Source: Clostridium sp. TW13
Lineage (GTDB): Bacteria; Bacillota; Clostridia; Clostridiales; Clostridiaceae
NCBI RefSeq assembly: GCF_024345225.1
Contig: NZ_BROD01000001.1
Location: forward strand, 2,800,362 to 2,864,361
DNA length: 64,000 nucleotides
Direction of reading: 5' to 3'
Part shown: piece after piece, positions 1 through 64,000 of the stretch
Layout of the letters: each line of letters begins with the position of its first letter
Numbering within the stretch: position 1 is the first letter of the stretch
Notes under the pieces: generated by a model
Seen by the model: only the letters and a program-made list of their open reading frames with translations
Told to the model about the DNA's origin: nothing
Databases searched by the model: none
Translations under genes and position numbers: made by a program

Positions 1-345
1 GTCCATACACTTAATCATTGTTGATTCAGAAAGTGCTATTTCCATGGAAATAATAAGATTTAGTCCATCTATATACACAGTTTCACCTTCAAACCCACTT
101 GTAATTTGCTTACTTTTTCTCTTTTGTATATCTTCTGAAGGGGAAGTAGCTCTTACAATTGCTAGCCTCTGTCTTTCTGATAATAAATAATGATTTCCTG
201 CGAATGTAGATGCATTCTTTATTGGATATCCTCTATCTATAAGCATGAATATATCTGATTGAGCTCGTTTTACTTTTTCTAAGTTCTCACCATTAAATTC
301 TTTTTCATCTGTTGGAACGTAACCACGTTTTACTTCTTTACTCAT
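1..345 (-). CDS. DUF434 domain protein (3' end outside the window)
   Basis: Reading leftward from ATG 345-343, the frame stays open for 115 codons to the window edge, so the C-terminal part is missing. The start is preceded by GAGGTGAAC. The N-terminus (MSKEVKRGYVPTDEKEFNG, then RGYPIKNASTFAGNHYLL and SERQRLAIVRATS) matches what I know of DUF434 proteins, small clostridial proteins of unknown biochemical function. The 250 bases to its right are very AT-rich leader DNA in which I see no gene or clear hairpin. Family assignment is from recognition of the conserved N-terminal motif; the function is unknown. Confidence 0.75.
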   Translation of the reverse strand, partial: MSKEVKRGYVPTDEKEFNGENLEKVKRAQSDIFMLIDRGYPIKNASTFAGNHYLLSERQRLAIVRATSPSEDIQKRKSKQITSGFEGETVYIDGLNLIISMEIALSESTMIKCMD

Positions 346-597
346 AGTTCACCTCAATTACTGATTAAAAAATCTTTCTTAATTTATATTAGCACAAAAT
401 GAATACACTCAATAAAAATATATTGCCAGTGAACATACAAATACTAAATTAAAAACTCTTTTTAACCTTTACTTATTATACTAATAAACCATCTCAAACA
501 GCGTATTTCCTATAAATATTTATATATATTTCTTCTTTTATATTTATATATTTTTATTCTTTTGTATTTTAATATCTACTCGCTTTTTATGAAATAG

Positions 598-1374
598 TTA
601 TTCCTTCATCATATTCATTCCAAGCTTTGTAACAATACTTCTTGGAATAAATCTTACCGATTCAGCAACAAGTTTGTTTGAGAATCCTGTAATAACTACT
701 GATTTACCTTTCATTAAAGCTTTATATCCTATCTCTGCTACTCTGCTTGCATCTAGTAACTTCCCTTTAAATATTTTTATACCTTCAATATTCGCCCTCT
801 TTGCAAAATTAGTCCTTGTAGCCCCAGGACAAAGAGTAGTAACTGTTACTCCTGTGCCCTTTAGCTCTTCACCTATCCCTTCCGAAAGATGTAACACAAA
901 TGCTTTTGATGCACAATAAGCTGAATTTAAAGGACACGGCTGAAAGGCCCCTGTAGATGCAATATTAAGTATTTTTCCTTCTCCTCTCTTAATCATTCCA
1001 TCAACATATAATCTAGTTAGCTTTGTCATTGCAAACATATTTATATACATCAAGTTTATGGTATCTTCTATATCCACATCACAAAAGTTACCATATACTT
1101 GTATTCCAGCGTTGTTAACTAAAATATCAATATTTATAGAATTTTGCTTTGTATAATCAAATATTACTTTAGGAGCTGATGGAGTTGCTAAATTTTGAGC
1201 AATAGTTACAATTTGCACTTTGCTATTTTCCATGCTGATTATACTTTTAGCTTTTTCAAGATTCTCCTTGTTTTGTGAAACCAAAACTAAATTATAACCT
1301 TTCCTTGCAAATATTTTTGAAAATTCCAAACCAATTCCACTGGATGCCCCTGTAATTAATACTGTTTTATTCAT
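598..1374 (-). CDS. short-chain dehydrogenase/reductase (SDR)
   Basis: A classical SDR oxidoreductase of 258 residues, a normal length for the family. It carries the NAD(P)-binding TGASSGIG at residues 8-15, the NNAG structural motif at 87-90, and a catalytic Ser140-Tyr153-Lys157 set (YCASK). It should be a cytosolic NAD(P)H-dependent reductase of a carbonyl or alcohol; the substrate cannot be read from sequence. The start is supported by AGGGAGATGAAATTAT upstream. It is divergent from the AraC-type regulator at 1520, and the shared intergenic region contains direct repeats that look like an AraC-family operator, so the regulator may control it. Confidence 0.88.
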   Translation of the reverse strand: MNKTVLITGASSGIGLEFSKIFARKGYNLVLVSQNKENLEKAKSIISMENSKVQIVTIAQNLATPSAPKVIFDYTKQNSINIDILVNNAGIQVYGNFCDVDIEDTINLMYINMFAMTKLTRLYVDGMIKRGEGKILNIASTGAFQPCPLNSAYCASKAFVLHLSEGIGEELKGTGVTVTTLCPGATRTNFAKRANIEGIKIFKGKLLDASRVAEIGYKALMKGKSVVITGFSNKLVAESVRFIPRSIVTKLGMNMMKE

Positions 1375-1444
1375 ATAATTTCATCTCCCTGTTTCTTGTT
1401 AATATATTTATATACTATTGGGCTATCAGGAGAAATGATTGTCC

Positions 1445-1477
1445 ACGCAAAATAATTGACATTCAACGCAAATAAAA
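1445..1477. promoter_or_regulatory. AraC-type direct repeat operator candidate
   Basis: Two 12-base half-sites, ACGCAAAATAAT (from 1445) and ACGCAAATAAAA (from 1466), lie on the same strand exactly 21 bp apart, two helical turns. This is the usual geometry for AraC-family dimers. They sit between the divergent SDR and araC-like genes, 43 bases from the regulator start. Direct observation for the repeat; binding is inference. Confidence 0.45.
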
Positions 1478-1519
1478 ATAAGATTTATATATCTATATAT
1501 TTCTAAGGGTGGTCAAAAT

Positions 1520-2551
1520 ATGAACTCTATGACATCTATTTCAGCTACAAAAATTTCAGCATTTTTAAATAATATTGATACTTATGGTATATCTACAGAT
1601 CAAGTTATTTCCTGTGCTAATGTTAAGCCTTTTGTATTATCATCACCAGATAATAGACTATCTGGTGATGAAGCACAAAAAATCATTGAAACTGCTGCAA
1701 GATTAACTCAGGATGATGACCTTGGCCTTCATCAAGGTGAACATTTATCTAAAGGATTTTCCAACATCTTAGGATACATCTTAATGAATTGTTCTACATT
1801 AGAGGAATGTTGGACAAAATATTGTAAATATGAAAAAATTATTGATAGTACTAGTATATCTAATTTTCATATCATAGATAAAAATGCTGTATTTAGCAAT
1901 ATAACTATTGATAAATCTCTAAAATTCAACAGGCATTTTTCAGATTTTAAAGTTGTTGGAATACTTGCATATATTAGATTACTATCCAACAAAAATATTC
2001 AATTGCATGAGGTCCATTTTACTTACCCTAAACCACAAGACACTTCTGAATATGAAAGAATATTTCAAAGCAAGGTGTATTTTCATCAATCAGCTAATGC
2101 TTTAATATTTGATAGTGATCTCTTAAATACTTCTGTAATAGAACCTAATAGAAACTTATTACTTATGTTTGAAAACAATGCTCAAGAAACTCTTGAAACA
2201 TTAAATAATAACAATATTTACACTAATAAAGTAAACGAAATACTCTTGAAAGAAATACAGAGAGGTAGTTGTCCTTCAATTGAGACTGTTGCCCAAAAAT
2301 TATTTCTGAGTGTGAGAAACCTACAATTATATTTACATGAGGAAAATACATCTTATATTAAGTTACTAAAGAAAGTTAGAAATGAATTAGCTCAAAAGTA
2401 TCTTAAGGATAGAAATATTTCAATAGATGAAATTACGTATATTCTTGGATTTTCTGAAACCAGTGCTTTTCATAGAGCGTTCAAAAGTTGGACTGGCCTA
2501 ACCCCTTTGCAGTTTAAAAATGGTAACTTAAACATTAACAAAAAAATATAG
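1520..2551 (+). CDS. AraC family transcriptional regulator
   Basis: A 343-residue regulator. The first ~200 residues resemble the arabinose-binding-like N-terminal domain used by the OruR/ArgR-type AraC branch (includes LGLHQGEHLSKGFSNILGY), and the last ~95 residues form the double helix-turn-helix (SIETVAQKLFLSVRNLQLYL and IDEITYILGFSETSAFHRAF followed by W-x-GLTPLQFK). The second helix with GFSE-x-SAFHRAFKSWTG is diagnostic. It starts behind GGGTGGTC and is followed after 15 bases by a sigma-factor-like gene on the same strand, so the two are probably co-transcribed. It probably regulates itself, the sigma gene and perhaps the divergent SDR through the repeats at 1445-1477. The ligand is unknown. 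Confidence 0.9.
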   Translation: MNSMTSISATKISAFLNNIDTYGISTDQVISCANVKPFVLSSPDNRLSGDEAQKIIETAARLTQDDDLGLHQGEHLSKGFSNILGYILMNCSTLEECWTKYCKYEKIIDSTSISNFHIIDKNAVFSNITIDKSLKFNRHFSDFKVVGILAYIRLLSNKNIQLHEVHFTYPKPQDTSEYERIFQSKVYFHQSANALIFDSDLLNTSVIEPNRNLLLMFENNAQETLETLNNNNIYTNKVNEILLKEIQRGSCPSIETVAQKLFLSVRNLQLYLHEENTSYIKLLKKVRNELAQKYLKDRNISIDEITYILGFSETSAFHRAFKSWTGLTPLQFKNGNLNINKKI

Positions 2552-2566
2552 AAATGAAGTGAATTT

Positions 2567-3352
2567 ATGGACATTGAAACTCTTATAAATACCTATGGAA
2601 CTTACGTTTATAATTATGCTCTTAGACTATCCTGTCATCCAACTATGGCAGAAGATTTAGCACAAGAAACCTTTATTAATGCTTGGCAGAAGATTGATAC
2701 CTTAGAAAATCCTAATGCAATTAAAGCTTGGCTAAGAAAAATATGCTTTAATAATTTTCTTATGAAACAAAGAAAAAATACTAATTATACAGAATTACTT
2801 TACGATGATATTTGCCTTCTTGAAAAAGAGGCAACTTTACTTGTGGATATTCCTACAAAACCTGAAGATGAAATTATTGTTGAAGAAACTATTCGTGAAC
2901 TTCAAAATGGTTGCTTTCTTGCCATGGTGAGACGTCTAACTCTTCACCAAAGAATAGCTTTTTCTTTAACTGATATGTTCGGATTATCTTTAGATGAAGT
3001 GGCTACATTACTTGATATTTCAAAAAGTGCTACCAAAGGTCTGCTTTATCGTGCTCGTATGAATCTAGATTCTTTCTTTAGCAATCATTGTAATATTTTA
3101 AGTATAAACAATCCCTGTAGCTGCACAGCATGGATTGAATTTTCAAAAAATCGAGAAAATATGCAAAAACAAGCTAACAAACATAAATTACTAGCCAAGT
3201 TAGACTACAAAAAATCAAACTATGGTTTTAATAATGAGGTTCGTGGAAAGATAAATTTTCTTTATAAAAACATGCCTGATAAAAAACCTAATAATGATTG
3301 GTACCAACAAGTTATTAATATAGTTAATTCTATGTATATAAACTCTAATTAA
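2567..3352 (+). CDS. sigma-70 family RNA polymerase sigma factor (ECF-like)
   Basis: A 261-residue protein with sigma region 2 at about residues 5-75 (LSCHPTMAEDLAQETFINAW, then a helix with KAWLRKICFNNFL) and region 4 at about 130-175 (LTLHQRIAFSLTDMFGLSLDEVATLLDISKSATKGLLYRARMNL). It lacks the anti-sigma partner expected next to many ECF factors; the downstream DNA has no gene on this strand until 3808. The C-terminal ~85 residues form an extension with CSC (residues about 183-185) that could bind a metal or be redox-sensitive. It lies 15 bases behind the AraC gene. Likely an alternative sigma factor activated by or with that regulator. Confidence 0.85.
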   Translation: MDIETLINTYGTYVYNYALRLSCHPTMAEDLAQETFINAWQKIDTLENPNAIKAWLRKICFNNFLMKQRKNTNYTELLYDDICLLEKEATLLVDIPTKPEDEIIVEETIRELQNGCFLAMVRRLTLHQRIAFSLTDMFGLSLDEVATLLDISKSATKGLLYRARMNLDSFFSNHCNILSINNPCSCTAWIEFSKNRENMQKQANKHKLLAKLDYKKSNYGFNNEVRGKINFLYKNMPDKKPNNDWYQQVINIVNSMYINSN

Positions 3353-3449
3353 TTTAAAACTTACAAATCCATAATATTGTTAATCATAATAAAATATATT
3401 AGCAACTAAATTTCTGCAAAAGTATGGATACCTTTAAGTTTATAAAGAT

Positions 3450-3552
3450 GCATATAGAACTATTCCACTTAAATGTTGGTAGAAAAATGTCGAATTTTTG
3501 TAACTTGTCCACTGATATTTTCACCAACATTATTATGGAACAGTTCTATACA
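3450..3552. repeat. interspersed palindromic element, short copy 1 (MITE-like)
   Basis: About 103 bases bounded by imperfect terminal inverted repeats: ATATAGAACTATTCCA at 3452-3467 and TGGAACAGTTCTATAC at 3536-3551. Inside is a second inverted pair, AATGTTGGT near 3472 and ACCAACATT near 3523. A closely related copy lies at 25063-25165, and the same ends bound the longer element at 52646-53061. A 60-codon frame crosses it (3424-3606) but is an accident of the repeat. This is the main content of the gene-free stretch 3353-3807. Confidence 0.7.
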
Positions 3553-3807
3553 TATAATAAATATTATATAGTCTATACGTTAAGATGCAAAAATCATGCT
3601 TATTAAGAATTATGTTTTATCAAAAATTATAGCTTATATGAAATCTAAATGATATTCTACATCAACAACCAATACAGTATATTTGAATATGTAATTTATT
3701 CATCAGAATGTATATATAGTAAAAATATCGAAAAATTTTTAAAAAACGTGACTCTCCTATTTTTATTGCATCTATATAAATGAAAGATATTTTTAGGAGG
3801 AATTGTT

Positions 3808-4254
3808 ATGAATAATTATAATGAAATTTTAAAGGATTTGGCCCCTTGTGGAAATGACTGCTCAAGGTGTGCATCTTACGAAAACAGCAAAATAGTACTT
3901 TTAAGCAAGGAGCTTAAAGAAAATTTAGTTAACTTTGAAAATATGGCAGATAAACTAAAAGATTTCATGCCTATGTTTAACTACTATGAACAATTTTTAG
4001 ATATTCTAAATCATTTTGCAAATGGTAGTTGCCCTGGCTGCAGATTTAGTGATAAACCTAATTGTCAATGTAGCATAAACAGTTGTCACAAAAAAGAACA
4101 AGTAGATTTTTGTTTTCAATGTTCAAAATATCCTTGTACTCCTAGTACCTATAATGAGTCCCTTACAGAGATATGGAAACAAAATAATGATACCATGAAA
4201 AAAATAGGTGCAGATAATTTCTATATTGCTCAAAAATCTAAACCAAGATATTAA
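3808..4254 (+). CDS. DUF3795 cysteine-rich protein
   Basis: A 148-residue protein with eleven cysteines in the DUF3795 pattern: LAPCGNDCSRC near the N-terminus (Cys14, 18, 21), GSCPGC at 74-78, then Cys86, 88, 93 and CFQCSKYPC at 102-110. The spacing suggests zinc or iron-sulfur binding, but no activity is established for the family. AGGAGG lies 9 bases before the ATG. It stands alone between a repeat element and a lipoprotein gene. Confidence 0.8.
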   Translation: MNNYNEILKDLAPCGNDCSRCASYENSKIVLLSKELKENLVNFENMADKLKDFMPMFNYYEQFLDILNHFANGSCPGCRFSDKPNCQCSINSCHKKEQVDFCFQCSKYPCTPSTYNESLTEIWKQNNDTMKKIGADNFYIAQKSKPRY

Positions 4255-4408
4255 TATCTGCCGATTTGTATTTGGTAAAAGTAAGCTTTATAGGTAAATA
4301 ATAAAGATTATTGTTACAAATTTCAACCTTTGTGATATAATTATTAAGTTACTATTAGTAACATTAAATTTTTCATTAAACTTTATAAGAGTCTAGGGGG
4401 ATATATTT

Positions 4409-5041
4409 ATGAAAAGAATAGTTACTCTATCTTTATGCCTATGCTTACTAACACTTTCTGGCTGTGCTAAGGCAAAAGAAGTAAAAAAACTTACGGCTGA
4501 TGATATTAAAACTTATACAGCTCAAATGAAAGCAGATCCTTTAAGTGGAGACATTACTTTAGATGGCAAGAAATATTCTTTGCCTATTAAAGCAAAAACT
4601 CTTGAAAATGATGGATGGAAATATAATGACTTTGCTGATAAAGGACATGATTTAAAGACTGGATATTATGTAGATAATATTAAAATGGATGATGGAACTA
4701 AAAGTGAAGAGAGCCGTATCATCGTAACACTTTATAATACTAGTAAATCTACAACCAAATTTGATGAGGCAATGCTTGGTGGCATAGAAGTAGATAAATT
4801 AGGTTCTGACTACAAAAACACAGTAGTATTACCTAAAGGCATTACTTTAGCATCAACTTACAAGGATGTAGTTGCTGCCTATGGTAAACCTAAAGCTGAT
4901 TTGATGCAACAAGCAGGTTTTATTACTTACGAAAGTTCTGAGAACATCGGTAATTATGGTCAACAATTAAAATTTGAATTTGATAAAAGCACTCAAGTCA
5001 TTAAATCAATACACTTAAAGAGCATACCAGAAGAAAAATAA
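4409..5041 (+). CDS. lipoprotein of unknown function
   Basis: A 210-residue exported lipoprotein: a positively charged start (MKR), a hydrophobic stretch and the lipobox LSGC with the lipidated Cys at residue 19. The mature part is hydrophilic, and a segment near residues 150-165 (GITLASTYKDVVAAYGKP) resembles the recurrent motif in which a turn of the protein is compared with a time course of stability (SmpA/OmlA-like folds), but I would not assign it. The start is supported by TAGGGGGATATATTT. A strong terminator follows at 5044. Confidence 0.75.
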   Translation: MKRIVTLSLCLCLLTLSGCAKAKEVKKLTADDIKTYTAQMKADPLSGDITLDGKKYSLPIKAKTLENDGWKYNDFADKGHDLKTGYYVDNIKMDDGTKSEESRIIVTLYNTSKSTTKFDEAMLGGIEVDKLGSDYKNTVVLPKGITLASTYKDVVAAYGKPKADLMQQAGFITYESSENIGNYGQQLKFEFDKSTQVIKSIHLKSIPEEK

Positions 5042-5043
5042 AG

Positions 5044-5070
5044 AACACGGCATTTGCCGTGTTTTTATTT
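5044..5070 (+). terminator. intrinsic terminator of the lipoprotein gene
   Basis: The inverted repeat AACACGGCA / TGCCGTGTT forms a GC-rich stem with a two-base loop, followed by a T-run, directly behind the stop at 5041. Confidence 0.85.
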
Positions 5071-5162
5071 TTCTATCATGCTTTTCCCCACATTTTTATC
5101 CTTTCTATATTTCTAAATCTAAAGGAACATATTTTTAGAAATCATCTTATTAGCTAGTGTTT

Positions 5163-6431
5163 CTATTTAAATTGAAAATTTTCAAAATGAAACTGATTAA
5201 TCTTTAATTTACTATTTTGGAATTGCTTTCTCAAGCTTTCCCTCATTGGCTTAGGTCCACAGAAATAAACATCAATATTATCTTTTTTATATATATGCTT
5301 ACTAATTTCTTCAGCTGATAAAAATCCTTTTTCTTTTGAATTGAATAAATGCAACTTAAAATTACTGTTAGCTGCTAAGCTTTGTAATTCCTCTACATAT
5401 GCTCCTTCTTGTTCATTATTATAGGCATAGAAGAAATCAACTGAATAATCTTTGGGAACTCCTGATTGCATAAAACTTCTAAATGGTGTCACTCCAATTC
5501 CGCCTGCAATCCATATTTGATTTTTAACTCCTGTTTTAAAGTTAAATTCTCCATGAGGTCCTTCTACATAAAATTCATCTCCAACCTTAAGTGTATCAAA
5601 TAATTCTTTTGTATGATCACCTAAAGCTTTTAATGTAAATTGTATTTCCCCTTCCTTCGGTGCTTGACTTATTGTAAATGGATGTGAAGGGAAATTGTTT
5701 CTTTTGTCTTTTATTTTTAGAAAAGCAAACTGTCCTGGTTTAAATTTCATACTACGTCCTAAGGAACTACCTGTAATCTCCAAGGTACCATTAGCAACGG
5801 TATCTAACTTATTAACTTTAAACCGATATTTAAAACCTGTTTTTTCATAAATAAATATACTATAAATTGCTGATAGAATACCTATTACATTCACAATATC
5901 TAACCATACACTGAAAGCATCCATTGAGAATACAGCATAGTTAGCACTTCCATAATAATGATAAATTCCTAAGGCATATGGAATCAGCATAAACTTATGA
6001 ATATTCTTCCACCTTTCATAATTAAGCTTTTTTGCAAGAATTGCAACAGCAATAAGAATTACAAATAAATATAAGCTAAAACTTCCATACATAGCATAAG
6101 GATCTCTAGGCACTCTGTTACCTGACTGTCTTATAATATCCTTTCCCATCCCTATAGAAACATTGTGAACTACAATCATAATTAAAACTGAAATACTTAA
6201 AACTTTATGATAAATGTATGATCTATCTAATCCATTAAAGAGTTTATCTAGAACTCTATGCCTAGTAGAAATAAAGTTTATTATACAAAATCCCACTAAA
6301 GCAAATGATGCTAATAGTTGAGAATATTGACTTATCAATGGTATATCTCTTGTTGGTTTAATAAATAACCAAAATACCACTGTTATTAACATACTAACTA
6401 AAATAATAAAAAGACCTGATTTCTTTTTCAT
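5163..6431 (-). CDS. ferric-reductase-like transmembrane flavoprotein (FAD/NAD oxidoreductase)
   Basis: A 422-residue membrane oxidoreductase. The first ~200 residues hold about six hydrophobic segments with conserved histidines (e.g. YHKVLSISVLIMIVVHN, IHKFMLIPYALGIYHYY), as in ferric-reductase-like heme-binding domains (PF01794). The remainder is a ferredoxin-NADP reductase module: a flavin-binding HPFTIS motif and the nucleotide-binding IWIAGGIGVTPF, ending in CGPKPMRESL and a terminal aromatic FENFQFK. It probably passes electrons from NAD(P)H through FAD to membrane heme or an external acceptor. The start follows GTAGGGGGG. It is followed leftward by no clear partner gene. Confidence 0.87.
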   Translation of the reverse strand: MKKKSGLFIILVSMLITVVFWLFIKPTRDIPLISQYSQLLASFALVGFCIINFISTRHRVLDKLFNGLDRSYIYHKVLSISVLIMIVVHNVSIGMGKDIIRQSGNRVPRDPYAMYGSFSLYLFVILIAVAILAKKLNYERWKNIHKFMLIPYALGIYHYYGSANYAVFSMDAFSVWLDIVNVIGILSAIYSIFIYEKTGFKYRFKVNKLDTVANGTLEITGSSLGRSMKFKPGQFAFLKIKDKRNNFPSHPFTISQAPKEGEIQFTLKALGDHTKELFDTLKVGDEFYVEGPHGEFNFKTGVKNQIWIAGGIGVTPFRSFMQSGVPKDYSVDFFYAYNNEQEGAYVEELQSLAANSNFKLHLFNSKEKGFLSAEEISKHIYKKDNIDVYFCGPKPMRESLRKQFQNSKLKINQFHFENFQFK

Positions 6432-6558
6432 AAATATCCCCCCCTACTGTTCTTATACTAATTAGATAATATTATTTTTGATAGTTTACTTTCTAATATC
6501 TAATGAATAACATAACTAAATATAATTTTCTCTTCTCTAACTTCAAACTTCTAGATTT

Positions 6559-7146
6559 TTATGATTGAACCCTACCTAGCGTAACTAATTCAACACAACT
6601 TCTTATCCTCTGATATGAAGAGTAAATTCCTGCCACAGTTATTACTCCTAAAAAACAATTTAATAAATATATGCCATTATATATCATTAAGCATTTGAAA
6701 ATACACGCTATCCCTGGGATAACAAAAAATGTTGCCGATACTATCCTGCCAACTCTGTCAAAGACAAAAGGATGATTTGATTCTTTGCTGTAATTTTTAA
6801 TAAATTTTGAGGTTGATACAAATTCACCAAACTTTAAACATACAAATATTAAAAACCATAATGGTAAAACTTTTAGAAATATAAGTACCAAATATGAAGT
6901 GATTATATACAACAAGTCTGCAGAAACATCAAGCTTTGCTCCTAAAGTTGATGTCCATCCCATTTTTCTAGCAATTCTCCCATCCACTAAGTCTGAAACA
7001 CAAATATATAAAAACATAAATATTAAATTAATGAATTTTCCTTGATTATAGGCAAATTGTTGTATAAGAAAATATGACAATATTCCCGTCATCACTATTC
7101 TTGTTAGCGTAATGCTATTTGGTATTAATCTAACTGCATTTTTCAT
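6559..7146 (-). CDS. CDP-alcohol phosphatidyltransferase family protein
   Basis: A 195-residue integral membrane enzyme with the complete CDP-alcohol phosphotransferase signature D-x2-D-G-x2-A-R-x8-G-x3-D-x3-D: Asp52, Asp55-Gly56, Ala59-Arg60, Gly69, Asp73 and Asp77. These residues bind divalent metal and CDP. About six hydrophobic segments surround it. The family makes phosphatidylglycerophosphate, phosphatidylserine or related lipids; the specific alcohol is not clear. The start follows AAAAGGGGAAAGCT. About 70 bases upstream lies a structured element that recurs near 19.8 kb. Confidence 0.88.
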   Translation of the reverse strand: MKNAVRLIPNSITLTRIVMTGILSYFLIQQFAYNQGKFINLIFMFLYICVSDLVDGRIARKMGWTSTLGAKLDVSADLLYIITSYLVLIFLKVLPLWFLIFVCLKFGEFVSTSKFIKNYSKESNHPFVFDRVGRIVSATFFVIPGIACIFKCLMIYNGIYLLNCFLGVITVAGIYSSYQRIRSCVELVTLGRVQS

Positions 7147-7212
7147 AGCTTTCCCCTTTTTTATAAAATAATTTATTATTAATTAGGCATCTGAAAGTAC
7201 ATCGGTTTATAT

Positions 7213-7322
7213 TCTAGTGTATTTTCAATTATACTGCGTCGACAGAACCCTTAGATAGTTTTGCTATATGGGGAATCTGTTTCCTTGTCTAACTAAAAAT
7301 ATCTGTCTCATATTTGGACTTG
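7213..7322. repeat. structured repeat, copy C1 (possible small RNA or leader element)
   Basis: Shares with 19804-19918 the order TATACT, GTC-ACAGA, a hairpin, the unpaired stretch TCTGTTTCCTTGTCTAACTA, and a second AT-rich hairpin. The first hairpin keeps pairing although its arms differ between copies (CCC/GGG here, TTA/TAA in the other copy), as does the second. Read rightward, TATACT could be a -10 box and the C/U-rich unpaired segment could pair with ribosome binding sites. Read leftward it lies in the leader of the phosphatidyltransferase gene. Strand is unresolved. The rest of 7147-7576 shows nothing I can name. Confidence 0.5.
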
Positions 7323-7576
7323 TTATTTACTTTCGAATTCCTTATCTTCTATATAAAAAGTATACAACCCTTTATTGAGTATCTCCTTAGATTTTCCTTA
7401 AAACTTGCTGAGAAAAATGTAAACAAAGTATGTAGTAATTCTATGAATTAAGAAGAAAATCTTACAATAATGTACAATAATTTTTACTAAGTTTTCCTTG
7501 GCTTCCTTGTATAAAGTTTACAAATTCATTATATTTTTATATAATTATATAAAAACATACTAACAGGAGATCTAGA

Positions 7577-8116
7577 ATGACTACTATAAATGAATTATTA
7601 CAAAGAATCGAAAGACTTGAAAATGTTGTTTTCAATAAGAATTACACAGAAGATAAAAACCAAATACTTAATTTAGATACTGATTTTCAAAATATAGTGA
7701 GTGAAATCAATGACCACTTGCAAAATCTAAAACCACATTTCGAGGAAAATGATAGCATACTATTTCAAGCAGTGCTGCATCACAAAGATGATATAGGAAA
7801 TTATAATCTAACCTCTTTATTTACTGTAGATGCGGAAGAAGATGACGCAGAAATAGAATCCTTATGCAAAGTCTTAGCTTCAAAGCAAAGAATATCTATC
7901 CTAAGGCATTTATCAAAAAATCAATATAGCAGTGGAGAACTTGTTGAACTTACTCAAATGGCAGGGGGCCATTTGCATCATCACTTAAAAGAATTGTTAT
8001 TTCATAAATTCATTTTCACTACTGAAACTGGAAAATATTCTGCAACAAAACTTGGAGTAGACACCTATCTTACAATAGCTGCTTTAAACCGAAAACTTAA
8101 TTATGATTATAGATAA
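7577..8116 (+). CDS. ArsR-like winged-helix transcriptional regulator
   Basis: A 179-residue protein. Its C-terminal half is a winged helix of ArsR type (residues about 93-165: LCKVLASKQRISILRHLSKN, ELVELTQMAGGHLHHHLKEL, then the wing KFIFTTETGKYSATKLG). The N-terminal ~85 residues begin with a coiled-coil-like helix (NELLQRIERLENVVF) followed by an acidic stretch, an extension not found in minimal ArsR proteins. The GGHLHHH cluster sits in the recognition helix. AACAGGAGATC precedes the ATG. It is followed after 121 bases by the FRG protein on the same strand. Confidence 0.8.
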   Translation: MTTINELLQRIERLENVVFNKNYTEDKNQILNLDTDFQNIVSEINDHLQNLKPHFEENDSILFQAVLHHKDDIGNYNLTSLFTVDAEEDDAEIESLCKVLASKQRISILRHLSKNQYSSGELVELTQMAGGHLHHHLKELLFHKFIFTTETGKYSATKLGVDTYLTIAALNRKLNYDYR

Positions 8117-8237
8117 TTAATTATTTCTTACTATTCCTTCTTATATGGATAAAAAGTTATTAACATTTTTCTCCTATGTTTAATAAAATAAACTATACAA
8201 AAGATACAAAAATCCTTATATTATGAGGAGGAATATT

Positions 8238-9020
8238 ATGTCCTTACAAAATTTGCGTGATTATACCTTCAAAAATGGTATATTAACAATCAAGGTAAGT
8301 TCATTTGATGAATTTCAAGATATAATTGATTCTGATTATTTTAACACAAAAAATCAAAATTTTATCTATAGAGGTCAAGGAAATATTGACTGGCTTATAG
8401 AAACCTCTATCAATCGTATTATCAAAACTCCAGGATCATATAATCCACCAAATGTATTGCAATATCAGCTTGAAAACTTTAAGTATAGTATTAGAGGAAG
8501 AAGAGGGGCCAACCCAGAAGTTTATAGAAGTAATATAGAATGGTGGGCATTGGGACAACACTACGGTTTAGCTACTCCAATGCTTGATTTTAGTTATGCT
8601 CCTTATGTAGCAACCTTTTTTGCATACGAAGAAGATAGAACTTCTGATAGACTTGTGGCCTGCTTAAATTATAAATTGCTTCGAGACTTTTATGAATCAA
8701 ATCAAATAGATGAAAACCAAAGAATATTTATTCTAAAACCATTTATGGATGACAATCCTAGGCTTATTGCTCAAAGCGGCTTACTAGCATATATTCCATT
8801 AAATACTGATCTAGAGTCACTTATAGCTCAATATTTCCCTAATTGTAACGATCTTTGCTACTGTGATCCAGTATTAATTAAATTCCAATTGCCAAATACA
8901 GAGCGAGTTGAAGCATTAAAAACTCTTCAAAAAATGAATATAACTGATGCAACTATTTATCCAGATTTACAAGGTTCATCATTATATTGCAATATGAAAT
9001 TAAGAATAGCTGAATACTAA
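8238..9020 (+). CDS. FRG domain-containing protein
   Basis: A 260-residue protein with the FRG domain (PF08867), named for its Phe-Arg-Gly motif: here FIYRGQGNIDWLIETSINRI near residue 45. The domain core includes WWALGQHYGLATPMLDFSYAPYVATFFAY near 105-130. I take the ATG at 8238 rather than the upstream in-frame ATG at 8223 because GAGGAGG lies 6 bases before it, overlapping that upstream codon. The biochemical activity of FRG domains is not established; they occur in stand-alone proteins, in phage-defence-like loci and in toxin-like fusions. Its partner here may be the ArsR-like gene upstream. A terminator follows. Confidence 0.85.
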   Translation: MSLQNLRDYTFKNGILTIKVSSFDEFQDIIDSDYFNTKNQNFIYRGQGNIDWLIETSINRIIKTPGSYNPPNVLQYQLENFKYSIRGRRGANPEVYRSNIEWWALGQHYGLATPMLDFSYAPYVATFFAYEEDRTSDRLVACLNYKLLRDFYESNQIDENQRIFILKPFMDDNPRLIAQSGLLAYIPLNTDLESLIAQYFPNCNDLCYCDPVLIKFQLPNTERVEALKTLQKMNITDATIYPDLQGSSLYCNMKLRIAEY

Positions 9021-9067
9021 TATAAAACTCTAAGCAGTTATTAGTGTTTCAATAAAACCAAATATCA

Positions 9068-9104
9068 AAAAGAGGTATTAATTTTCTTAATACCTCTTTT
9101 TATT
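9068..9104. terminator. bidirectional terminator between FRG and YitT genes
   Basis: The stem AAAGAGGTATTAA / TTAATACCTCTTT with a TTTTC loop is flanked by A-runs and T-runs and lies between convergent genes ending at 9020 and 9108. Confidence 0.85.
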
Positions 9105-9107
9105 ATT

Positions 9108-9965
9108 TTAATGTATAGCCTTCTTAGTATACTTCTTCCCTGTGCCTTCAACGCTTGAAATTGTAATTAGTGCATCTTTATCAAATCCATGTACAATCTT
9201 TTTCAATTTTGCCACCTCAAGTCTTGATAAAACTACATATATTACGTTGGTCTTGCTTCCGCTATAAGCACCCTTTGCTTCTAACAAAGTAATTCCTCTA
9301 CCAAGCCTATCCATTATTGCTTCTGAAATATCTTTATGCTTCTCTGATACAATAATTACAGCCTTTGACTCATCAAGTCCTTCTACAGTTATATCTATTG
9401 TTTTAAAAGCTATAAAATAAGCAATTAAAGAATACATGGCTCTATCCCATCCAAATAGAAATCCTGAACTTCCTAAAATAAATAGATTAAAGAACATAAC
9501 TATTTCACCAATTGAAAAAATCGTTCTCTTTTCTAATATTATAGCTATAATTTCAGTTCCATCTAAAGAACCACCATTTCTTATAATTAGTCCTACACCT
9601 ACTCCCATAATAATTCCACCAAATATTGTTGCCAGAAGAATATCGTGAGTTACTCCTGGTACAGGATGAAGCAATGTTACTCCAATTGATAAGCATATTA
9701 CAGAAAACACAGTTGAAAGAGCAAAGGTCTTTCCAATTTGTTTATAACCTATGATAACAAAAGGCAAATTAAATATAAACGTAAATACTCCTAATGGAAT
9801 TTTCGTTAAATGGCTAGACATAATAGAGATACCAGTCATCCCTCCATCAATTATGTTGTTAGGAATTAAGAAAGTTTCAAGTCCTATTGATACTAAAATT
9901 GAACCAATTATCATAAATATGATTCTACTCACATTAAATAATGTGTCTTTTTGTTTATTTTTCAC
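9108..9965 (-). CDS. YitT family membrane protein
   Basis: A 285-residue protein of the YitT/DUF161 family: about five to six membrane segments in the first ~200 residues with the typical ETFLIPNNIIDGGMTGISIM and a glycine-rich repeat (GVGVGLIIRNGGSLDGTEI), then a soluble DUF2179 domain (KAVIIVSEKHKDISEAIMDR to the C-terminus). The function of the family is not settled; a transporter role has been suggested. The start is GTG at 9965-9963 behind AAGGGGGG. It follows the ABM monooxygenase gene leftward with a 20-base gap, so they may share a transcript. Confidence 0.9.
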   Translation of the reverse strand: MKNKQKDTLFNVSRIIFMIIGSILVSIGLETFLIPNNIIDGGMTGISIMSSHLTKIPLGVFTFIFNLPFVIIGYKQIGKTFALSTVFSVICLSIGVTLLHPVPGVTHDILLATIFGGIIMGVGVGLIIRNGGSLDGTEIIAIILEKRTIFSIGEIVMFFNLFILGSSGFLFGWDRAMYSLIAYFIAFKTIDITVEGLDESKAVIIVSEKHKDISEAIMDRLGRGITLLEAKGAYSGSKTNVIYVVLSRLEVAKLKKIVHGFDKDALITISSVEGTGKKYTKKAIH

Positions 9966-9985
9966 TTTAGGGCCCCCCTTCTTGA

Positions 9986-10288
9986 TTAATCCTTCTTTAT
10001 TTCTGAAACAGGAATATAGTTTACTTTTTCTCTTTCCTTGGCAAAATACTTTTCAACTTCATTCATCCATTTTTTAAAGTGATCTGTTTCCAAATGTTTA
10101 TTTAAATCTTCCTCAGACTTATACCCTTCATTAAGGATGAATATTGTTGGGTCATTCTGACATTGTAAAAAATCAAATGATTCAACTCCACTTTCTAATA
10201 AAGAACTCTTTTGGTTTTCAATAGTTGCATCTATAAATTTATTTATATAGTCTGGTTTTATATAAAAAGTCACATTTTTCAAAATCAT
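9986..10288 (-). CDS. antibiotic biosynthesis monooxygenase (ABM) domain protein
   Basis: A 100-residue single-domain protein of the ABM dimeric ferredoxin-like fold (PF03992, YgiN type). Supporting features are the N-terminal strand MILKNVTFYIKPDYINKFID, the helix, the central SGVESFDFLQCQNDPTIFIL, and the diagnostic LNKHLETDHFKKWM near residues 63-76. Such proteins act as cofactor-independent quinol or heme monooxygenases, or have no known activity. It starts behind GGATGGG. Confidence 0.8.
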   Translation of the reverse strand: MILKNVTFYIKPDYINKFIDATIENQKSSLLESGVESFDFLQCQNDPTIFILNEGYKSEEDLNKHLETDHFKKWMNEVEKYFAKEREKVNYIPVSEIKKD

Positions 10289-10447
10289 AATTTATTCCCA
10301 TCCTTTTTACAAATTTAACTTTATATTAATATTATTTTTCTATTCTTTACATAGTAACATTAATTATACTGAATTAACAGCTTATAAAAAGCATTGAGAT
10401 CTTATATTAAAAATTAATCTACATAATTCAATATTATTATATAAAAT

Positions 10448-10485
10448 AAGGAGAATGCCTAAATTAAAGCATTCTCCTTTTTAAA
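10448..10485. terminator. terminator downstream of chemoreceptor 1
   Basis: Stem AAGGAGAATGC / GCATTCTCCTT with a 10-base loop, immediately behind the leftward stop at 10491. The T-run is clean on the plus strand and weaker leftward (TTATTTTAT). Confidence 0.75.
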
Positions 10486-10490
10486 CTTAA

Positions 10491-12203
10491 CTAAATCTTA
10501 AACTTTTCAACTGCCTCATTAAGCTTTTGAGCAAACTCTGCTTGATTTTGAGCTGTTTCAGCCACTTGACCTAATGCTTGTGTAGTTTCATCCATGCTTT
10601 CTTTTATCATTTCTGCATGTTCACTAGATTTTTGAGCTGCTTCAGCCATATTTTGTACTGCATCATTTACTTGACCTACTGTAGCGGAAACTTGCTCTGA
10701 CATAGCAGCAATTTCTTCTGACATCTTACTTACAAAGTCAGAATCTGCATAATATTGTTTTCCTGTTCTTGCATAATCAGCAAGCTGAGCACGTATATCT
10801 TTGTCCAAAAATCCTAGCATATCATTTCCTGTACCTATACTATTGGCAAATGCCCTCTGAACTTCCACTATCATATCTTGAATTTTTTTAACTGCTTCTG
10901 AAGATTGTTCTGCAAGCATCCTAACTTCATCAGCTACAACTGCAAAACCCTTACCTTGCTCTCCTGCTCTTGCTGCCTCTATTGCTGCATTAAGTGCAAG
11001 TAAATTGGTTTGCTCTGATATACTTGCTATAGTATCTGCCATAACCAAAATATTATCTACAGCCTTACCATCTTCAATTGCTTTAAGCATCTTATTTTGC
11101 TTCTCATTAAATATTACTTCTGTTTCTTGCATTACTTTTTTAGTATTGCTTCTTACTTCTGTGGCTCTTTCTTTAGCCTGTACTGCATTGTTGCTTCCTT
11201 CCATAGCCTTTTGTGAAAGTTCATTAATACTTGAGTCAACTTCTTGAACAGATGCACTTATTTCCTCTGTTCCAGCACTTGATTCCTGCATATTTCCTGC
11301 AATTTTATTTACGGCTTCATCTATATTCATAGACTTAGATGTTAACTCTTGCACAGTGGCTGAAAGTTCTTCTGAAGAAGCACTCATATTTTGAGAACTT
11401 TCTAAAATTGTTTTAACAAGTTCCCTAATATTATCTTGTGCTTTAAATAGTGCAGCTCCAGTTTGTCCAAATTCATCTTTTCTTGTAATCTTATTTTCAT
11501 ATGATAAATCATAGCTTGCAAGTCTTTCACCAAATTGTCTTATTATTGCAAGAGAAGTATATATGTCTTTTGATAAAAATGTGCCTATAACAATAGCTAA
11601 CAAAAAGCCTATAATGGTGAATATTGTTATAAGTATATTTGATGATTTATATATAGAATTAATATTTTCATTTGCCTGCTTAGCAACATTTAAATTATTT
11701 GTTATTAACTGACTCAAACTCTCAAACATTGATTCAGTAACCCTAGTCATAGTTAAATATTGTGTCTCTGCATCTGTAAAATGACTATTGTTTACTGAAT
11801 CAATAACATTTTGTCTTAACATTCTAAATTGCTTTAAATCCGTCTTAAAAGTATCATATAATTTTTTTTCATCAGGATTAATACGCATTTTTTCAAATTC
11901 ATTTATATACTCATTATTTTCTTTTTGATTATTGTCAATATCCTTTAACAACTCATCTTTCTTAGTAGAATCTTTTACATATATTAGATACATCACATCA
12001 TTTTTAACCTCAGTCAAATTTTGTTTCATATCTGTTAAAATATAAACACTTCTAAGATTTTGGTTGTACATCATATGTGATTCCCTGTCCACATTTTTAA
12101 GCGAAATCATTCCAACTGTCCCCACAACAGCAATTACTACTGCAACAATTAAAAAAGCAGCTATCAATTTAACCCTTACCTTTAAATTTTTCAAGAAATT
12201 CAT
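10491..12203 (-). CDS. methyl-accepting chemotaxis protein (chemoreceptor 1)
   Basis: A 570-residue transmembrane chemoreceptor. Membrane segment 1 spans about residues 10-32 and segment 2 about 188-210, enclosing an extracellular four-helix-bundle-type sensor. A HAMP linker follows, then the cytoplasmic signalling coiled coil with the hairpin tip [20 protein letters not shown] and [17 protein letters not shown], which contacts CheW and CheA. A segment [20 protein letters not shown] in the descending helix is shared with the paralogue at 13886. The C-terminal ~70 residues carry methylation-type Gln/Glu pairs. Upstream is a possible SigD promoter at 12333-12359. Confidence 0.93.
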
Positions 12204-12332
12204 TTGTATTTCCTTCCTCTCATAAAATATATTTTTATACTTAAAAAATACATTTTTTCTATACTTTAAAGCATGAAAAAAATGAATGTTAAAACATATA
12301 TAATCTATAAATATTCAGTGTTCCTCGTTTTT

Positions 12333-12359
12333 TCATCGACATAATGTATGTCTAAATTA
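12333..12359 (-). promoter_or_regulatory. possible SigD (flagellar sigma) promoter of chemoreceptor 1
   Basis: Read leftward: TAAT, 15 bases, GTCGATGA. The known SigD consensus is TAAA-N15-GCCGATAA, so the -10 element matches 6 of 8 with exact spacing. It lies 130 bases upstream of the receptor start. Confidence 0.35.
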
Positions 12360-12436
12360 TACTATTAGACTTATTGTACCATATTTTTTATTTTACTTCA
12401 ATTTAAGTAATCTTTTAACACAGGATATATTTTCAT

Positions 12437-13600
12437 CTAATTAAAATTATTTTTAACTATGCTTCCATCGATTAATACAAGCTTAACCTTAGTCTGTATA
12501 TCTAATGGATTCCCATCAAATAAAACAATATCAGCGTCCTTTCCAACTTCAATGCTTCCTACTCTATCTGCAACCCCAATTATTTCAGCAGCATTTATTG
12601 TAATTGCCTTTAGCGCTTCTTCTTCTTTCATTCCATCTTTTACAGCATAAGCTGCTGCCATAGTTAAATGCTGTAGTGGAATAACAGGATGATCTGTCAT
12701 GATTGCTATCTTTATTCCTGCATTTGATAAGATGCCTGGTGTTTTAAAGCTTTTTTCTTTTAGTTCTACCTTGCTTCTATGTCCAAATGATGGTCCCACT
12801 ATAAGTGGTACATTTTCTTCCTTAAGTTCGTCCACAATAAGATGACCTTCTGTTACATGATCTAAGGTAATATTAACATCAAATTCTTTTGCAATTCTTA
12901 ACGCAGTAAATATATCATCAGCTCTATGCACATGAGCCTTTAAAGGTATCTCCTTGTTAACAACTGGAATCAACGCTTCCAATTTCAAATTAGTATCCGG
13001 AATTTTATCTGGATTTGATTCCCCAATTTTCTTTTTATTTATGTAATCCTTAGCTTTAATTAATGTTTCCCTTAAAAGTGCAGCTGTAGCCATTCTAGTT
13101 TTAGGAGCTTGCCCTTTTCCGCTATACACCCTCTTCGGATTCTCACCAAAGGCAACTTTAATAGCTGCAGGTGCTTTTAAAATCATATTATCAATTCTCT
13201 TTCCATAAGTTTTTATTACTGCAAACTGCCCACCAATAACATTCGCACTTCCTGGTCCTGTCATCACTGTAGTTATTCCTGCCCCATAAGCTTCCTTAAA
13301 ATTAACATCCATTGGATTAATTCCATCAATAGCTCTTAGCTCAGGTGTGACTGGACTGGAGGATTCATTAGCATCTGCACCTTCAAATCCAATAGAATCC
13401 TCTAACATTCCCAAATGGCAGTGTGCATCAATAATTCCTGGCATTACAACCATTCCTTCTGCCTCTATAATTTCTGCTCCTACAGGTTCATCTATTTTTT
13501 CTTGAACATCAATAATCTTTCCTCCATCAATTAAGATAGATCCTCTTTCATAAATCCTCCCTGCCATTGTGAGTATTTTTCCATTTCTAATCAATAACAT
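12437..13600 (-). CDS. amidohydrolase family metal-dependent hydrolase
   Basis: A 387-residue amidohydrolase (imidazolonepropionase/dihydroorotase superfamily). The N-terminal beta-sandwich (MLLIRNGKILTMAGRIYERG) is followed by the metal-binding motif DAHCHLG near residue 60. Further metal ligands are likely KAHVHRADD near 222, DHVTEGH near 243 and MTDHP near 302, and the family's C-terminal tail IGVADRVGSIEVGKDADIVL follows. It hydrolyses C-N bonds of an unknown cyclic amide or peptide-like substrate in the cytosol. Its position between two chemoreceptor genes may be coincidental. The start follows AAAAGGGGGAAGGA. Confidence 0.88.
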   Translation of the reverse strand: MLLIRNGKILTMAGRIYERGSILIDGGKIIDVQEKIDEPVGAEIIEAEGMVVMPGIIDAHCHLGMLEDSIGFEGADANESSSPVTPELRAIDGINPMDVNFKEAYGAGITTVMTGPGSANVIGGQFAVIKTYGKRIDNMILKAPAAIKVAFGENPKRVYSGKGQAPKTRMATAALLRETLIKAKDYINKKKIGESNPDKIPDTNLKLEALIPVVNKEIPLKAHVHRADDIFTALRIAKEFDVNITLDHVTEGHLIVDELKEENVPLIVGPSFGHRSKVELKEKSFKTPGILSNAGIKIAIMTDHPVIPLQHLTMAAAYAVKDGMKEEEALKAITINAAEIIGVADRVGSIEVGKDADIVLFDGNPLDIQTKVKLVLIDGSIVKNNFN

Positions 13601-13788
13601 TATTCCTTCCCCCTTTTATGATTTATCTTTAATTTCTTTTATACTTTAATATAATGATAACATTAATCTTCTACATTTAACCAAAAAATTATATCTTTTA
13701 TAGAAAATCCATTTTACAAATATACAATCTGCTATTTTCAAAAGTTATCACCAGATTGGACTTTATTGTAATTTCCTAGCAAAGAATA

Positions 13789-13862
13789 AAAGAGAACCTC
13801 CTTTAATTAACTGCCCCCCCTGTCTACTTGACAGAGGGGCAGTTCAAATTGGAGTTTCTCTT
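13789..13862. repeat. long interrupted hairpin downstream of chemoreceptor 2
   Basis: Inner stem AACTGCCCC..CTGTC / GACAG..GGGGCAGTT (13809-13844) inside an outer stem AAGAGAACCTCC / GGAGTTTCTCTT. It directly follows the leftward stop at 13886 but lacks a T-run after the inner stem on either strand, so it is either an atypical terminator or an mRNA-end structure. It is the only notable structure in 13601-13885. Confidence 0.55.
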
Positions 13863-13885
13863 AAATTTACTATTACAGTTAGATA

Positions 13886-15598
13886 TTAAATTTTAAATTT
13901 ATTTACTATTTCGTTAAGTTTCCCAGCAAGCTCTGCTTGACTTTGAGCTGTTTCTGCTACTTGTTCTAACGCTTGAGTAGTTTCGTTCATATGTTCTTTT
14001 ATTGACTCTGCCTCTTGAGTTACTTGTTGGGTTGCACCAGCCATATTTTGTATTGCTTCACTAACTTGCCCTATTGTTGCAGCAACCTCTTCTGACATAG
14101 CAGCAATCTCTTCTGATATTTTACTTACAAAATCAGAATCATCATAATATTGCTCGCCCGTTCTTGCATAATCAGCGAATTTAGTACGTACATCCTTATC
14201 CAAAAATCCTAATATATCATTTCCTGCACCTATACTATTTCCAAATGCCTTCTGAACTTCTACTATCATTTCTTGAATATTTTGTACTGCTTGTGAAGAT
14301 TGTTCTGCCAAAGTTCTAACTTCATCAGCTACAACTGCAAATCCCTTTCCTTGTTCACCCGCTCTTGCAGCTTCTATAGCTGCATTAAGAGCAAGTAAAT
14401 TAGTTTGTTCTGCTATATTTGCTATAGTATCTGCCATAACCAAGATATTATCTACAGCTTTACCGTCTTCAATTGCGCTAAACATCTTATTCTGTTTCTC
14501 ATTAATTATTTCTTCTGTTTCTTGTATTACTTTCTTAGTATCAGTTCTCACTCCACTTGCTCTTTCCTTAGCTTTCACTGCATTATTACTTCCAGCCATA
14601 GCTCTTTGTGAAAGTACATTAATGCTTGAATCAACTTCCTGAACAGATGCACTTATTTCCTCTGTTCCAGCACTTGATTCTTGCATATTTCCTGCAATTC
14701 TATTTACAGCTTCATCTATATTTACTGCTTTTGACGAAAGTTCCTGCACTGTTGCTGAAAGTTCCTCTGAAGATGCATTAATATGTTGTGAATTTTCAAG
14801 AATTGCTTTAACAAGTTCTCTCATATTGTCTTGAGCTCTAAATAAATATATTCCTGTCTGTCCAAATTCATCAGTTCTAGTTGATTTAAATTCATAAGAT
14901 AAATCATACTCTGCAAGCTTTTGGCCAAATAATTGTATTACTTTTAAAGGTGTATGTATATCATTAGCTAAAATTATTCCTATAGCAATTGCTAAAATAA
15001 ATCCTATCATAGTTAATATGGTTATAATAATATTAGAGTACTTATATATTCCATTAATACCCTCATCAGCTAGTTTTGCATTATTTAAATTTGTATCTAT
15101 TAGCTTGTCTAAACTAGCAAACATTGCTTCCTTAGCTTTTCCTAAGTCATTATATTTTGCATAAACCTCATTAATTTTCTTTTCATCAACCAAGCTAATA
15201 ATACTATCTTTTAAAACTCTATAAGACTCTAAATCACCATAGAAGGTATCAAATAACTTTTTCTCCTCATCTCCAATAGGAAATGTCTTCATCTCAGCTA
15301 TGTACTTATCATCCTCATCCTTATTATCTTGTATAACTTTTTTCAACTTTTCTCTAGAATTTGGTTCGGTTGTAAAAGCCAAAGAAATAACATTAACATT
15401 TACTTCTGTTAAATTTTGTTTCATATCTGTTAAATCATAAATAGTTCTCAAATTTTGTGCATACATCATATGAGAATTTTGATCAACCTTTTTAAGTGAT
15501 CTCATTCCTACTATACCTACCACAAGAATAAAAATCGCGACTATTGCAAATGCCGTTACTAACTTTACTCTTACTTTTACATTTTTAATCCAGTTCAT
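13886..15598 (-). CDS. methyl-accepting chemotaxis protein (chemoreceptor 2)
   Basis: A 570-residue chemoreceptor, the same length as and strongly similar to the protein at 10491, with identical architecture: two membrane segments around a helical sensor (about residues 33-187), HAMP, and a signalling domain with [20 protein letters not shown]. The cytoplasmic halves are nearly the same, while the sensor domains differ much more. That is the expected pattern for a duplicated receptor that has acquired a new ligand. It shares the extra segment around [20 protein letters not shown]. The start follows AGAGGGGG. Confidence 0.93.
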
Positions 15599-15884
15599 TT
15601 TTTTCCCCCTCTAAATACTTTCTTCATAAGTGTATTGATATATTTTATATAAAATTAATTTATAATAATAAAAAGCATATTTTCTACCATCATACCAACA
15701 ACTAAGTTTTACAAATAATCTTATTTACTAAAAACTATTCTTTATAAGCGCCAATAGATTATAACACATTTTTTATTTAAATTCAATTTATTGTTATTTT
15801 TTCGGTATCCAATAACTATAATCATGAAATAATTGTCGAATATTGATTGTTTTTAGTCTTGCTTTTCACCCTTAAGTAAATATT

Positions 15885-15985
15885 TATCCTCCTTTGCTAC
15901 AGAAGGTATTAAATCACCAAACAACTTTCACATACTATTAATTTCAATTATTTTTTAAGATATATAGGAACATCAAAAAAATAGA
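15885..15985 (-). pseudogene. decayed fragment of an MFS transporter gene
   Basis: The stretch matches two separate parts of the intact MFS gene at 17337-18506, in the same order and orientation. GCTACAGAAGGTATT resembles 17527-17541, and the ~55 bases from 15923 (ending TTAAGATATATAGGAACA) resemble 17743-17795. About 195 bases between them are missing. No open frame remains. This looks like the remnant of a second copy of the transporter gene beside the present operon. Confidence 0.6.
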
Positions 15986-16078
15986 AGGCGACTATAGAGC
16001 CAGAGATTTTTTTACGCATCTGCCTTTTCGAACGGATGTGAGAAAAATTTGGCAGGCGAATATAATTTCTTTTTTTCT
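15984..16078 (+). ncRNA. candidate structured RNA with an H-type pseudoknot
   Basis: A GC-richer island in otherwise AT-rich intergenic DNA. Stem 1 pairs CGCATC (16015-16020) with GATGTG (16035-16040). The adjacent loop bases TGCC (16021-16024) pair with GGCA (16051-16054), separated by an A-rich linker, and a T-rich tract (CTTTTTTTCTTTTT) follows. A small GGC/GCC hairpin precedes it at 15987-16001. I do not recognise a known riboswitch class. The strand is chosen from the T-rich end only. Confidence 0.35.
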
Positions 16079-16160
16079 TTTTCCATACACAACCTAGTCA
16101 AATAACCTTTTTTATAAGTTGTCCATAAATTTGATTTTATTATAATATCCTAGAGAAAAA

Positions 16161-16200
16161 TAGTATCAAGTAGACATCTGCCTACTTGATACTAAAATAA
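16161..16200. terminator. terminator downstream of the MFS-TetR-GNAT operon
   Basis: Perfect 13-bp stem TAGTATCAAGTAG / CTACTTGATACTA with an 8-base loop, 12 bases behind the leftward GNAT stop at 16213. Confidence 0.7.
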
Positions 16201-16212
16201 ATATATATATTA

Positions 16213-16641
16213 TCAATATCCTTTTCTAAATCCTTTTACATCCTCTGTAAATCCAACACTTTCATAAAATTTATGGGCACCTTTTCTATGCCCTGATGAT
16301 ACTACTATTGAATAAACACAATTATTCTTTATTGCAAATTCATCAATTGCTTTCATTAATTCTTTGCCAATGCCCTTACCTCTCAATCCATCTTTTACAA
16401 TCACATCTTCTATTACTAGAAATCTGCCCCCATCTAAAGCTAAAACCATACAGCATATAGCAAGAGCTGATCCTACTATTCTATCATTATCTTTAGCTAC
16501 TAAAAGTAAGTATTTATCATCCTTTAATATCTCTTTATATATCTCAGTGGACTTTCCTATGGAATTTTCGTATGGTGTAAGTTCCTTATATAAATCTAAT
16601 AACTCATTCACATCTTCTAACTTTAACTTTTCAATAACCAC
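16213..16641 (-). CDS. GNAT family N-acetyltransferase
   Basis: A 142-residue acetyltransferase. Motif A with the acetyl-CoA-binding signature is VIVKDGLRGKGIGKELMKAI near residues 85-105 (R/Q-x-x-G-x-G/A). The C-terminal HRKGAHKFYESVGFTEDVKGFRK is typical of small single-domain GNATs. Start is GTG at 16641-16639 behind AGGGAGAG. It lies 13 bases behind the TetR gene, so it is the third gene of the MFS-TetR-GNAT operon. An efflux pump plus acetyltransferase suggests handling of a toxic amine or antibiotic, but the substrate is unknown. Confidence 0.88.
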   Translation of the reverse strand: MVIEKLKLEDVNELLDLYKELTPYENSIGKSTEIYKEILKDDKYLLLVAKDNDRIVGSALAICCMVLALDGGRFLVIEDVIVKDGLRGKGIGKELMKAIDEFAIKNNCVYSIVVSSGHRKGAHKFYESVGFTEDVKGFRKGY

Positions 16642-16654
16642 AATTTATCTCTCC

Positions 16655-17203
16655 CTATTTTATAATCCCATGTAATAATATTGACATTACTTGATTCATA
16701 GCTTCTTTCATTGTCATATCATTCTGACTTAAAAATTTATAATCTAAAAATGTATTACTAACACTTTCTAATATAGTACTAATAATAGATAATTGTATGT
16801 CTGGCTTTACTATGCCTTGGTCTATGGCTTCTTTTATTGTTTCTTTTATAAGATTTAATTTAAAATCTTTTAGTTGCTGAACTTTTTCCCACTGATCCTG
16901 GTAAAACTTATAAGCCTCATCAAGCACACTAATTGGGAGCTTATATTTATGATAAGAATATATTATTGAATTCAATTTTTCTTCTAAAGAATCTGCTTTT
17001 TTTATAGCTTCAATTGTATAATTCTTATCACTTTCTACTATTTCTCTGAAGTACTCAGCTATAATGTCATCCTTGCTATTAAAATACTTGTATATAGTTT
17101 TTTTACTAACCTTAATTTCTGCTGCAATTTCATCCATAGTAAATTTCCTTAATCCATACATCTGAATCTTTTCAGCAGCAACTTTCATTATTACATCTGT
17201 CAT
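16655..17203 (-). CDS. TetR/AcrR family transcriptional regulator
   Basis: A 182-residue repressor. The N-terminal helix-turn-helix is MKVAAEKIQMYGLRKFTMDEIA followed by KVSKKTIYKYFNSKDDIIAEYF, the classic TetR pattern; the rest is an all-helical ligand-binding and dimer domain. I take ATG 17203-17201 (MTDVIMK), since an upstream in-frame extension to 17284 would add 27 residues unlike the family and would cover a 17-bp palindrome. It is the middle gene of the MFS-TetR-GNAT operon and probably represses it through the inverted repeats at 18529-18558. Confidence 0.88.
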   Translation of the reverse strand: MTDVIMKVAAEKIQMYGLRKFTMDEIAAEIKVSKKTIYKYFNSKDDIIAEYFREIVESDKNYTIEAIKKADSLEEKLNSIIYSYHKYKLPISVLDEAYKFYQDQWEKVQQLKDFKLNLIKETIKEAIDQGIVKPDIQLSIISTILESVSNTFLDYKFLSQNDMTMKEAMNQVMSILLHGIIK

Positions 17204-17237
17204 TCCATCATCCCCATTTTTATTTACATTTACATAT

Positions 17238-17254
17238 ATCAAGTGAAACTTGAT
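17238..17254. promoter_or_regulatory. perfect 17-bp palindrome in front of the TetR gene
   Basis: ATCAAGTGAAACTTGAT, symmetrical about a GAA centre, 35 bases upstream of the repressor start. It may be a second operator. The same 17-mer also forms the terminal hairpin of the repeat element at 53028-53044, and a near copy lies at 18649, so it may instead be a remnant of that element. Confidence 0.4.
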
Positions 17255-17336
17255 AAATATTTGAATTCTTTTAGTTAACAACATATTTCATAGGAGTTAA
17301 TAGATAAGAGCAAAAATAAGTATAATCTCATTATAT

Positions 17337-18506
17337 TTATTTTTCAGATGCCCTCACTAACAATAAACCAACTATTGATATTGTTATAACTACAACTAGC
17401 ACCATGCTTTCATGATTCTCCCACAATGCTCCTGTAATCACTGAGCCAACAAATGATCCTATAAATTGAAAACTATTTATTATGCCATTTGCTGTACCTC
17501 TAGAACCATCCTTGGCTATTTCATTGGCTACAGAAGGTATCAAAGTACACAAAGAAATGTAAGCTATCATAAAAAATATCGTCCCTATTAGTATAAAGTA
17601 AAAAGATTTATTATTAAAATAAAAAACTAAACCTATCGCACTTATAATAAAGGCTATCAAAATAAGTTTTAGTCCATGTCCTCTTTCTACAAACTTTATA
17701 GATCTTCTCATACATATTATAGCAATTATTACAGCTGGCATAAAAACTTTCCACATACCATTGATACCAGTTATTTTTTCAAGATATATAGGAACAATAT
17801 AAAATACTGATACTAAGATATAGTTATTAAAAAATCCTGCTATATTAAGAGTTACAAACACCCTATTGCTCAATAATTCTTTTATTACGTGTCTTGTATC
17901 AATTTTTTCTTCTAAAGTTTCCTCATTCTTTATAGCAGGAGGATTTTTTAAGAAAATTAGTATCACAGACCATACTAAGAATATTAGTATAGCACTGATT
18001 AAAAACATCTGCCTTACTGATAGGAACTTGCGAGTTAAAGGTCCTAAAGCAAATGAAGCTGATGCTGCAAAACCAATAATCATTCCTAATAAGCTTAGGG
18101 CTTTTGGACGCTTTTCATCACTAACACTACCTGTAACCCAAGAATATCCTGTTGCTATAATTGCACCACTTCCTTGAAGTGCTCTTGCTACAATTAACAT
18201 ATATATACTCTTAGCTCTAAATGCTATGATTAATCCAATAATAACTTGCATTAAACCTATCAGCATAACACGCTTGTTGCCTATTTTGTCGCTTAATATT
18301 CCAAAAGGTATTTGAAATATTGCTTGCATCAAACCAAATATACCTAAGGCAACCCCTGCTAAAGTAGCACTATTATACATTAATGTCTTGCTATAGGTTG
18401 AAATAAATGGCATAACCATAGTCATTGCCATTTGTCTTATTCCTAAAGATAAACTTATTGTAATTAAAAATGCCCATTCTTTTCTTGAAAACACTCTATC
18501 TTTCAT
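17337..18506 (-). CDS. MFS transporter (drug efflux type)
   Basis: A 389-residue major facilitator with about twelve hydrophobic segments. The conserved loop 2-3 motif of the superfamily is present as FGILSDKIGNKRVMLIG near residues 70-87, and motif C-like glycine-rich residues appear around ARALQGSGAIIATGYSW. It is likely a proton-driven exporter in the cytoplasmic membrane. It is the first gene of an operon with a TetR repressor and a GNAT acetyltransferase, the usual arrangement for inducible efflux. A canonical promoter and an 8-bp inverted repeat lie directly upstream. A decayed second copy of the gene lies at 15885-15985. Confidence 0.9.
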   Translation of the reverse strand: MKDRVFSRKEWAFLITISLSLGIRQMAMTMVMPFISTYSKTLMYNSATLAGVALGIFGLMQAIFQIPFGILSDKIGNKRVMLIGLMQVIIGLIIAFRAKSIYMLIVARALQGSGAIIATGYSWVTGSVSDEKRPKALSLLGMIIGFAASASFALGPLTRKFLSVRQMFLISAILIFLVWSVILIFLKNPPAIKNEETLEEKIDTRHVIKELLSNRVFVTLNIAGFFNNYILVSVFYIVPIYLEKITGINGMWKVFMPAVIIAIICMRRSIKFVERGHGLKLILIAFIISAIGLVFYFNNKSFYFILIGTIFFMIAYISLCTLIPSVANEIAKDGSRGTANGIINSFQFIGSFVGSVITGALWENHESMVLVVVITISIVGLLLVRASEK

Positions 18507-18528
18507 TTCTTCATCTCCCTTTTCATAA

Positions 18529-18592
18529 AGGAAACTGTTTTAGTTTTTATAGTTTCCTAATAAATAATAACTCTACTAATTCATAATGTCAA
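18529..18592 (-). promoter_or_regulatory. promoter and TetR operator of the MFS operon
   Basis: Read leftward: -35 TTGACA (18592-18587), a 17-base spacer and -10 TATTAT (18569-18564). Just downstream is the perfect inverted repeat AGGAAACT-N14-AGTTTCCT (18558-18551 and 18536-18529), then AGGGAG and the start codon. An operator overlapping the transcription start fits repression by the TetR protein encoded in the same operon. Confidence 0.7.
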
Positions 18593-18647
18593 CATCAACT
18601 ATACATTCAGCATTAACTATATATTATGAATATATATAATTATTATT

Positions 18648-18785
18648 CATCAAGTGAAACTTAATTCAGTTGAGGTGTATCCCTATCCAAATCCTAATTG
18701 AACTTACACCATCAATGGGTACCTCGTCCAAAAGCACGCATCCCTTCTGTCCAAGTGTTATGTATGGTAGCTATCGGATAAAAAC
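18648..18785 (-). repeat. decayed partial copy of the long repeat element (copy B1)
   Basis: Over about 110 bases this matches the reverse complement of 52930-53046 at roughly three quarters identity, including TTGAACTTACACC and GGGTACCTCGTCCA. After a gap that corresponds to about 200 deleted bases it matches again at TATCGGATAAA. The hairpin arms that are perfect in the long copy no longer pair here. Rightward frames through it (e.g. 18670-18861) are not convincing genes. It accounts for most of the gene-free stretch 18507-18917. Confidence 0.6.
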
Positions 18786-18917
18786 AGAACTACCTTCCCA
18801 AACAATATTCGAGAAGATAGTCCTTAATAAAAATAATTACCTTTTAAGATTTAATCTTTAAACTATAACCATTAAAACTTTAAAACTCATTGCTAATTCC
18901 ATAGTAAAATTGCAATG

Positions 18918-19739
18918 CTAACTGTTCACCTTATCCCTTATTTCCTCACCAGTATAATAAGGATTTTTTGTTAAAACTAACACACTAAACATCATAAATC
19001 CTATATCTAATATATCTTTTACAATAGCAAAACTTATAAATGATGTTACCAAATAAATTACAAGTGCAAAAGCTAACCAATATTTTGCCTTAAGTTGCAT
19101 AGCACTGTCTCCATCTATGTTTAAAACTATAGCTATATATCTAAATAGCAATCCATAATAAAGAAATGAATTAATTAAAGCAGCTCCTGCAGATCCTTTA
19201 ATTCCTGGAATCAAATTAATTATAGCTCCAATTATGCTTACTATTATTACTGGTAAAAAAACATTAACAAACAATCCCCAACTGAATTTAAGTAGCTCAT
19301 TAACAGATAACTTAAAATATTGCCCAACAGATACTGGTGCTCCTTGTTCAACAAATGCCTTTGTAGATTTTACTGTTGCATTTGAAACTATAAATATAGC
19401 TATAATTGCTTTTATGATGAAAAATATTAAACAAATAAATAATCCTAGTATCAATGCAGCACCTATATGTTTAAAGTAACCATCTTTCATGTAATCAATT
19501 AAAGTATAAAATGTAAAACCTTTAAAAAAATCATTGTCTAATCCCACACTTAGAAAATTAAACATTGTTGTTATAAAAAAATTCATTGGAATAAAAATTG
19601 CCATTAATATTGTTGACAAAATTAATATTCCATAAGCTTTTCCTTCTTTTATAGCCTTCCACGTAGGTCTAAGCAATGCCTTAACAGCTTGTACAGCATT
19701 GCTATTTTTCATGTTGTTTACCTGATCCTTTACATTCAT
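18918..19739 (-). CDS. polytopic membrane protein of unknown function
   Basis: A 273-residue protein with about five or six strongly hydrophobic segments (near residues 36-58, 92-120, 152-176, 190-210, 220-240). An amphipathic N-terminus precedes them and a short polar C-terminus (YYTGEEIRDKVNS) follows. I do not recognise a family; the layout is reminiscent of Yip1-like or ABC-permease-associated membrane proteins, but no motif supports this. The start follows AAAAGGGGAAGATGAATT. It is monocistronic, and the leader contains the second copy of a structured repeat. Confidence 0.65.
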   Translation of the reverse strand: MNVKDQVNNMKNSNAVQAVKALLRPTWKAIKEGKAYGILILSTILMAIFIPMNFFITTMFNFLSVGLDNDFFKGFTFYTLIDYMKDGYFKHIGAALILGLFICLIFFIIKAIIAIFIVSNATVKSTKAFVEQGAPVSVGQYFKLSVNELLKFSWGLFVNVFLPVIIVSIIGAIINLIPGIKGSAGAALINSFLYYGLLFRYIAIVLNIDGDSAMQLKAKYWLAFALVIYLVTSFISFAIVKDILDIGFMMFSVLVLTKNPYYTGEEIRDKVNS

Positions 19740-19803
19740 AATTCATCTTCCCCTTTTTAACTTTTATTATATTCAGCATATTTAAAAAATAAGTAATTTC
19801 GTA

Positions 19804-19918
19804 TACTACTCTATTTTCTGTTATACTATGTCAACAGATTTATCTGATAGTTCATCAACTGTCAGATAAATCTGTTTCCTTGTCTAACTAAAAATGTGTG
19901 TCACATTTTTACTTACTT
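19804..19918. repeat. structured repeat, copy C2 (possible small RNA or leader element)
   Basis: Partner of 7213-7322. It has a long hairpin (CAGATTTATCTGA with TCAGATAAATCTG, loop GTTC-AT-CAAC type), the conserved unpaired TCTGTTTCCTTGTCTAACTA, and a second hairpin AAAAATGTG / CACATTTTT followed rightward by a T-rich tract that would serve as a terminator. It sits upstream of a leftward gene start, as in the first copy. It is the main content of 19740-20138 besides a hairpin at 20051. Confidence 0.5.
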
Positions 19919-20050
19919 TTTATCTGCAAATATCTTACTCATGAAATCTCACTATTACTTTATTCATTAGCTGCACATCAATCTCTATTATATTACATTT
20001 TAAACCATTTTATTATATTTATTTAAAATATTTACTTATTTTTAATGAAA

Positions 20051-20097
20051 AATAAGGCTTCCCATAAAATCGCAAAATAATTATGAGATGCCTTATT
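20051..20097. terminator. hairpin downstream of the flavodoxin fusion gene
   Basis: Outer stem AATAAGGC / GCCTTATT with an inner CATAA / TTATG stem, 42 bases behind the leftward stop at 20139. Terminator-like, though the T-run is weak. Confidence 0.5.
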
Positions 20098-20138
20098 GGT
20101 TATTGATGTATAATATTCATTAGACTTATATAATATTT

Positions 20139-21089
20139 TTATTCTGATATTACCAAAACTTGCTTAGCATCAAAACCATTTTTTCTAAATTCAGAATTTA
20201 AAAATTCAAATTTACTTACTTTAGCTTTGAATAAATTCAACACTATTGGCATGTTACTTAAATTCTTCAGATTTAGCCCTTTTACTTTCATAACTTCATT
20301 ATATTCCTCACTATACAAAGGTATTATTTCAGCTTGTCCTGACACCTGAAGACCTTTTAAGTTTTGCATGTCTGTATACTCGTTATATATTGCAATACAT
20401 ACATTGGGGTTCTGCAAAATTGCTTTAAACTTAAATCCACCTTCACTTATAAAATAAAATGCATCATTTAAATACAAGTATTCTATAGGGGTGCATCTTA
20501 CAAATTCCCCTGCTCCAGTTCCCAATGCACAGGTATTATGTTGACGCACAAATTCATTAATTGCCAGCATTAATTCTTCTCTACTTGGTACTAAAGAAGG
20601 TTTATTTAGTACTTCTGCACATCTTGCTGCAACATTGCATGCATCTTCTTTCTTAAAATGTCCCATATCCTTAAAAGGTATATTAGCTTTTTCAAAAAAC
20701 TTCTCTAACACTTTTTTATCCTCTACAGTAAGCTTATTAACAATCAATTCACCTTGAACAAATGCCGTAAAGTCTGATTTTCTTCCAAGTTCAACAAACA
20801 ATTCTTCTGCATATCTATCTAAATCTCTAACAGATATACCTACTCCTATTACAGCTACCCTTTTACTCAATAATTTTTCTTTATTGTTTCTTATAAACTC
20901 CTTTGTTTTCTTTGCTGTATTATATCCATAAAAGCCAAAAACAAAAATTACGTTATCATAAGTATCAACGTTTGCTGGAACAGCATTAATATCTGCCATT
21001 TTAGCAGTTCCTACAATTAAAGAACATATTTCTGCCACCTTTTTTGACGTACCATATTGAGTTTCATAAACAATTAAACTTTTTCTCAT
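20139..21089 (-). CDS. flavodoxin / pyridoxamine-phosphate-oxidase-like fusion protein
   Basis: A 316-residue two-domain protein. Residues 1 to about 155 resemble a flavodoxin with an altered FMN loop (VYETQYGTSKKVAEI in place of the usual T-x-T-G-x-T) and VIFVFGFYGYNTAKKTKEF. Residues about 165-316 resemble the split-barrel FMN-binding pyridoxamine 5'-phosphate oxidase-like family (FVRQHNTCALGTGAGEFVRCTPIEYLYLNDAFYF, then FKAILQNPNVCIAIYNEYTDMQNLKGLQVSGQAEII). Both halves probably bind FMN. It overlaps the upstream ferredoxin gene by 4 bases (ATGA), so the two are translationally coupled and probably exchange electrons. Confidence 0.78.
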   Translation of the reverse strand: MRKSLIVYETQYGTSKKVAEICSLIVGTAKMADINAVPANVDTYDNVIFVFGFYGYNTAKKTKEFIRNNKEKLLSKRVAVIGVGISVRDLDRYAEELFVELGRKSDFTAFVQGELIVNKLTVEDKKVLEKFFEKANIPFKDMGHFKKEDACNVAARCAEVLNKPSLVPSREELMLAINEFVRQHNTCALGTGAGEFVRCTPIEYLYLNDAFYFISEGGFKFKAILQNPNVCIAIYNEYTDMQNLKGLQVSGQAEIIPLYSEEYNEVMKVKGLNLKNLSNMPIVLNLFKAKVSKFEFLNSEFRKNGFDAKQVLVISE

Positions 21090-21853
21090 TTTCCCTCTCC
21101 TCTATCTGGCTTATATTGAATTATAGGCTTGTCTTTATACACAAATGCATTCTTTGGACATGAATGAATGCAACGTTGGCAAAATGTACATTTATTATTA
21201 ATTTTCAATTTAGGCTGTATCTTTATACTTTTAGCTGGACAAGATCTCACGCATAAACCACAGTTAATACACTTACTTTCATCCACTTTAAGTTTTCTCA
21301 AAAGAAAATCTCTAAGAAATGGATATGTAAGCTTGTACGCAAAATCAGCCAAAAACACTCTATTATTAGGCATATCATAACTTTTAGATTTCCCTTCACA
21401 AAATTCTAATGCAGCCTTTTCAGCCTTTTCACTAGCTTCTTTTATTAACTGAACTTCTTTTTCTTTGGAACAATGCTTAAACATAAAATTATAAAAATTA
21501 TTAGGCATAGGAATATAATCAAAATACGATACGTTCACCTTTTTAATCCTTTTCATTGCATGCTGAAATACAGGTGTTTGTCCTTCTGAAGCTTGAGTTG
21601 AATACAACATACACTCTCCTTTATACTCAGACAAATTTTCTTTCAAATATCTTAATAATATTTCAGGATATCTCTCAACATACACAGGTCCACCAATGAT
21701 AATTTTATTATACAATTTAGGATTTATTTTATCCTTTTCTATATTAATTAAATCCACCTCAATACCTTTTCTCACAATGACTGATTTCATTTTATCTGCC
21801 ACGTACTTAGTATTTCCTGTGCCTGAAAAATAGACTATAGCTACTTTATTCAT
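21086..21853 (-). CDS. EFR1-type flavodoxin/ferredoxin protein
   Basis: A 255-residue electron carrier. It begins with a flavodoxin-like domain (KVAIVYFSGTGNTKYVADKM, FMN phosphate loop SGTGNT) and ends with two 4Fe-4S motifs: CINCGLCVRSCPAKSIKI and CTFCQRCIHSCPKNAFV. This is the EFR1 family ferredoxin architecture common in clostridia. I choose ATG 21853-21851 because AAAGGAG lies 9 bases before it; an in-frame extension upstream to 21919 has no ribosome binding site. It overlaps the flavodoxin-PNPOx gene by 4 bases. Cytosolic; redox partner unknown. Confidence 0.87.
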   Translation of the reverse strand: MNKVAIVYFSGTGNTKYVADKMKSVIVRKGIEVDLINIEKDKINPKLYNKIIIGGPVYVERYPEILLRYLKENLSEYKGECMLYSTQASEGQTPVFQHAMKRIKKVNVSYFDYIPMPNNFYNFMFKHCSKEKEVQLIKEASEKAEKAALEFCEGKSKSYDMPNNRVFLADFAYKLTYPFLRDFLLRKLKVDESKCINCGLCVRSCPAKSIKIQPKLKINNKCTFCQRCIHSCPKNAFVYKDKPIIQYKPDRGEGK

Positions 21854-21934
21854 AAAACTTAACTCCTTTATAATACCTTCCATTAATTTCATTATAGGTT
21901 TACCACAACCATTTAACAACAGTGCATAATGTTA

Positions 21935-22237
21935 TTAAAATATATATATCATATTCTGGGGTTCATAAAAGGATAACCCGTGACTTTTAGCTAATTTCTG
22001 AACTAATTCATTAATGTATTCTGCATTATCAAAGTCACAAGCTATAATTACAAACCCTTTTCCTTTATTTGCATTAATCTTTATATTTCTATTCATCAAA
22101 TCCTCATAGAATTCATCAATAATATCTATATCTCCAACTAATGAAGTGTCTCCTTCACACAATTTTTCATATATATATTGAGCTGCCATTTCACTATTTA
22201 CTTCATCACAATTCCAAACTGCGCAATACCAATCCAT
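21935..22237 (-). CDS. small protein of unknown function
   Basis: A 100-residue acidic protein that starts behind CAGAGGAG. Its end (residues about 78-100, INELVQKLAKSHGLSFYEPQ then NMIYIF) resembles the tail of several small immunity-like or DUF families in which LA-x-x-HGL is followed by a Y/D-P-Q motif. That is a resemblance only. It lies upstream of the EFR1 gene on the same strand (gap about 80 bases) and may share its transcript. Confidence 0.6.
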   Translation of the reverse strand: MDWYCAVWNCDEVNSEMAAQYIYEKLCEGDTSLVGDIDIIDEFYEDLMNRNIKINANKGKGFVIIACDFDNAEYINELVQKLAKSHGLSFYEPQNMIYIF

Positions 22238-22372
22238 AATTCATTCTCCTCTGTTCCTACTATATTATTATCTTGATTATAATTCTATCAGATTAAGAAT
22301 TCCAATGTTATAATATTTTTTTATATAAACGCTTTAATTTATCCTAATAAAGTATTATCATATAAATAATAC

Positions 22373-22407
22373 CATGATAATTGCATTGAATTCATGCAAT
22401 TATCATG
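22373..22407. promoter_or_regulatory. 14-bp inverted repeat in the methyltransferase leader
   Basis: CATGATAATTGCAT and ATGCAATTATCATG flank a 7-base centre (TGAATTC). It lies 36 bases ahead of the TTG start and would form a strong hairpin in the mRNA or a protein-binding operator. It argues against the upstream in-frame ATG at 22374 as a start. Confidence 0.55.
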
Positions 22408-22442
22408 AAATATTAATCAGAAATTTACGAGGTGATGTAAAA

Positions 22443-23159
22443 TTGAAAACATATAACGCTTATGATATTTTCAGCGAATTTTATGATGAATTTATACAAA
22501 AGAACTGTCCTGATTTACACAATAAATACTTTAAACTTGTAAATGAAACATTAGATAAATATAATCTAAAACCTAACTCTATTTTAGATTGTACCTGTGG
22601 CACTGGCATACTTGCTAAAAAACTTAAAGATGAAGGATGGAATGTTCAAGGACTAGATATAAACAGTAATATGCTAAAGAAGGCACGAGAAAAAGGACTA
22701 GAAGTATTCACTGGAGATATAAGAAACTTTGACTTAAAGCAAAAATATGATTTTATTTTTTCATTTGATTCTTTAGGGCATATAGCTGCCAAAGAAGATT
22801 TAATTAAAACATTTAAAAATATAAGTCACCACTTAAATGAAGGTGGTATATTTATATTTGATGGTGGAACAAAAAGCAAAGCCTTAACAATGATAAACAA
22901 TACTTACACATTTGACTCTGATAAATACTCATTTATATGGAAAAACTATAAAATTAACGATAGGATACAAGTAGAAATTAATATAGACATAAAACCAAAT
23001 AATGAAATGCCAATTAAGGTAGTAGAAAAATTTGAACTTTGTGGACATGATGTTAATGAAATAGAAGAAGCTTTAAAAGAAACAGATTTAACTATTAATT
23101 TTATAACCACAGATCCATTAGTTAAAACCGGCTCTTTTGTATGCTGTTGCAGAAAGTAA
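22443..23159 (+). CDS. class I SAM-dependent methyltransferase
   Basis: A 238-residue methyltransferase with motif I SILDCTCGTGILAKKL (near residue 45), the acidic residue closing motif I-beta2 in VQGLDINSNML, the post-motif GDIRNFDL and the FSFDSLGH motif IV region. A C-terminal beta portion follows. The substrate is unknown. I prefer TTG 22443 as start because GAGGTGAT lies 7 bases upstream. The ATG at 22374 would put a perfect palindrome inside the coding region and has no ribosome binding site. Confidence 0.85.
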   Translation: MKTYNAYDIFSEFYDEFIQKNCPDLHNKYFKLVNETLDKYNLKPNSILDCTCGTGILAKKLKDEGWNVQGLDINSNMLKKAREKGLEVFTGDIRNFDLKQKYDFIFSFDSLGHIAAKEDLIKTFKNISHHLNEGGIFIFDGGTKSKALTMINNTYTFDSDKYSFIWKNYKINDRIQVEINIDIKPNNEMPIKVVEKFELCGHDVNEIEEALKETDLTINFITTDPLVKTGSFVCCCRK

Positions 23160-23278
23160 GTAGTAGACAAGACTAATTACACTTAAGTTTAGGATATTTC
23201 ATAAATAACTCTACTAATCTGTAATTGAGTTTAAGAAACTTTCAAGAGAATAAATAAAATATACTGTATGATAAAAAT

Positions 23279-23313
23279 ATAGCAGTAAACTATAATAAAT
23301 AATTTACTGCTAT
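23279..23313. terminator. terminator between methyltransferase and MATE genes
   Basis: Stem ATAGCAGTAAACT / AATTTACTGCTAT around an AT-rich loop, between convergent genes ending at 23159 and 23332. Confidence 0.75.
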
Positions 23314-23331
23314 TATATATTAAGGATTTCA

Positions 23332-24693
23332 TTAAGCACATTGAGTTAGTCTATTCATCCATTTCTTTGAGTACATTAATTTAAGACCAATGATAAGTCT
23401 TACTAATTCCTCTCCTGAAATCAGCAAATAAACCCATTGAATAGGTAGCTTTAATATGAAGGCTGAGATAAATCCTATAGGAACCCCAATTCCCCAAGTT
23501 CCAAGCATATCTAAGAAAAGTGTATATTTAGTTTTTCCTCCACTTCTTAATATACCACCACCAATAATCATATTGGACACTTTAATCCACAAAACAATAC
23601 TATACATCACTAATAAATTGAATGTACATTCTTTTAGGGCACTAGGTATATTGAATATTGAAATGTATAAATTTGAACCAGCAACTAGTACAACACCCCA
23701 AATAACTGAACCTACAATTCCCATTCTAATGAATTTCTTTGAATATTTGAAGGCAAGTCCATCTTCTCCTGAGCCTAGCTTACTTCCAATCATAATTCCT
23801 GCTGCACTACTAACACCTGTAAATAAACCAATACTCAAATTTTGAATAGGATAGGTTAAAGTCATTGACGCAACTTCATTTGTCCCCATTCTACCATACA
23901 CAATAGAGTACATGGTTTCTCCTAAAGCCCACATAAATTCATTAACTAACAATGGACTTGCTATAACTAAGATATTTTTCATAAATGAAACTGGTATTTT
24001 GAACATATCCTTTATCTTATATGCACCTGGATACTTATTGGCATAGGTAAATACCATTAGTATAGCTGCTTCTAAAAATCTTGTAATTGTTGTAGCATAG
24101 GCTGTACCTAAAAAGCCCATCTTAGGCAATCCAAAATTACCGAATATAAGCAGATAGTTTAGAAATGTATTCATTAAAACTGCAAATACGCCTGCGTACA
24201 TTGGTGATTTTACATGGTCAGTACTCCTTAGCACTGCAGCATAAATAGTTATTAAAAGCATTGGTATATATCCAATAGCGTTAATTATAAGATATTCACT
24301 TCCAAGCCCAACTATCTTCATATCATTGGTATACATACCGAGTACCTGCTTTGAAAATAAAAGCGAAATCACAGAAAATATTGCTGTTATTATTGCTCCA
24401 AATAATAAATTTCCACCCACTACATTTTTTATATTTTTATCATCTTTTTGCCCCCAATATTGTGCAACCATAATAGATGTAGTAGCCCCTACAGCCCCTA
24501 AAGTCACTAAGAAAATTGAAGGAAATCTTGAGCCAAGTCCAACAGCTGCAATTGCATCTGCACCCAATCGTCCTACCATAAACTGATCTACAACACTTAG
24601 CGATGCTTGAAATAAGCTTTGAATAGAAACTGGTATAGCTATTGCTAGCATAGTCTTGTAATAAGACTTTTCGCTTACACTTTGATCATTCAT
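23332..24693 (-). CDS. MATE family efflux transporter
   Basis: A 453-residue protein with about twelve membrane segments and the MATE signature pattern in both halves (IPVSIQSLFQASLSVVDQFMVGRLG near the start; ASPLLVNEFMWALGETMYSIVYGRMG in the middle). It exports cationic compounds in exchange for Na+ or H+. I start it at ATG 24693-24691 (MNDQS), because GAGGTG lies 8 bases before it; the frame continues to 24711 without a binding site. An AGTAGTA inverted repeat sits about 70 bases upstream. Confidence 0.9.
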   Translation of the reverse strand: MNDQSVSEKSYYKTMLAIAIPVSIQSLFQASLSVVDQFMVGRLGADAIAAVGLGSRFPSIFLVTLGAVGATTSIMVAQYWGQKDDKNIKNVVGGNLLFGAIITAIFSVISLLFSKQVLGMYTNDMKIVGLGSEYLIINAIGYIPMLLITIYAAVLRSTDHVKSPMYAGVFAVLMNTFLNYLLIFGNFGLPKMGFLGTAYATTITRFLEAAILMVFTYANKYPGAYKIKDMFKIPVSFMKNILVIASPLLVNEFMWALGETMYSIVYGRMGTNEVASMTLTYPIQNLSIGLFTGVSSAAGIMIGSKLGSGEDGLAFKYSKKFIRMGIVGSVIWGVVLVAGSNLYISIFNIPSALKECTFNLLVMYSIVLWIKVSNMIIGGGILRSGGKTKYTLFLDMLGTWGIGVPIGFISAFILKLPIQWVYLLISGEELVRLIIGLKLMYSKKWMNRLTQCA

Positions 24694-24761
24694 GCATATT
24701 ACACCTCTCATTAATTATTTCTCCACAAAAACTTATATTAAATATATCTACCCTTTTATTT

Positions 24762-24782
24762 AGTAGTATCAAATGTACTACT
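24762..24782. promoter_or_regulatory. inverted repeat upstream of the MATE gene
   Basis: AGTAGTA, a 7-base spacer and TACTACT, 69 bases upstream of the leftward start. The layout suits a MarR- or TetR-type operator, but no regulator gene is adjacent. Confidence 0.35.
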
Positions 24783-24947
24783 ATTATATTTATATACTAG
24801 TATACTTTTTCTAAGCTGTCAATATAAACCACTTAAATGTTTAAATTTTTTTCTATAAATACAAAAAATACTTAGATGATTAGTGATTTATACTACTTAA
24901 AAAACCTATTCTCAATTTTTCCTTAACAACAATTTTCTAAAGTCTAA

Positions 24948-24985
24948 AAAGGAGAACTCCATTCTAAAGTTCTCCTTTGCATTGC
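24948..24985 (-). terminator. likely terminator of the Tad operon
   Basis: Stem AAAGGAGAACT / AGTTCTCCTTT with a 9-base loop; leftward it runs into TTTTTAG. It is the first strong hairpin with a T-run after the last Tad gene (stop at 25314). Confidence 0.6.
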
Positions 24986-25062
24986 AAAAATTTTTTATTA
25001 AATTAAAAAGTACTACTCTACCTTGAAATATTACTTCATACCTATATGTCTGTTTAAAAATG

Positions 25063-25165
25063 CATATAGAAGTATTCCATCTAAATGTTGGTGAAAATTT
25101 TGTCGATTTTTTGTAGCTTGTCCACTAAATTAACCACCAACATTATTATGGAACAGTTCTATATA
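25063..25165. repeat. interspersed palindromic element, short copy 2 (MITE-like)
   Basis: Closely matches 3450-3552. It has terminal inverted repeats CATATAGAAGTATTCCAT (from 25063) and TATGGAACAGTTCTATAT (to 25165), inner ATGTTGGTG / CACCAACAT type pairing, and the shared centre TTTGTAGCTTGTCCACT. It lies in the untranslated tail of the Tad operon, in the gene-free stretch 24694-25313. Confidence 0.7.
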
Positions 25166-25313
25166 GGTTCTAATATCTACGCAGCACACTTGATTTACAA
25201 AAAACTCCAGCCAAATTATACACTCTTGAATTTGTCGTAAAATACTAACGATTACTTCATTAAAAGCTCCTAAACAAAGCTATTTATGTATTTTACTTAG
25301 ATACAACTCATTA

Positions 25314-25829
25314 TTAAATAAAGTTATATCCAAGTATTACTTGAAACAAAGTCCCTGCAAATATGGCACTAGCAAATGGAAAATGTTCATATTTATGTTG
25401 TGAAAATTCACCTATGCTTTTTGTTACTATAGAATTCTTAAGTAGAAAATATATATCTATGATTTTTTTAGTCAACTTTCTAGTAATAAGAAGATATACT
25501 ATCACAATTATTCCCGCTAATAAAAACGAGTATATAATATTATTTTCTATAAACTTCACTCCCATTATTGCTCCTATAGTACAATAAAGCTTTATATCCC
25601 CAGCTCCAAACATTCTAAATAGAAAGACTACAAAAAAAATGCCTATAGGAATTATCATACCTAGAAGTGAGTCCTTCATTCCCTCAACTCCACCACTTAT
25701 AAATGATAAAACAATACCTAGCACCAAAGGAATAATTAAGTGTTTATTTTTTATTTTATTTTCCTTAATATCTGTGTACATTGCTAAGCTTACAATAATA
25801 AATAGCAATATAATCTTTACAATCCGCAT
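25314..25829 (-). CDS. A24 family prepilin peptidase (TadV/CpaA-like), 1
   Basis: A 171-residue polytopic aspartic protease of the prepilin peptidase A24 family. Both catalytic aspartates are visible: YTDIKENKIKN (Asp near residue 20) and the GxGD motif in MFGAGDIKLYCTIGAIMG. It cleaves the leader peptide of Flp-type pilins and pseudopilins at the inner face of the membrane. It lacks the N-terminal methylase domain of PilD, as usual for TadV. It is the last gene of the Tad operon, 9 bases behind a second enzyme of the same family. Confidence 0.88.
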   Translation of the reverse strand: MRIVKIILLFIIVSLAMYTDIKENKIKNKHLIIPLVLGIVLSFISGGVEGMKDSLLGMIIPIGIFFVVFLFRMFGAGDIKLYCTIGAIMGVKFIENNIIYSFLLAGIIVIVYLLITRKLTKKIIDIYFLLKNSIVTKSIGEFSQHKYEHFPFASAIFAGTLFQVILGYNFI

Positions 25830-25837
25830 AAGATCAC

Positions 25838-26473
25838 CTATATATTATTTATTATCAGAACTGTAAATAGTGCCAGAAAAATAAATGGTGTAAATGCGAG
25901 TTCTTTATTTTTATTAGCTCGGCTTTTAATTATCAAGAATATACTAATACAAAAAACAAATACACTTGATAATACTAATATGCTCATTAATCCTTGAAAC
26001 CCTAAAACAAAACCAAGTATCCCTAAAAGTTCAGCATCTCCCATTCCTAGCGCTCCCTTAGTTACCTTGGACATAATAAATAATATAAGAAAAGTCACTC
26101 CCCCTGTAATAATTGCATTGCTTAGTTTAACACCATGATCAATCACTAAGGAGGATACTGCTGTTATAATCAATAATAATAATAACTTATTTTCCACATA
26201 CTTAGTAAAGTAATCTATTATAGCAATCCTATATAACAGCAAGGACATAAAATAATATAAATAAAATATTGAATTTGCTCCTATTAATATAAATAGAGTT
26301 ACCTCTAATATAATGCAAACAGAATACATTATTATATACTTTTTTTCTTTCCAGAAACTTTTTATAAATTCAAATATATCTTCTTTTTCTCTTAGAATTA
26401 AACTATCTATTATAATATTTAGAACTACTGTCATTAATACAACAACAATTGTCCCTATAATAACGTTTGACAT
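25838..26473 (-). CDS. A24 family prepilin peptidase-like protein, 2
   Basis: A 211-residue membrane protein. The C-terminal half carries the A24 signature: IDYFTKYVENKLLL for the first aspartate and GMGDAELLGILGFVLGF for the GxGD. The N-terminal ~75 residues add two further hydrophobic segments and a charged loop that are absent from the shorter enzyme. Start ATG 26473-26471 has AAGGAGG 6 bases upstream; an in-frame extension to 26503 lacks one. Having two A24 enzymes in one Tad operon suggests separate substrates, for example pilin versus TadE-like pseudopilins. Confidence 0.85.
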   Translation of the reverse strand: MSNVIIGTIVVVLMTVVLNIIIDSLILREKEDIFEFIKSFWKEKKYIIMYSVCIILEVTLFILIGANSIFYLYYFMSLLLYRIAIIDYFTKYVENKLLLLLIITAVSSLVIDHGVKLSNAIITGGVTFLILFIMSKVTKGALGMGDAELLGILGFVLGFQGLMSILVLSSVFVFCISIFLIIKSRANKNKELAFTPFIFLALFTVLIINNI

Positions 26474-26489
26474 AAAATCCTCCTTAGGC

Positions 26490-27101
26490 TTATACCCCTG
26501 CAAAATTTTTAATAACTACTTGATTTCTTAACTTCATTGTCTTTGGAGTAGTAAGCAGTGGTACTTCAACCTTTACTTCATATTCAACTATTAACTTTAC
26601 TTCTCCTTTTGCACCTAATGTTATACTGCTTTTACTAAAATCAAATCCACTTGTAATTCCTAATGACTTTTTATAGTCACTACCTTTAGCTGCTTTTAAA
26701 TCATTATCAAGAAGTTTTTCAGATATCTCTGGTATAATTTTATTTGACACTTCTTGCACTCCACTAGCCAGCATACTCTTTATAAAATTCTCTACCGTAG
26801 CTTTTAGTTGTCCACCTAACCCATTTGCAGATCCATGTGCTGCTGCATCTGTAAATATTTCTTGTACTTTAGTTATGGTTTTACTCAGATCTTGATCTTT
26901 ATCTACATACTCATTTTCCTTAGTAACATCAGCAATATAAGTATATCCGTTAATAAACTTGGCAGTGTTATAAACATTTGTTTGAATTGTATCATATATA
27001 TATACAATCTTTAGAAATTGTGCCATAAACAAAACCGCAAATACAAATATTGGGACTACCAAAGCAGCCTCTATTGTTATTACACCCTTACTCTTTTTCA
27101 C
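26490..27101 (-). CDS. TadE-like pseudopilin, 2
   Basis: A 203-residue protein that starts with a type IVb-pilin-like leader, KKSKGVITIEAALVVPIFVFAVL: a basic tip, Gly before the cleavage point, and a hydrophobic helix with Glu at position +5 after Gly. The long outer part (residues about 40-203) is predicted alpha/beta with a central helix and KLLDNDL-type stretches. It should be a minor Tad pilin. GTG start behind AGGAGGAAATAAA, identical in sequence to the leaders of the two upstream lipoproteins because the 875-bp duplication ends just in front of this gene. Confidence 0.82.
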   Translation of the reverse strand: MKKSKGVITIEAALVVPIFVFAVLFMAQFLKIVYIYDTIQTNVYNTAKFINGYTYIADVTKENEYVDKDQDLSKTITKVQEIFTDAAAHGSANGLGGQLKATVENFIKSMLASGVQEVSNKIIPEISEKLLDNDLKAAKGSDYKKSLGITSGFDFSKSSITLGAKGEVKLIVEYEVKVEVPLLTTPKTMKLRNQVVIKNFAGV

Positions 27102-27256
27102 TTTATTTCCTCCTAGCTATATGCTTTCTTAAAGGTAAACTCATTGAAGCTTTCTTATTGGCCAAATTAAAAGCTGTATACTATTCTGCTTGAATCCACC
27201 TTTAAGAACATAACTATATAACTAATATAAATTAATAATAGAACTGTTTTATATAT

Positions 27257-27976
27257 CTACTCAATTGTAATTGTACAAATCAATTGACCATCCAAAATCT
27301 TAAAGTTTATCTCAGTATTTCCATAATGTTTTGTAACACCACCCTGCTCTGTAACATGCGCACTTACTTCCTTTTCTAATCCTGCTATATCAACTGTTTC
27401 TGTAGACACTAGTTTAATGAATTCTTCAAAAAGAGTTCCTTGAATCTTAAATCCTTCTTTTTCAATCTTATCTTCATTTATTTTTAACCATAAATCTACA
27501 ACTATATTTTGTGCATCAGTAGAATCCACTTTTACCTCTTTAGGTGATATAGAACATGCTCCGTAAGAATAATGTCCTTCTGTATTAACAGCATCATCAT
27601 ATTTAACAAAGGTTACACCTTTAAAATCCTTTATTTTCAAATCATTACTTTCCTCATAAACCTTAAACTGATCACCTTTTCCGGCATTAGGTTTTTCTAG
27701 TTTTTCTTTAAAAAATTCTGTTACCTTTGGTCTTAACTCTTCAAACTTCTTTATTACCTCTGGTGAAGTTAATTTCTTTGCCTTATTCTCATCATTATTG
27801 TCTTGGGGCGTATCAGTGCTTGTTGATTGTGCATTTTGATCTTTATTATCATTGCTTTGTGCTGCTCCTGTTGCTACTGCTGGAGTCTTTGTAGTATTAT
27901 CCTTACTTGATTTACATCCCATTACTCCTACTACCATACTTAATATCAATATTCCCGCTATTATCTTTCTTTTCAC
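27257..27976 (-). CDS. Tad-locus lipoprotein, copy 1
   Basis: A 239-residue exported lipoprotein with lipobox VMGC (Cys21), then a ~50-residue low-complexity linker rich in Ser, Thr, Asn and Gln, and a folded domain from about residue 68 to the end. I do not recognise the domain. It differs from the upstream copy in roughly 37 residues, concentrated in the middle (residues 100-165) and the last 15. GTG start behind AGGAGGAAATAAA. It may be a pilus-associated lipoprotein exposed on the outer face of the membrane. Confidence 0.8.
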   Translation of the reverse strand: MKRKIIAGILILSMVVGVMGCKSSKDNTTKTPAVATGAAQSNDNKDQNAQSTSTDTPQDNNDENKAKKLTSPEVIKKFEELRPKVTEFFKEKLEKPNAGKGDQFKVYEESNDLKIKDFKGVTFVKYDDAVNTEGHYSYGACSISPKEVKVDSTDAQNIVVDLWLKINEDKIEKEGFKIQGTLFEEFIKLVSTETVDIAGLEKEVSAHVTEQGGVTKHYGNTEINFKILDGQLICTITIE

Positions 27977-28131
27977 TTTATTTCCTCCTAGTTATATGCT
28001 TTCTTAAAGGTAAACTCATTGAAGCTTTCTTATTAGCTCAACTAAAAGCAGGATGCTATTTTTCTTGAATTTACCTTTAAGAACATAACTATATAACTAA
28101 TATCATTTAATAATATAACCGTTATATATAT

Positions 28132-28851
28132 CTACTCAATTGTAATTGTACACATCATTTCTGAATCCATTATCCTAAAGTTTATTTCAGTATTGCCATA
28201 TTGCTTTGTAACTCCACCATCTTCTGTAACATGTGCACTTACTTCTTTCTCTAACCCTGCTATATCAACTGTATCTGTAGACACTAGTTTTATAAATTCT
28301 TCAAAAAGTGTTCCTTGAATCTTAAAGCCTTCTTTTTCAATCTTATCTTCGTCTATAACTAACCATAAATCTGTTACTATATTTGCAGCTTCTGTAGACT
28401 CCACGTCTTTCTCTTTAGCAGATATTGAATATGCTCCATAAGAATAATGCCCTTTATCCTTAACATGATCATTATATTCTACATAAGATACTCCACTAAA
28501 ATCCTTTATTTTTACATCATTACTTTTCTCATAAACCTTAAACTCGTCACCTTTCCCAACATTAGGCTTTTCTAGCTTTTCTTTTAAAAACGCTGTTACC
28601 TTTGGTCTTAACTCTTCAAACTTCTTTATTATCTCTGGTGAAGTTAATTTCTTTGCCTTATTCTCATCATTATTATCTTGGTTTGTATCAGTGCTTGTTG
28701 ATTGTGCATTTTGATCTTTATTATCATTACTTTGTGCTGCTCCTGTTGCTACTGCTGGAGTCTTTGTAGTATTATCCTTACTTGATTTACATCCCATTAC
28801 CCCTGCTACCATACTTAATATCAATATTCCTGCTATTATCTTTCTTTTCAC
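28132..28851 (-). CDS. Tad-locus lipoprotein, copy 2
   Basis: Tandem paralogue of the preceding entry with the same length, lipobox (VMGC, Cys21) and linker. The first 70 residues of the two are almost identical, whereas the folded domain differs in charge pattern (for example KDKGHYSYGAYSIS against NTEGHYSYGACSIS). GTG start at 28851-28849. It directly follows the TadG-like gene with a 12-base gap, so it should be translated from the same mRNA. Confidence 0.8.
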   Translation of the reverse strand: MKRKIIAGILILSMVAGVMGCKSSKDNTTKTPAVATGAAQSNDNKDQNAQSTSTDTNQDNNDENKAKKLTSPEIIKKFEELRPKVTAFLKEKLEKPNVGKGDEFKVYEKSNDVKIKDFSGVSYVEYNDHVKDKGHYSYGAYSISAKEKDVESTEAANIVTDLWLVIDEDKIEKEGFKIQGTLFEEFIKLVSTDTVDIAGLEKEVSAHVTEDGGVTKQYGNTEINFRIMDSEMMCTITIE

Positions 28852-28862
28852 TTTATTTCCTC

Positions 28863-31412
28863 CTAGTTATATGCTTTCTTAAAGGTAAACTCATTAAACT
28901 TATTGATCTTTCCCTTTCCCGAGAAAGTCTGAGTATTAAATAATATATTTACCTTTGAGTTATTTACATCTACTTTTAATGAAGTATCATAATCTTGGAA
29001 TTTTCCTTTTAAATCTTCATTGGCTGTTATTAAATCTTGACACCTATCTATTAACTTTGATGAATCTGTTATTAAAAGCTTAAATCTTATATAATCTGTA
29101 TAGTAAAGCTTAATTCTCCCCAAAGCTTGTTTAGCTTCATAATCTTGATCATTATATACTGATTTTTCTTCAGTCTTTTCTATATGCTTTTGCATACTAC
29201 TTATATTGGATTGCAAAGTTGATCCTTGATGTGAATTCTTACAATCATCTTCATTCAAACCAAATTTCGTACACCATTGTTCAAAATCAGTCTTTATTAA
29301 AGGCACCTTATACCCATTATATAAATCAATAAGGTCACACCTAGTTTCCAAAAGCACCCATACAGTCATTATCATATACTTTATTATTGTTTTTGGTAGA
29401 TGAGTTAGCGCAGCTATAGCAAGTGAAACTACATCTATAAATTTTCTTAACGACTCTTGATAAGTCATCAAACTTATAAAATTCAATGCGCCTCTTATTA
29501 TAAACAGATCATCTTCCATAGTTGTTTTAGATTTTTGGTCATCATATTTTCCTGATATTATGGCTTCTATCTCATACTTAAGTTTATTTTTTGTGCACTT
29601 TGTTAGTTCTGGAATTCTTTTTCCCTTAGGTTGTACCATTTCTCTAAAATATGTCATTATATATTCTATTGAATATATCTTATCAGCTAGTTGTCCTCCT
29701 GCATCTATAAATGAGCCTACTTGATCCACACCATTTATACTAGGCATCTTAAAAAGTTGACTTGAAAAGCTTCCAGACTCTCCTTCTTCTGAAGATGTAT
29801 TTGGTAGCCCTGACTTGTCAATAGTTGCATGAGAATCATATTTATCCAATATCTCAGATAAACTTGGTTTACTATTTATTTTTTGATATAAGTCTTTAAT
29901 CTTCTGAAAAAAGGTTTCATATTCCTCATTAGACTGACATTTTAATTTAGAGGTTTCCACAACTGATATTCCATCAACTGTGTCCATCTGCTTCATAGGT
30001 GTCAAAACATATTCACCTATTTTACTGTTCTTTCTTAATTCATCACTATTACACACCTTCATAATCAAGGTATCTATTAACACATTAGCTGGTGAGTCTA
30101 AATCTATTACACTATCCATGGTTCTAAATACATCATCAGTAGTGTGCTTTTCTGCCCATTCATTTGCTTTTCTCGATGCCTTATTCATCTCTGAATCGTA
30201 TTTATCAAGAGTGCTTATTATTGAAGTAATTTTAGTTATCACATTCTGCAATTCAGATTGTATTGTTGTGGAATCATCTAATATCTTCATATACTCCTTA
30301 TAGGTGCTGTCAGCCATATCGCGCACTTGACATTGATCTCTAACAGCAAGAGCATTATATTTTTGCATCAACTGAATATATACAGTTTTATGTGATACTA
30401 TATCATCTACTCCTTTTTTGTCTTTTTCAATTTCTTTTTTTAAATCAGTTAATTCTTGTTTGAAAGAACTCATTGGCTCCAAATATCCTAAGTTTCCAAA
30501 ACGTTGATTTAATAAAGACAATAAGGTATTCAAATTGTTAGCACGCTTTAATTTCTTTTTATTTTCATGTTTGTCATCGTCTTTATCGCTATGCTTCTCT
30601 GCTTCTTTTGTGATATATTTTTCATACATTTCCAATATCATTTTTGTGTATAAATAAGAATATACCTTTTCCATATACACTGTGTTGTTATATGACTTAA
30701 CATTATTTATACAGCCAAATATAGGACCATTGTTCTTATATATTGCTAACAAAGCTGTCTGAGGCATTAATGGTATATACCCCATGCTCTTAGAATTATT
30801 ATTCTTGTTCAAAACACTATATTTATTGTTTTTTGCTAACTCCACCACAGCTGTTATAGCATTTTCCTGTGCCTTTCTCATTTCTGCAATAGATTCATCT
30901 AAATCTTTCTTTTCCTTACTTTTCTCTAGTGCCTGTATATCATCTGTATCTTTTGCTACATCCTTATAATTTAAAATTTGTTTCAACTGATTATATACTG
31001 ATAATGCTAAATTCTCGGTACCCTGATACTTCATAGAATAAATCATTTGCCGAAGCATTATCTTATCATCCACAAAGGGGCTATCCCCAGCGGTTACATT
31101 TATGTTATCTGGAGGTAAATCAATCTTAAATAAATTATTAGTAGTCTCTCCATATTGAACATTCTCTTGCATAATCTTTTTTACAGTTTGCGTTATATCT
31201 GAACCATTCTTAAAAGTCATCATACCATAATCTTTAAACAAATCTTTTTGATAACTAGACAACCCTGATGTAATTCCTGCATCTGTTGCAACTATTAACT
31301 GGTTCTTGGTACTATTGATTCTTGTCACATCGATTAGTGTGCAAAAGAAAGCTATTAGCATACCGTAAATAAGAGCTAAAAATACAGTTATAACCCCCTT
31401 TCCATTCTTCAA
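28863..31412 (-). CDS. DUF5702 / TadG-like pilus-associated protein
   Basis: An 849-residue protein. The N-terminus (KNGKGVITVFLALIYGMLIAFFCTLIDVTRI) is a pilin-like leader and membrane helix typical of TadF/TadG proteins. Downstream the sequence matches the DUF5702 type (DAGITSGLSSYQKDLFKDYGMM), then a long helical and charged region to the C-terminus with several coiled-coil-like stretches and a possible second hydrophobic segment near residues 670-695. Start is TTG at 31412-31410 behind GGAGGGC; it overlaps the TadE stop by TTGA. It probably forms a surface component of the Tad machine. The end of this gene was copied into the 875-bp repeats. Confidence 0.78.
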   Translation of the reverse strand: MKNGKGVITVFLALIYGMLIAFFCTLIDVTRINSTKNQLIVATDAGITSGLSSYQKDLFKDYGMMTFKNGSDITQTVKKIMQENVQYGETTNNLFKIDLPPDNINVTAGDSPFVDDKIMLRQMIYSMKYQGTENLALSVYNQLKQILNYKDVAKDTDDIQALEKSKEKKDLDESIAEMRKAQENAITAVVELAKNNKYSVLNKNNNSKSMGYIPLMPQTALLAIYKNNGPIFGCINNVKSYNNTVYMEKVYSYLYTKMILEMYEKYITKEAEKHSDKDDDKHENKKKLKRANNLNTLLSLLNQRFGNLGYLEPMSSFKQELTDLKKEIEKDKKGVDDIVSHKTVYIQLMQKYNALAVRDQCQVRDMADSTYKEYMKILDDSTTIQSELQNVITKITSIISTLDKYDSEMNKASRKANEWAEKHTTDDVFRTMDSVIDLDSPANVLIDTLIMKVCNSDELRKNSKIGEYVLTPMKQMDTVDGISVVETSKLKCQSNEEYETFFQKIKDLYQKINSKPSLSEILDKYDSHATIDKSGLPNTSSEEGESGSFSSQLFKMPSINGVDQVGSFIDAGGQLADKIYSIEYIMTYFREMVQPKGKRIPELTKCTKNKLKYEIEAIISGKYDDQKSKTTMEDDLFIIRGALNFISLMTYQESLRKFIDVVSLAIAALTHLPKTIIKYMIMTVWVLLETRCDLIDLYNGYKVPLIKTDFEQWCTKFGLNEDDCKNSHQGSTLQSNISSMQKHIEKTEEKSVYNDQDYEAKQALGRIKLYYTDYIRFKLLITDSSKLIDRCQDLITANEDLKGKFQDYDTSLKVDVNNSKVNILFNTQTFSGKGKINKFNEFTFKKAYN

Positions 31413-32017
31413 TTTGTTTGCCCTCCTTTACTTAATGAACTTTTCACCTTATCCAAAATACCCTTAGCCTTATCCTTGGCTCTTCCTAATAATTTTGCTG
31501 TATAAGCGATTGTCCTCATATTAGCCTCATTATTAGAAAGATTTACAACCTTAGTATTGGAATCATGAACCATGCCATCTTTAGTCATTCCAAAAAATTT
31601 AAACAAACCCGATAAGGGCAACTTATACGTACAGTTTGTTTTTATAGTCATTTGTTCTCCTACAACATATGGAAATACTGAAACATCAGAACTAAAATCC
31701 ACCTTCATTGGTATACCTGAATCAACTTTATCTTTTAATTTTGTTTTTACTATTGCAACCTTTTTATCTGTAGAAAATGCTGTTGCAAAAGCTTCTGCAA
31801 TAATGCTATTTTTACCACTCTTAATCGTATCAAAGTCACTTCCTCGGCTGTACCACTGAGCTGTAACCTGTGCCACCACATGATCTACACTTAGTGCCAC
31901 ATACACTCTGCTATATATAAACAAAAATGTGAAGATCATTATGAAAACAACGTACATAACAAGCGGCATTATTAATGCCGCCTCAATTGTTAATACCCCC
32001 TTATTTTTGTGTAGCAT
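31409..32017 (-). CDS. TadE-like pseudopilin, 1
   Basis: A 202-residue protein beginning with MLHKNKGVLTIEAALIMPLVMYVVFI, the TadE leader (Gly, then T-I-E-A-A-L and a hydrophobic helix). The rest is a small outer domain with a basic C-terminus. Its ATG touches the stop codon of the Flp pilin gene, and its stop overlaps the next start, so the three are tightly coupled. It should assemble with Flp and the TadG-like protein in the Tad pilus. Confidence 0.85.
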   Translation of the reverse strand: MLHKNKGVLTIEAALIMPLVMYVVFIMIFTFLFIYSRVYVALSVDHVVAQVTAQWYSRGSDFDTIKSGKNSIIAEAFATAFSTDKKVAIVKTKLKDKVDSGIPMKVDFSSDVSVFPYVVGEQMTIKTNCTYKLPLSGLFKFFGMTKDGMVHDSNTKVVNLSNNEANMRTIAYTAKLLGRAKDKAKGILDKVKSSLSKGGQTN

Positions 32018-32191
32018 TTAGCCTATTACACTGTTAGCAGAATTATTTATTTTTGTGAAAATTTTAGTAAGAAGCGCTCCTATTTGTTGCTTAAACACTA
32101 ATACTAATCCAATTAAAATTACAAGAATCAATACAATTTCAATAGTTGCTACCCCTTCTTCTTCCTTGAAAAACCTTTTTGTAATCTCCAT
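32018..32191 (-). CDS. flp: Flp-family type IVb pilin
   Basis: A 57-residue protein, too short for many ORF cut-offs, found by translating the gap between the TadC and TadE genes. It reads MEITKRFFKEEEGVATIEIV followed by a leucine/isoleucine/valine-rich helix and the tail KINNSANSVIG. The EEEG / VATIE pattern is the Flp prepilin cleavage site with Glu at +5. GGAGGAGTTAGA precedes the ATG. It would be the major subunit of the pilus, cleaved by one of the two A24 peptidases. Confidence 0.85.
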   Translation of the reverse strand: MEITKRFFKEEEGVATIEIVLILVILIGLVLVFKQQIGALLTKIFTKINNSANSVIG

Positions 32192-32224
32192 TCTAACTCC
32201 TCCATTCTATTTTTATTTTATATT

Positions 32225-33097
32225 TTATAATGCAAATAATTGCATCATTGCAGGTACTAATACAACTAAGAAAACAGCTGCTAGCATCAACATCATTGGA
32301 AATAAAAGCTTTGTTGATGCCTCTTCTCCCTTCTGTTTAGCCATTTGTTTTCTTTCCTCCCAACATTCATCTGATAATTGCTGCAGCATAAAAACCATAC
32401 TGTCTGATCCTCTGCTTATATTTTGAAGCACAATTGATGTAAATTTGCTTACCTCTGGAATCTTACATCTTTTGGATAAATCATTTAAGCATTTACTCTT
32501 AGGTATATTTGAACTCATATCATTATATGTTTTTGTCAATTCCTTTATTAAAATTGTAGGTTCACCCTTAATATCTTTTAATATAGTCCACCAAGCTCTT
32601 TCTAGGGTTAAACCTGCATTTACCAATAAAACTAATTTAGTTAAAAATTCAGGGAAATCATATCTAATTGCTTTACTTCTCTTCTTAAAATTCTCTTCTT
32701 CAATGGAATCAGTTAAAATATATGCTCCTACAGCAACTACAGGTCCTGCAATAAGGAAAATAACATTAAATTCACCACTAGCAAGCATTAAGAAATAAAC
32801 CGCATTTATAGCAATAATGGCTAATGTTAATTTGTAAGCTACATGCCATCTGAATTTTTCTTGTACCTCTAGTCCATACATTGAAAACATTTTTTCATAT
32901 ATCGCTCTACTTCTATTCTTGAATTTTTCTAATCCAAACCTATCTATTATTAAAAGTCCAATTATTCTAACTTCCCTTAACGGGTATTCTTTTTTATTCA
33001 TATTGCTTACTTCAGTTGCATAGCTTGTATTCCTTTTAGCTAATAAATATAACACTGCTGTAATTGCAATTGTAATTAACAAAGGTATTCCTATCAT
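32225..33097 (-). CDS. tadC: TadC-like inner-membrane platform protein
   Basis: A 290-residue protein of the type II secretion F family. It has an N-terminal membrane helix (IGIPLLITIAITAVLYLLAK) and a cytoplasmic helical domain with the T2SF motif (FPEFLTKLVLLVNAGLTLERAW and RGSDSMVFMLQQLSDECW). Two terminal membrane segments (LLFPMMLMLAAVFLVVLVPAMMQ) complete it. It should form the platform with TadB under the TadA ATPase. It starts behind GAGGTG. Confidence 0.87.
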   Translation of the reverse strand: MIGIPLLITIAITAVLYLLAKRNTSYATEVSNMNKKEYPLREVRIIGLLIIDRFGLEKFKNRSRAIYEKMFSMYGLEVQEKFRWHVAYKLTLAIIAINAVYFLMLASGEFNVIFLIAGPVVAVGAYILTDSIEEENFKKRSKAIRYDFPEFLTKLVLLVNAGLTLERAWWTILKDIKGEPTILIKELTKTYNDMSSNIPKSKCLNDLSKRCKIPEVSKFTSIVLQNISRGSDSMVFMLQQLSDECWEERKQMAKQKGEEASTKLLFPMMLMLAAVFLVVLVPAMMQLFAL

Positions 33098-33256
33098 ACT
33101 TACACCTCTATATTTTTTATTTCTCTTTCAAAACATAATTGTGATTACTATTCATCAAGTCAGCCATTTGCATCTATATTGACTATTTTTACTCATTCAC
33201 TATAAAACGTTGGCTTATCAATTTATGAACTTATGCCCTCATACTTGTTATTTTTA

Positions 33257-34201
33257 TCAAACCTCTATATTGGTTATCTTTCTTCCCCATAATGTAGATA
33301 TTAATATAATTACTAAAGCCCCTGTGGAAATAAGTCTGCCTTGTATAGTGTAAAGTGGTTCCAAAAAATCTGGGGAAGATATTCTTATAAACAAAACTAT
33401 AGCAAATGGTATTATAGTTAAGATATTAGACTCAAATTTCTTACCTGAAATCAAGGTCTCTATATCTTGCTTAATGCTTATTTTCTCACCAATAATATTA
33501 GATGTAATTTCTGTTACACTCTTTAAATTACCACCTGTAGATTTGCAAGCACCAAATACACTTGAAAAGGTTACTACATCCTCCAAACCACTTCTTGTTG
33601 CAAAATCATCTAAAGCTTCTTCAATGGTTTGATTTATCTTTATCCTTCTATTTATATAAGTGAGTTCCTGTAGTATGTAGTCTTCCTTTCCAAAGTCAAA
33701 AATAGTTTTCAAATCATCATATGCATCAACAAAGGCATTTTCTACTGATTTTCCTGCACTAAGAGAGGATGATATTATATACAAAGCCTCTTTGAACTGT
33801 AGCAACAACTTTTGCTTTCTTTTGGAAATAATATTTTTTTTCTTAATTTTGTAGTATCCTATACCTATTAATGAAACGATACCTGCCCAAATAACGCTGT
33901 TATAAAAAATATATGAACATATAAAAACTACTCCCATTGCTATAAGTGACCACTTTACCTTCTCTATTAATGTCATTTCATAGCAATTGTAATTTATAAG
34001 TCCCTCTTTATTTACTGCTTGTTCAGCGTCCTTCTTAATTTTTGTGATAGTTTTTCTTTTAACAGCTACTGTGTTCTCACCTACTGCTCCATCATCTATT
34101 TCCTCATAATCTTTTCTGCTATTTACTATAATCAAAACAATTGCCACTATAGTTGCTGCTACTATCACACCCATGACTACCATAATTAACATAAAATTCA
34201 T
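33257..34201 (-). CDS. tadB: TadB-like inner-membrane platform protein
   Basis: A type II secretion F family protein of about 314 residues. It has an N-terminal membrane helix, a further hydrophobic pair near residues 90-120, the T2SF cytoplasmic domain (FKEALYIISSSLSAGKSVENAF and LEDVVTFSSVFGACKSTGGNLK) and C-terminal membrane segments. I take the ATG at 34201-34199, behind GAGGGGG at a rather long spacing of 12 bases; an in-frame ATG at 34222 would overlap TadA by 14 bases and lacks a binding site. The two F-type proteins are the usual TadB/TadC pair. The 159 bases to TadC contain no gene. Confidence 0.85.
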   Translation of the reverse strand: MNFMLIMVVMGVIVAATIVAIVLIIVNSRKDYEEIDDGAVGENTVAVKRKTITKIKKDAEQAVNKEGLINYNCYEMTLIEKVKWSLIAMGVVFICSYIFYNSVIWAGIVSLIGIGYYKIKKKNIISKRKQKLLLQFKEALYIISSSLSAGKSVENAFVDAYDDLKTIFDFGKEDYILQELTYINRRIKINQTIEEALDDFATRSGLEDVVTFSSVFGACKSTGGNLKSVTEITSNIIGEKISIKQDIETLISGKKFESNILTIIPFAIVLFIRISSPDFLEPLYTIQGRLISTGALVIILISTLWGRKITNIEV

Positions 34202-34208
34202 CTTTAAT

Positions 34209-35453
34209 CTATTCCCCCTCATAAATTCCAGAAACTTTCAACTTAGCAACACTATGAAACTTATTATCTGTTCTTACCAACCTTGAGATTACTTTCTTAT
34301 CTGTGGACCCTTCCTCTTCAACTAACTCATATATCTTGTTTAGAATAATCTCCCCATCTTTTATTCCAAGGACTTCACTTATATCTAATACTTTTCTAGA
34401 TCTATCTCTAAGTCTGCCTAAATGGATTATTATATCTACAGCTGAAGAAATTTGCTTTCTTATAGCTGCAATAGGGAAATCCACTCCAGTAAGCACCATA
34501 GTTTCTAGTCTTGATAACATATCTATAGCTGAATTAGCATGTCCAGTTGATAAAGACCCATCATGCCCTGTATTCATAGCTTGCAACATATCTAAAGCTT
34601 CTGCCCCTCTGACCTCACCAACAATTATTCTATCTGGTCTCATTCTAAGAGAACTTTTTATTAAATCCCTTATGCTAATTTGCCCTTTACCCTCTGTGTT
34701 TTTATTTCTTGTTTCAAGTCTAACAATATTATCAATATGCTTTATTTGAAGTTCTGCTGAATCTTCTATGGTTATAATTCTTTCATCTTTAGGAATATAA
34801 TCAGACAATGCATTTAAAAATGTAGTTTTTCCTGAACCTGTTCCCCCACTAATAAATATATTGTATTTAGCTAATACTAGCTTTCTAATAAAGCTTGCTG
34901 CCTCTTGAGATATACTTCCCATTTCTATCATTTTTTCAATAGTAAACGGCTTGTCTGGAAACTTTCTTATAGTTACAATTGGCCCATTAAGAGCTATAGG
35001 TGGTAAAACAACATTTACTCTTGAACCATCTTTTAATCTAGCATCTACTATAGGTTCACCTTCGTTAACCACTCTATTTACTGTAGAAACAATCTTTTGA
35101 ATTATATTTTCTAAAGCTTCAACGCTGTCAAAGCCTCTATTTAACTTTTCAATAACTCCATTCTTCTCAATAAAAATATCATTACAACCATTTATCATTA
35201 TTTCTGAAATTGTCTTATCTTCTATAAGTGGCTGAAGTATATCTAATCTCTTAACTGAGTTAAATGCTTTGTCTAACAATTCCTTTTTATTGCCAACACT
35301 GATTCTTATATTCTTTTCTTTTATAATTTCATTTAGTTTTGTTTTAATTACTTCCTTTATTTCTTCATCACTTAATTCCTTCTGTATATAAACCTGGCTT
35401 TGTAACAGTTCTTTAATTTCATCTACAATTTCTTGTTCTAAAACACTATCCAT
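34209..35453 (-). CDS. tadA: TadA/CpaF secretion ATPase
   Basis: A 414-residue hexameric ATPase that powers pilus assembly at the inner membrane. It has the Walker A GGTGSGKT at residues 203-210, the Asp box region IITIEDSAELQI, the Walker B-like RMRPDRIIVGEVRG and the His box LSTGHANS. The N-terminal ~75 residues form the helical domain typical of CpaF. The length is normal. It starts behind GGGGGAATTTTAAT. It lies between the FHA/TadZ genes and TadB in one operon. Confidence 0.93.
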   Translation of the reverse strand: MDSVLEQEIVDEIKELLQSQVYIQKELSDEEIKEVIKTKLNEIIKEKNIRISVGNKKELLDKAFNSVKRLDILQPLIEDKTISEIMINGCNDIFIEKNGVIEKLNRGFDSVEALENIIQKIVSTVNRVVNEGEPIVDARLKDGSRVNVVLPPIALNGPIVTIRKFPDKPFTIEKMIEMGSISQEAASFIRKLVLAKYNIFISGGTGSGKTTFLNALSDYIPKDERIITIEDSAELQIKHIDNIVRLETRNKNTEGKGQISIRDLIKSSLRMRPDRIIVGEVRGAEALDMLQAMNTGHDGSLSTGHANSAIDMLSRLETMVLTGVDFPIAAIRKQISSAVDIIIHLGRLRDRSRKVLDISEVLGIKDGEIILNKIYELVEEEGSTDKKVISRLVRTDNKFHSVAKLKVSGIYEGE

Positions 35454-35466
35454 ATTAAAATTCCCC

Positions 35467-36537
35467 CTACAAGCCTAATTCTTGTACCATAGTTGCAACT
35501 GCTCTCTTAATAACAGTTGAGCAAATCGCTTCATATCCTGAACATGTTCTTAGCGTTTTATCTTCGTCAATCATAAGGTTTATAGGTACTACAGAATTTT
35601 CAATAACTCTTTCCGTTCTATCATACATATTGCAAACAAAATAATACTTTTTAGCATCACTTATACAACTCATGAATAAGTTTAATTTACTTACAGACGT
35701 CATACTATTAGCCACAGGTGCTATAACCAAGTTTGAAGAATTTAAAATAATTTCGTAAATTGAATTATATTTGCTGCTAGTATCAAAAATTATATATTCA
35801 TACTGCCCTGACTCTAAAAGTTTCTCAAGCATCCACTTAATATCATTCTCATTCATATCCTCAATATCTAAAATATTCTCTGTATTCTCTAGATAATAAA
35901 CGTTAGTATTTTTATCTCTATTCACCATATTAATCAGATTTTGAGTAAACTTAGTGGATTGATCCTTAACCTCAAAAATAAAATCTGATAATGTAGTTTT
36001 TTTATCACTTTGAAAATACATGTTAGTACTTTGTACATCCTCTAAATTCAAATATAGAACATCTCTTCCCTTAGCACTTAGTGAAGCACTTAAAGCTGTT
36101 GCTAATGTACTCTTGCCTGTTCCCCCTATTGGCGAATAAACAGTAATAATCTTTGTAGAAGTATTGTTATTTGAATATACCGCTGTTACCTTCTCTGGAT
36201 TTATATCAAAATAAGATTTTAAGATGATATCATACATCCTATCCACATCTTTATACTTATGAATCCTTTGGCCTCTATCCTCTGCTAGATTAAAATCACC
36301 TTCTACTATAGTAAGAACACAAGAAATTCCTATTCCTTCTAATCTCTCATCGTACATTTCCTTATTTATCAATAGAACATCCTTATTCTTAATCGTATTT
36401 ACTTCTTTTAGAAATAATTCTTTATTCGAAAAGCATGTAATATCTATCTTTCCCCTATAAGTATTTAAGAGGTATTTATTTAAATAGTCTAAATACTTTT
36501 TATCATAATCAACTATAATTAAACCTAACTTTCCCAT
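35467..36537 (-). CDS. tadZ: TadZ/CpaE-like pilus-localisation ATPase
   Basis: A 356-residue protein. The N-terminal ~115 residues resemble a degenerate response-regulator receiver domain (LGLIIVDYDKKYLDYLNKYL) without an obvious phosphoacceptor pocket. The rest is a MinD/ParA-like P-loop ATPase with the deviant Walker A PIGGTGKST (GGTGKST at 138-144), DVLYLNLEDVQSTNM and FDTSSKYN. TadZ proteins position the Tad apparatus. It starts behind GTAGGAGAG. Its place behind the FHA gene suggests that phosphorylation signals may reach pilus placement. Confidence 0.88.
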   Translation of the reverse strand: MGKLGLIIVDYDKKYLDYLNKYLLNTYRGKIDITCFSNKELFLKEVNTIKNKDVLLINKEMYDERLEGIGISCVLTIVEGDFNLAEDRGQRIHKYKDVDRMYDIILKSYFDINPEKVTAVYSNNNTSTKIITVYSPIGGTGKSTLATALSASLSAKGRDVLYLNLEDVQSTNMYFQSDKKTTLSDFIFEVKDQSTKFTQNLINMVNRDKNTNVYYLENTENILDIEDMNENDIKWMLEKLLESGQYEYIIFDTSSKYNSIYEIILNSSNLVIAPVANSMTSVSKLNLFMSCISDAKKYYFVCNMYDRTERVIENSVVPINLMIDEDKTLRTCSGYEAICSTVIKRAVATMVQELGL

Positions 36538-36546
36538 AATTCTCTC

Positions 36547-37995
36547 CTACTCCATCTTAAAAATCAGTATTAAATCTGACAATGTGATTATATCTCCATC
36601 CTTAAGCTTAACGCGTTCTCCAGTTCCTAATTTATGTTGATTAAGGATGGTTCCATTTTTTGAATTAAGATCTTCTAAATAATAATCATCACCTACAATA
36701 ACTATTTGAGCATGCCTTCTTCCTATACTGTTGCTCTTTATCCATTGATCAAATTCTGCCTGTCTTCCAATTATGAACGGACTAGCTTCTATATATTTTT
36801 TTATACCTTCACCCTTTAATTCTAAATATGGTTCAGCTTTTAGGAATGAAGTATCAGAATCTAGAAGAGTTGTACTTTCATCCTTGACCTGTGACGTATT
36901 ATAAGGTTCATAAGGTTTATTCTCTGCAACCTTACCCTTAGGCTCATTTAACTTAACCTGTTGTTTGTATTCTGCAGTCACACTTTTTTTAACTTTAACT
37001 TGTACCTTCTTTTTCTTAGTTTTATCTAATATAACTCTTAAAACCAATACGTCTAATGCCGCTAGAAGCATTGCTCCTCCAGCTATTTGAGTAACTTCCA
37101 TTCCATCAACGATGAATAGACTTAATATAATTCCAATAATTATTGGTTGTACCATTACTGCTAATATCAATCTTATTGTAGAGAATTTTTCTTTTTCTAC
37201 AGTTTCATAAATTACCTGCTGCATTTCTTTAGCTTTTGCCTGTGGCTGATTTGCAGGCTCTATTGATTTGTTTTTGCTTACATCTATCTTTGGCGTTTGT
37301 TTAGATACGATACTAGGTCTAGATTCTACTGTTCTGCTTATATTTTTCTTCTCCTGTAATGGACTATTCTCAGATATTGTTGATTTACTTTCATTTCGCC
37401 TTATAGCTTTATTATTTCTATTAACTGATAACTTCTCAACAAATTCACTAATGCTGCATCTATTATCTCTAATATTGTTTTTTAGATTTACAAAATAATC
37501 TGCATCTCCATTTTTAATTTTGGCTTCTAGTAATATAGTCCTAACTACATCCCAAATTAAGTTCATATAACTTTCATTAATATTTTCACTATACCTCTCC
37601 ATTAGAGGCACATTTATTAACTTTATTTCCATTATATTAAGATCAATATAAACACAATCTTTTTCTAAGATAAAGTTATCACCTTCCAACAACAGCTCTT
37701 TACAATGCAAAATTATATCGGCAATATTACTAAATATCTTAGCTATACTTTCTTTATCTATTTCGGTATTCTTAATATAATCCTCTAAACTTTCAAGGCC
37801 TGTTACATAATACTTTAAGTTTATATCTTTATTAAAAATATACTTTTGTACCTCTATTAACCCTCTTTCCTTGTGATTATTTATCATCTCAATTTGAAAA
37901 TCTATGAGCTCTTTATCTTGAAATGATATTTGTAAAATTTTATTCTCTGCATCCTCTATTTTTTTCTTTGAAATTAAACTACATGCTATAGACAC
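36547..37995 (-). CDS. FHA domain protein with DUF6382-type N-terminal domain
   Basis: A 482-residue membrane protein. Residues 1 to about 190 resemble DUF6382, an EssB-like pseudokinase fold. A linker, two hydrophobic segments near 275-320 and a basic region follow. The C-terminal FHA domain (about 405-480) has the phosphothreonine-binding pattern GR at 410-411, SIGRRH at 422-427 and NG at 447-448. Just before it is STTLLDSDTSFL (374-385), which resembles a kinase target that the FHA domain could bind. GTG start behind AGGGGGAGAG. It should read Thr phosphorylation made by the kinase at 39778. Confidence 0.85.
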   Translation of the reverse strand: MSIACSLISKKKIEDAENKILQISFQDKELIDFQIEMINNHKERGLIEVQKYIFNKDINLKYYVTGLESLEDYIKNTEIDKESIAKIFSNIADIILHCKELLLEGDNFILEKDCVYIDLNIMEIKLINVPLMERYSENINESYMNLIWDVVRTILLEAKIKNGDADYFVNLKNNIRDNRCSISEFVEKLSVNRNNKAIRRNESKSTISENSPLQEKKNISRTVESRPSIVSKQTPKIDVSKNKSIEPANQPQAKAKEMQQVIYETVEKEKFSTIRLILAVMVQPIIIGIILSLFIVDGMEVTQIAGGAMLLAALDVLVLRVILDKTKKKKVQVKVKKSVTAEYKQQVKLNEPKGKVAENKPYEPYNTSQVKDESTTLLDSDTSFLKAEPYLELKGEGIKKYIEASPFIIGRQAEFDQWIKSNSIGRRHAQIVIVGDDYYLEDLNSKNGTILNQHKLGTGERVKLKDGDIITLSDLILIFKME

Positions 37996-38026
37996 TAATC
38001 TCTCCCCCTTTGCAAATAAAATCTAT

Positions 38027-38308
38027 CTAAATTACTGACTTAGAATGTACAACTATAATGTTTTTATCTATACAAAAATTTTTATCTATGTGGCTGCAAC
38101 TCGAAGCATCTAAATCAGTTACCTCAAGTTTTTCAGTATCCTCACTTTCACTAAAAGGAACATATACCGTATAATTATTCCTTTCCATAGGGCTTTTTTT
38201 ATAGAATTTTTTTTGAGCTTTTGATTTTAATAAAGTGCTTAATAATACTATTGCCAGTAGCACCATTAAAATTATTCCTAGCATATAATCTTTTAATTCT
38301 TTTGGCAT
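38027..38308 (-). CDS. small membrane protein of the kinase/Tad operon
   Basis: A 93-residue protein with one N-terminal membrane helix (about residues 9-29, GIILMVLLAIVLLSTLL), a short basic stretch, and a hydrophilic tail with two cysteines near residues 70 and 78. No family recognised. It starts behind GAGGTGAAAG and lies between the PP2C phosphatase and FHA genes, so it is probably part of the signalling module. Confidence 0.65.
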   Translation of the reverse strand: MPKELKDYMLGIILMVLLAIVLLSTLLKSKAQKKFYKKSPMERNNYTVYVPFSESEDTEKLEVTDLDASSCSHIDKNFCIDKNIIVVHSKSVI

Positions 38309-38341
38309 CTTTCACCTCTAATATAACCTTTTTACTTTTTC

Positions 38342-39109
38342 TCAAATAATTTTTACTAACAAAACTGATATGTTATCCCTTTCTCCTCTATCTTTAACTA
38401 GCTCAACCATATCAACACAAGCTTTATACATATTATCTTCATCCACTAAATCCCTTGAAGATAGTTTATCTACTATCTCTTTCTCATCTAATTCATGATA
38501 AAATCCATCTGTACAAAGCATATATATCTGATTTTTCTCTGCCTTACCTTCATACACAACTATTTTCACATCTGACACCACGCCAATGCATTGCAGTAAT
38601 ATATTTCTTTTAGGATAAGTCTTTGCTTGTTCCTTTGTTATATTGCCTAAATCAACTTCTCTTTGAACCAAGCTTTGATCCTTTGTAATCTGATACAAAT
38701 TATCTTCAATCTTATACGCTCTACTATCACCAACATGAAACACCAAATACTTATTTTCAATAATTAAAAGAATTGTAAGGGTAGTACCAAGTTTTAAATC
38801 ATTATCTTCACCATACCTTTTTATCTTTAAATTTAATTTTTTTATTGTGTCAATAATGCTAGTTTTAATTTCTTCTTCCCATTCATTACTTAAGATAATA
38901 GTTGGCAGGATTTTCTCAAACCATCTGGACATTGTCATAATAGCTGTTGCACTAGACATTTCTCCCTTTGACAATCCTCCCATTCCATCACACATAACAA
39001 AAAAGCCCACATTTCCTCTTGAACTATTAGCAGTCTTTATTAAAAGAGCATCTTGATTTACAGACTTCTGATTTCCTATATCTGTATGATATACCGTTAA
39101 AAATTCCAT
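38342..39109 (-). CDS. PP2C-family Ser/Thr protein phosphatase
   Basis: A 255-residue phosphatase with the PPM/PP2C metal-binding motifs: the early HTDIGNQKSVNQDAL, FVMCDGMGGLSKGE (Asp-Gly-Met-Gly-Gly), FHVGDSRAY and, at the end, DRGERDNISVLLVKI. It should remove phosphate from threonine in targets of the kinase at 39778. I choose ATG 39109-39107 (MEFLTVYH), preceded by GAGGG; the frame continues to 39175 without a binding site. It pairs with the kinase gene as in other bacterial STPK/PP2C loci. Confidence 0.9.
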   Translation of the reverse strand: MEFLTVYHTDIGNQKSVNQDALLIKTANSSRGNVGFFVMCDGMGGLSKGEMSSATAIMTMSRWFEKILPTIILSNEWEEEIKTSIIDTIKKLNLKIKRYGEDNDLKLGTTLTILLIIENKYLVFHVGDSRAYKIEDNLYQITKDQSLVQREVDLGNITKEQAKTYPKRNILLQCIGVVSDVKIVVYEGKAEKNQIYMLCTDGFYHELDEKEIVDKLSSRDLVDEDNMYKACVDMVELVKDRGERDNISVLLVKII

Positions 39110-39288
39110 TCTCATCCCTCGTTTACACATTCTAATAAATCTAAATTCTTTTCCAAATAAAGTAATATAGTACATTTTTATTATATTACTTATTTTCCCA
39201 TATTTATATAGTTTTGTCTTTGTTTTTAAGTAGCATTTTACACTACTCCAGCTTTTAAATATTAAAGCTATAATTAAAGTCAGATATT

Positions 39289-39765
39289 TTATTTGTTATT
39301 ATCATCATCCAGCAAAACAGTTTCTTCTTTGTGAATCTTAGCATTTTCCTTTTGAATAAACTGAGCTTCTTCTTCTAAGAATTGTGTATCTTCTTGAAGA
39401 AATTCAGTTTCCTCTTCCTGAATAAATTGAGTCTCTTCTTCTAAAAATGTAGTTTCATCTTCATAAAAAGCTTGTGATTTATCCCTTAAGCCTAAACCTT
39501 CTACATCTTTATTCAATATAGATTGACTTATTCTACTGCTTGTTCCTCCTATCCTCATACTTTTACTATTAGATAAATTCTGACTATTTGACATTTGCTT
39601 ATTATTACTTATTCCTTTCTTTCTAAAATCCCAAAAAGAACTGGATTTCATTATTTCCCCTATTTCCTCTTTGTTATATATATAAATTGCACTTATCAAA
39701 CTTATTAACATCCCTAGGCAACCCACAGTTATTAATATAATATTACCCAAATTACTTTTTTGCAT
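39289..39765 (-). CDS. membrane protein with acidic Thr-containing heptad repeats
   Basis: A 158-residue protein I do not recognise. One membrane helix (about residues 8-30) is followed by a Ser/Asn/Gln-rich segment. Then come six to seven imperfect heptads between residues 102 and 152 of the form E-(E/D)-T-x-F-(L/I)-(E/Q), with Thr at 105, 106, 112, 120, 127 and 149. The pattern resembles STTLLDSDTSFL in the FHA protein three genes downstream. It lies 12 bases behind the kinase gene. I infer a substrate or scaffold whose phosphothreonines are bound by the FHA domain; nothing proves it. Confidence 0.6.
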   Translation of the reverse strand: MQKSNLGNIILITVGCLGMLISLISAIYIYNKEEIGEIMKSSSFWDFRKKGISNNKQMSNSQNLSNSKSMRIGGTSSRISQSILNKDVEGLGLRDKSQAFYEDETTFLEEETQFIQEEETEFLQEDTQFLEEEAQFIQKENAKIHKEETVLLDDDNNK

Positions 39766-39777
39766 ATAACCACCCCT

Positions 39778-41715
39778 TTATCTTATAAGTCCTTGATTCT
39801 TATAGTCATCATATTTCCTTTTTAACTGTATAAAATCAGAATCATTTTTATTAGGATTTTTTTGCAAAGCTTTTTGGTAATAATCTGCCACTTTTTTATA
39901 ATTGTCTTCATTAGGTTGCGAAGCTGTTAAATTATTTCCTTCTTGTATTTCAACATACAATAGACCCAGCCCAACATCTGCTCTATAATCATTAAATTTT
40001 GTTTCTTCCTTGTTAAATATGTCCTCACTATCTTTGAATCTTCCGGAATTCTTATAAATAGTTCCAAGCTTATAGTAGGTGTTTGTAATACTACCACCAA
40101 CCTTAATAGCACTTTCATAATACGTAGCTGACTTATTCATATTTTCCTTATACTTAACTGGATCTGTTATTACTGAAGTAGCTTTTCCATAATACGCATT
40201 GCCTAGCTTCTCTAACAACCTTGAATTATTTTTATCCTTCGTAAGCTCGTAAGCCTTATTAAGAACTGAAACTGTCTTGTCTATACTGTCATTTTTAAAA
40301 ATATCAGGATTGTTAGAATATATGTCTGCAATAATACTATAGCCATTTGCTTTCAATTCAGGATCTGAAACAGTTTCAACATAATTTTCTAATGTGCTAA
40401 CAGCTTGTGTTATTACATCATTATTTCTAACCTTACCTCCTAAAGCTTCGGCAATAGGTTTATAGTATTTAAATAACTGCGCTTCTTTTAAATCTAAGTT
40501 TTTATCAGGTTTTTTTACCTTTGAAAAATATACATTTGCATTGCAATAATCAGCATTTTCAAAATAGACCTCTCCAAAGTAATATTGTGCTCTTTCATTT
40601 TTAGCTACATAAGCTTGTACTGACAATAAAAAATCTATACATCCGTCATAATCATTTTTATTATCAAACAATTTTATTGCCTCTTTATACGCCTTTGCTT
40701 CTGGATCATCAGGATTCATTTGTATAGCTTTTAAATATTTTTCTTTAGCAGCTTCTTTATTATTACTGGATTCATTAGCATCTTGAATTGCTGCAATATA
40801 ATTTTCTTGATTAACATTGTTCGAACCCTTTACTCCAATCGCAGTCAAAGAAGCTGAAAGAATAAACGCTAAAATTGCAGTTGCTAATTTCATCAATTTT
40901 TTTCTTGCTTCTTGTTTATAGGCTGAATTCAACCTATGTATATTTTCTAAATCAAAAATTAAGTCTTCAACAGATTGATATCTTAAATTTGGGTCTTGCT
41001 GAGTACACTTAGCAATAATAACTTCAAACCCTTCTGAAAGATTTGGATTTACCTGCCTTGCTGGCTTTATTTCAAAAGGAGGATCATTGGGACTTTTTCC
41101 TGTAGCCAAATGGTACAATGTTACACCTAAACTATAGATATCTGTTCGTGCATCTGTTTGATGTCTTCCATATTGCTCTGGTGCAGCATATCCCTTGGTT
41201 CCTATATAAGCAGTATCTTGAGAAACATCTTCTTTATATTCTCTTGCGATTCCAAAGTCTATCAACTTTATCTTATCTTGAGGTGTTAACATAAGATTTG
41301 CTGGTTTCATGTCCCTATAGATTATTGGATTAGGTTTTTGTGAATGTAAATATGAAAGCACTTCACAAATCTGCTTCGCCCAACTTAACACTGTAACTTC
41401 ATCAGCAACGCCTATCTCCATTAGCTTTTTGTCAAGAGAAATTCCCTCAATGAAGTCTAAAACAACATAGATATAATCATCTTTCTCAACGATATCAACA
41501 ATTCTAGGTAATGCTGCATGATCAAGTCTTTTTAACAAATTAGTCTCAGCCATAAGGTCTACCGTAGAATTATTTTCATCTTTTCTTACCTGTTTGATAG
41601 CCCACAGCTTTTGGATTCTAATATCTTTTGCAAGATATACGGTACTCATTCCCCCCTTGCCCAAGATATCTATAATTTGATACTTATCTTCAAATAAGCT
41701 TCCAACTAAATTCAA
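39778..41715 (-). CDS. PknB-like Ser/Thr protein kinase with TPR domain
   Basis: A 645-residue kinase, first gene of the Tad operon. The kinase domain (about residues 12-265) has the glycine loop GKGGMSTVYLAKD, Lys41, the catalytic loop YRDMKPANLM with Asp135, DFG at 153-155 and GTKGYAAPEQYG. One membrane helix lies near residues 275-297. The extracellular C-terminal half, about 340 residues, consists of TPR-like helical repeats rather than the PASTA domains of typical PknB, which suggests protein-binding input. The start is TTG at 41715-41713, preceded by GAAGGGGGGGA. Confidence 0.92.
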   Translation of the reverse strand: MNLVGSLFEDKYQIIDILGKGGMSTVYLAKDIRIQKLWAIKQVRKDENNSTVDLMAETNLLKRLDHAALPRIVDIVEKDDYIYVVLDFIEGISLDKKLMEIGVADEVTVLSWAKQICEVLSYLHSQKPNPIIYRDMKPANLMLTPQDKIKLIDFGIAREYKEDVSQDTAYIGTKGYAAPEQYGRHQTDARTDIYSLGVTLYHLATGKSPNDPPFEIKPARQVNPNLSEGFEVIIAKCTQQDPNLRYQSVEDLIFDLENIHRLNSAYKQEARKKLMKLATAILAFILSASLTAIGVKGSNNVNQENYIAAIQDANESSNNKEAAKEKYLKAIQMNPDDPEAKAYKEAIKLFDNKNDYDGCIDFLLSVQAYVAKNERAQYYFGEVYFENADYCNANVYFSKVKKPDKNLDLKEAQLFKYYKPIAEALGGKVRNNDVITQAVSTLENYVETVSDPELKANGYSIIADIYSNNPDIFKNDSIDKTVSVLNKAYELTKDKNNSRLLEKLGNAYYGKATSVITDPVKYKENMNKSATYYESAIKVGGSITNTYYKLGTIYKNSGRFKDSEDIFNKEETKFNDYRADVGLGLLYVEIQEGNNLTASQPNEDNYKKVADYYQKALQKNPNKNDSDFIQLKRKYDDYKNQGLIR

Positions 41716-41748
41716 TTAAATCCCCCCCTTCTGAAAAATAAAGCAATT

Positions 41749-41832
41749 ATATAATTCATATACTGTACAACATAACATGAAGCATTATGCTATAAAGATA
41801 AAATAAATTGGTTATGTAATTCATATACTTTA
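41749..41832. promoter_or_regulatory. 19-bp direct repeat between the Tad operon and the giant surface gene
   Basis: ATATAATTCATATACTGTA (41749-41767) and ATGTAATTCATATACTTTA (41814-41832) are direct repeats 65 bases apart in the 295-base divergent intergenic region. They could be sites for one regulator that controls both directions. No -35/-10 pair is convincing. Confidence 0.35.
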
Positions 41833-42010
41833 TATGTATTCCAATCAATTTCTAGATATTTTATTTATATATGTAATATATTACACCAGCTGTATTGATT
41901 TTTCCATGTATATTTTATACAATTAATTAAAACTTATTAAATTTAATTATAATTCACATTAATTTTTTACTTCAACAAATTAATTTTTATATAAATCAAG
42001 GAGGCTATTC

Positions 42011-45000
42011 ATGAATAGGAAAAAACTTCAAGCTTTAATTCTTGCTCTTATTGTAACTTCATCAACTATTACTGCACCCAATTACAAAGCTTATGCAGAA
42101 TCAGCTGACCCTACACTTATAGCACTGTCACAAATTATTGATAATAATTCTATCACTAACCAAGCTTCATCAATTCCATCAATGACAGACGACCCTTCAC
42201 TTACAATTGATGAAAATATTACAAGCAATGACTTTGAATCAAACTTTTATGTGGTTGATGATAAAAAATCTTCAAATGTACTTCAGATAAATAGTATATC
42301 CGACAAAATATCTAACAAAAATGTACTTGCATTTTTCAATTTATCAAAATTAGCATTAACTGCTGGAGATTATATTGATTATGAAGTGACAACTACAGAT
42401 ACTTCCAACGTTGATACCACTAAAAAATATACCTATTCAAACATAGAAGCAAAACAATACTACTTACCAGGTATCTCAACAACAAACATTAATAAAATAA
42501 CCGTTGTATACAATCTAAAACATAAGGATGGCTCAGTAGCATATAAATCTAAACAGGTAATCAAAGCTTCTACAGATACAGTTGCTCCAGCGCTTAAAAT
42601 TACTAATGTAAACTATTCCCTAAGCTCTAGTAACTCAGTCGCAACCTTCAAGATAAAAGTAACAGATGACTCAGTTATGTTATCAAAGCCAGCCTTGTAT
42701 ATAGGAGGGACAGCTACTCCAGTTGAAAATGCAGATATAAATTATGATAAGACCAGCAATGAATATACTGTAACAATTAAAAATCTTAGCCAAGCTTCAT
42801 GGAAATATGACTTTTTTGCTTCAGATGATTCCTTTAATGTATCAAATGTAACCTTTGACAGCACAATTCTACCAACCTTTGATATATATAAGGGCAGTGT
42901 ACTTACTGATAAAGATTTCAACTTAAGAGGCACCTTGCCATCTGGCACTTCTTCAGCTTATATAAATACGCATGCTATATCCAATAATTCTTTTGTCACA
43001 AAACTTGCAAAAAATGAGACTGATTTAAGCTGCAATTATACTTATAACAATTACAAAGTTAATTACTCAGCAAAAGTTTTACCGGATAACCAAGCACCAA
43101 CCTTCAGTAATATAAAGGGTGACTCTTCTATAAGTTTGACTTCAGATAATAAAATGTACGTTAAATCAACTGATAATTTCACATTGGATGGCAAAATAGC
43201 AGATAACTATATTTCTTCAGGTATGAAAATAGATAGTATTGATTATCTATTAAATGGTTATGACGCAAGATCTGTAGATTTAGCAGATACAACAAAATTC
43301 ACATATAGTGATGGTACTTTTCATGCTTTGCTTGACTTGTCCAATACTTCTGATAACGATGACGTAACAGTAATAATTAAAGCCTCAGATAAATTTAATA
43401 ACCAATCAACATTAATCTTTGATGTAATTGTAGATAAAACAATAGATACTCCTACCATAAATTTAAAACCCTCTTACGGAGTATATTCAGATAAGACTGG
43501 ATGCAACTTTAATGGTTCTGTTACTCCTTCAATAAGTACTTCTGAGCCAAATTTGGACAAGCAAAATTCTAAGATTATAATAAAAAAATATATAAACTCT
43601 AGTGATAATAATCCAACAACCTATCTAGATACTAATTTTAATGATAGTGTACACTTAGATTCTAGTGTCAATAACACATATGCACTAAAAAATTCAATTT
43701 CTGAGGATGGTAAGTATGAAGTAATTACCCACCTTGTAGATCTTGCAGGAAATCAAATTTCCCCTGATTCTATAAGAACTTTTTATATTGATAAAACTGC
43801 TCCTATTATTAAATTTACAGATGCAGTACTTCAAAATAATGATACTGTATATAAGCAATCTATAACTCCAACAGTTACCATTACAGATTTATTCTTAACT
43901 AAATCTGATATCATAAGCTCAAAATATGTGGATATAAAAATCGATGGTAATACACAAACCTTATCTTCAGATGATATTACTCCTACCCTAAATAAAGACG
44001 GATCAACTACCTATAGCATAAATTTAACTTCATTACCTGAAGGGCATCATACATTATCCGTTAAAACTACTGATCATTCAAATAATAGTTCTACTACTAA
44101 TACAAAAGATATCTATGTTGATACAACTGCTCCAACGGTAAGCCAAATAATGGGCAAGGATGATTTAACATTAATTAACAATAATTACTATAGGACTCCA
44201 TTCAATCCTTATGTAACTGTTTCAGAAACTAATATAGATAAAACACGCTCATTCTTCACTGTTACTAAAGATGGTTCAACTACAATATATCCCTTTAATT
44301 CTCCTCAGGTAAGTGAAGTTTATATTGGTGACGGTACAAAAAATTATATTTTGAATAATATTGTTGATAGTGATGCTTCCTATACCATAACTGAACACGT
44401 TCAAGATGAAGCTGGAAATATACAAAATACTCCTGATGAAATTTCAACATTTTATATAGATAGTATCAGTAAACCTACTATTAGTAATGTCCCCTCTAGC
44501 CCTACCACCAGTGATATTACGCCTATAATTACAGTATCTGATCACTTCTTGAATAAAGATAATTGGAACGCTGAAGTTGACGGCAAGAAATATATCTATG
44601 CAGAGCTAAATGGAAATGCCTACGCTCTTACCTTTAAAGAAAAAAATGGAGACACTATTACTTTTGAAGGTGCTAAAATTTCAGCTAATACTGCTAAAGG
44701 CGTTAAAGACAATCTCAAGGTTTTCGTTTTAGATAAAGCTGCAATGGCTTTAAATGAAGAACCTAAAACTACCCAAATTAACTTTATAAAAGATAACGAA
44801 GCACCAACTATTTCTATATCAAAGGGTTTTCCACTATCAAACAATAAGCCTAATTTTTATAATACTGATGTATCTCCTGAATTTACAATCACTGATAACT
44901 ATGGTTTCTCTGGTACGCCAAAGGTAACCATTATAAACAGAGATACTTTCGATTTAATTCCTTTCAGCCTATCAAAAAATGATGATGGTAATTATACTCT

Positions 45001-48000
45001 AAATGGAATCAACATCAATGATGATGGAAATTATAGAATAGCAATTTCTGCATCTGATACTGCTAATAATCCTGCGTTAATTAATGGTTCAAATGGGTAT
45101 GTATATGACTTTACTGTAGATAAAACAAAACCAAATGTTGATATTGCTTTTGATTCTTATAGTAAATCTCACGTGCATGAGGGTATTTACTACAATAACC
45201 ATGATTCAGTTACTCCTAAAGTTACTATTTCAGATACAAACTTTATCAATAGTGGTACTAAGGTACTTTTAAACAATGAAGATATAACTTCAAAAATAGA
45301 TCCTCAATCTAATACCTTTGACTTAAGCTATTCTGCTGAAGGAAAATATACAATTGAAGTTATAAATACAGATGAGGCTGGTAACTCAAATAGTGCCAAG
45401 AGTACCTTTGTACTTGATAGGACTAAGCCAGTTCTAAAATTCAATTTTAAAGATGGTGACTATATAAGCAACAAAAACTTCCGCCCAATAATATCAACTG
45501 AAAATCCTGAAGATACTATTACTAACGTAACTATTAATTGGAATCCTTTTATTGATCCTAGCAACTTACCTATACTAAAAGACAATAACTACACTATATC
45601 AGCAACTGCTACCGACTTTGCTGGTAATGTTAGTGACGATAGTCCCAAAAACTTCACAATTGATACAACCTCCCCATCAGTAAGCAAAATTAAAGATGCA
45701 AATGGTGCATTATTAATAGATAACAGCTACTATAGAAATCCATTTGATCCTTATGTAACTGTTTCTGAAACTAATATAGACAAAACTAATTCTTACTTCA
45801 TTGTTACTAAAGATGGGATAACTACAAGGTATAATTTTGATGCAGACCAAGTAAGTGAAACTTACAGTATTACCGGAGGTAAGTGCTATACTTTAAAAAA
45901 TGTTGTTGACAGTGATGCTGCTTATACAATCACTGTACATGTTGAAGACAAAGCTGGAAATATTCAAAATACTCCTGACCAAACTTCAACATTTTATATA
46001 GATAGCTACAATGCTCCATCTATTTACAACATTCCATCTGACAATACAAATACTGATATAACTCCTACCATTACAATAGTTGATCACTTCTTAAATAAGG
46101 ATAATTGGAACCAAGACATTAATGGTACAAAGTATATCCGTGCTGAATTAAATGGAAAAGCCTATGAACTTACCTTCAAAGAAAAAATTGGAGATACTAT
46201 TATATTGGAAGGCGCTAAAATTTCAGCCAACACTGCTAAAGGCATCAACGATAATCTTAAAGTATTTGTTTTAGATAAAGCTGCAATAGCTCTAAATGAA
46301 AAACCTGCAACTAATGAAGTTAACTTCGTAAAAGATAGTGAGAATCCTATTATTTCTATATCAAAGCCTTTTCCAAATTCAAATAATAAGCTTAATTTCT
46401 ACAATAGTGATGTATCACCTGAATTTACAATTACTGATAACTACGGTTTCTCTCATAAGCCAAACGTAAGCATAATAAACAAAAATACTGGTGAAAAAGT
46501 TCCTTTTAATTTATTAAAAAATCCAGATGGAAATTACACTGTAACTGGAATCAATATTCATGAGGATGGAAACTACAAAATAACAATTGACGCAGCTGAT
46601 ACTGCTGGTAATATTGCTTTATTTAACGGAACACAGGGTTATGTATATAATTTCACTGTAGATCAAACAACTCCAAGTGTCAGCATTAATTTTGATGATT
46701 ATAGTAAAGCTCATATGCATGATGGCATTTACTACAACAACCATGATTCAGTCAGCCCTAAAATTGTTATTTCAGATACTAACTTTATTGATAGTGGAAC
46801 TAAAGTGTATTTAAACAGCGAAGATATAACTTCAAAAATAGATCCTGAATCTAATACCTTTAACTTAACTTACTATGCTGAAGGAAAATATACTATCGCA
46901 GTTGTTAACACTGATGAAGCTGGTAATACAAGTAGTACTAATAGCACCTTCATAATTGATAGAACTAAACCTATAGTAAGTAAGATAAAAACTGAAAATG
47001 ATAATTTATTAATTGATAATGGGTACTATAGAAATCCTTTTAATCCTTACATTACTGTTACAGAAGCTAATATAGATAAAGAAAATTCTTACTTCAATGT
47101 TACAAAAGATGGCAAAACTACAAAATATGACTTCAATGCTGATCAGGTTAGCGAAGTAATCAATAGTGATGGTTCAAAAAACTATATTTTAAAAAATGTT
47201 GTTGATAATGATGCTGCTTATACAATCACTGCTCACGTTCAGGATAAAGCTGAAAATATGCAAAGTACTCCTGACCAGACTTCAACATTTTGTATAGATA
47301 GCTCCACCATACCAACTATTAGTGAAGTACCTTCTACACCTACAAGCAATGATATTACACCTGTAATTACAGTTGTTGATCACTTTTTGAATAAAGATAA
47401 TTGGAATAATGATGTCAATGGCAAAAAGTATATATATGCCGAACTAGATGGAAAATCCTATGCTCTTACCTTCAAAGAAAAAGTTGGAGATACCATAACT
47501 TTTGAAGGTGCCAAAATTTCAACAAACACTGCTAAAAATATAAAAGATAATCTTAAGATATTTGTTCTAGATAAAGGTGCCATGGCTTTAAATGAAGCTC
47601 CTAAAACTGCTGAAATTAACTTTATAAAAGATAGTACAGCTCCTACTATCTCTATATCAAAAGATTTTCCAAACTCAATTAATAAACCTAATTTTTATAA
47701 TAGTGATGTAACACCAGAGTTTACAATCGCTGATAACTACGCTTTCTCTGATGCACCAAAAGTAAATATTATAAATAAAGATACTGGTGAAGCAGTTCCT
47801 TTTAATCTATTAAAAAATGCTGATGGTAACTACACATTAAAGGGAATCAATATTCATAAAGATGGAAATTATAAAATAGCAATTTCAGCCTCTGATACTG
47901 CTGGAAACCTTGCCTTATTCAACGATTTGCAGGGTTACAAGTATGAGTTTACTGTAGACCAAACAAAGCCAGATATAAAAATTAATCTTGATGATTATAG

Positions 48001-50917
48001 TAAATCTCATACCCATAATGGTATTTATTACAACAACCATAATTCAGTCAGTCCTAAAATTGTTATTTCAGATACTAATTTTATCAATAGCGGAACTAAG
48101 GTATTTTTAAATAATGAGGATATCACTTCAAAAATAGATCCTAAGTCCTCTACCTTTGATTTAAGTTATTATGCTGAAGGTAAGTATACTATAGAAGTTG
48201 TAAACACTGATGAAGCTGGTAACACTAACAGCACCAAAAGCACCTTTGTAATTGATAGAACTAAACCAGTTCTTGATTATAACTATAATGAAGGTGATTA
48301 TATAAATACTAAAAATTTTAAACCTGTAATTTCAACTGAAGTTAATGAAGATACTGTTGATAAAGTAAAAATTAATGGAACTGATTATGATCCAAAACAC
48401 CTACCAATCCTTACAGATAAAAATTACACTATATCAGCTGTTGCTAGTGACTTTGCAGGAAATATTACAGAGGATATTCCAAAATCATTTACTATTGATA
48501 CAACACCACCAGTAGTAAGCGATATAAAAACTAAAAACGATGAAGCATTAATTGATAATCGCTACTATAGAAATCCGTTTAATCCTTATGTAACTGTTAC
48601 TGAAACTAATATAGATAAAATCAATTCCTACTTCAATGTTACTAAAGATGGGGTAACTACAAAGTATGATTTCAATGATTCTCAGGTAAGTGAAGTGGAC
48701 AATGGTAATGGTACTAAAAATTATATTTTAAAGAATGTTGTTAATAGTGATGCTGAATATACAATTACAGTTCATGTTCAAGATAAGGCTAAAAATAACC
48801 AAAGTACACCTGATCAAACTTCAACATTTTATATAGACAGCTATACTGTTCCTAGGATTAAAAATGTGCCTTCTAACCCTACAAGCAGTGATATCGCACC
48901 TATAATTACAGTAGTTGATCACTTCTTGAACAAGGATAATTGGAACCAAGAAATTAATGGTAAAAAATATATCTATGCTGAGTTAAATGGTAAGTCCTAT
49001 GCCCTTTACTTTAAAGAAAAGGTTGGTGATACTATAACTTTTGAAGGTGCCAAAATTTCAGCAAATACTGCTAGAGGTATAAAAGATAAGCTTAAAGTAT
49101 TTCTTTTAGATAAGGGTGCAATAGATTTAAATGAAAGCCCTGCAACTGATGAAGTTAGCTTTGTAAAAGATAGTGAAGTACCTACTATTAGTATATCAAA
49201 AGATTTTCCACACTCAGCCAATAAGCCTACTTTCTATAATAGTGATGTATCACCTGAATTTGCAATCAATGATAACTATGGTTTCTCTGGTACACCAAAG
49301 GTAAGTATTATAAACAAAAATACCGGTGAAGGAGTTCCTTTTAATTTAACACAAACTTCTAACGGTAATTACAAATTAAGTGGAATAAATATTCACAATG
49401 ATGGTAATTATAGAATAACAATTTCAGCAACTGATACAGCTGGTAACATCGCTTTATATAATGGATCCCAAGGCTATTCCTATGATTTTACTGTGGATCA
49501 AACAAAGCCAGATGTAAAAATTAATCTTGATGATTACAGTAAATCTCATATGCATAATGGTATTTATTATAACAATCATCAGTCAGTCAGTCCTCAAATT
49601 GCTATTTCAGATACTAACTTTATCAGTAGTGGAACTAAGATATATTTAAATGGTCAAGAAATAACTTCACAAATAAATCCTAGTACTAATACCTTTAATT
49701 TAAATTACTCTGCTGAAGGAAAATATACTATTGAGGTTGTAAACACTGATGAAGCTGGTAACACCAATAGTACACAGAGCACATTAATAATTGATAGGAC
49801 TAAGCCAATTCTAAAGTTTAATTTTAATGACGGCAATTATATAAACACTAAGAACTTTAGACCAATAATAACAACAGAATTGTCAGAAGATATGATTGAT
49901 AAAGTAAATATTAATGGAAATGATTATATAAGGCCTGGGATTTTACCAACCCTTTCAGATAATAAGTATACTATATCAGCTGTTGGCAGTGACTTTGCAG
50001 GAAATATATCTGATCAGGTTACAAAAATGTTTACGCTAGATACCACTCCTCCAAATGTAACTATTTTCGGTTTACTAGAAGGTTTGCTTTTCTATAATAA
50101 AAACATTACTCTTGGCTCTTCACAAAGTGATACTAACCAAGATATTCTTACAATGACTTTGAACGGTGCACCATATCACGGTGAACCTATTAGTGCTGAA
50201 AATGAGTATACTTTTATAGCTACAGCAATAGACAAAGCTAAAAATGTTACTGAAAAGACTATAAAATTTGTTATAGATAAAACTGCTCCAACTGTGGATT
50301 TTGGCAATATAAAAGATAATGAATTTTACAATCATGTAATTCAACCAATAATAAAATACAGCGATGCCTATGGATGTATCCCAGACATTAAACTTGATGG
50401 TGAACCTTATAACAACCAACCAATCGACTCAGAAGGTCCTCATACTTTAGTTGTCAAGTTAACTGATAAAGCAGGAAACGTTAGAGGCCCAATTGTATTT
50501 AAATTCTATATAAAAACAACTGGACCAAGAATTTCTGTTAGTGGAATAATGGATGGTGCCACTTATATTGATACAGTAACACCTCAAATAGCAGTTGAAG
50601 GTGATATAGAGCCTACAATAACTTTAGATGGTGCAAGCTACAAAAAAGGCGATGCTATTACCACCCCAGGTAAGCACATTTTAAAAGTCACAGCCTATGA
50701 TCCAAACTACAAAACTACATCTGAAAAAATAGTTAAGTTTACAATTAAGATAAATGGCAAAAATTCATTTTTCGGACCAAATAAAACTATACTATCAATT
50801 AGTGGTGGAGCTCTATCAGCAGCAATTCTTGGTGTTTTAGGATTCTTCAAGTTAAAAAAATTGAGAAAACCAAGAAAAGCATCCAGCGCAAGTGACAATG
50901 ATAATCCTGAAAAATAA
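42011..50917 (+). CDS. giant repetitive Ig-like surface protein
   Basis: A 2968-residue protein with an N-terminal signal peptide (NRKKLQALILALIVTSSTIT, cleavage near AYAES) and many Ig-like domains of the bacterial type with the recurrent signature DKTxPxI ... D-x-AGN. From 44186 large modules repeat with periods of 514, 432 and 513 residues. The C-terminus has one hydrophobic helix (ILSISGGALSAAILGVLGFF) and a basic tail without LPxTG, so it is probably membrane-anchored with a long stalk outside. GGAGGC precedes the ATG. It is divergent from the Tad operon; an adhesin or cell-cell contact role is plausible. Confidence 0.88.
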   Translation: MNRKKLQALILALIVTSSTITAPNYKAYAESADPTLIALSQIIDNNSITNQASSIPSMTDDPSLTIDENITSNDFESNFYVVDDKKSSNVLQINSISDKISNKNVLAFFNLSKLALTAGDYIDYEVTTTDTSNVDTTKKYTYSNIEAKQYYLPGISTTNINKITVVYNLKHKDGSVAYKSKQVIKASTDTVAPALKITNVNYSLSSSNSVATFKIKVTDDSVMLSKPALYIGGTATPVENADINYDKTSNEYTVTIKNLSQASWKYDFFASDDSFNVSNVTFDSTILPTFDIYKGSVLTDKDFNLRGTLPSGTSSAYINTHAISNNSFVTKLAKNETDLSCNYTYNNYKVNYSAKVLPDNQAPTFSNIKGDSSISLTSDNKMYVKSTDNFTLDGKIADNYISSGMKIDSIDYLLNGYDARSVDLADTTKFTYSDGTFHALLDLSNTSDNDDVTVIIKASDKFNNQSTLIFDVIVDKTIDTPTINLKPSYGVYSDKTGCNFNGSVTPSISTSEPNLDKQNSKIIIKKYINSSDNNPTTYLDTNFNDSVHLDSSVNNTYALKNSISEDGKYEVITHLVDLAGNQISPDSIRTFYIDKTAPIIKFTDAVLQNNDTVYKQSITPTVTITDLFLTKSDIISSKYVDIKIDGNTQTLSSDDITPTLNKDGSTTYSINLTSLPEGHHTLSVKTTDHSNNSSTTNTKDIYVDTTAPTVSQIMGKDDLTLINNNYYRTPFNPYVTVSETNIDKTRSFFTVTKDGSTTIYPFNSPQVSEVYIGDGTKNYILNNIVDSDASYTITEHVQDEAGNIQNTPDEISTFYIDSISKPTISNVPSSPTTSDITPIITVSDHFLNKDNWNAEVDGKKYIYAELNGNAYALTFKEKNGDTITFEGAKISANTAKGVKDNLKVFVLDKAAMALNEEPKTTQINFIKDNEAPTISISKGFPLSNNKPNFYNTDVSPEFTITDNYGFSGTPKVTIINRDTFDLIPFSLSKNDDGNYTLNGININDDGNYRIAISASDTANNPALINGSNGYVYDFTVDKTKPNVDIAFDSYSKSHVHEGIYYNNHDSVTPKVTISDTNFINSGTKVLLNNEDITSKIDPQSNTFDLSYSAEGKYTIEVINTDEAGNSNSAKSTFVLDRTKPVLKFNFKDGDYISNKNFRPIISTENPEDTITNVTINWNPFIDPSNLPILKDNNYTISATATDFAGNVSDDSPKNFTIDTTSPSVSKIKDANGALLIDNSYYRNPFDPYVTVSETNIDKTNSYFIVTKDGITTRYNFDADQVSETYSITGGKCYTLKNVVDSDAAYTITVHVEDKAGNIQNTPDQTSTFYIDSYNAPSIYNIPSDNTNTDITPTITIVDHFLNKDNWNQDINGTKYIRAELNGKAYELTFKEKIGDTIILEGAKISANTAKGINDNLKVFVLDKAAIALNEKPATNEVNFVKDSENPIISISKPFPNSNNKLNFYNSDVSPEFTITDNYGFSHKPNVSIINKNTGEKVPFNLLKNPDGNYTVTGINIHEDGNYKITIDAADTAGNIALFNGTQGYVYNFTVDQTTPSVSINFDDYSKAHMHDGIYYNNHDSVSPKIVISDTNFIDSGTKVYLNSEDITSKIDPESNTFNLTYYAEGKYTIAVVNTDEAGNTSSTNSTFIIDRTKPIVSKIKTENDNLLIDNGYYRNPFNPYITVTEANIDKENSYFNVTKDGKTTKYDFNADQVSEVINSDGSKNYILKNVVDNDAAYTITAHVQDKAENMQSTPDQTSTFCIDSSTIPTISEVPSTPTSNDITPVITVVDHFLNKDNWNNDVNGKKYIYAELDGKSYALTFKEKVGDTITFEGAKISTNTAKNIKDNLKIFVLDKGAMALNEAPKTAEINFIKDSTAPTISISKDFPNSINKPNFYNSDVTPEFTIADNYAFSDAPKVNIINKDTGEAVPFNLLKNADGNYTLKGINIHKDGNYKIAISASDTAGNLALFNDLQGYKYEFTVDQTKPDIKINLDDYSKSHTHNGIYYNNHNSVSPKIVISDTNFINSGTKVFLNNEDITSKIDPKSSTFDLSYYAEGKYTIEVVNTDEAGNTNSTKSTFVIDRTKPVLDYNYNEGDYINTKNFKPVISTEVNEDTVDKVKINGTDYDPKHLPILTDKNYTISAVASDFAGNITEDIPKSFTIDTTPPVVSDIKTKNDEALIDNRYYRNPFNPYVTVTETNIDKINSYFNVTKDGVTTKYDFNDSQVSEVDNGNGTKNYILKNVVNSDAEYTITVHVQDKAKNNQSTPDQTSTFYIDSYTVPRIKNVPSNPTSSDIAPIITVVDHFLNKDNWNQEINGKKYIYAELNGKSYALYFKEKVGDTITFEGAKISANTARGIKDKLKVFLLDKGAIDLNESPATDEVSFVKDSEVPTISISKDFPHSANKPTFYNSDVSPEFAINDNYGFSGTPKVSIINKNTGEGVPFNLTQTSNGNYKLSGINIHNDGNYRITISATDTAGNIALYNGSQGYSYDFTVDQTKPDVKINLDDYSKSHMHNGIYYNNHQSVSPQIAISDTNFISSGTKIYLNGQEITSQINPSTNTFNLNYSAEGKYTIEVVNTDEAGNTNSTQSTLIIDRTKPILKFNFNDGNYINTKNFRPIITTELSEDMIDKVNINGNDYIRPGILPTLSDNKYTISAVGSDFAGNISDQVTKMFTLDTTPPNVTIFGLLEGLLFYNKNITLGSSQSDTNQDILTMTLNGAPYHGEPISAENEYTFIATAIDKAKNVTEKTIKFVIDKTAPTVDFGNIKDNEFYNHVIQPIIKYSDAYGCIPDIKLDGEPYNNQPIDSEGPHTLVVKLTDKAGNVRGPIVFKFYIKTTGPRISVSGIMDGATYIDTVTPQIAVEGDIEPTITLDGASYKKGDAITTPGKHILKVTAYDPNYKTTSEKIVKFTIKINGKNSFFGPNKTILSISGGALSAAILGVLGFFKLKKLRKPRKASSASDNDNPEK
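44186..50040 (+). repeat. long coding repeats of the giant surface protein
   Basis: Anchor points at 44186, 45728, 47024 and 48563 (codons for Y-Y-R-x-P-F-x-P-Y) mark four units. The periods are 1542, 1296 and 1539 bases. The short second unit lacks an ~82-residue domain present in the others (the piece beginning RTKPVLKFNF and ending TIDTT). Each unit also holds the recognisable DHFLNKDNWN, GAKISANTA and NNHDSV segments. The high similarity suggests recombination between units. Confidence 0.85.
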
Positions 50918-50954
50918 ATTACTGTATAAACAAAATCAAATAATGCTTAAGGCA

Positions 50955-50997
50955 AAAGATTCTCTTAGTAATTTCACTGAGAGAATCTTTAGTTTTT
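50955..50997 (+). terminator. terminator of the giant surface gene
   Basis: Stem AAAGATTCTCT / AGAGAATCTTT with a 14-base loop, then AGTTTTT, 38 bases behind the stop. Confidence 0.85.
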
Positions 50998-51076
50998 GGC
51001 TAAATTTCTATAAACGTGATATACTAAGTCTATGTTAAATACACTATTAAAAATATTAAATTAAGGTGGGACTTAT

Positions 51077-51409
51077 ATGTCAGTTTATGCAATTACATAT
51101 TATTTAAATGAAGAAACACATTCATGTGGATGTGGAGAACATGATCATGATCATAATCATGAACATGAACACGAACATCATCACGAAGTTCGTGATGACT
51201 ATGAAATCGTAGGAAACATTAAAACTCTAGGTTCATGGGCTTGCTTTATGCCTGATAGTTACTTATTAAAGACAGACTTAACAGCATCTGAAATATCAAA
51301 TAAACTTAAGAGTTTTCTTGAATCAAAAGATTTGCTTTTTGTAACTAAAGTTGATAAAGATGATGTTGCTTCCTTAACTCCTGGAGTAGTAGAGTGGATA
51401 AGTAAATAG
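51077..51409 (+). CDS. SinR/Cas2-like small protein with histidine-rich insertion
   Basis: A 110-residue protein. The order of segments SVYAITYYLNE, IVGNIKTLGSWACFMPDSYLLKT, LTASEISNKLKSFLESKDLLFVTKV resembles the SinR-family ferredoxin-like fold related to Cas2. In place of the usual short loop after the first strand it has SCGCGEHDHDHNHEHEHEHH, a Cys-Gly-Cys plus alternating His/Asp/Glu tract, that should bind metal such as Zn or Ni. No cas genes are nearby. AAGGTGGG precedes the ATG. Family assignment is from motif memory and moderate; the function is unknown. Confidence 0.6.
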   Translation: MSVYAITYYLNEETHSCGCGEHDHDHNHEHEHEHHHEVRDDYEIVGNIKTLGSWACFMPDSYLLKTDLTASEISNKLKSFLESKDLLFVTKVDKDDVASLTPGVVEWISK

Positions 51410-51432
51410 AATCCTAAAAAGCAATATAAAGT

Positions 51433-51479
51433 TTAAAGCAGATAAATACTGAAACAACCTCAGTACTTATCTGCTTTAA
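51433..51479. terminator. bidirectional terminator between convergent genes
   Basis: Stem TTAAAGCAGATAA-TACTGA / TCAGTA-TTATCTGCTTTAA with a 7-base loop, between stops at 51409 and 51493. Confidence 0.85.
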
Positions 51480-51492
51480 CTCTATTTTCATT

Positions 51493-52335
51493 TTAATATA
51501 AACTGTTTATATACTCCTTAAAGGAAGATTGTCCATATTTTATTTTTGCTGTCATGTCATTGCTTAAAGTCCATCTTCCAAACTTTATATTTGCAGTCTT
51601 TCCATTCTTGCTTATCCTGCTTATAAACTCTAGAAGGCCAAATAACTTTGGAGATACATACTTTATTTTCTCTTCTTTCTTTGCAGCCTTAAAAAATAAC
51701 TTTGCTATTTCCTCATAGCTATACACTTCTTTTCCGCCTATCTCTAAAATCTCCTTACTATAATCATCAATATTTTTAACAACACAATTTGCTAAATCCT
51801 TTGTATCTATAACATTCGCAGTAGCCATACTTCCTTTTAGAAGCATCACTGTTCCTTTATCAACCATAGGCTTAAACACTTTTGCTATATCATAAAAATA
51901 ACCTGTTGGTCTGTATATTGTATAATCCAAACCACTTTCAATCAACTTTTCCTCAAATTTATGCTTTGCATCAAGCATAGGTATACTTGGATCATCATCA
52001 CACTTAATTACGGAAATATATATAAATTTCTTTACACCTGATTTTTTAGCTTCATTTAGTAGATTTAAATTTCCTTGCAAATCTACATCATAATGTGTAG
52101 TAACCTTACTTGCTGTTGTAAGTCCTACCGTTGATATTACACAATCAACACCTTCGCATATATCTTTTAAATCCTCTGGCTTTGTAAAATCACACTTTTT
52201 TACTTCAACATTTTCATTTTTAATATTCTCTTTTATAGATCTATTCACTGCTACTATTTTATTTCCTGATAAAATTAATTGGTCTAGTATTTCTTTCCCA
52301 AGGTTGCCAAAACAACCACCTAAAAGAACCTTCAT
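51493..52335 (-). CDS. NAD(P)-binding atypical SDR / NmrA-like protein
   Basis: A 280-residue protein with an N-terminal Rossmann fold (MKVLLGGCFGNLGKEILDQL, a variant G-x-x-G-x-x-G) and the atypical-SDR features DCVISTVG, KKFIYISVIK and an YTIYRPTGYF motif, without the Y-x3-K catalytic pair in the usual place. Such proteins bind NAD(P) and act as epimerase-like enzymes or redox sensors. I choose ATG 52335-52333 because GAGGAGAGAGAG precedes it; the frame extends 7 codons further without a site. It stands alone. Confidence 0.82.
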   Translation of the reverse strand: MKVLLGGCFGNLGKEILDQLILSGNKIVAVNRSIKENIKNENVEVKKCDFTKPEDLKDICEGVDCVISTVGLTTASKVTTHYDVDLQGNLNLLNEAKKSGVKKFIYISVIKCDDDPSIPMLDAKHKFEEKLIESGLDYTIYRPTGYFYDIAKVFKPMVDKGTVMLLKGSMATANVIDTKDLANCVVKNIDDYSKEILEIGGKEVYSYEEIAKLFFKAAKKEEKIKYVSPKLFGLLEFISRISKNGKTANIKFGRWTLSNDMTAKIKYGQSSFKEYINSLY

Positions 52336-52645
52336 AACTCTCTCTCCTCTTCTCAATTAATCCTTTTAAATTTTAATTGTTTAACTTCTTTAAATTTTCA
52401 ATCTATAAAAACAATAACACTTGGTAACTTTTCTATGACTTGCAAACTGTCCATTTGTTGCCCCCTAATTACTAATATTTATTATATAAGTATTATTATA
52501 CTACACATACACTAATTAACAAATTTAAACTATCAGAATGTATCTACTCTTGCCTCTTACTCATCTCTTAATTACCTATATCTTAAACTTTGCTGAACAA
52601 TACTTTTTAGATCTTCTATATGTAGTCGCCCTAGCTAATCAGCTA

Positions 52646-53061
52646 CATATAGAAGTATTCCATCAAAATGTTGGTGGACAACTTCTGAAAATTCGACATT
52701 TTTCTACCAACATTTATCCGATAACTAGCATCCGTAACACTCAAATCTTATATGAAACTCCTCTTCCTAAAGTCAGATGAGTACTCACAGAGTAAGCGAC
52801 CATCATCAAATCATAGATTTAAGATGTCTGCTTAACCAATTCACACTAAATCAATTTTAATGAAGTTAACTAATTCATTAGTTAACTAAGTTCAAGTAAC
52901 CAAATCATAGATTTGGACTTTCACTTATTTGCTTAAGTTGGAGATAACGGCTACACGCTCCTGGACGAGGTACCCCTTGAGGGTGTAAGTTCAACTAAGA
53001 TTCAGATGGGGATCAAACCCCACCTGAATCAAGTTTCACTTGATATGGAACAGTACTATAT
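52646..53061. repeat. long element with terminal inverted repeats and many hairpins (copy B2)
   Basis: 416 bases flanked by CATATAGAAGTATTCCAT (52646-52663) and ATGGAACAGTACTATAT (53045-53061), the same ends as the 103-bp copies. Inside are the shared AATGTTGG/CCAACATT pair and several perfect hairpins: GTTAACTAAT / ATTAGTTAAC, CCAAATC / GATTTGG-type, ACCC-CTTGA-GGGT, GATTCAG-TGGGG / CCCCA-CTGAATC, and ATCAAGT-TTC-ACTTGAT at 53028. No protein-coding frame is convincing. It fills the gene-free stretch 52336-53309 with AT-rich flanks. Confidence 0.7.
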
Positions 53062-53309
53062 ACACTCCAATAATATATTCCGATGGAGATGTCCCTAATT
53101 GTTGACATAAAAAAAGATTATAAGCAAAATTAATTACCTATAACCTTATTTATATTGATAGGGCAATATCATCAATTAAATTATAACATTGCACTTTTTT
53201 ATGAAACAATGTATTTCAAGATTAAATACTCTCATTTGACGATATTTTCATCAATAAAGTTATTAAAATTAAATTTAATTTTAAACATTGCTATTTTAAA
53301 AATCATCTC

Positions 53310-53717
53310 TTACCAAAATGCTAGCTTAGGCTTACCAGTATCTTTATGGTCAGATGTATCTTCTTCAGGTTTATCTGCTATTTTTATTGTCTTATATGTT
53401 TGCCTGTTTATATAGATTGTAAGCTCATGATGCCAACCATCTGGTATCTCTGTTTCCAAAAGGAATGGAACTATAACTTGCGGACATAACTTGCCTTCAT
53501 TCTGAGGTTTTAATCCTATAGTTAGAAATACCTCTGCTGTACCCGGATCTCTTATATATCTTATAATTCCTCCAGGAAATTTGTCTGCAATCTTAGCTTC
53601 ATGACAAGGGGTTGGAAGTGTGCCTGCTATAGCAACATAAACAACACCATTCTGCCTGATTGCCACTGCATCATTTACTTCTCTATTCATTGATTGATTC
53701 TCAAAATTACAATTCAT
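53310..53717 (-). CDS. protein of unknown function
   Basis: A 135-residue protein starting at ATG 53717-53715 behind AGGAGGAAAAAA; the frame continues 9 codons further but without a site. It is predicted largely beta (AVAIRQNGVVYVAIAGTLPT, EVFLTIGLKP, VIVPFLLETEIPDGWHHELTIYI) with a short charged C-terminus (KPEEDTSDHKDTGKPKLAFW). I do not recognise a family. It has no signal peptide, so probably cytoplasmic. Confidence 0.65.
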   Translation of the reverse strand: MNCNFENQSMNREVNDAVAIRQNGVVYVAIAGTLPTPCHEAKIADKFPGGIIRYIRDPGTAEVFLTIGLKPQNEGKLCPQVIVPFLLETEIPDGWHHELTIYINRQTYKTIKIADKPEEDTSDHKDTGKPKLAFW

Positions 53718-53950
53718 TTTTTTCCTCCTAAAAGCTTTATGCAATCTATACTATGACAATAAAGGAACTTTATTTCCAATGCAAATTCCAAAATAAGCAG
53801 TATAATCCTCCAAGCACTGATTTATCCTATAAATATTTATATATAAACATATTTACATAGTTAAATGCTGTAACCTATTCTTAGATTCCATGAACTTAAT
53901 TTCTAAAATAAATAGAGCAAAATGTAAATAAAAATACTAAACTAAAATTA

Positions 53951-53998
53951 AAAAGGGAACGTAGAAGGCTTGCTTAGCCACACCTACACTCCCTTTTT
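53951..53998. terminator. terminator downstream of the large lipoprotein gene
   Basis: A compound stem (AAAAGGGA, GTAG, GGCT pairing with AGCC, CTAC, TCCCTTTT) 52 bases behind the leftward stop at 54050. The rest of 53718-54049 shows nothing else. Confidence 0.8.
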
Positions 53999-54049
53999 GC
54001 CTTAGCAACTGAGTTTATATTATTGTTTTAAACTTTCTATTTGTTCATG

Positions 54050-55843
54050 CTATTTCTTTGTCTTTGGTTTTGCATCAGTTAATAATTGTTGAAGGTATTT
54101 TGCACTTTCTTTATTTTTAACTTTTGCAATAGCTGCTTTTGCTGCTTTTACATTAGCATCAGTATACTTTTTCTTTGCTGTATCTATTACTTTTAATGCA
54201 CTATTAACATCAGAAGTAAGTACCTCTTTACCTGTTGTACTGCTTAATTTGTTAAGAAGTGCATCTCTATTAGCTGACTTCTTTACATTCTTAATAATAT
54301 ATTGTTTTGCACTGTCAAACTTTCTTAAATCTTTTTTCTTATCATTTTGCAAGTTTTTTATTGTAGTTAAAGCATTGCTAACATCAGTTGTATAAACCTT
54401 TTTAGATATTCCATTTAATTCTGCTAAAAGTGATTTACGCATAGATGTTGGTAATTGATTAATAACATTGATCGCATTTTCATAATCAGAAACTAATAAT
54501 GTTGATTTTGCTTTTTTAACTAAATCCTTTGCTTGATTTAATGTTAATTTGTTAGCTGCATCATTTAATTGAGAAAGCATTGCTGTTTTATCTACACTAT
54601 TTGGTAGCACTGCAACCATTTTCTTTGCATCATTTATCATATCTATTTTATTTGATTTTATTGCTGCATCAACTGTATCATGAGCATTATACACATCTCC
54701 TAAATTCAATAAATCATCCATCTTCATTGCAACTGAATTATTTTTTGTTGTTTTAGGATATGAAATTTCAACCTTACCATTTATATTTTTTATATCATTA
54801 TTAAAGTGTATATTTGCTGTATAAATAGCTTTACTTTTGTTTGTAGTATCTCCAATAGCTTTGCTTATGCTAGCTGTATCAATAACTATTTGGACATCCC
54901 CCTGCTCATTTACAACGTATCCATTACTATCAACAGCAAAATTAATTACTATTCCCTTATCCCCTAAAACTTTAATCTTATCAAATACTCCAAGATAAGT
55001 ATTTAATTGTTGTGTTATAGCTGGTAAAGAATTATCAAGATTTGCAAAAGCACTTTCTATCTGTGAATTTACCATTGCTGCTTCATCTTTTGATGGAGCC
55101 ACAGCTGATATAACTGATGTTAAATAATCTTTTAATAAGCTTAAAGAATCTTTATTTTCAGATATGTTGTTTACAGCATAGTGAAGTAATGACTTCAAGC
55201 TACTATCATTTAATGCAAATTGATAAACTTTAACATTTATCTTCTTTCCATTCTGAATTATAGTTTTATTTCCTAAACTTGTGATTGGATCTTTAGTTGG
55301 ATTAAAGTTCTTCATGTATTCATCAATGAAAGCTGTTAGCTTCGGTTCTAATTGAGCAATTTTTGAATAATCAACTGTACTGGCTGCTACATTTTGAGAA
55401 TTATCAATTACAAGATAATCTTTGCCCTTTAATTGCAAAATCTTATCTGAAATTAATTTAGGAACTTTTACTGTTGTTGTCTGTTTAGTTGCATCATTGT
55501 TTGTCCAAACTGAAGTTTGGAAATCCTCTTTACCTACCTTAGCTTTAAGATCTATTTGTGATTTTAAAATTGTTTTTGCAGAATTTTGATTAAATTTTGA
55601 TGTCACATGAATTTGTGAATCATTTAGCTTCATCACCTCTCCCATATCCTTTTGTTCCTGTGGTGATAAATTTTTTGCTGATAATTTTAGCGTCACATCT
55701 GTTTGCACTTCTGCTGAAGTTATAGAATTGTTTTTCTTCATTGCACTATAAACTGAAAATGCATTGCTAGAACAACCTGCTAGAACTGAAGCTGACATAG
55801 ATACACTCATAACAAGTGCAAGTATTTTGCTCTTCTTTTTCAT
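54050..55843 (-). CDS. large lipoprotein with C-terminal helical repeats
   Basis: A 597-residue exported lipoprotein: MKKKSK start, hydrophobic stretch and lipobox VLAGC. Residues about 25-390 form a domain with regular beta strands that I do not recognise, reminiscent of lipoproteins that bind cell-wall or lipid ligands. The last ~210 residues are three or four helical repeats of about 60-65 residues (ending with KKYTDANVKAAKAAIAKVK and a Lys-rich tail). TAGGGGGGA precedes the ATG. It is divergent from the surface phosphatase gene; a shared surface or envelope role is possible. Confidence 0.8.
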   Translation of the reverse strand: MKKKSKILALVMSVSMSASVLAGCSSNAFSVYSAMKKNNSITSAEVQTDVTLKLSAKNLSPQEQKDMGEVMKLNDSQIHVTSKFNQNSAKTILKSQIDLKAKVGKEDFQTSVWTNNDATKQTTTVKVPKLISDKILQLKGKDYLVIDNSQNVAASTVDYSKIAQLEPKLTAFIDEYMKNFNPTKDPITSLGNKTIIQNGKKINVKVYQFALNDSSLKSLLHYAVNNISENKDSLSLLKDYLTSVISAVAPSKDEAAMVNSQIESAFANLDNSLPAITQQLNTYLGVFDKIKVLGDKGIVINFAVDSNGYVVNEQGDVQIVIDTASISKAIGDTTNKSKAIYTANIHFNNDIKNINGKVEISYPKTTKNNSVAMKMDDLLNLGDVYNAHDTVDAAIKSNKIDMINDAKKMVAVLPNSVDKTAMLSQLNDAANKLTLNQAKDLVKKAKSTLLVSDYENAINVINQLPTSMRKSLLAELNGISKKVYTTDVSNALTTIKNLQNDKKKDLRKFDSAKQYIIKNVKKSANRDALLNKLSSTTGKEVLTSDVNSALKVIDTAKKKYTDANVKAAKAAIAKVKNKESAKYLQQLLTDAKPKTKK

Positions 55844-56110
55844 AATAATCCCCCTAAATAAATAAATTTATTTATTTATCGTATGATTATAGAAAACACT
55901 TGAAATATTTCTAATTAAATTTATTACTTTCCTTAATTTTCTTATGCAATTTGCCTTCAACATATGAATAACTTTCCAAAAACTCTGTGTTAATGTAAAA
56001 ATAAAGTCTATTACGGAATATTTTGCTCGAATTTACTTATAACTAAACTGATACTATATTCCACTTAGCTTCATATAAACTTACAACATTATTTTGAATG
56101 TAAATTATAT

Positions 56111-56158
56111 TTCACTATAGTTAACTTTTGTTAACATAATATTCCACATTGCTTAACA
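56111..56158 (+). promoter_or_regulatory. Pho-box-like direct repeats upstream of the phosphatase
   Basis: TTCACT (56111), TTAACT (56121), TTAACA (56131), TTCCAC (56142) and TTAACA (56153) recur every 10-11 bases. The known PhoP box in Bacillus and related Firmicutes consists of TTAACA-like hexamers with the same 11-base period. They end 46 bases before the ATG of a phosphatase, as expected for induction by phosphate starvation. No other structure was seen in 55844-56203. Confidence 0.55.
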
Positions 56159-56203
56159 TTAAAGCATTACCATAAAATTAATCTATAAATTAGGAGGAGA
56201 ATT

Positions 56204-58234
56204 ATGAAAAATAAATTTTTATCTATATGTGTTTCTCTAGCTTTGGCTGGAACACTTATGACAACACCAACTTATAATACAAAAGCTGCTGAAGTATCCT
56301 ACAATGGAACTTCAATTGATGCAAATTTGAATGCTACCTCAACTCCAGATCATATTGCCCTTAGCTGGACAGGAGATGCAAAAACAACTCAAACAATTAC
56401 TTGGAGATCAATATCTAGTAATACTAAAAGCAGCTTACAGTATAGAAAAGCTGGTTCAAATACTTGGACCACAATTGATAATATATCACCTAAAAAATTA
56501 ACTGCATCTACAGGTGCCTCAAACATAACTACAGGTTCAGAAAATATTTATACTACTACAATTACAGGTCTTGCTCCTGGAACTAAATATGAATATCAAA
56601 TCCTAGGAACAGATGCACAAGGAAAAACTAATACTAGCAAAATAAATACTTTTAGTACTGAAAAAGCCAATAATGCCTCTGCTAAGTTTATTGTTTTTGG
56701 AGATTCACAAAGTGGAATTGCTGATACACCTGAATATACTCCTTGGCACAATACAATAACAGAAGCTTACAACACTAACAAGGATGCGAATTTTGTTATA
56801 AATATGGGTGACTTAGTTGAAATAGGTGAGAACTATCAACATTGGAATAACTGGTTTTCAGCAACACAAGGAGTAATTGATAATATTCCTGAAATGCCTG
56901 TACAAGGAAATCATGAAACATACCAAGACAACAATTATGACACTTCTTCTCCAAAGTCATTTGTAGGTCAATTTAATGTACCTCAAAACGGCCCTTATGG
57001 ACATATTGGTCAAACTTACTCTTATAACTATGGAAATGTTCACTTTGTAGTATTAGATAGCCAAGAGGATGAAGAAGCTACTGATGATGATTCCTTCTTA
57101 CAACAACAAGCAAACTGGCTAGATAAAGACTTAACAAATAATAAGCAAAAATGGACAGTAGTTATGTTCCATAAAACTCCATACTATAATAAAAAGACAA
57201 GAAACAATCCTGCTGTAAAAGATATACTTACACCAGTAATTGAAAAGCATCACGTTGATATAGTATTCAATGGTCATGATCATGGGGTGTCTAGATCTTA
57301 TGCAATAAACGGAAATAATTATTACACAGACTATTCAAAAGGAACTGTTTATTATGTAACAGGAAGAAGTGGAAACAAATATTATACAGATTTAAATAAC
57401 AAGGTTTGGGATGCAAACTTTATAGATTGCCAAGACAGTCCTTCCTACGAAGTTGTTTCTGTAGTAAACGGAAAACTTACTATTGATGCATATAAATATA
57501 ACACTATTGATACAAGTGCAAAAAATGCAAAGAATAAACTTTATAATACACCTGTTAAGATAGATACTTTAACAATAGATAAAGATACTCCTGCTAACAG
57601 CACTCCATTAACATTAAAAGCAAGTGAAAAAACTGGACTTGCGATTGCTGGTACATTACAAGCTGGTTATGATGTTACTATAGCAAACAATAAGGCGTAT
57701 ATAGATCCAACATTGATAGCAACTTATTATAAAGGAACTTATGATCCAGCTTCTCTAACATTAACAGTAAATAAAAAAGCCTATACCTTTGCTAAATCTG
57801 ATTTATTAAACGGTGACGCTTCAAAAGTAAATATAGATGCACTTTACAAGCAAGGAATAGATGTAATCTACAATAAGGCTCTAAACTGTGTACTTGTAGA
57901 TTTCACTGGAAGAATTACAGCTGATATGATATCTGCATTCAAAGGTTTTATAATAGGCACTGTTCCTGCACCAGTTCCGAATCCAACTCCAACACCTACT
58001 CCAAGCAACTCTGGAAAACCTAGTACAAATACAACTAACCCTTCAACTGCCACAACAACATCAGCAGTAACACCTGTAGCAGCCACACAATCTACTACAC
58101 TTGCAAGCTTACCTAAAACAGGTTCTCCAATAAATTGGGTATTAGTTGTAGGATTTGGCTTGTTCAGCATTGCATCAGGAACTTTCCTAGTAATAGCTGA
58201 AAATAAAAAAAGAAAAAGTTTAACTAATAAATAG
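56204..58234 (+). CDS. LPxTG-anchored purple-acid-phosphatase-like metallophosphoesterase
   Basis: A 676-residue surface enzyme. A signal peptide (cleavage after AA near residue 29) is followed by a fibronectin-III-like purple acid phosphatase N-terminal domain (about 50-150) and the calcineurin-like catalytic domain. Its metal ligands lie in FGDSQS, MGDLVE, GNHE, MFHKTPYY and NGHDHG. A C-terminal linker with proline-threonine repeats (PTPTPTPSN) ends in LPKTG, a hydrophobic helix and NKKRKSLTNK for sortase anchoring. It should release phosphate from extracellular organic phosphates. A Pho-box-like array precedes it. AGGAGGAG precedes the ATG. Confidence 0.92.
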   Translation: MKNKFLSICVSLALAGTLMTTPTYNTKAAEVSYNGTSIDANLNATSTPDHIALSWTGDAKTTQTITWRSISSNTKSSLQYRKAGSNTWTTIDNISPKKLTASTGASNITTGSENIYTTTITGLAPGTKYEYQILGTDAQGKTNTSKINTFSTEKANNASAKFIVFGDSQSGIADTPEYTPWHNTITEAYNTNKDANFVINMGDLVEIGENYQHWNNWFSATQGVIDNIPEMPVQGNHETYQDNNYDTSSPKSFVGQFNVPQNGPYGHIGQTYSYNYGNVHFVVLDSQEDEEATDDDSFLQQQANWLDKDLTNNKQKWTVVMFHKTPYYNKKTRNNPAVKDILTPVIEKHHVDIVFNGHDHGVSRSYAINGNNYYTDYSKGTVYYVTGRSGNKYYTDLNNKVWDANFIDCQDSPSYEVVSVVNGKLTIDAYKYNTIDTSAKNAKNKLYNTPVKIDTLTIDKDTPANSTPLTLKASEKTGLAIAGTLQAGYDVTIANNKAYIDPTLIATYYKGTYDPASLTLTVNKKAYTFAKSDLLNGDASKVNIDALYKQGIDVIYNKALNCVLVDFTGRITADMISAFKGFIIGTVPAPVPNPTPTPTPSNSGKPSTNTTNPSTATTTSAVTPVAATQSTTLASLPKTGSPINWVLVVGFGLFSIASGTFLVIAENKKRKSLTNK

Positions 58235-58276
58235 AATCTCATTAAATCATAAAGTAAATTAGATCCCTCAAATAAG

Positions 58277-58318
58277 ACACCCTGCAATTCTATTTCTGAA
58301 TTGCAGGGTGTGTTTATT
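58277..58318. terminator. terminator between phosphatase and BY-kinase genes
   Basis: Stem ACACCCTGCAATTC / GAATTGCAGGGTGT with a 7-base loop and flanking T-rich DNA, between convergent genes ending at 58234 and 58322. Confidence 0.85.
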
Positions 58319-58321
58319 TCA

Positions 58322-59005
58322 TTAAACAAATACCTCTTCTTTATTTTTCTTCTCTTTTTCAGTACCATAATAGTAATAATTTTTTCTTGATTTGTCCACA
58401 CAATTTATAACAGTACCTATAATTGTTGCTCCTACCATATCCAATAAACTCTTGGCTCTAAGTACTGATTGTCTTTTTGTATGTTCTGCCTTAACAACTA
58501 CTATTGTTCCATCTACTTTTCTTGATAAAACTTGGGCATCAGTAACTGCTAATAAAGGACTTGAATCCAGAATGACAATATCATAATGCTCTTTTATTTC
58601 ATTTAATAATATTTCCATCAATTTGGAGTCCAACATTTCTGCAGGATTAGGAGGAATTTTACCAGAAGTTAATATATGTAGATTATCTGCATACTCAACT
58701 ATAGTTTCTTCTAGATTTGCTTGTCCTACTAAAACATCTGAAAGACCTGCCAGATTAGATATATGAAATTTTTGATGTAGTGAAGGTTTTCTCAAATCAC
58801 AATCAATTAAAATAACTTTTTTATCTGCCTGTGCAAAACTTAAAGCTAAATTTCCTGATATTGTTGATTTTCCCTCCCCTGGCTCAGAACTTGTTACAAG
58901 AATTGTTCGCATCTCTTTATCATATGAAGAATACTGAATATTGGTTCTTAACTCTCTAAAAGATTCTGCTGATATTGATTTTGGTTTCCTTTCTATTATA
59001 AACAT
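58322..59005 (-). CDS. CpsD/CapB-type tyrosine autokinase, 2 (solitary)
   Basis: A 227-residue BY-kinase. It has MFIIERKPKSISAESFRELRTN at the start, Walker A SSEPGEGKSTISGNLA, Walker A' VILIDCDLRKPSLHQ, Walker B IVILDSSPLLAVTD, and a C-terminal tyrosine cluster (NYYYYGTEKEKKN). It is very similar to the copy at 60720 but sits outside the main exopolysaccharide operon, with its own terminator. I choose ATG 59005-59003 (MFII, GGGGGAAATTTG upstream); the frame runs to 59092 without a site. It needs a CpsC-type activator in trans. Confidence 0.88.
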   Translation of the reverse strand: MFIIERKPKSISAESFRELRTNIQYSSYDKEMRTILVTSSEPGEGKSTISGNLALSFAQADKKVILIDCDLRKPSLHQKFHISNLAGLSDVLVGQANLEETIVEYADNLHILTSGKIPPNPAEMLDSKLMEILLNEIKEHYDIVILDSSPLLAVTDAQVLSRKVDGTIVVVKAEHTKRQSVLRAKSLLDMVGATIIGTVINCVDKSRKNYYYYGTEKEKKNKEEVFV

Positions 59006-59124
59006 CAAATTTCCCCCACACCATTTTAATTCCATTATATGTAAATAAATTTCATGTGTCAATATATGGATGAGGCTAGTCGTATAAATCATACTTTACA
59101 ATAAACCGAGTAGATGGAATTATA

Positions 59125-59168
59125 AAAAACCTCTCTACAATTCTATTACGAATTATAGAGAGGTTTTT
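59125..59168. terminator. terminator of the exopolysaccharide operon
   Basis: Stem AAAAACCTCTCTA-AATTC / GAATT-TAGAGAGGTTTTT with a 6-base loop, downstream of the leftward sugar transferase stop at 59261. Confidence 0.85.
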
Positions 59169-59260
59169 TAGCCTTTAATTTAGTACTTAATTTATATATA
59201 TATAAACATCAATTTAGTTATCTAACTTATGTAGATAAACATGCAGCATTTACAAAAAAG

Positions 59261-59914
59261 CTATCTTGCATGCTTATCTCCAAAAAGTAACAAAAAGGTT
59301 TTTAAAATTAATTTTATATCTAAGGCAATACTCTTTCTATGAACATAATTTATATCCATTTCCATCCACTTTTTAAATGAAACATCATTTCTGCCTGAAA
59401 CCTGCCAAATACATGTAATTCCAGGTTTGACTTCAAGCCTTTCTAACATCCAAGGTTCAAACTGATCTACTTCTTTAGGTAAAGAAGGTCTTGGCCCAAC
59501 TATGCTCATTTCACCTTTAATCACATTTAAAAATTGAGGCAATTCATCAATACTAGTTTTTCTTATAAATCTTCCTATCCTAGTAACTCTTGGATCCTCT
59601 TTCATCTTAAACATAGGTCCACTCATCTCATTGCATTTTTCTAAATTCTTTTTCATTTCTTCTGCATCAGGTACCATAGATCTAAACTTGTACATCTTAA
59701 ACCTTTTGCCTTTCATTCCAACTCTTTCTTGGACAAATACTATAGGTCCTCTGGATTCAAGTTTTATAGCAATAGCTACAATTAAAAGAAGTGGACTTAA
59801 AACTATAATTCCTAAAGATGATAAAACTATATCCATTATTCTTTTGATTGCACTGTAAAAGATGTTGTCTTTGGTATCAGTATCCACACACTCTTTCTCA
59901 CTTAAGCTTTCCAT
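59261..59914 (-). CDS. undecaprenyl-phosphate sugar phosphotransferase (priming glycosyltransferase)
   Basis: A 217-residue bacterial sugar transferase (PF02397). It has one membrane helix (about 25-50), the FKMYKFRSMVPDAE motif, RIGRFIRKTSIDELPQFLNV, MSIVGPRPSLPKEVDQFEPW and the C-terminal PGITCIWQVSGRNDVSFKKWM. It transfers sugar-1-phosphate to the lipid carrier to start repeat-unit synthesis. The start follows AAGGGTGAGGGG. Last gene of the operon. The length fits the catalytic-domain-only form (WbaP/WecP type). Confidence 0.92.
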   Translation of the reverse strand: MESLSEKECVDTDTKDNIFYSAIKRIMDIVLSSLGIIVLSPLLLIVAIAIKLESRGPIVFVQERVGMKGKRFKMYKFRSMVPDAEEMKKNLEKCNEMSGPMFKMKEDPRVTRIGRFIRKTSIDELPQFLNVIKGEMSIVGPRPSLPKEVDQFEPWMLERLEVKPGITCIWQVSGRNDVSFKKWMEMDINYVHRKSIALDIKLILKTFLLLFGDKHAR

Positions 59915-59943
59915 TCTATCCCCTCACCCTTAATAAATACACT

Positions 59944-60708
59944 CTATTTAAAAAATGAAAATATACCTTTTTTATCACTTATTTTCATACCATCAAAAAT
60001 CACATCTTTATTTTTTAACATTTTATCAGCACTTTCAATAAAGCTTTCTTTATTAGTTTTAGTTTTTTTCTCTATTATTTTCATTGCTCCACTAAGTCCC
60101 ATACATCTGCTTCTTGTATTATGTGCATCAGATCCAATGAAATTATATATGTTATGATTAGTGAATATTTCTGCTGTTTTCTTAACTTTAGATCCAAAAA
60201 CACCTTCAATACTGCCTGAATCTAATTGAAACAGATATCCTTCATCTATAAATTTATTAATTTCTGAAGGTTTTTCTATAAATGTATTATATCTTTCAGG
60301 ATGTGCAATTATAGGAACTATTCCCTTAAGTTGCAACTCATATAGTAACTCAAAGGTCTCTTTTGGAAATTTAGTTACTGGGAATTCTATAAGCATATAT
60401 TTTGAATCGTTTATTGTGCCTATAATACCAGATTTATAATCCTCAATAATATCTTCTGAAAAAAATACTTCTTGCCCATGATATATCTCAATATTTATTC
60501 CTTCTTGCTTACAAAGATTATTTATTTGAACTGTTAAATCTTTTACTTGTTGATAAGGGGCTTCTGCATACTCTAAGCAATAGTGTGGTGTAGCCACTAT
60601 CTTTTTCACACCATCTTGCTCTGCGTGTTTTAACATTTCTAAAGTTATATCAACACTTTTTGCTCCATCATCTATTCCTGGAAGTACATGTGAATGAGTA
60701 TCTATCAT
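59944..60708 (-). CDS. CpsB/CapC-type PHP tyrosine phosphatase
   Basis: A 254-residue metal-dependent protein-tyrosine phosphatase of the PHP superfamily. Metal ligands appear in MIDTHSHVLPGIDDG, KIVATPHYCLEYAE, NIEIYHGQEVFF, PIIAHPERYNTF and FIGSDAHNTRSRCM. It dephosphorylates the tyrosine cluster of CpsD-type kinases and so controls exopolysaccharide assembly. It starts behind TAGGAGGTAGG and lies 11 bases behind the kinase gene. Confidence 0.93.
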   Translation of the reverse strand: MIDTHSHVLPGIDDGAKSVDITLEMLKHAEQDGVKKIVATPHYCLEYAEAPYQQVKDLTVQINNLCKQEGINIEIYHGQEVFFSEDIIEDYKSGIIGTINDSKYMLIEFPVTKFPKETFELLYELQLKGIVPIIAHPERYNTFIEKPSEINKFIDEGYLFQLDSGSIEGVFGSKVKKTAEIFTNHNIYNFIGSDAHNTRSRCMGLSGAMKIIEKKTKTNKESFIESADKMLKNKDVIFDGMKISDKKGIFSFFK

Positions 60709-60719
60709 TTACCTACCTC

Positions 60720-61373
60720 CTATTTTTCATTACTATAGTAATAATAATGTTTTCTTGATCTTTCCACTCCATTTATAACAGTTCCTAGAATTTTTGCTCC
60801 TACCATATCCAATAATCCCTTAGCTCTCAGTACTGCATCCTTTTTTGTAGCTTCTGCTCTAACAACCAAGATTGTTCCATCTGCCTTTCTCGATAGAACT
60901 TGTGCATCTGTAACTGCTAATACAGGACTTGTATCCAAAATCACAATATCATAATGATCTTTTATTTCTTCTAATAATTTTTCCATGGCTTTTGACCCTA
61001 GCATTTCTGACGGATTTGGTGGAATCTTTCCTGCTGTTAATATGTCTAATCTGTTCCCATACTTATTTACAGCTTCTTCAACCTTCATCTTGCCTATTAG
61101 TACATCAGAAAGTCCTAATGCGTTAGATATCTTAAACTTTTTATGTATTGAAGGTTTTCTTAAGTCACAATCAATTAAAATAACACTTTTACCAGCTTGT
61201 CCAAAGGATAAGGCTAAATTTCCAGAAGTAGTTGATTTCCCTTCTCCAGGTTCAGAACTGGTTACAAGAATTGTTCTTATCTCTTTATCAAATAAAGAAT
61301 ATTGTATATTAGTTCTTAACGTTCTATAAGATTCTGCGGGTATTGACTTTGGCTTTGTTTCTACTATAAACAT
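60720..61373 (-). CDS. CpsD/CapB-type tyrosine autokinase, 1
   Basis: A 217-residue BY-kinase with the start KPKSIPAESYRTLRTN, Walker A SSEPGEGKSTTSGNLA, Walker A' VILIDCDLRKPSIHK, Walker B IVILDTSPVLAVTD and the C-terminal tyrosine cluster (KHYYYYSNEK). It phosphorylates itself with the help of the CpsC-like membrane protein encoded directly upstream. It starts behind AAGGAGAAAAAA. It is part of the EPS operon SGNH-Wzz-CpsD-CpsB-sugar transferase. Confidence 0.93.
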   Translation of the reverse strand: MFIVETKPKSIPAESYRTLRTNIQYSLFDKEIRTILVTSSEPGEGKSTTSGNLALSFGQAGKSVILIDCDLRKPSIHKKFKISNALGLSDVLIGKMKVEEAVNKYGNRLDILTAGKIPPNPSEMLGSKAMEKLLEEIKDHYDIVILDTSPVLAVTDAQVLSRKADGTILVVRAEATKKDAVLRAKGLLDMVGAKILGTVINGVERSRKHYYYYSNEK

Positions 61374-61385
61374 ACTTTTTTCTCC

Positions 61386-62069
61386 TTACTTAACTTTCTC
61401 TGTATTCGGTATTTCTCCAATAACAGGTATTCCCAATATTGTTTCCAACTCTTCTTTTGATTTAAAGGTTGTATCAGTAACTTCAAGGAAAAATGCCAAT
61501 CCAATTCCCACTATAAGCCCTAATAATAGGCCAATAGATATATTGAGCTTTTTATTAGGACTAGAAGGGCCTTCTGGAAGCCTTACAGTTTCTACCACCT
61601 TAACATTAGCATTAGAAATTAAATCTTTTGAAGTCTTAACAAACTCATCAGTTATGGCTCCTACAATGTCCTTAGCCTGATTTTTATCAGTACCTGTATA
61701 GCTTATCTCTAATATTTGAGTATTAGCAATTGGATTAACTGATAATTTACTTAATACACTTCCAGCATCTACGTTAAGTTTTTTAGTTTCTATTGCTCTT
61801 GTTACTAAATCACTTGTTTCTATTACATCTGTATAAGTCTTTAATAATTGTTGATACATCTGTATATCACTAGCATTGTAGCTATTATTTTTAGTATTCT
61901 CTTCTTTTCCTACAAATAGCTTAGTTTTAGCTTCGTATTTTGGCTTAATAAAAAAGAAAGTTGCCACTGTAGCTACTAATGTAAATGCTAAAACAATTGA
62001 TATAATTAATTTCCATCTCTTTTTTATTATATCAATAATATTTTCTAAATTTATATTTTCTTGTTGCAT
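61386..62069 (-). CDS. Wzz/YveK-type polysaccharide chain-length protein (CpsC/CapA-like)
   Basis: A 227-residue membrane protein: a cytoplasmic N-terminus (NINLENIIDIIKKRWKL), a first helix (LIISIVLAFTLVATVATFFF), an extracytoplasmic Wzz domain with helices and the conserved KPKYEAKTKLFVG, and a second helix preceded by the P-x-x-P motif (RLPEGPSSPNKKLNISIG). It activates the adjacent tyrosine kinase. It starts behind TGGAGGTAAAGC and lies 12 bases ahead of the kinase gene. Confidence 0.9.
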   Translation of the reverse strand: MQQENINLENIIDIIKKRWKLIISIVLAFTLVATVATFFFIKPKYEAKTKLFVGKEENTKNNSYNASDIQMYQQLLKTYTDVIETSDLVTRAIETKKLNVDAGSVLSKLSVNPIANTQILEISYTGTDKNQAKDIVGAITDEFVKTSKDLISNANVKVVETVRLPEGPSSPNKKLNISIGLLLGLIVGIGLAFFLEVTDTTFKSKEELETILGIPVIGEIPNTEKVK

Positions 62070-62105
62070 GCTTTACCTCCAAAAATGACTGATATTGGTT
62101 TATTT

Positions 62106-62921
62106 CTAATTTGTTTTTGTATATTGCTTTATTACCTCACTAATAACTTGTGTATAAATCTTGTATCCATTATCATTAGGTAATACTCCCACAGTTAACT
62201 CACTTTGATTACCAGTATTTAAAAATGCTGTTTTTACATCTGCTGCTATCAATGTGTTTTCCTTTACTACACTTAATATTTGATTTCTATAATCACTTTC
62301 AAGATTAAGTGTATTTGGTAATATTGGTATTATAACTGCTTTACTATTTTTACTTTTTATATTTTTAATTAAGTCAGTATATCCTTGCTTAAAATCTTGT
62401 AAAGTAACTCCCTTATTTCGGTCACTTTGACCAAAACAAGTTAAAATCAAATCAAAACTATGTATGTCATTACTTGCTAAAATTTCATTTCCACGAATTA
62501 TAGTGCAGCCCTGTTCTCCTAAATTCTTCAATTGAGAATCACTTTTATACGTGTTCTTAATCAAGTTAACCAAGTTCTTATCCCAAGAACCATCTGTTGT
62601 ATCTTTTCCTTGACTTAAAGCGAGTCCATCTCCTAGTACAAGTATGTTAATTGATTTTCCCTTTTGAAGCTTTTGGTTAAAATCAAGATTTTCCTCAGTA
62701 GCTGCTGTTTCCTTCACTTCTTTTTCTGCTTCTTTGACTTCTTTTTGCGCTTGTCCTAGTTCTGATTTCTTTTGATCTATAATATTTTTTTGTAACCATT
62801 CAGCATATTCTTGTTTATCTTTATTTTGTAATTCATTACTCTTTTTTATTCCAAATACTGAAACTATTACTAAACTTATAAATAGAAACGTTATTATAAC
62901 AACTCCTATTTTCTTATTCAT
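62106..62921 (-). CDS. SGNH/GDSL-type hydrolase, membrane-anchored
   Basis: A 271-residue protein. One N-terminal membrane helix (residues about 5-24) is followed by a charged coiled-coil-like stretch (ELGQAQKEVKEAEKEVKETA) and an SGNH hydrolase domain: block I ILVLGDGLAL with Gly-Asp-Gly instead of the usual Gly-Asp-Ser, CFGQSDR for the Asn/Gly block, and a C-terminal block NDNGYKIYTQV. The catalytic Ser appears replaced by Gly, so activity is uncertain. It is the first gene of the EPS operon and may act on cell-wall or polymer acetyl groups. It follows GGGGGAGAT. Confidence 0.75.
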   Translation of the reverse strand: MNKKIGVVIITFLFISLVIVSVFGIKKSNELQNKDKQEYAEWLQKNIIDQKKSELGQAQKEVKEAEKEVKETAATEENLDFNQKLQKGKSINILVLGDGLALSQGKDTTDGSWDKNLVNLIKNTYKSDSQLKNLGEQGCTIIRGNEILASNDIHSFDLILTCFGQSDRNKGVTLQDFKQGYTDLIKNIKSKNSKAVIIPILPNTLNLESDYRNQILSVVKENTLIAADVKTAFLNTGNQSELTVGVLPNDNGYKIYTQVISEVIKQYTKTN

Positions 62922-63192
62922 GAAATTATCTCCCCCTATTATACCCTTAAATAGTATCTATGATAATTAACTTAATATAAATCATCTTCAAAAAAACTTC
63001 CATATATAGTTTTTTCTACTATAGTATTATACACTATAAATGTATAAAATTAAAAGCATCTTTATTATATTTCATCAAAATAAAACTATTTTGTAACGAT
63101 TTTTTCCGTTTTTAATGGTAGACATCCTTTAATGCTTTTCTTTTCACTCTTTTTCTAAAAACTTAAAATAACTAAAAAGAAATTATAAAAAT

Positions 63193-63224
63193 CACTGTAC
63201 GAAAATATTTTCTTTCGTACAGTG
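63193..63224 (-). terminator. terminator downstream of rfbB
   Basis: Stem CACTGTACGAAA / TTTCGTACAGTG with a short AT loop; leftward it is followed by ATTTTTATAATTTC and a T-run. It lies in the 437-base gap 62922-63358, whose remainder is AT-rich leader DNA for the EPS operon. Confidence 0.75.
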
Positions 63225-63270
63225 TTTGTACTTATATATTTATTCTTCTAATATAAATTATTTTAATAGT

Positions 63271-63376
63271 ACTGCGTACTTTTTTCATCGGTAAAATGAA
63301 TTTGGTTGTGCTACGCACTTTATTTATCGGTGAAATGAATTTGGTTGTGCTACGCACTTTATTTATCGGTGTACAT
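63271..63376 (-). repeat. 39-bp tandem repeat at the 3' end of rfbB
   Basis: Units begin at 63272, 63311 and 63350 (period 39). Each contains a GTGC-GTA-GCAC type hairpin (GTAC-GCA-GTAC in the first unit, with compensating changes) followed rightward by the TTTAT-TATCGGTG segment. The rightmost unit contains the last codons of rfbB (T-D-K-stop), so the repeat duplicates the gene end into the untranslated region. Confidence 0.75.
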
Positions 63377-64000
63377 TTTTTCGTAATACTTTTGGTAATT
63401 GCCGGAAGTTACATTTTTCATCCATTCTTTATTATCTAGGTACCATTTAATAGTTTTCTTTATTCCAACTTCAAAAGTAGTTTCTGGATACCATCCTAAT
63501 TCTTCTTTTATCTTATCTGGAGCTATTCCATATCTTCTATCGTGGCCTTTTCTATCTTCAACGTATTTGATTAAGCTTTCAGTTACCTCCTTATCTACAT
63601 TTTCATTAATGTAAGATATAACTGTTTTTACTATTTGTATGTTAGTTCTTTCATTATGTCCACCAACATTATACACTTCACCAAATCTGCCTTCATTAAT
63701 AACCATATCAATTGCTTTAGCATGATCTTCTACAAATAACCAATCTCTTATGTTCATTCCATCTCCATATACTGGTAGTTCATTGTGCTGTAAGCAATTA
63801 TTAATTAATAATGGTATTAACTTTTCTGGGAATTGGAATGGACCATAATTATTTGAACATCTTGTTATGTTAACTGGCATGTTGTAAGTATCATGATAGG
63901 CCTTAACCATTAAATCTGAGCCAGCCTTACTTGATGAATATGGACTATGAGGATCTAATGGTGTTGTTTCCATGAAGAAACCTTCTGCCCCTAATGATCC
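63359..64000 (-). CDS. rfbB: dTDP-glucose 4,6-dehydratase (5' end outside the window)
   Basis: Only the C-terminal 213 codons are present; the frame is open to the window edge. The catalytic pair Tyr-x3-Lys is in PHSPYSSSKAGSDLMVKAYH, followed by RCSNNYGPFQFPEKLIPL, YGDGMNIRDWLFVEDHAKAI, GEVYNVGGHNERTNI and DRKGHDRRYGIAPDKIKEEL, all diagnostic for RfbB/RmlB extended SDRs. It makes dTDP-4-keto-6-deoxyglucose for rhamnose-type sugars and fits the neighbouring polysaccharide genes. Its last codons are part of a 39-bp tandem repeat. Confidence 0.93.
   Translation of the reverse strand, partial: GSLGAEGFFMETTPLDPHSPYSSSKAGSDLMVKAYHDTYNMPVNITRCSNNYGPFQFPEKLIPLLINNCLQHNELPVYGDGMNIRDWLFVEDHAKAIDMVINEGRFGEVYNVGGHNERTNIQIVKTVISYINENVDKEVTESLIKYVEDRKGHDRRYGIAPDKIKEELGWYPETTFEVGIKKTIKWYLDNKEWMKNVTSGNYQKYYEKMYTDK

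Follow-up and report, generated by a model that had tools for sequence, protein, structure and literature searches.

Does the Ser/Thr kinase, PP2C phosphatase, and FHA protein set encoded directly in front of a Tad pilus operon in Clostridium sp. TW13 control the pilus, or do the two groups of genes only lie side by side? The question is raised by a 64,000-nt stretch of the genome (hereafter the window). To our knowledge, the switching-on of Gram-positive Tad pili is poorly understood.

Threonine-phosphorylation kits are already known for type VI secretion systems (T6SS; PMC3953482) and have been proposed for type VII secretion systems (T7SS); in Gram-negative bacteria, FHA domains have been described in association with Tad machines (PMC8460266, PMC12019362). 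The literature searched held no such kit in Gram-positive Tad operons, and neither the threonine arrays, the conserved linker threonine, nor the clade-wide FHA gene described below. For phosphothreonine control of Gram-positive Tad pili, the search returned only the T7SS paper (PMC11217815) and the Gram-negative FHA mentions; DUF6382 was mentioned in a single paper, which deals with T7SS.

Organization of the locus

A single leftward run on the minus strand, from 41715 to approximately 25314, encodes the kinase, protein X, PP2C, protein Y, a DUF6382-FHA protein, TadZ, TadA, TadB, TadC, Flp, and TadE. All genes from kinase to TadE named in the preliminary description were found on this strand in the order it gave; the span that it assigned to the module (38342–41715) contains the kinase to PP2C and leaves the FHA gene outside. 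The signaling part consists of the kinase (39778–41715; PF00069, 1.5e-50; one transmembrane helix at approximately residues 274–296), X (39289–39765; N-terminal transmembrane helix and acidic tail), PP2C (38342–39175; PF13672, 3.7e-10), the small transmembrane protein Y (38027–38308; no Pfam family), and the FHA protein (36547–37995; DUF6382, 9e-19; FHA, 4.5e-17). Pfam searches with X and Y gave sub-threshold matches only.

The pilus part begins with TadZ, an atypical receiver joined to a ParA-type ATPase (35467–36537; AAA_31, 4.2e-14; TadZ-like_ARD, 1.4e-5), and the TadA/CpaF motor ATPase (34209–35453; PF00437, 6.4e-61; 67% identity to TadA of genome G145). The platform proteins TadB (33257–34222) and TadC (32225–33097; T2SSF, 4.8e-10), the Flp pilin (32018–32191; Flp1_like, 3.1e-20), and a TadE-like pseudopilin (31409–32017) follow. 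The T2SSF match of TadB was just under the cut-off and its assignment was by position and by homologues in other Tad loci; the TadE match was weak (0.015), with position again the guide. Beyond TadE, all on the minus strand, are a DUF5702 pilus-operon protein (28863–31412; PF18960, 6.1e-29), two lipoproteins, a second TadE-like protein (26490–27101; TadE, 1e-4, just under the cut-off), and two A24 prepilin peptidases (25838–26503 and 25314–25829; PF01478, 6.9e-14 and 2.4e-14). TadZ, TadA, TadB, TadC, Flp, TadE, and prepilin peptidase occur together as in a Tad pilus operon, the matches of TadB and TadE being weak.

Intergenic gaps in the signaling part are 9–35 nt, except for the 113 nt between X and PP2C; this gap is approximately 180 nt if PP2C starts internally, and its true start is probably internal, near 39109. 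No minus-strand terminator was predicted in 31–42.2 kb, and both terminator-like sites found there were on the plus strand. The conserved cassette extends past the kinase to include a divergent plus-strand gene (42011–50917) for a 2968-aa Ig-repeat surface protein (Big_13, 6.8e-61) with a signal peptide and a C-terminal transmembrane helix, which is similar to TsjI/TseI and is hereafter called the giant.

The kinase, protein X, and the giant

The AlphaFold2 model of the kinase (pLDDT 87.5) shows a kinase domain followed by a long helix, expected to cross the membrane, and ends in a C-terminal domain made up of helices only. Its TPR repeats, on which the preliminary description relied, appear as an all-helical repeat in the model (approximately residues 315–645) and were under the Pfam cut-offs. 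The description was right that the kinase is not of the PASTA type, there being no PASTA domain and a score of 207.6 bits against a cut-off of 450 for the PknB/PrkC family (NCBIfam NF033483). Because basic residues precede the transmembrane helix, the catalytic domain is probably cytoplasmic and the TPR-like domain extracytoplasmic.

In the kinase tree, the window kinase nests with those of loci L042 and L046 (support 96/92), which are T7SSj-type by our own assignment from gene content; identity to the L046 kinase is 56% over the length and 73% in the kinase domain. The giant is homologous to the one adjoining the L046 kinase (322 bits, N-terminal region included), and a divergent giant adjoins the kinase in six loci of the kinase subclade and in L274. 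We regard the giant as a candidate extracellular sensor arm. Kinase, X, and giant occur together with a T7SS in L042, L046, L055, L057, and L063, alone in L274, and with Tad genes in the window.

Accessory components D, F, I, J, and K have been described for T7SSj/T7SSe (Garrett, Higginson & Palmer 2024, PMC11217815), and the window kinase, X, and giant match TsjD, TsjK, and TsjI. The window holds the TPR-type membrane kinase, the giant with Ig-like repeats and a C-terminal transmembrane helix, the DUF6382-FHA protein (TsjJ/TsfJ-like), a single-transmembrane protein that recalls the published one with its short “unstructured” cytoplasmic tail, and a PPM phosphatase (TsjF), here a PP2C of another clade. 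Unlike T7SSj, the window kit has no adjoining EssC, WXG100, or YukD and is joined to a Tad operon. No match to WXG100 (TsjA) was found in the genome, which is rated 100% complete, and the hits of the EssC (TsjC) query across the whole genome were limited to an FHA match and two FtsK/SpoIIIE-type frames of shorter length (775 and 427 aa). With neither EssC nor WXG100, this genome has T7SS accessory parts but no secretion system; the idea that the kit serves a T7SS elsewhere in the genome was discarded on the same search. The preliminary description had overlooked both the giant as a member of the module and the match of kinase, X, and giant to T7SSj in a genome without T7SS. In other types, T7SSg/h adjoin Tad genes and T7SSf has a TadZ-like component, and the main text of that paper mentions no threonine motif arrays and no Tad operon with such a set (PMC11217815).

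Threonine motifs in protein X and in the FHA linker

The tail of the window X contains five motifs of the form [DE]T-x-hydrophobic-hydrophobic (ETTFL, ETQFI, ETEFL, DTQFL, and ETVLL), against 0.06 expected, and both the reading frame and the motifs are intact. Tails of 21 kinase-linked X proteins contained 45 such motifs, compared with 2.8 expected and a maximum of 10 in 5000 shuffles of the tails. The approximately 16 tandem ATEYLDEE units in the X of L072 do not enter this count; the X of L064 has about eight tandem units. Leu or Ile occupies +3 at 48 of the 60 acidic-Thr sites of X proteins. FHA domains are known to be sensitive to the +3 residue, and the Leu/Ile at this position fits such a reader. 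We propose that the X tail is a putative phosphothreonine docking array. The earlier view of X as an acidic membrane protein holds for its acidic tail and had missed the docking-type motifs in X and in the FHA linker.

The FHA protein comprises a kinase-like N-terminal fold, two probable transmembrane helices, a disordered linker (pLDDT under 50 in the model), and the FHA domain. Linker residue T375 (codon 36871–36873, minus strand, counted from the gene start at 37995) is Thr in 36 of 38 aligned FHA proteins, and all 38 have Leu or Ile at +3; these two positions are the main conserved feature of an otherwise variable 240-residue linker. Linkers of FHA proteins in Tad loci contained 37 motifs of the type found in X, compared with 7.7 expected. 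At the level of sequence, these data show that Tad and T7SS loci have a docking-type threonine code in common.

DUF6382 residues 4–194 align with Hanks kinases (PknS: Z = 13.5 over 186 residues, rmsd 4.0, 8% identity), as expected if DUF6382 resembles the EssB pseudokinase. This protein-kinase-like fold agrees with the claimed likeness to EssB; EssB itself was not among the matches listed, which carries no meaning because the FHA domain dominated a search made with the whole protein. The FHA fold was closest to that of DgcB (6hc1, Z = 16.7), the structure of which includes the domain's own N-terminal phosphopeptide, and was also near GarA/OdhI. The GR and NGT residues are present in the window FHA domain, and Gly425 (GRRH) replaces the Ser of classical phosphothreonine binders (SRxH). 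Gly is frequent at this position in the family, being found in eight of nine pattern-matched kinase-linked T7SS FHA proteins. At the molecular level, it is the chief reason to doubt the predicted docking. Ser or Gly at the site was dropped as a predictor of a neighboring kinase, the pattern not being clear.

Tad loci and the module in relatives

DUF6382 neighborhoods were collected from 32 sites in genomes of the family to which the window belongs and from 60 more across the class. Over half of those in the family were T7SS loci (with EssC, WXG100, and YukD), and those in the rest of the class were mostly Tad loci. Tad loci were also sampled by TadA alone, independently of FHA. An initial split used scores against a TadA HMM whose training set consisted of FHA-bearing loci; this was partly circular, and a TadA phylogeny took its place. 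The deepest branch in the drawn tree (100% SH-aLRT) separates the clade of the window from the other clade, and, among loci with enough flank (the window and L050 left out), the DUF6382-FHA gene was present in 35 of 39 loci of the window clade and in 0 of 37 of the other. Four state changes account for all determined rows of the tree. A minority of the FHA-bearing Tad loci had a kinase or PP2C inside the flank examined and most had neither, which may mean that the kinase acts from another site or that FHA does not depend on phosphorylation.

The joining of a threonine-phosphorylation kit to a Tad operon is real and recurs in loci of relatives, the composition of the Tad-linked module being found again in four Clostridia families. 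In L136 and L138, one strand carries the Tad genes up to the prepilin peptidase, followed by FHA, PP2C, kinase, X, a transmembrane protein in some cases, and a giant; L139, where the contig ends, and L044/L256 have the same order. Conservation of the exact order kinase-X-PP2C-Y-FHA-TadZ-TadA, anticipated by the preliminary description, was not borne out: no second case was found in approximately 190 neighborhoods or around the further strong kinase matches fetched from the same family. In other Tad loci, FHA-PP2C-kinase-X closes the operon at its far end, and in many the FHA gene stands by itself. Clostridial, Lachnospiraceae, and Paenibacillus Tad operons with TadZ share the TadZ-TadA-TadB-TadC-Flp core and, in most of this TadA clade, DUF6382-FHA, but FHA usually lies downstream of tadA-C/flp, whereas in the window FHA and the signaling genes precede tadZ. 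In the one other genome of the genus that was searched, this TadA and this kinase were both absent.

Ancestry of the two halves

The window PP2C forms a clade (93/100) with those of L054, L044, L136, L138, and L139, that is, with the second arrangement, FHA-PP2C-kinase-X; the kinases of this arrangement belong to a different clade from the window kinase. Its score against the Stp1-type profile was 187.9 bits, under the cut-off. By eye, the C-terminus of Y (IIVVHSKSVI) resembles the tail ends of X proteins of the second arrangement, such as ITVIHTDMVI in L054. The window TadZ groups with the Tad TadZ of L050 (SH-aLRT 93), and the G145 homologues of both TadZ and TadA fall in the same group as the window proteins. 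With a PP2C from another clade beside a kinase, X, and giant that correspond to T7SSj parts, the module is a mosaic. Because trees and motifs differ across the X-PP2C junction, we infer that it is a seam between two ancestries. The gap at this junction and the differing ancestry of the two halves make a separate transcript possible.

Comparison with known systems

In the T6SS threonine phosphorylation pathway (PpkA/PppA/Fha; PMC3953482), a membrane kinase, a PP2C-type phosphatase, and an FHA reader likewise control a surface machine post-translationally, although the machine and the phylum are different. The window FHA protein scored 39.7 bits against the T6SS TagH/Fha family (VI_FHA; cut-off 120.25). 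We know of no counterpart of the X array or of DUF6382 in T6SS. The GarA/OdhI phospho-switch (PknB, PknG) also places a Thr in a flexible segment ahead of the FHA domain, but its FHA proteins are cytosolic metabolic regulators without DUF6382 or transmembrane helices. PknG has a TPR domain too (PMC8546545); it is cytoplasmic, whereas that of the window kinase is predicted to be outside. In the Tad-like Kil system of Myxococcus, for which contact-induced assembly has been suggested, and in class III CpaF, FHA domains also go with Tad machines, but these are Gram-negative, the FHA domain there is fused to the ATPase or belongs to other proteins, and the papers do not describe a kinase-X-PP2C cassette of the window type (PMC8460266, PMC12019362).

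Proposed mechanism and alternatives

The reading that we prefer, at a probability of roughly 60%, is that the Tad pilus is coupled to a phosphothreonine switch, in which the kinase phosphorylates the X array and T375, FHA docks, PP2C resets the system, and TadZ/TadA are controlled. The giant would most likely be met outside the cell by the TPR domain of the kinase and would sense contact or the state of the envelope, so that a signal on either activates the kinase. The active kinase would phosphorylate the threonines of the X tail (five motifs with L/I at +3) and T375 of the FHA linker. Binding of FHA to phosphorylated X would gather several FHA copies at the membrane beside the kinase, and binding to its own linker would close the protein on itself or on a neighbor, as in GarA/OdhI. 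The kinase-like DUF6382 domain may then hand this state to TadZ/TadA, which are encoded next to the FHA gene, and PP2C would erase the phosphorylation. The phosphorylation sites, the docking, the sensing by the giant, and the effect on the pilus are all predictions, and the statement of the preliminary description that pilus assembly is switched has the same standing.

It could instead be that kinase, X, and giant are a relocated remnant of a T7SSj locus since lost and precede the Tad operon by chance, with only FHA-TadZ-TadA and the rest belonging together. The nesting of the kinase with L042/L046, the solitary cassette in L274, the X-PP2C gap as the largest of the run, and the foreign clade of PP2C all agree with this; yet four other lineages have such a set, with its own kinase clade, in or beside a Tad locus, the reading frames and X motifs in the window are intact, the genome has no remaining T7SS to serve, and no terminator is predicted between the parts. 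We consider this account unlikely, if worth keeping in view. Somewhat less probable again is an FHA protein that serves the Tad machine as a scaffold independently of phosphorylation, much like the EssB pseudokinase with the EssC FHA domains in T7SSb, while kinase and PP2C have other targets. The kinase-like fold of DUF6382, the Ser-to-Gly replacement, and the many Tad loci with FHA but no nearby kinase speak for such a scaffold; the single Thr with Leu/Ile at +3 as the main conserved feature of the linker, and the X arrays with the same motif adjoining kinases, speak against it. Finally, the kinase might control the giant or envelope homeostasis and not the pilus, the neighborhood reflecting joint surface expression only. 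Although the divergent giant stays with the kinase even where no export machine is nearby (L274), the FHA gene directly adjoins tadZ here and FHA is tied to the Tad clade overall, and we hold this to be very improbable.

Significance

In relatives the kit adjoins a secretion system unrelated to the Tad pilus, and so it resembles a portable switch serving surface machines. A broader form of the phosphothreonine switch, to which we give somewhat worse than even odds, is a portable contact-sensing phospho-relay of monoderms (giant, TPR kinase, X array, DUF6382-FHA, and PP2C) that would plug into two unrelated machines, Tad pili and T7SS, through its FHA/TadZ side; the count of Thr repeats would determine how many readers are recruited. 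The residues named here, the threonines of the X array and T375 of the FHA protein, make the idea directly testable. The FHA reader is characteristic of a single large Tad clade that includes Lachnospiraceae, Paenibacillus, and others, and a shared signaling kit offers a reason for the repeated meeting of Tad and T7SS loci in genomes.

Genes of Tad type also occur within type VII loci. In the relative's neighbourhood L045, a T7SSf-like locus (7851-18392) runs on one strand through to a TadA-type ATPase (T2SSE, 3.8e-22), and comparable loci were found in L048 and L051, where the ATPase likewise continues the run on the same strand. The T7SSf-like gene set of all three comprises a DUF6382-TM protein without FHA, TadZ, YukD, EssC and WXG100. 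Only in L045 did two T2SSF-like membrane proteins (weak matches) follow the ATPase in the run; the L045 locus holds a Tad-type motor together with a platform, the latter predicted from these weak T2SSF-like matches.

In L275 and L276 (genomes G030 and G015), an FHA-bearing membrane protein, PP2C and a related kinase formed a further arrangement, with neither Tad nor full-length EssC nearby. This arrangement is another variant of the kit.

Within the window, the Tad operon ends in two adjacent A24 prepilin peptidases (25314-25829 and 25838-26503) and contains a tandem pair of very similar lipoprotein genes (27257-27976 and 28132-28851). A comparable repeated lipoprotein gene set lies in neighbourhood L138, between the large Tad protein and a TadE-like gene. 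From the translations, an exopolysaccharide cluster is predicted near the Tad region: a CpsD-like tyrosine kinase occurs there in two copies (58322-59092 and 60720-62069), and further genes encode a Wzz-like chain-length determinant, a phosphatase resembling CpsB and a sugar transferase.

The X protein of neighbourhood L072 (5537-6214) carries approximately 16 near-perfect tandem copies of the 8-residue unit DEEATEYL, which suggests that array length changes fast.
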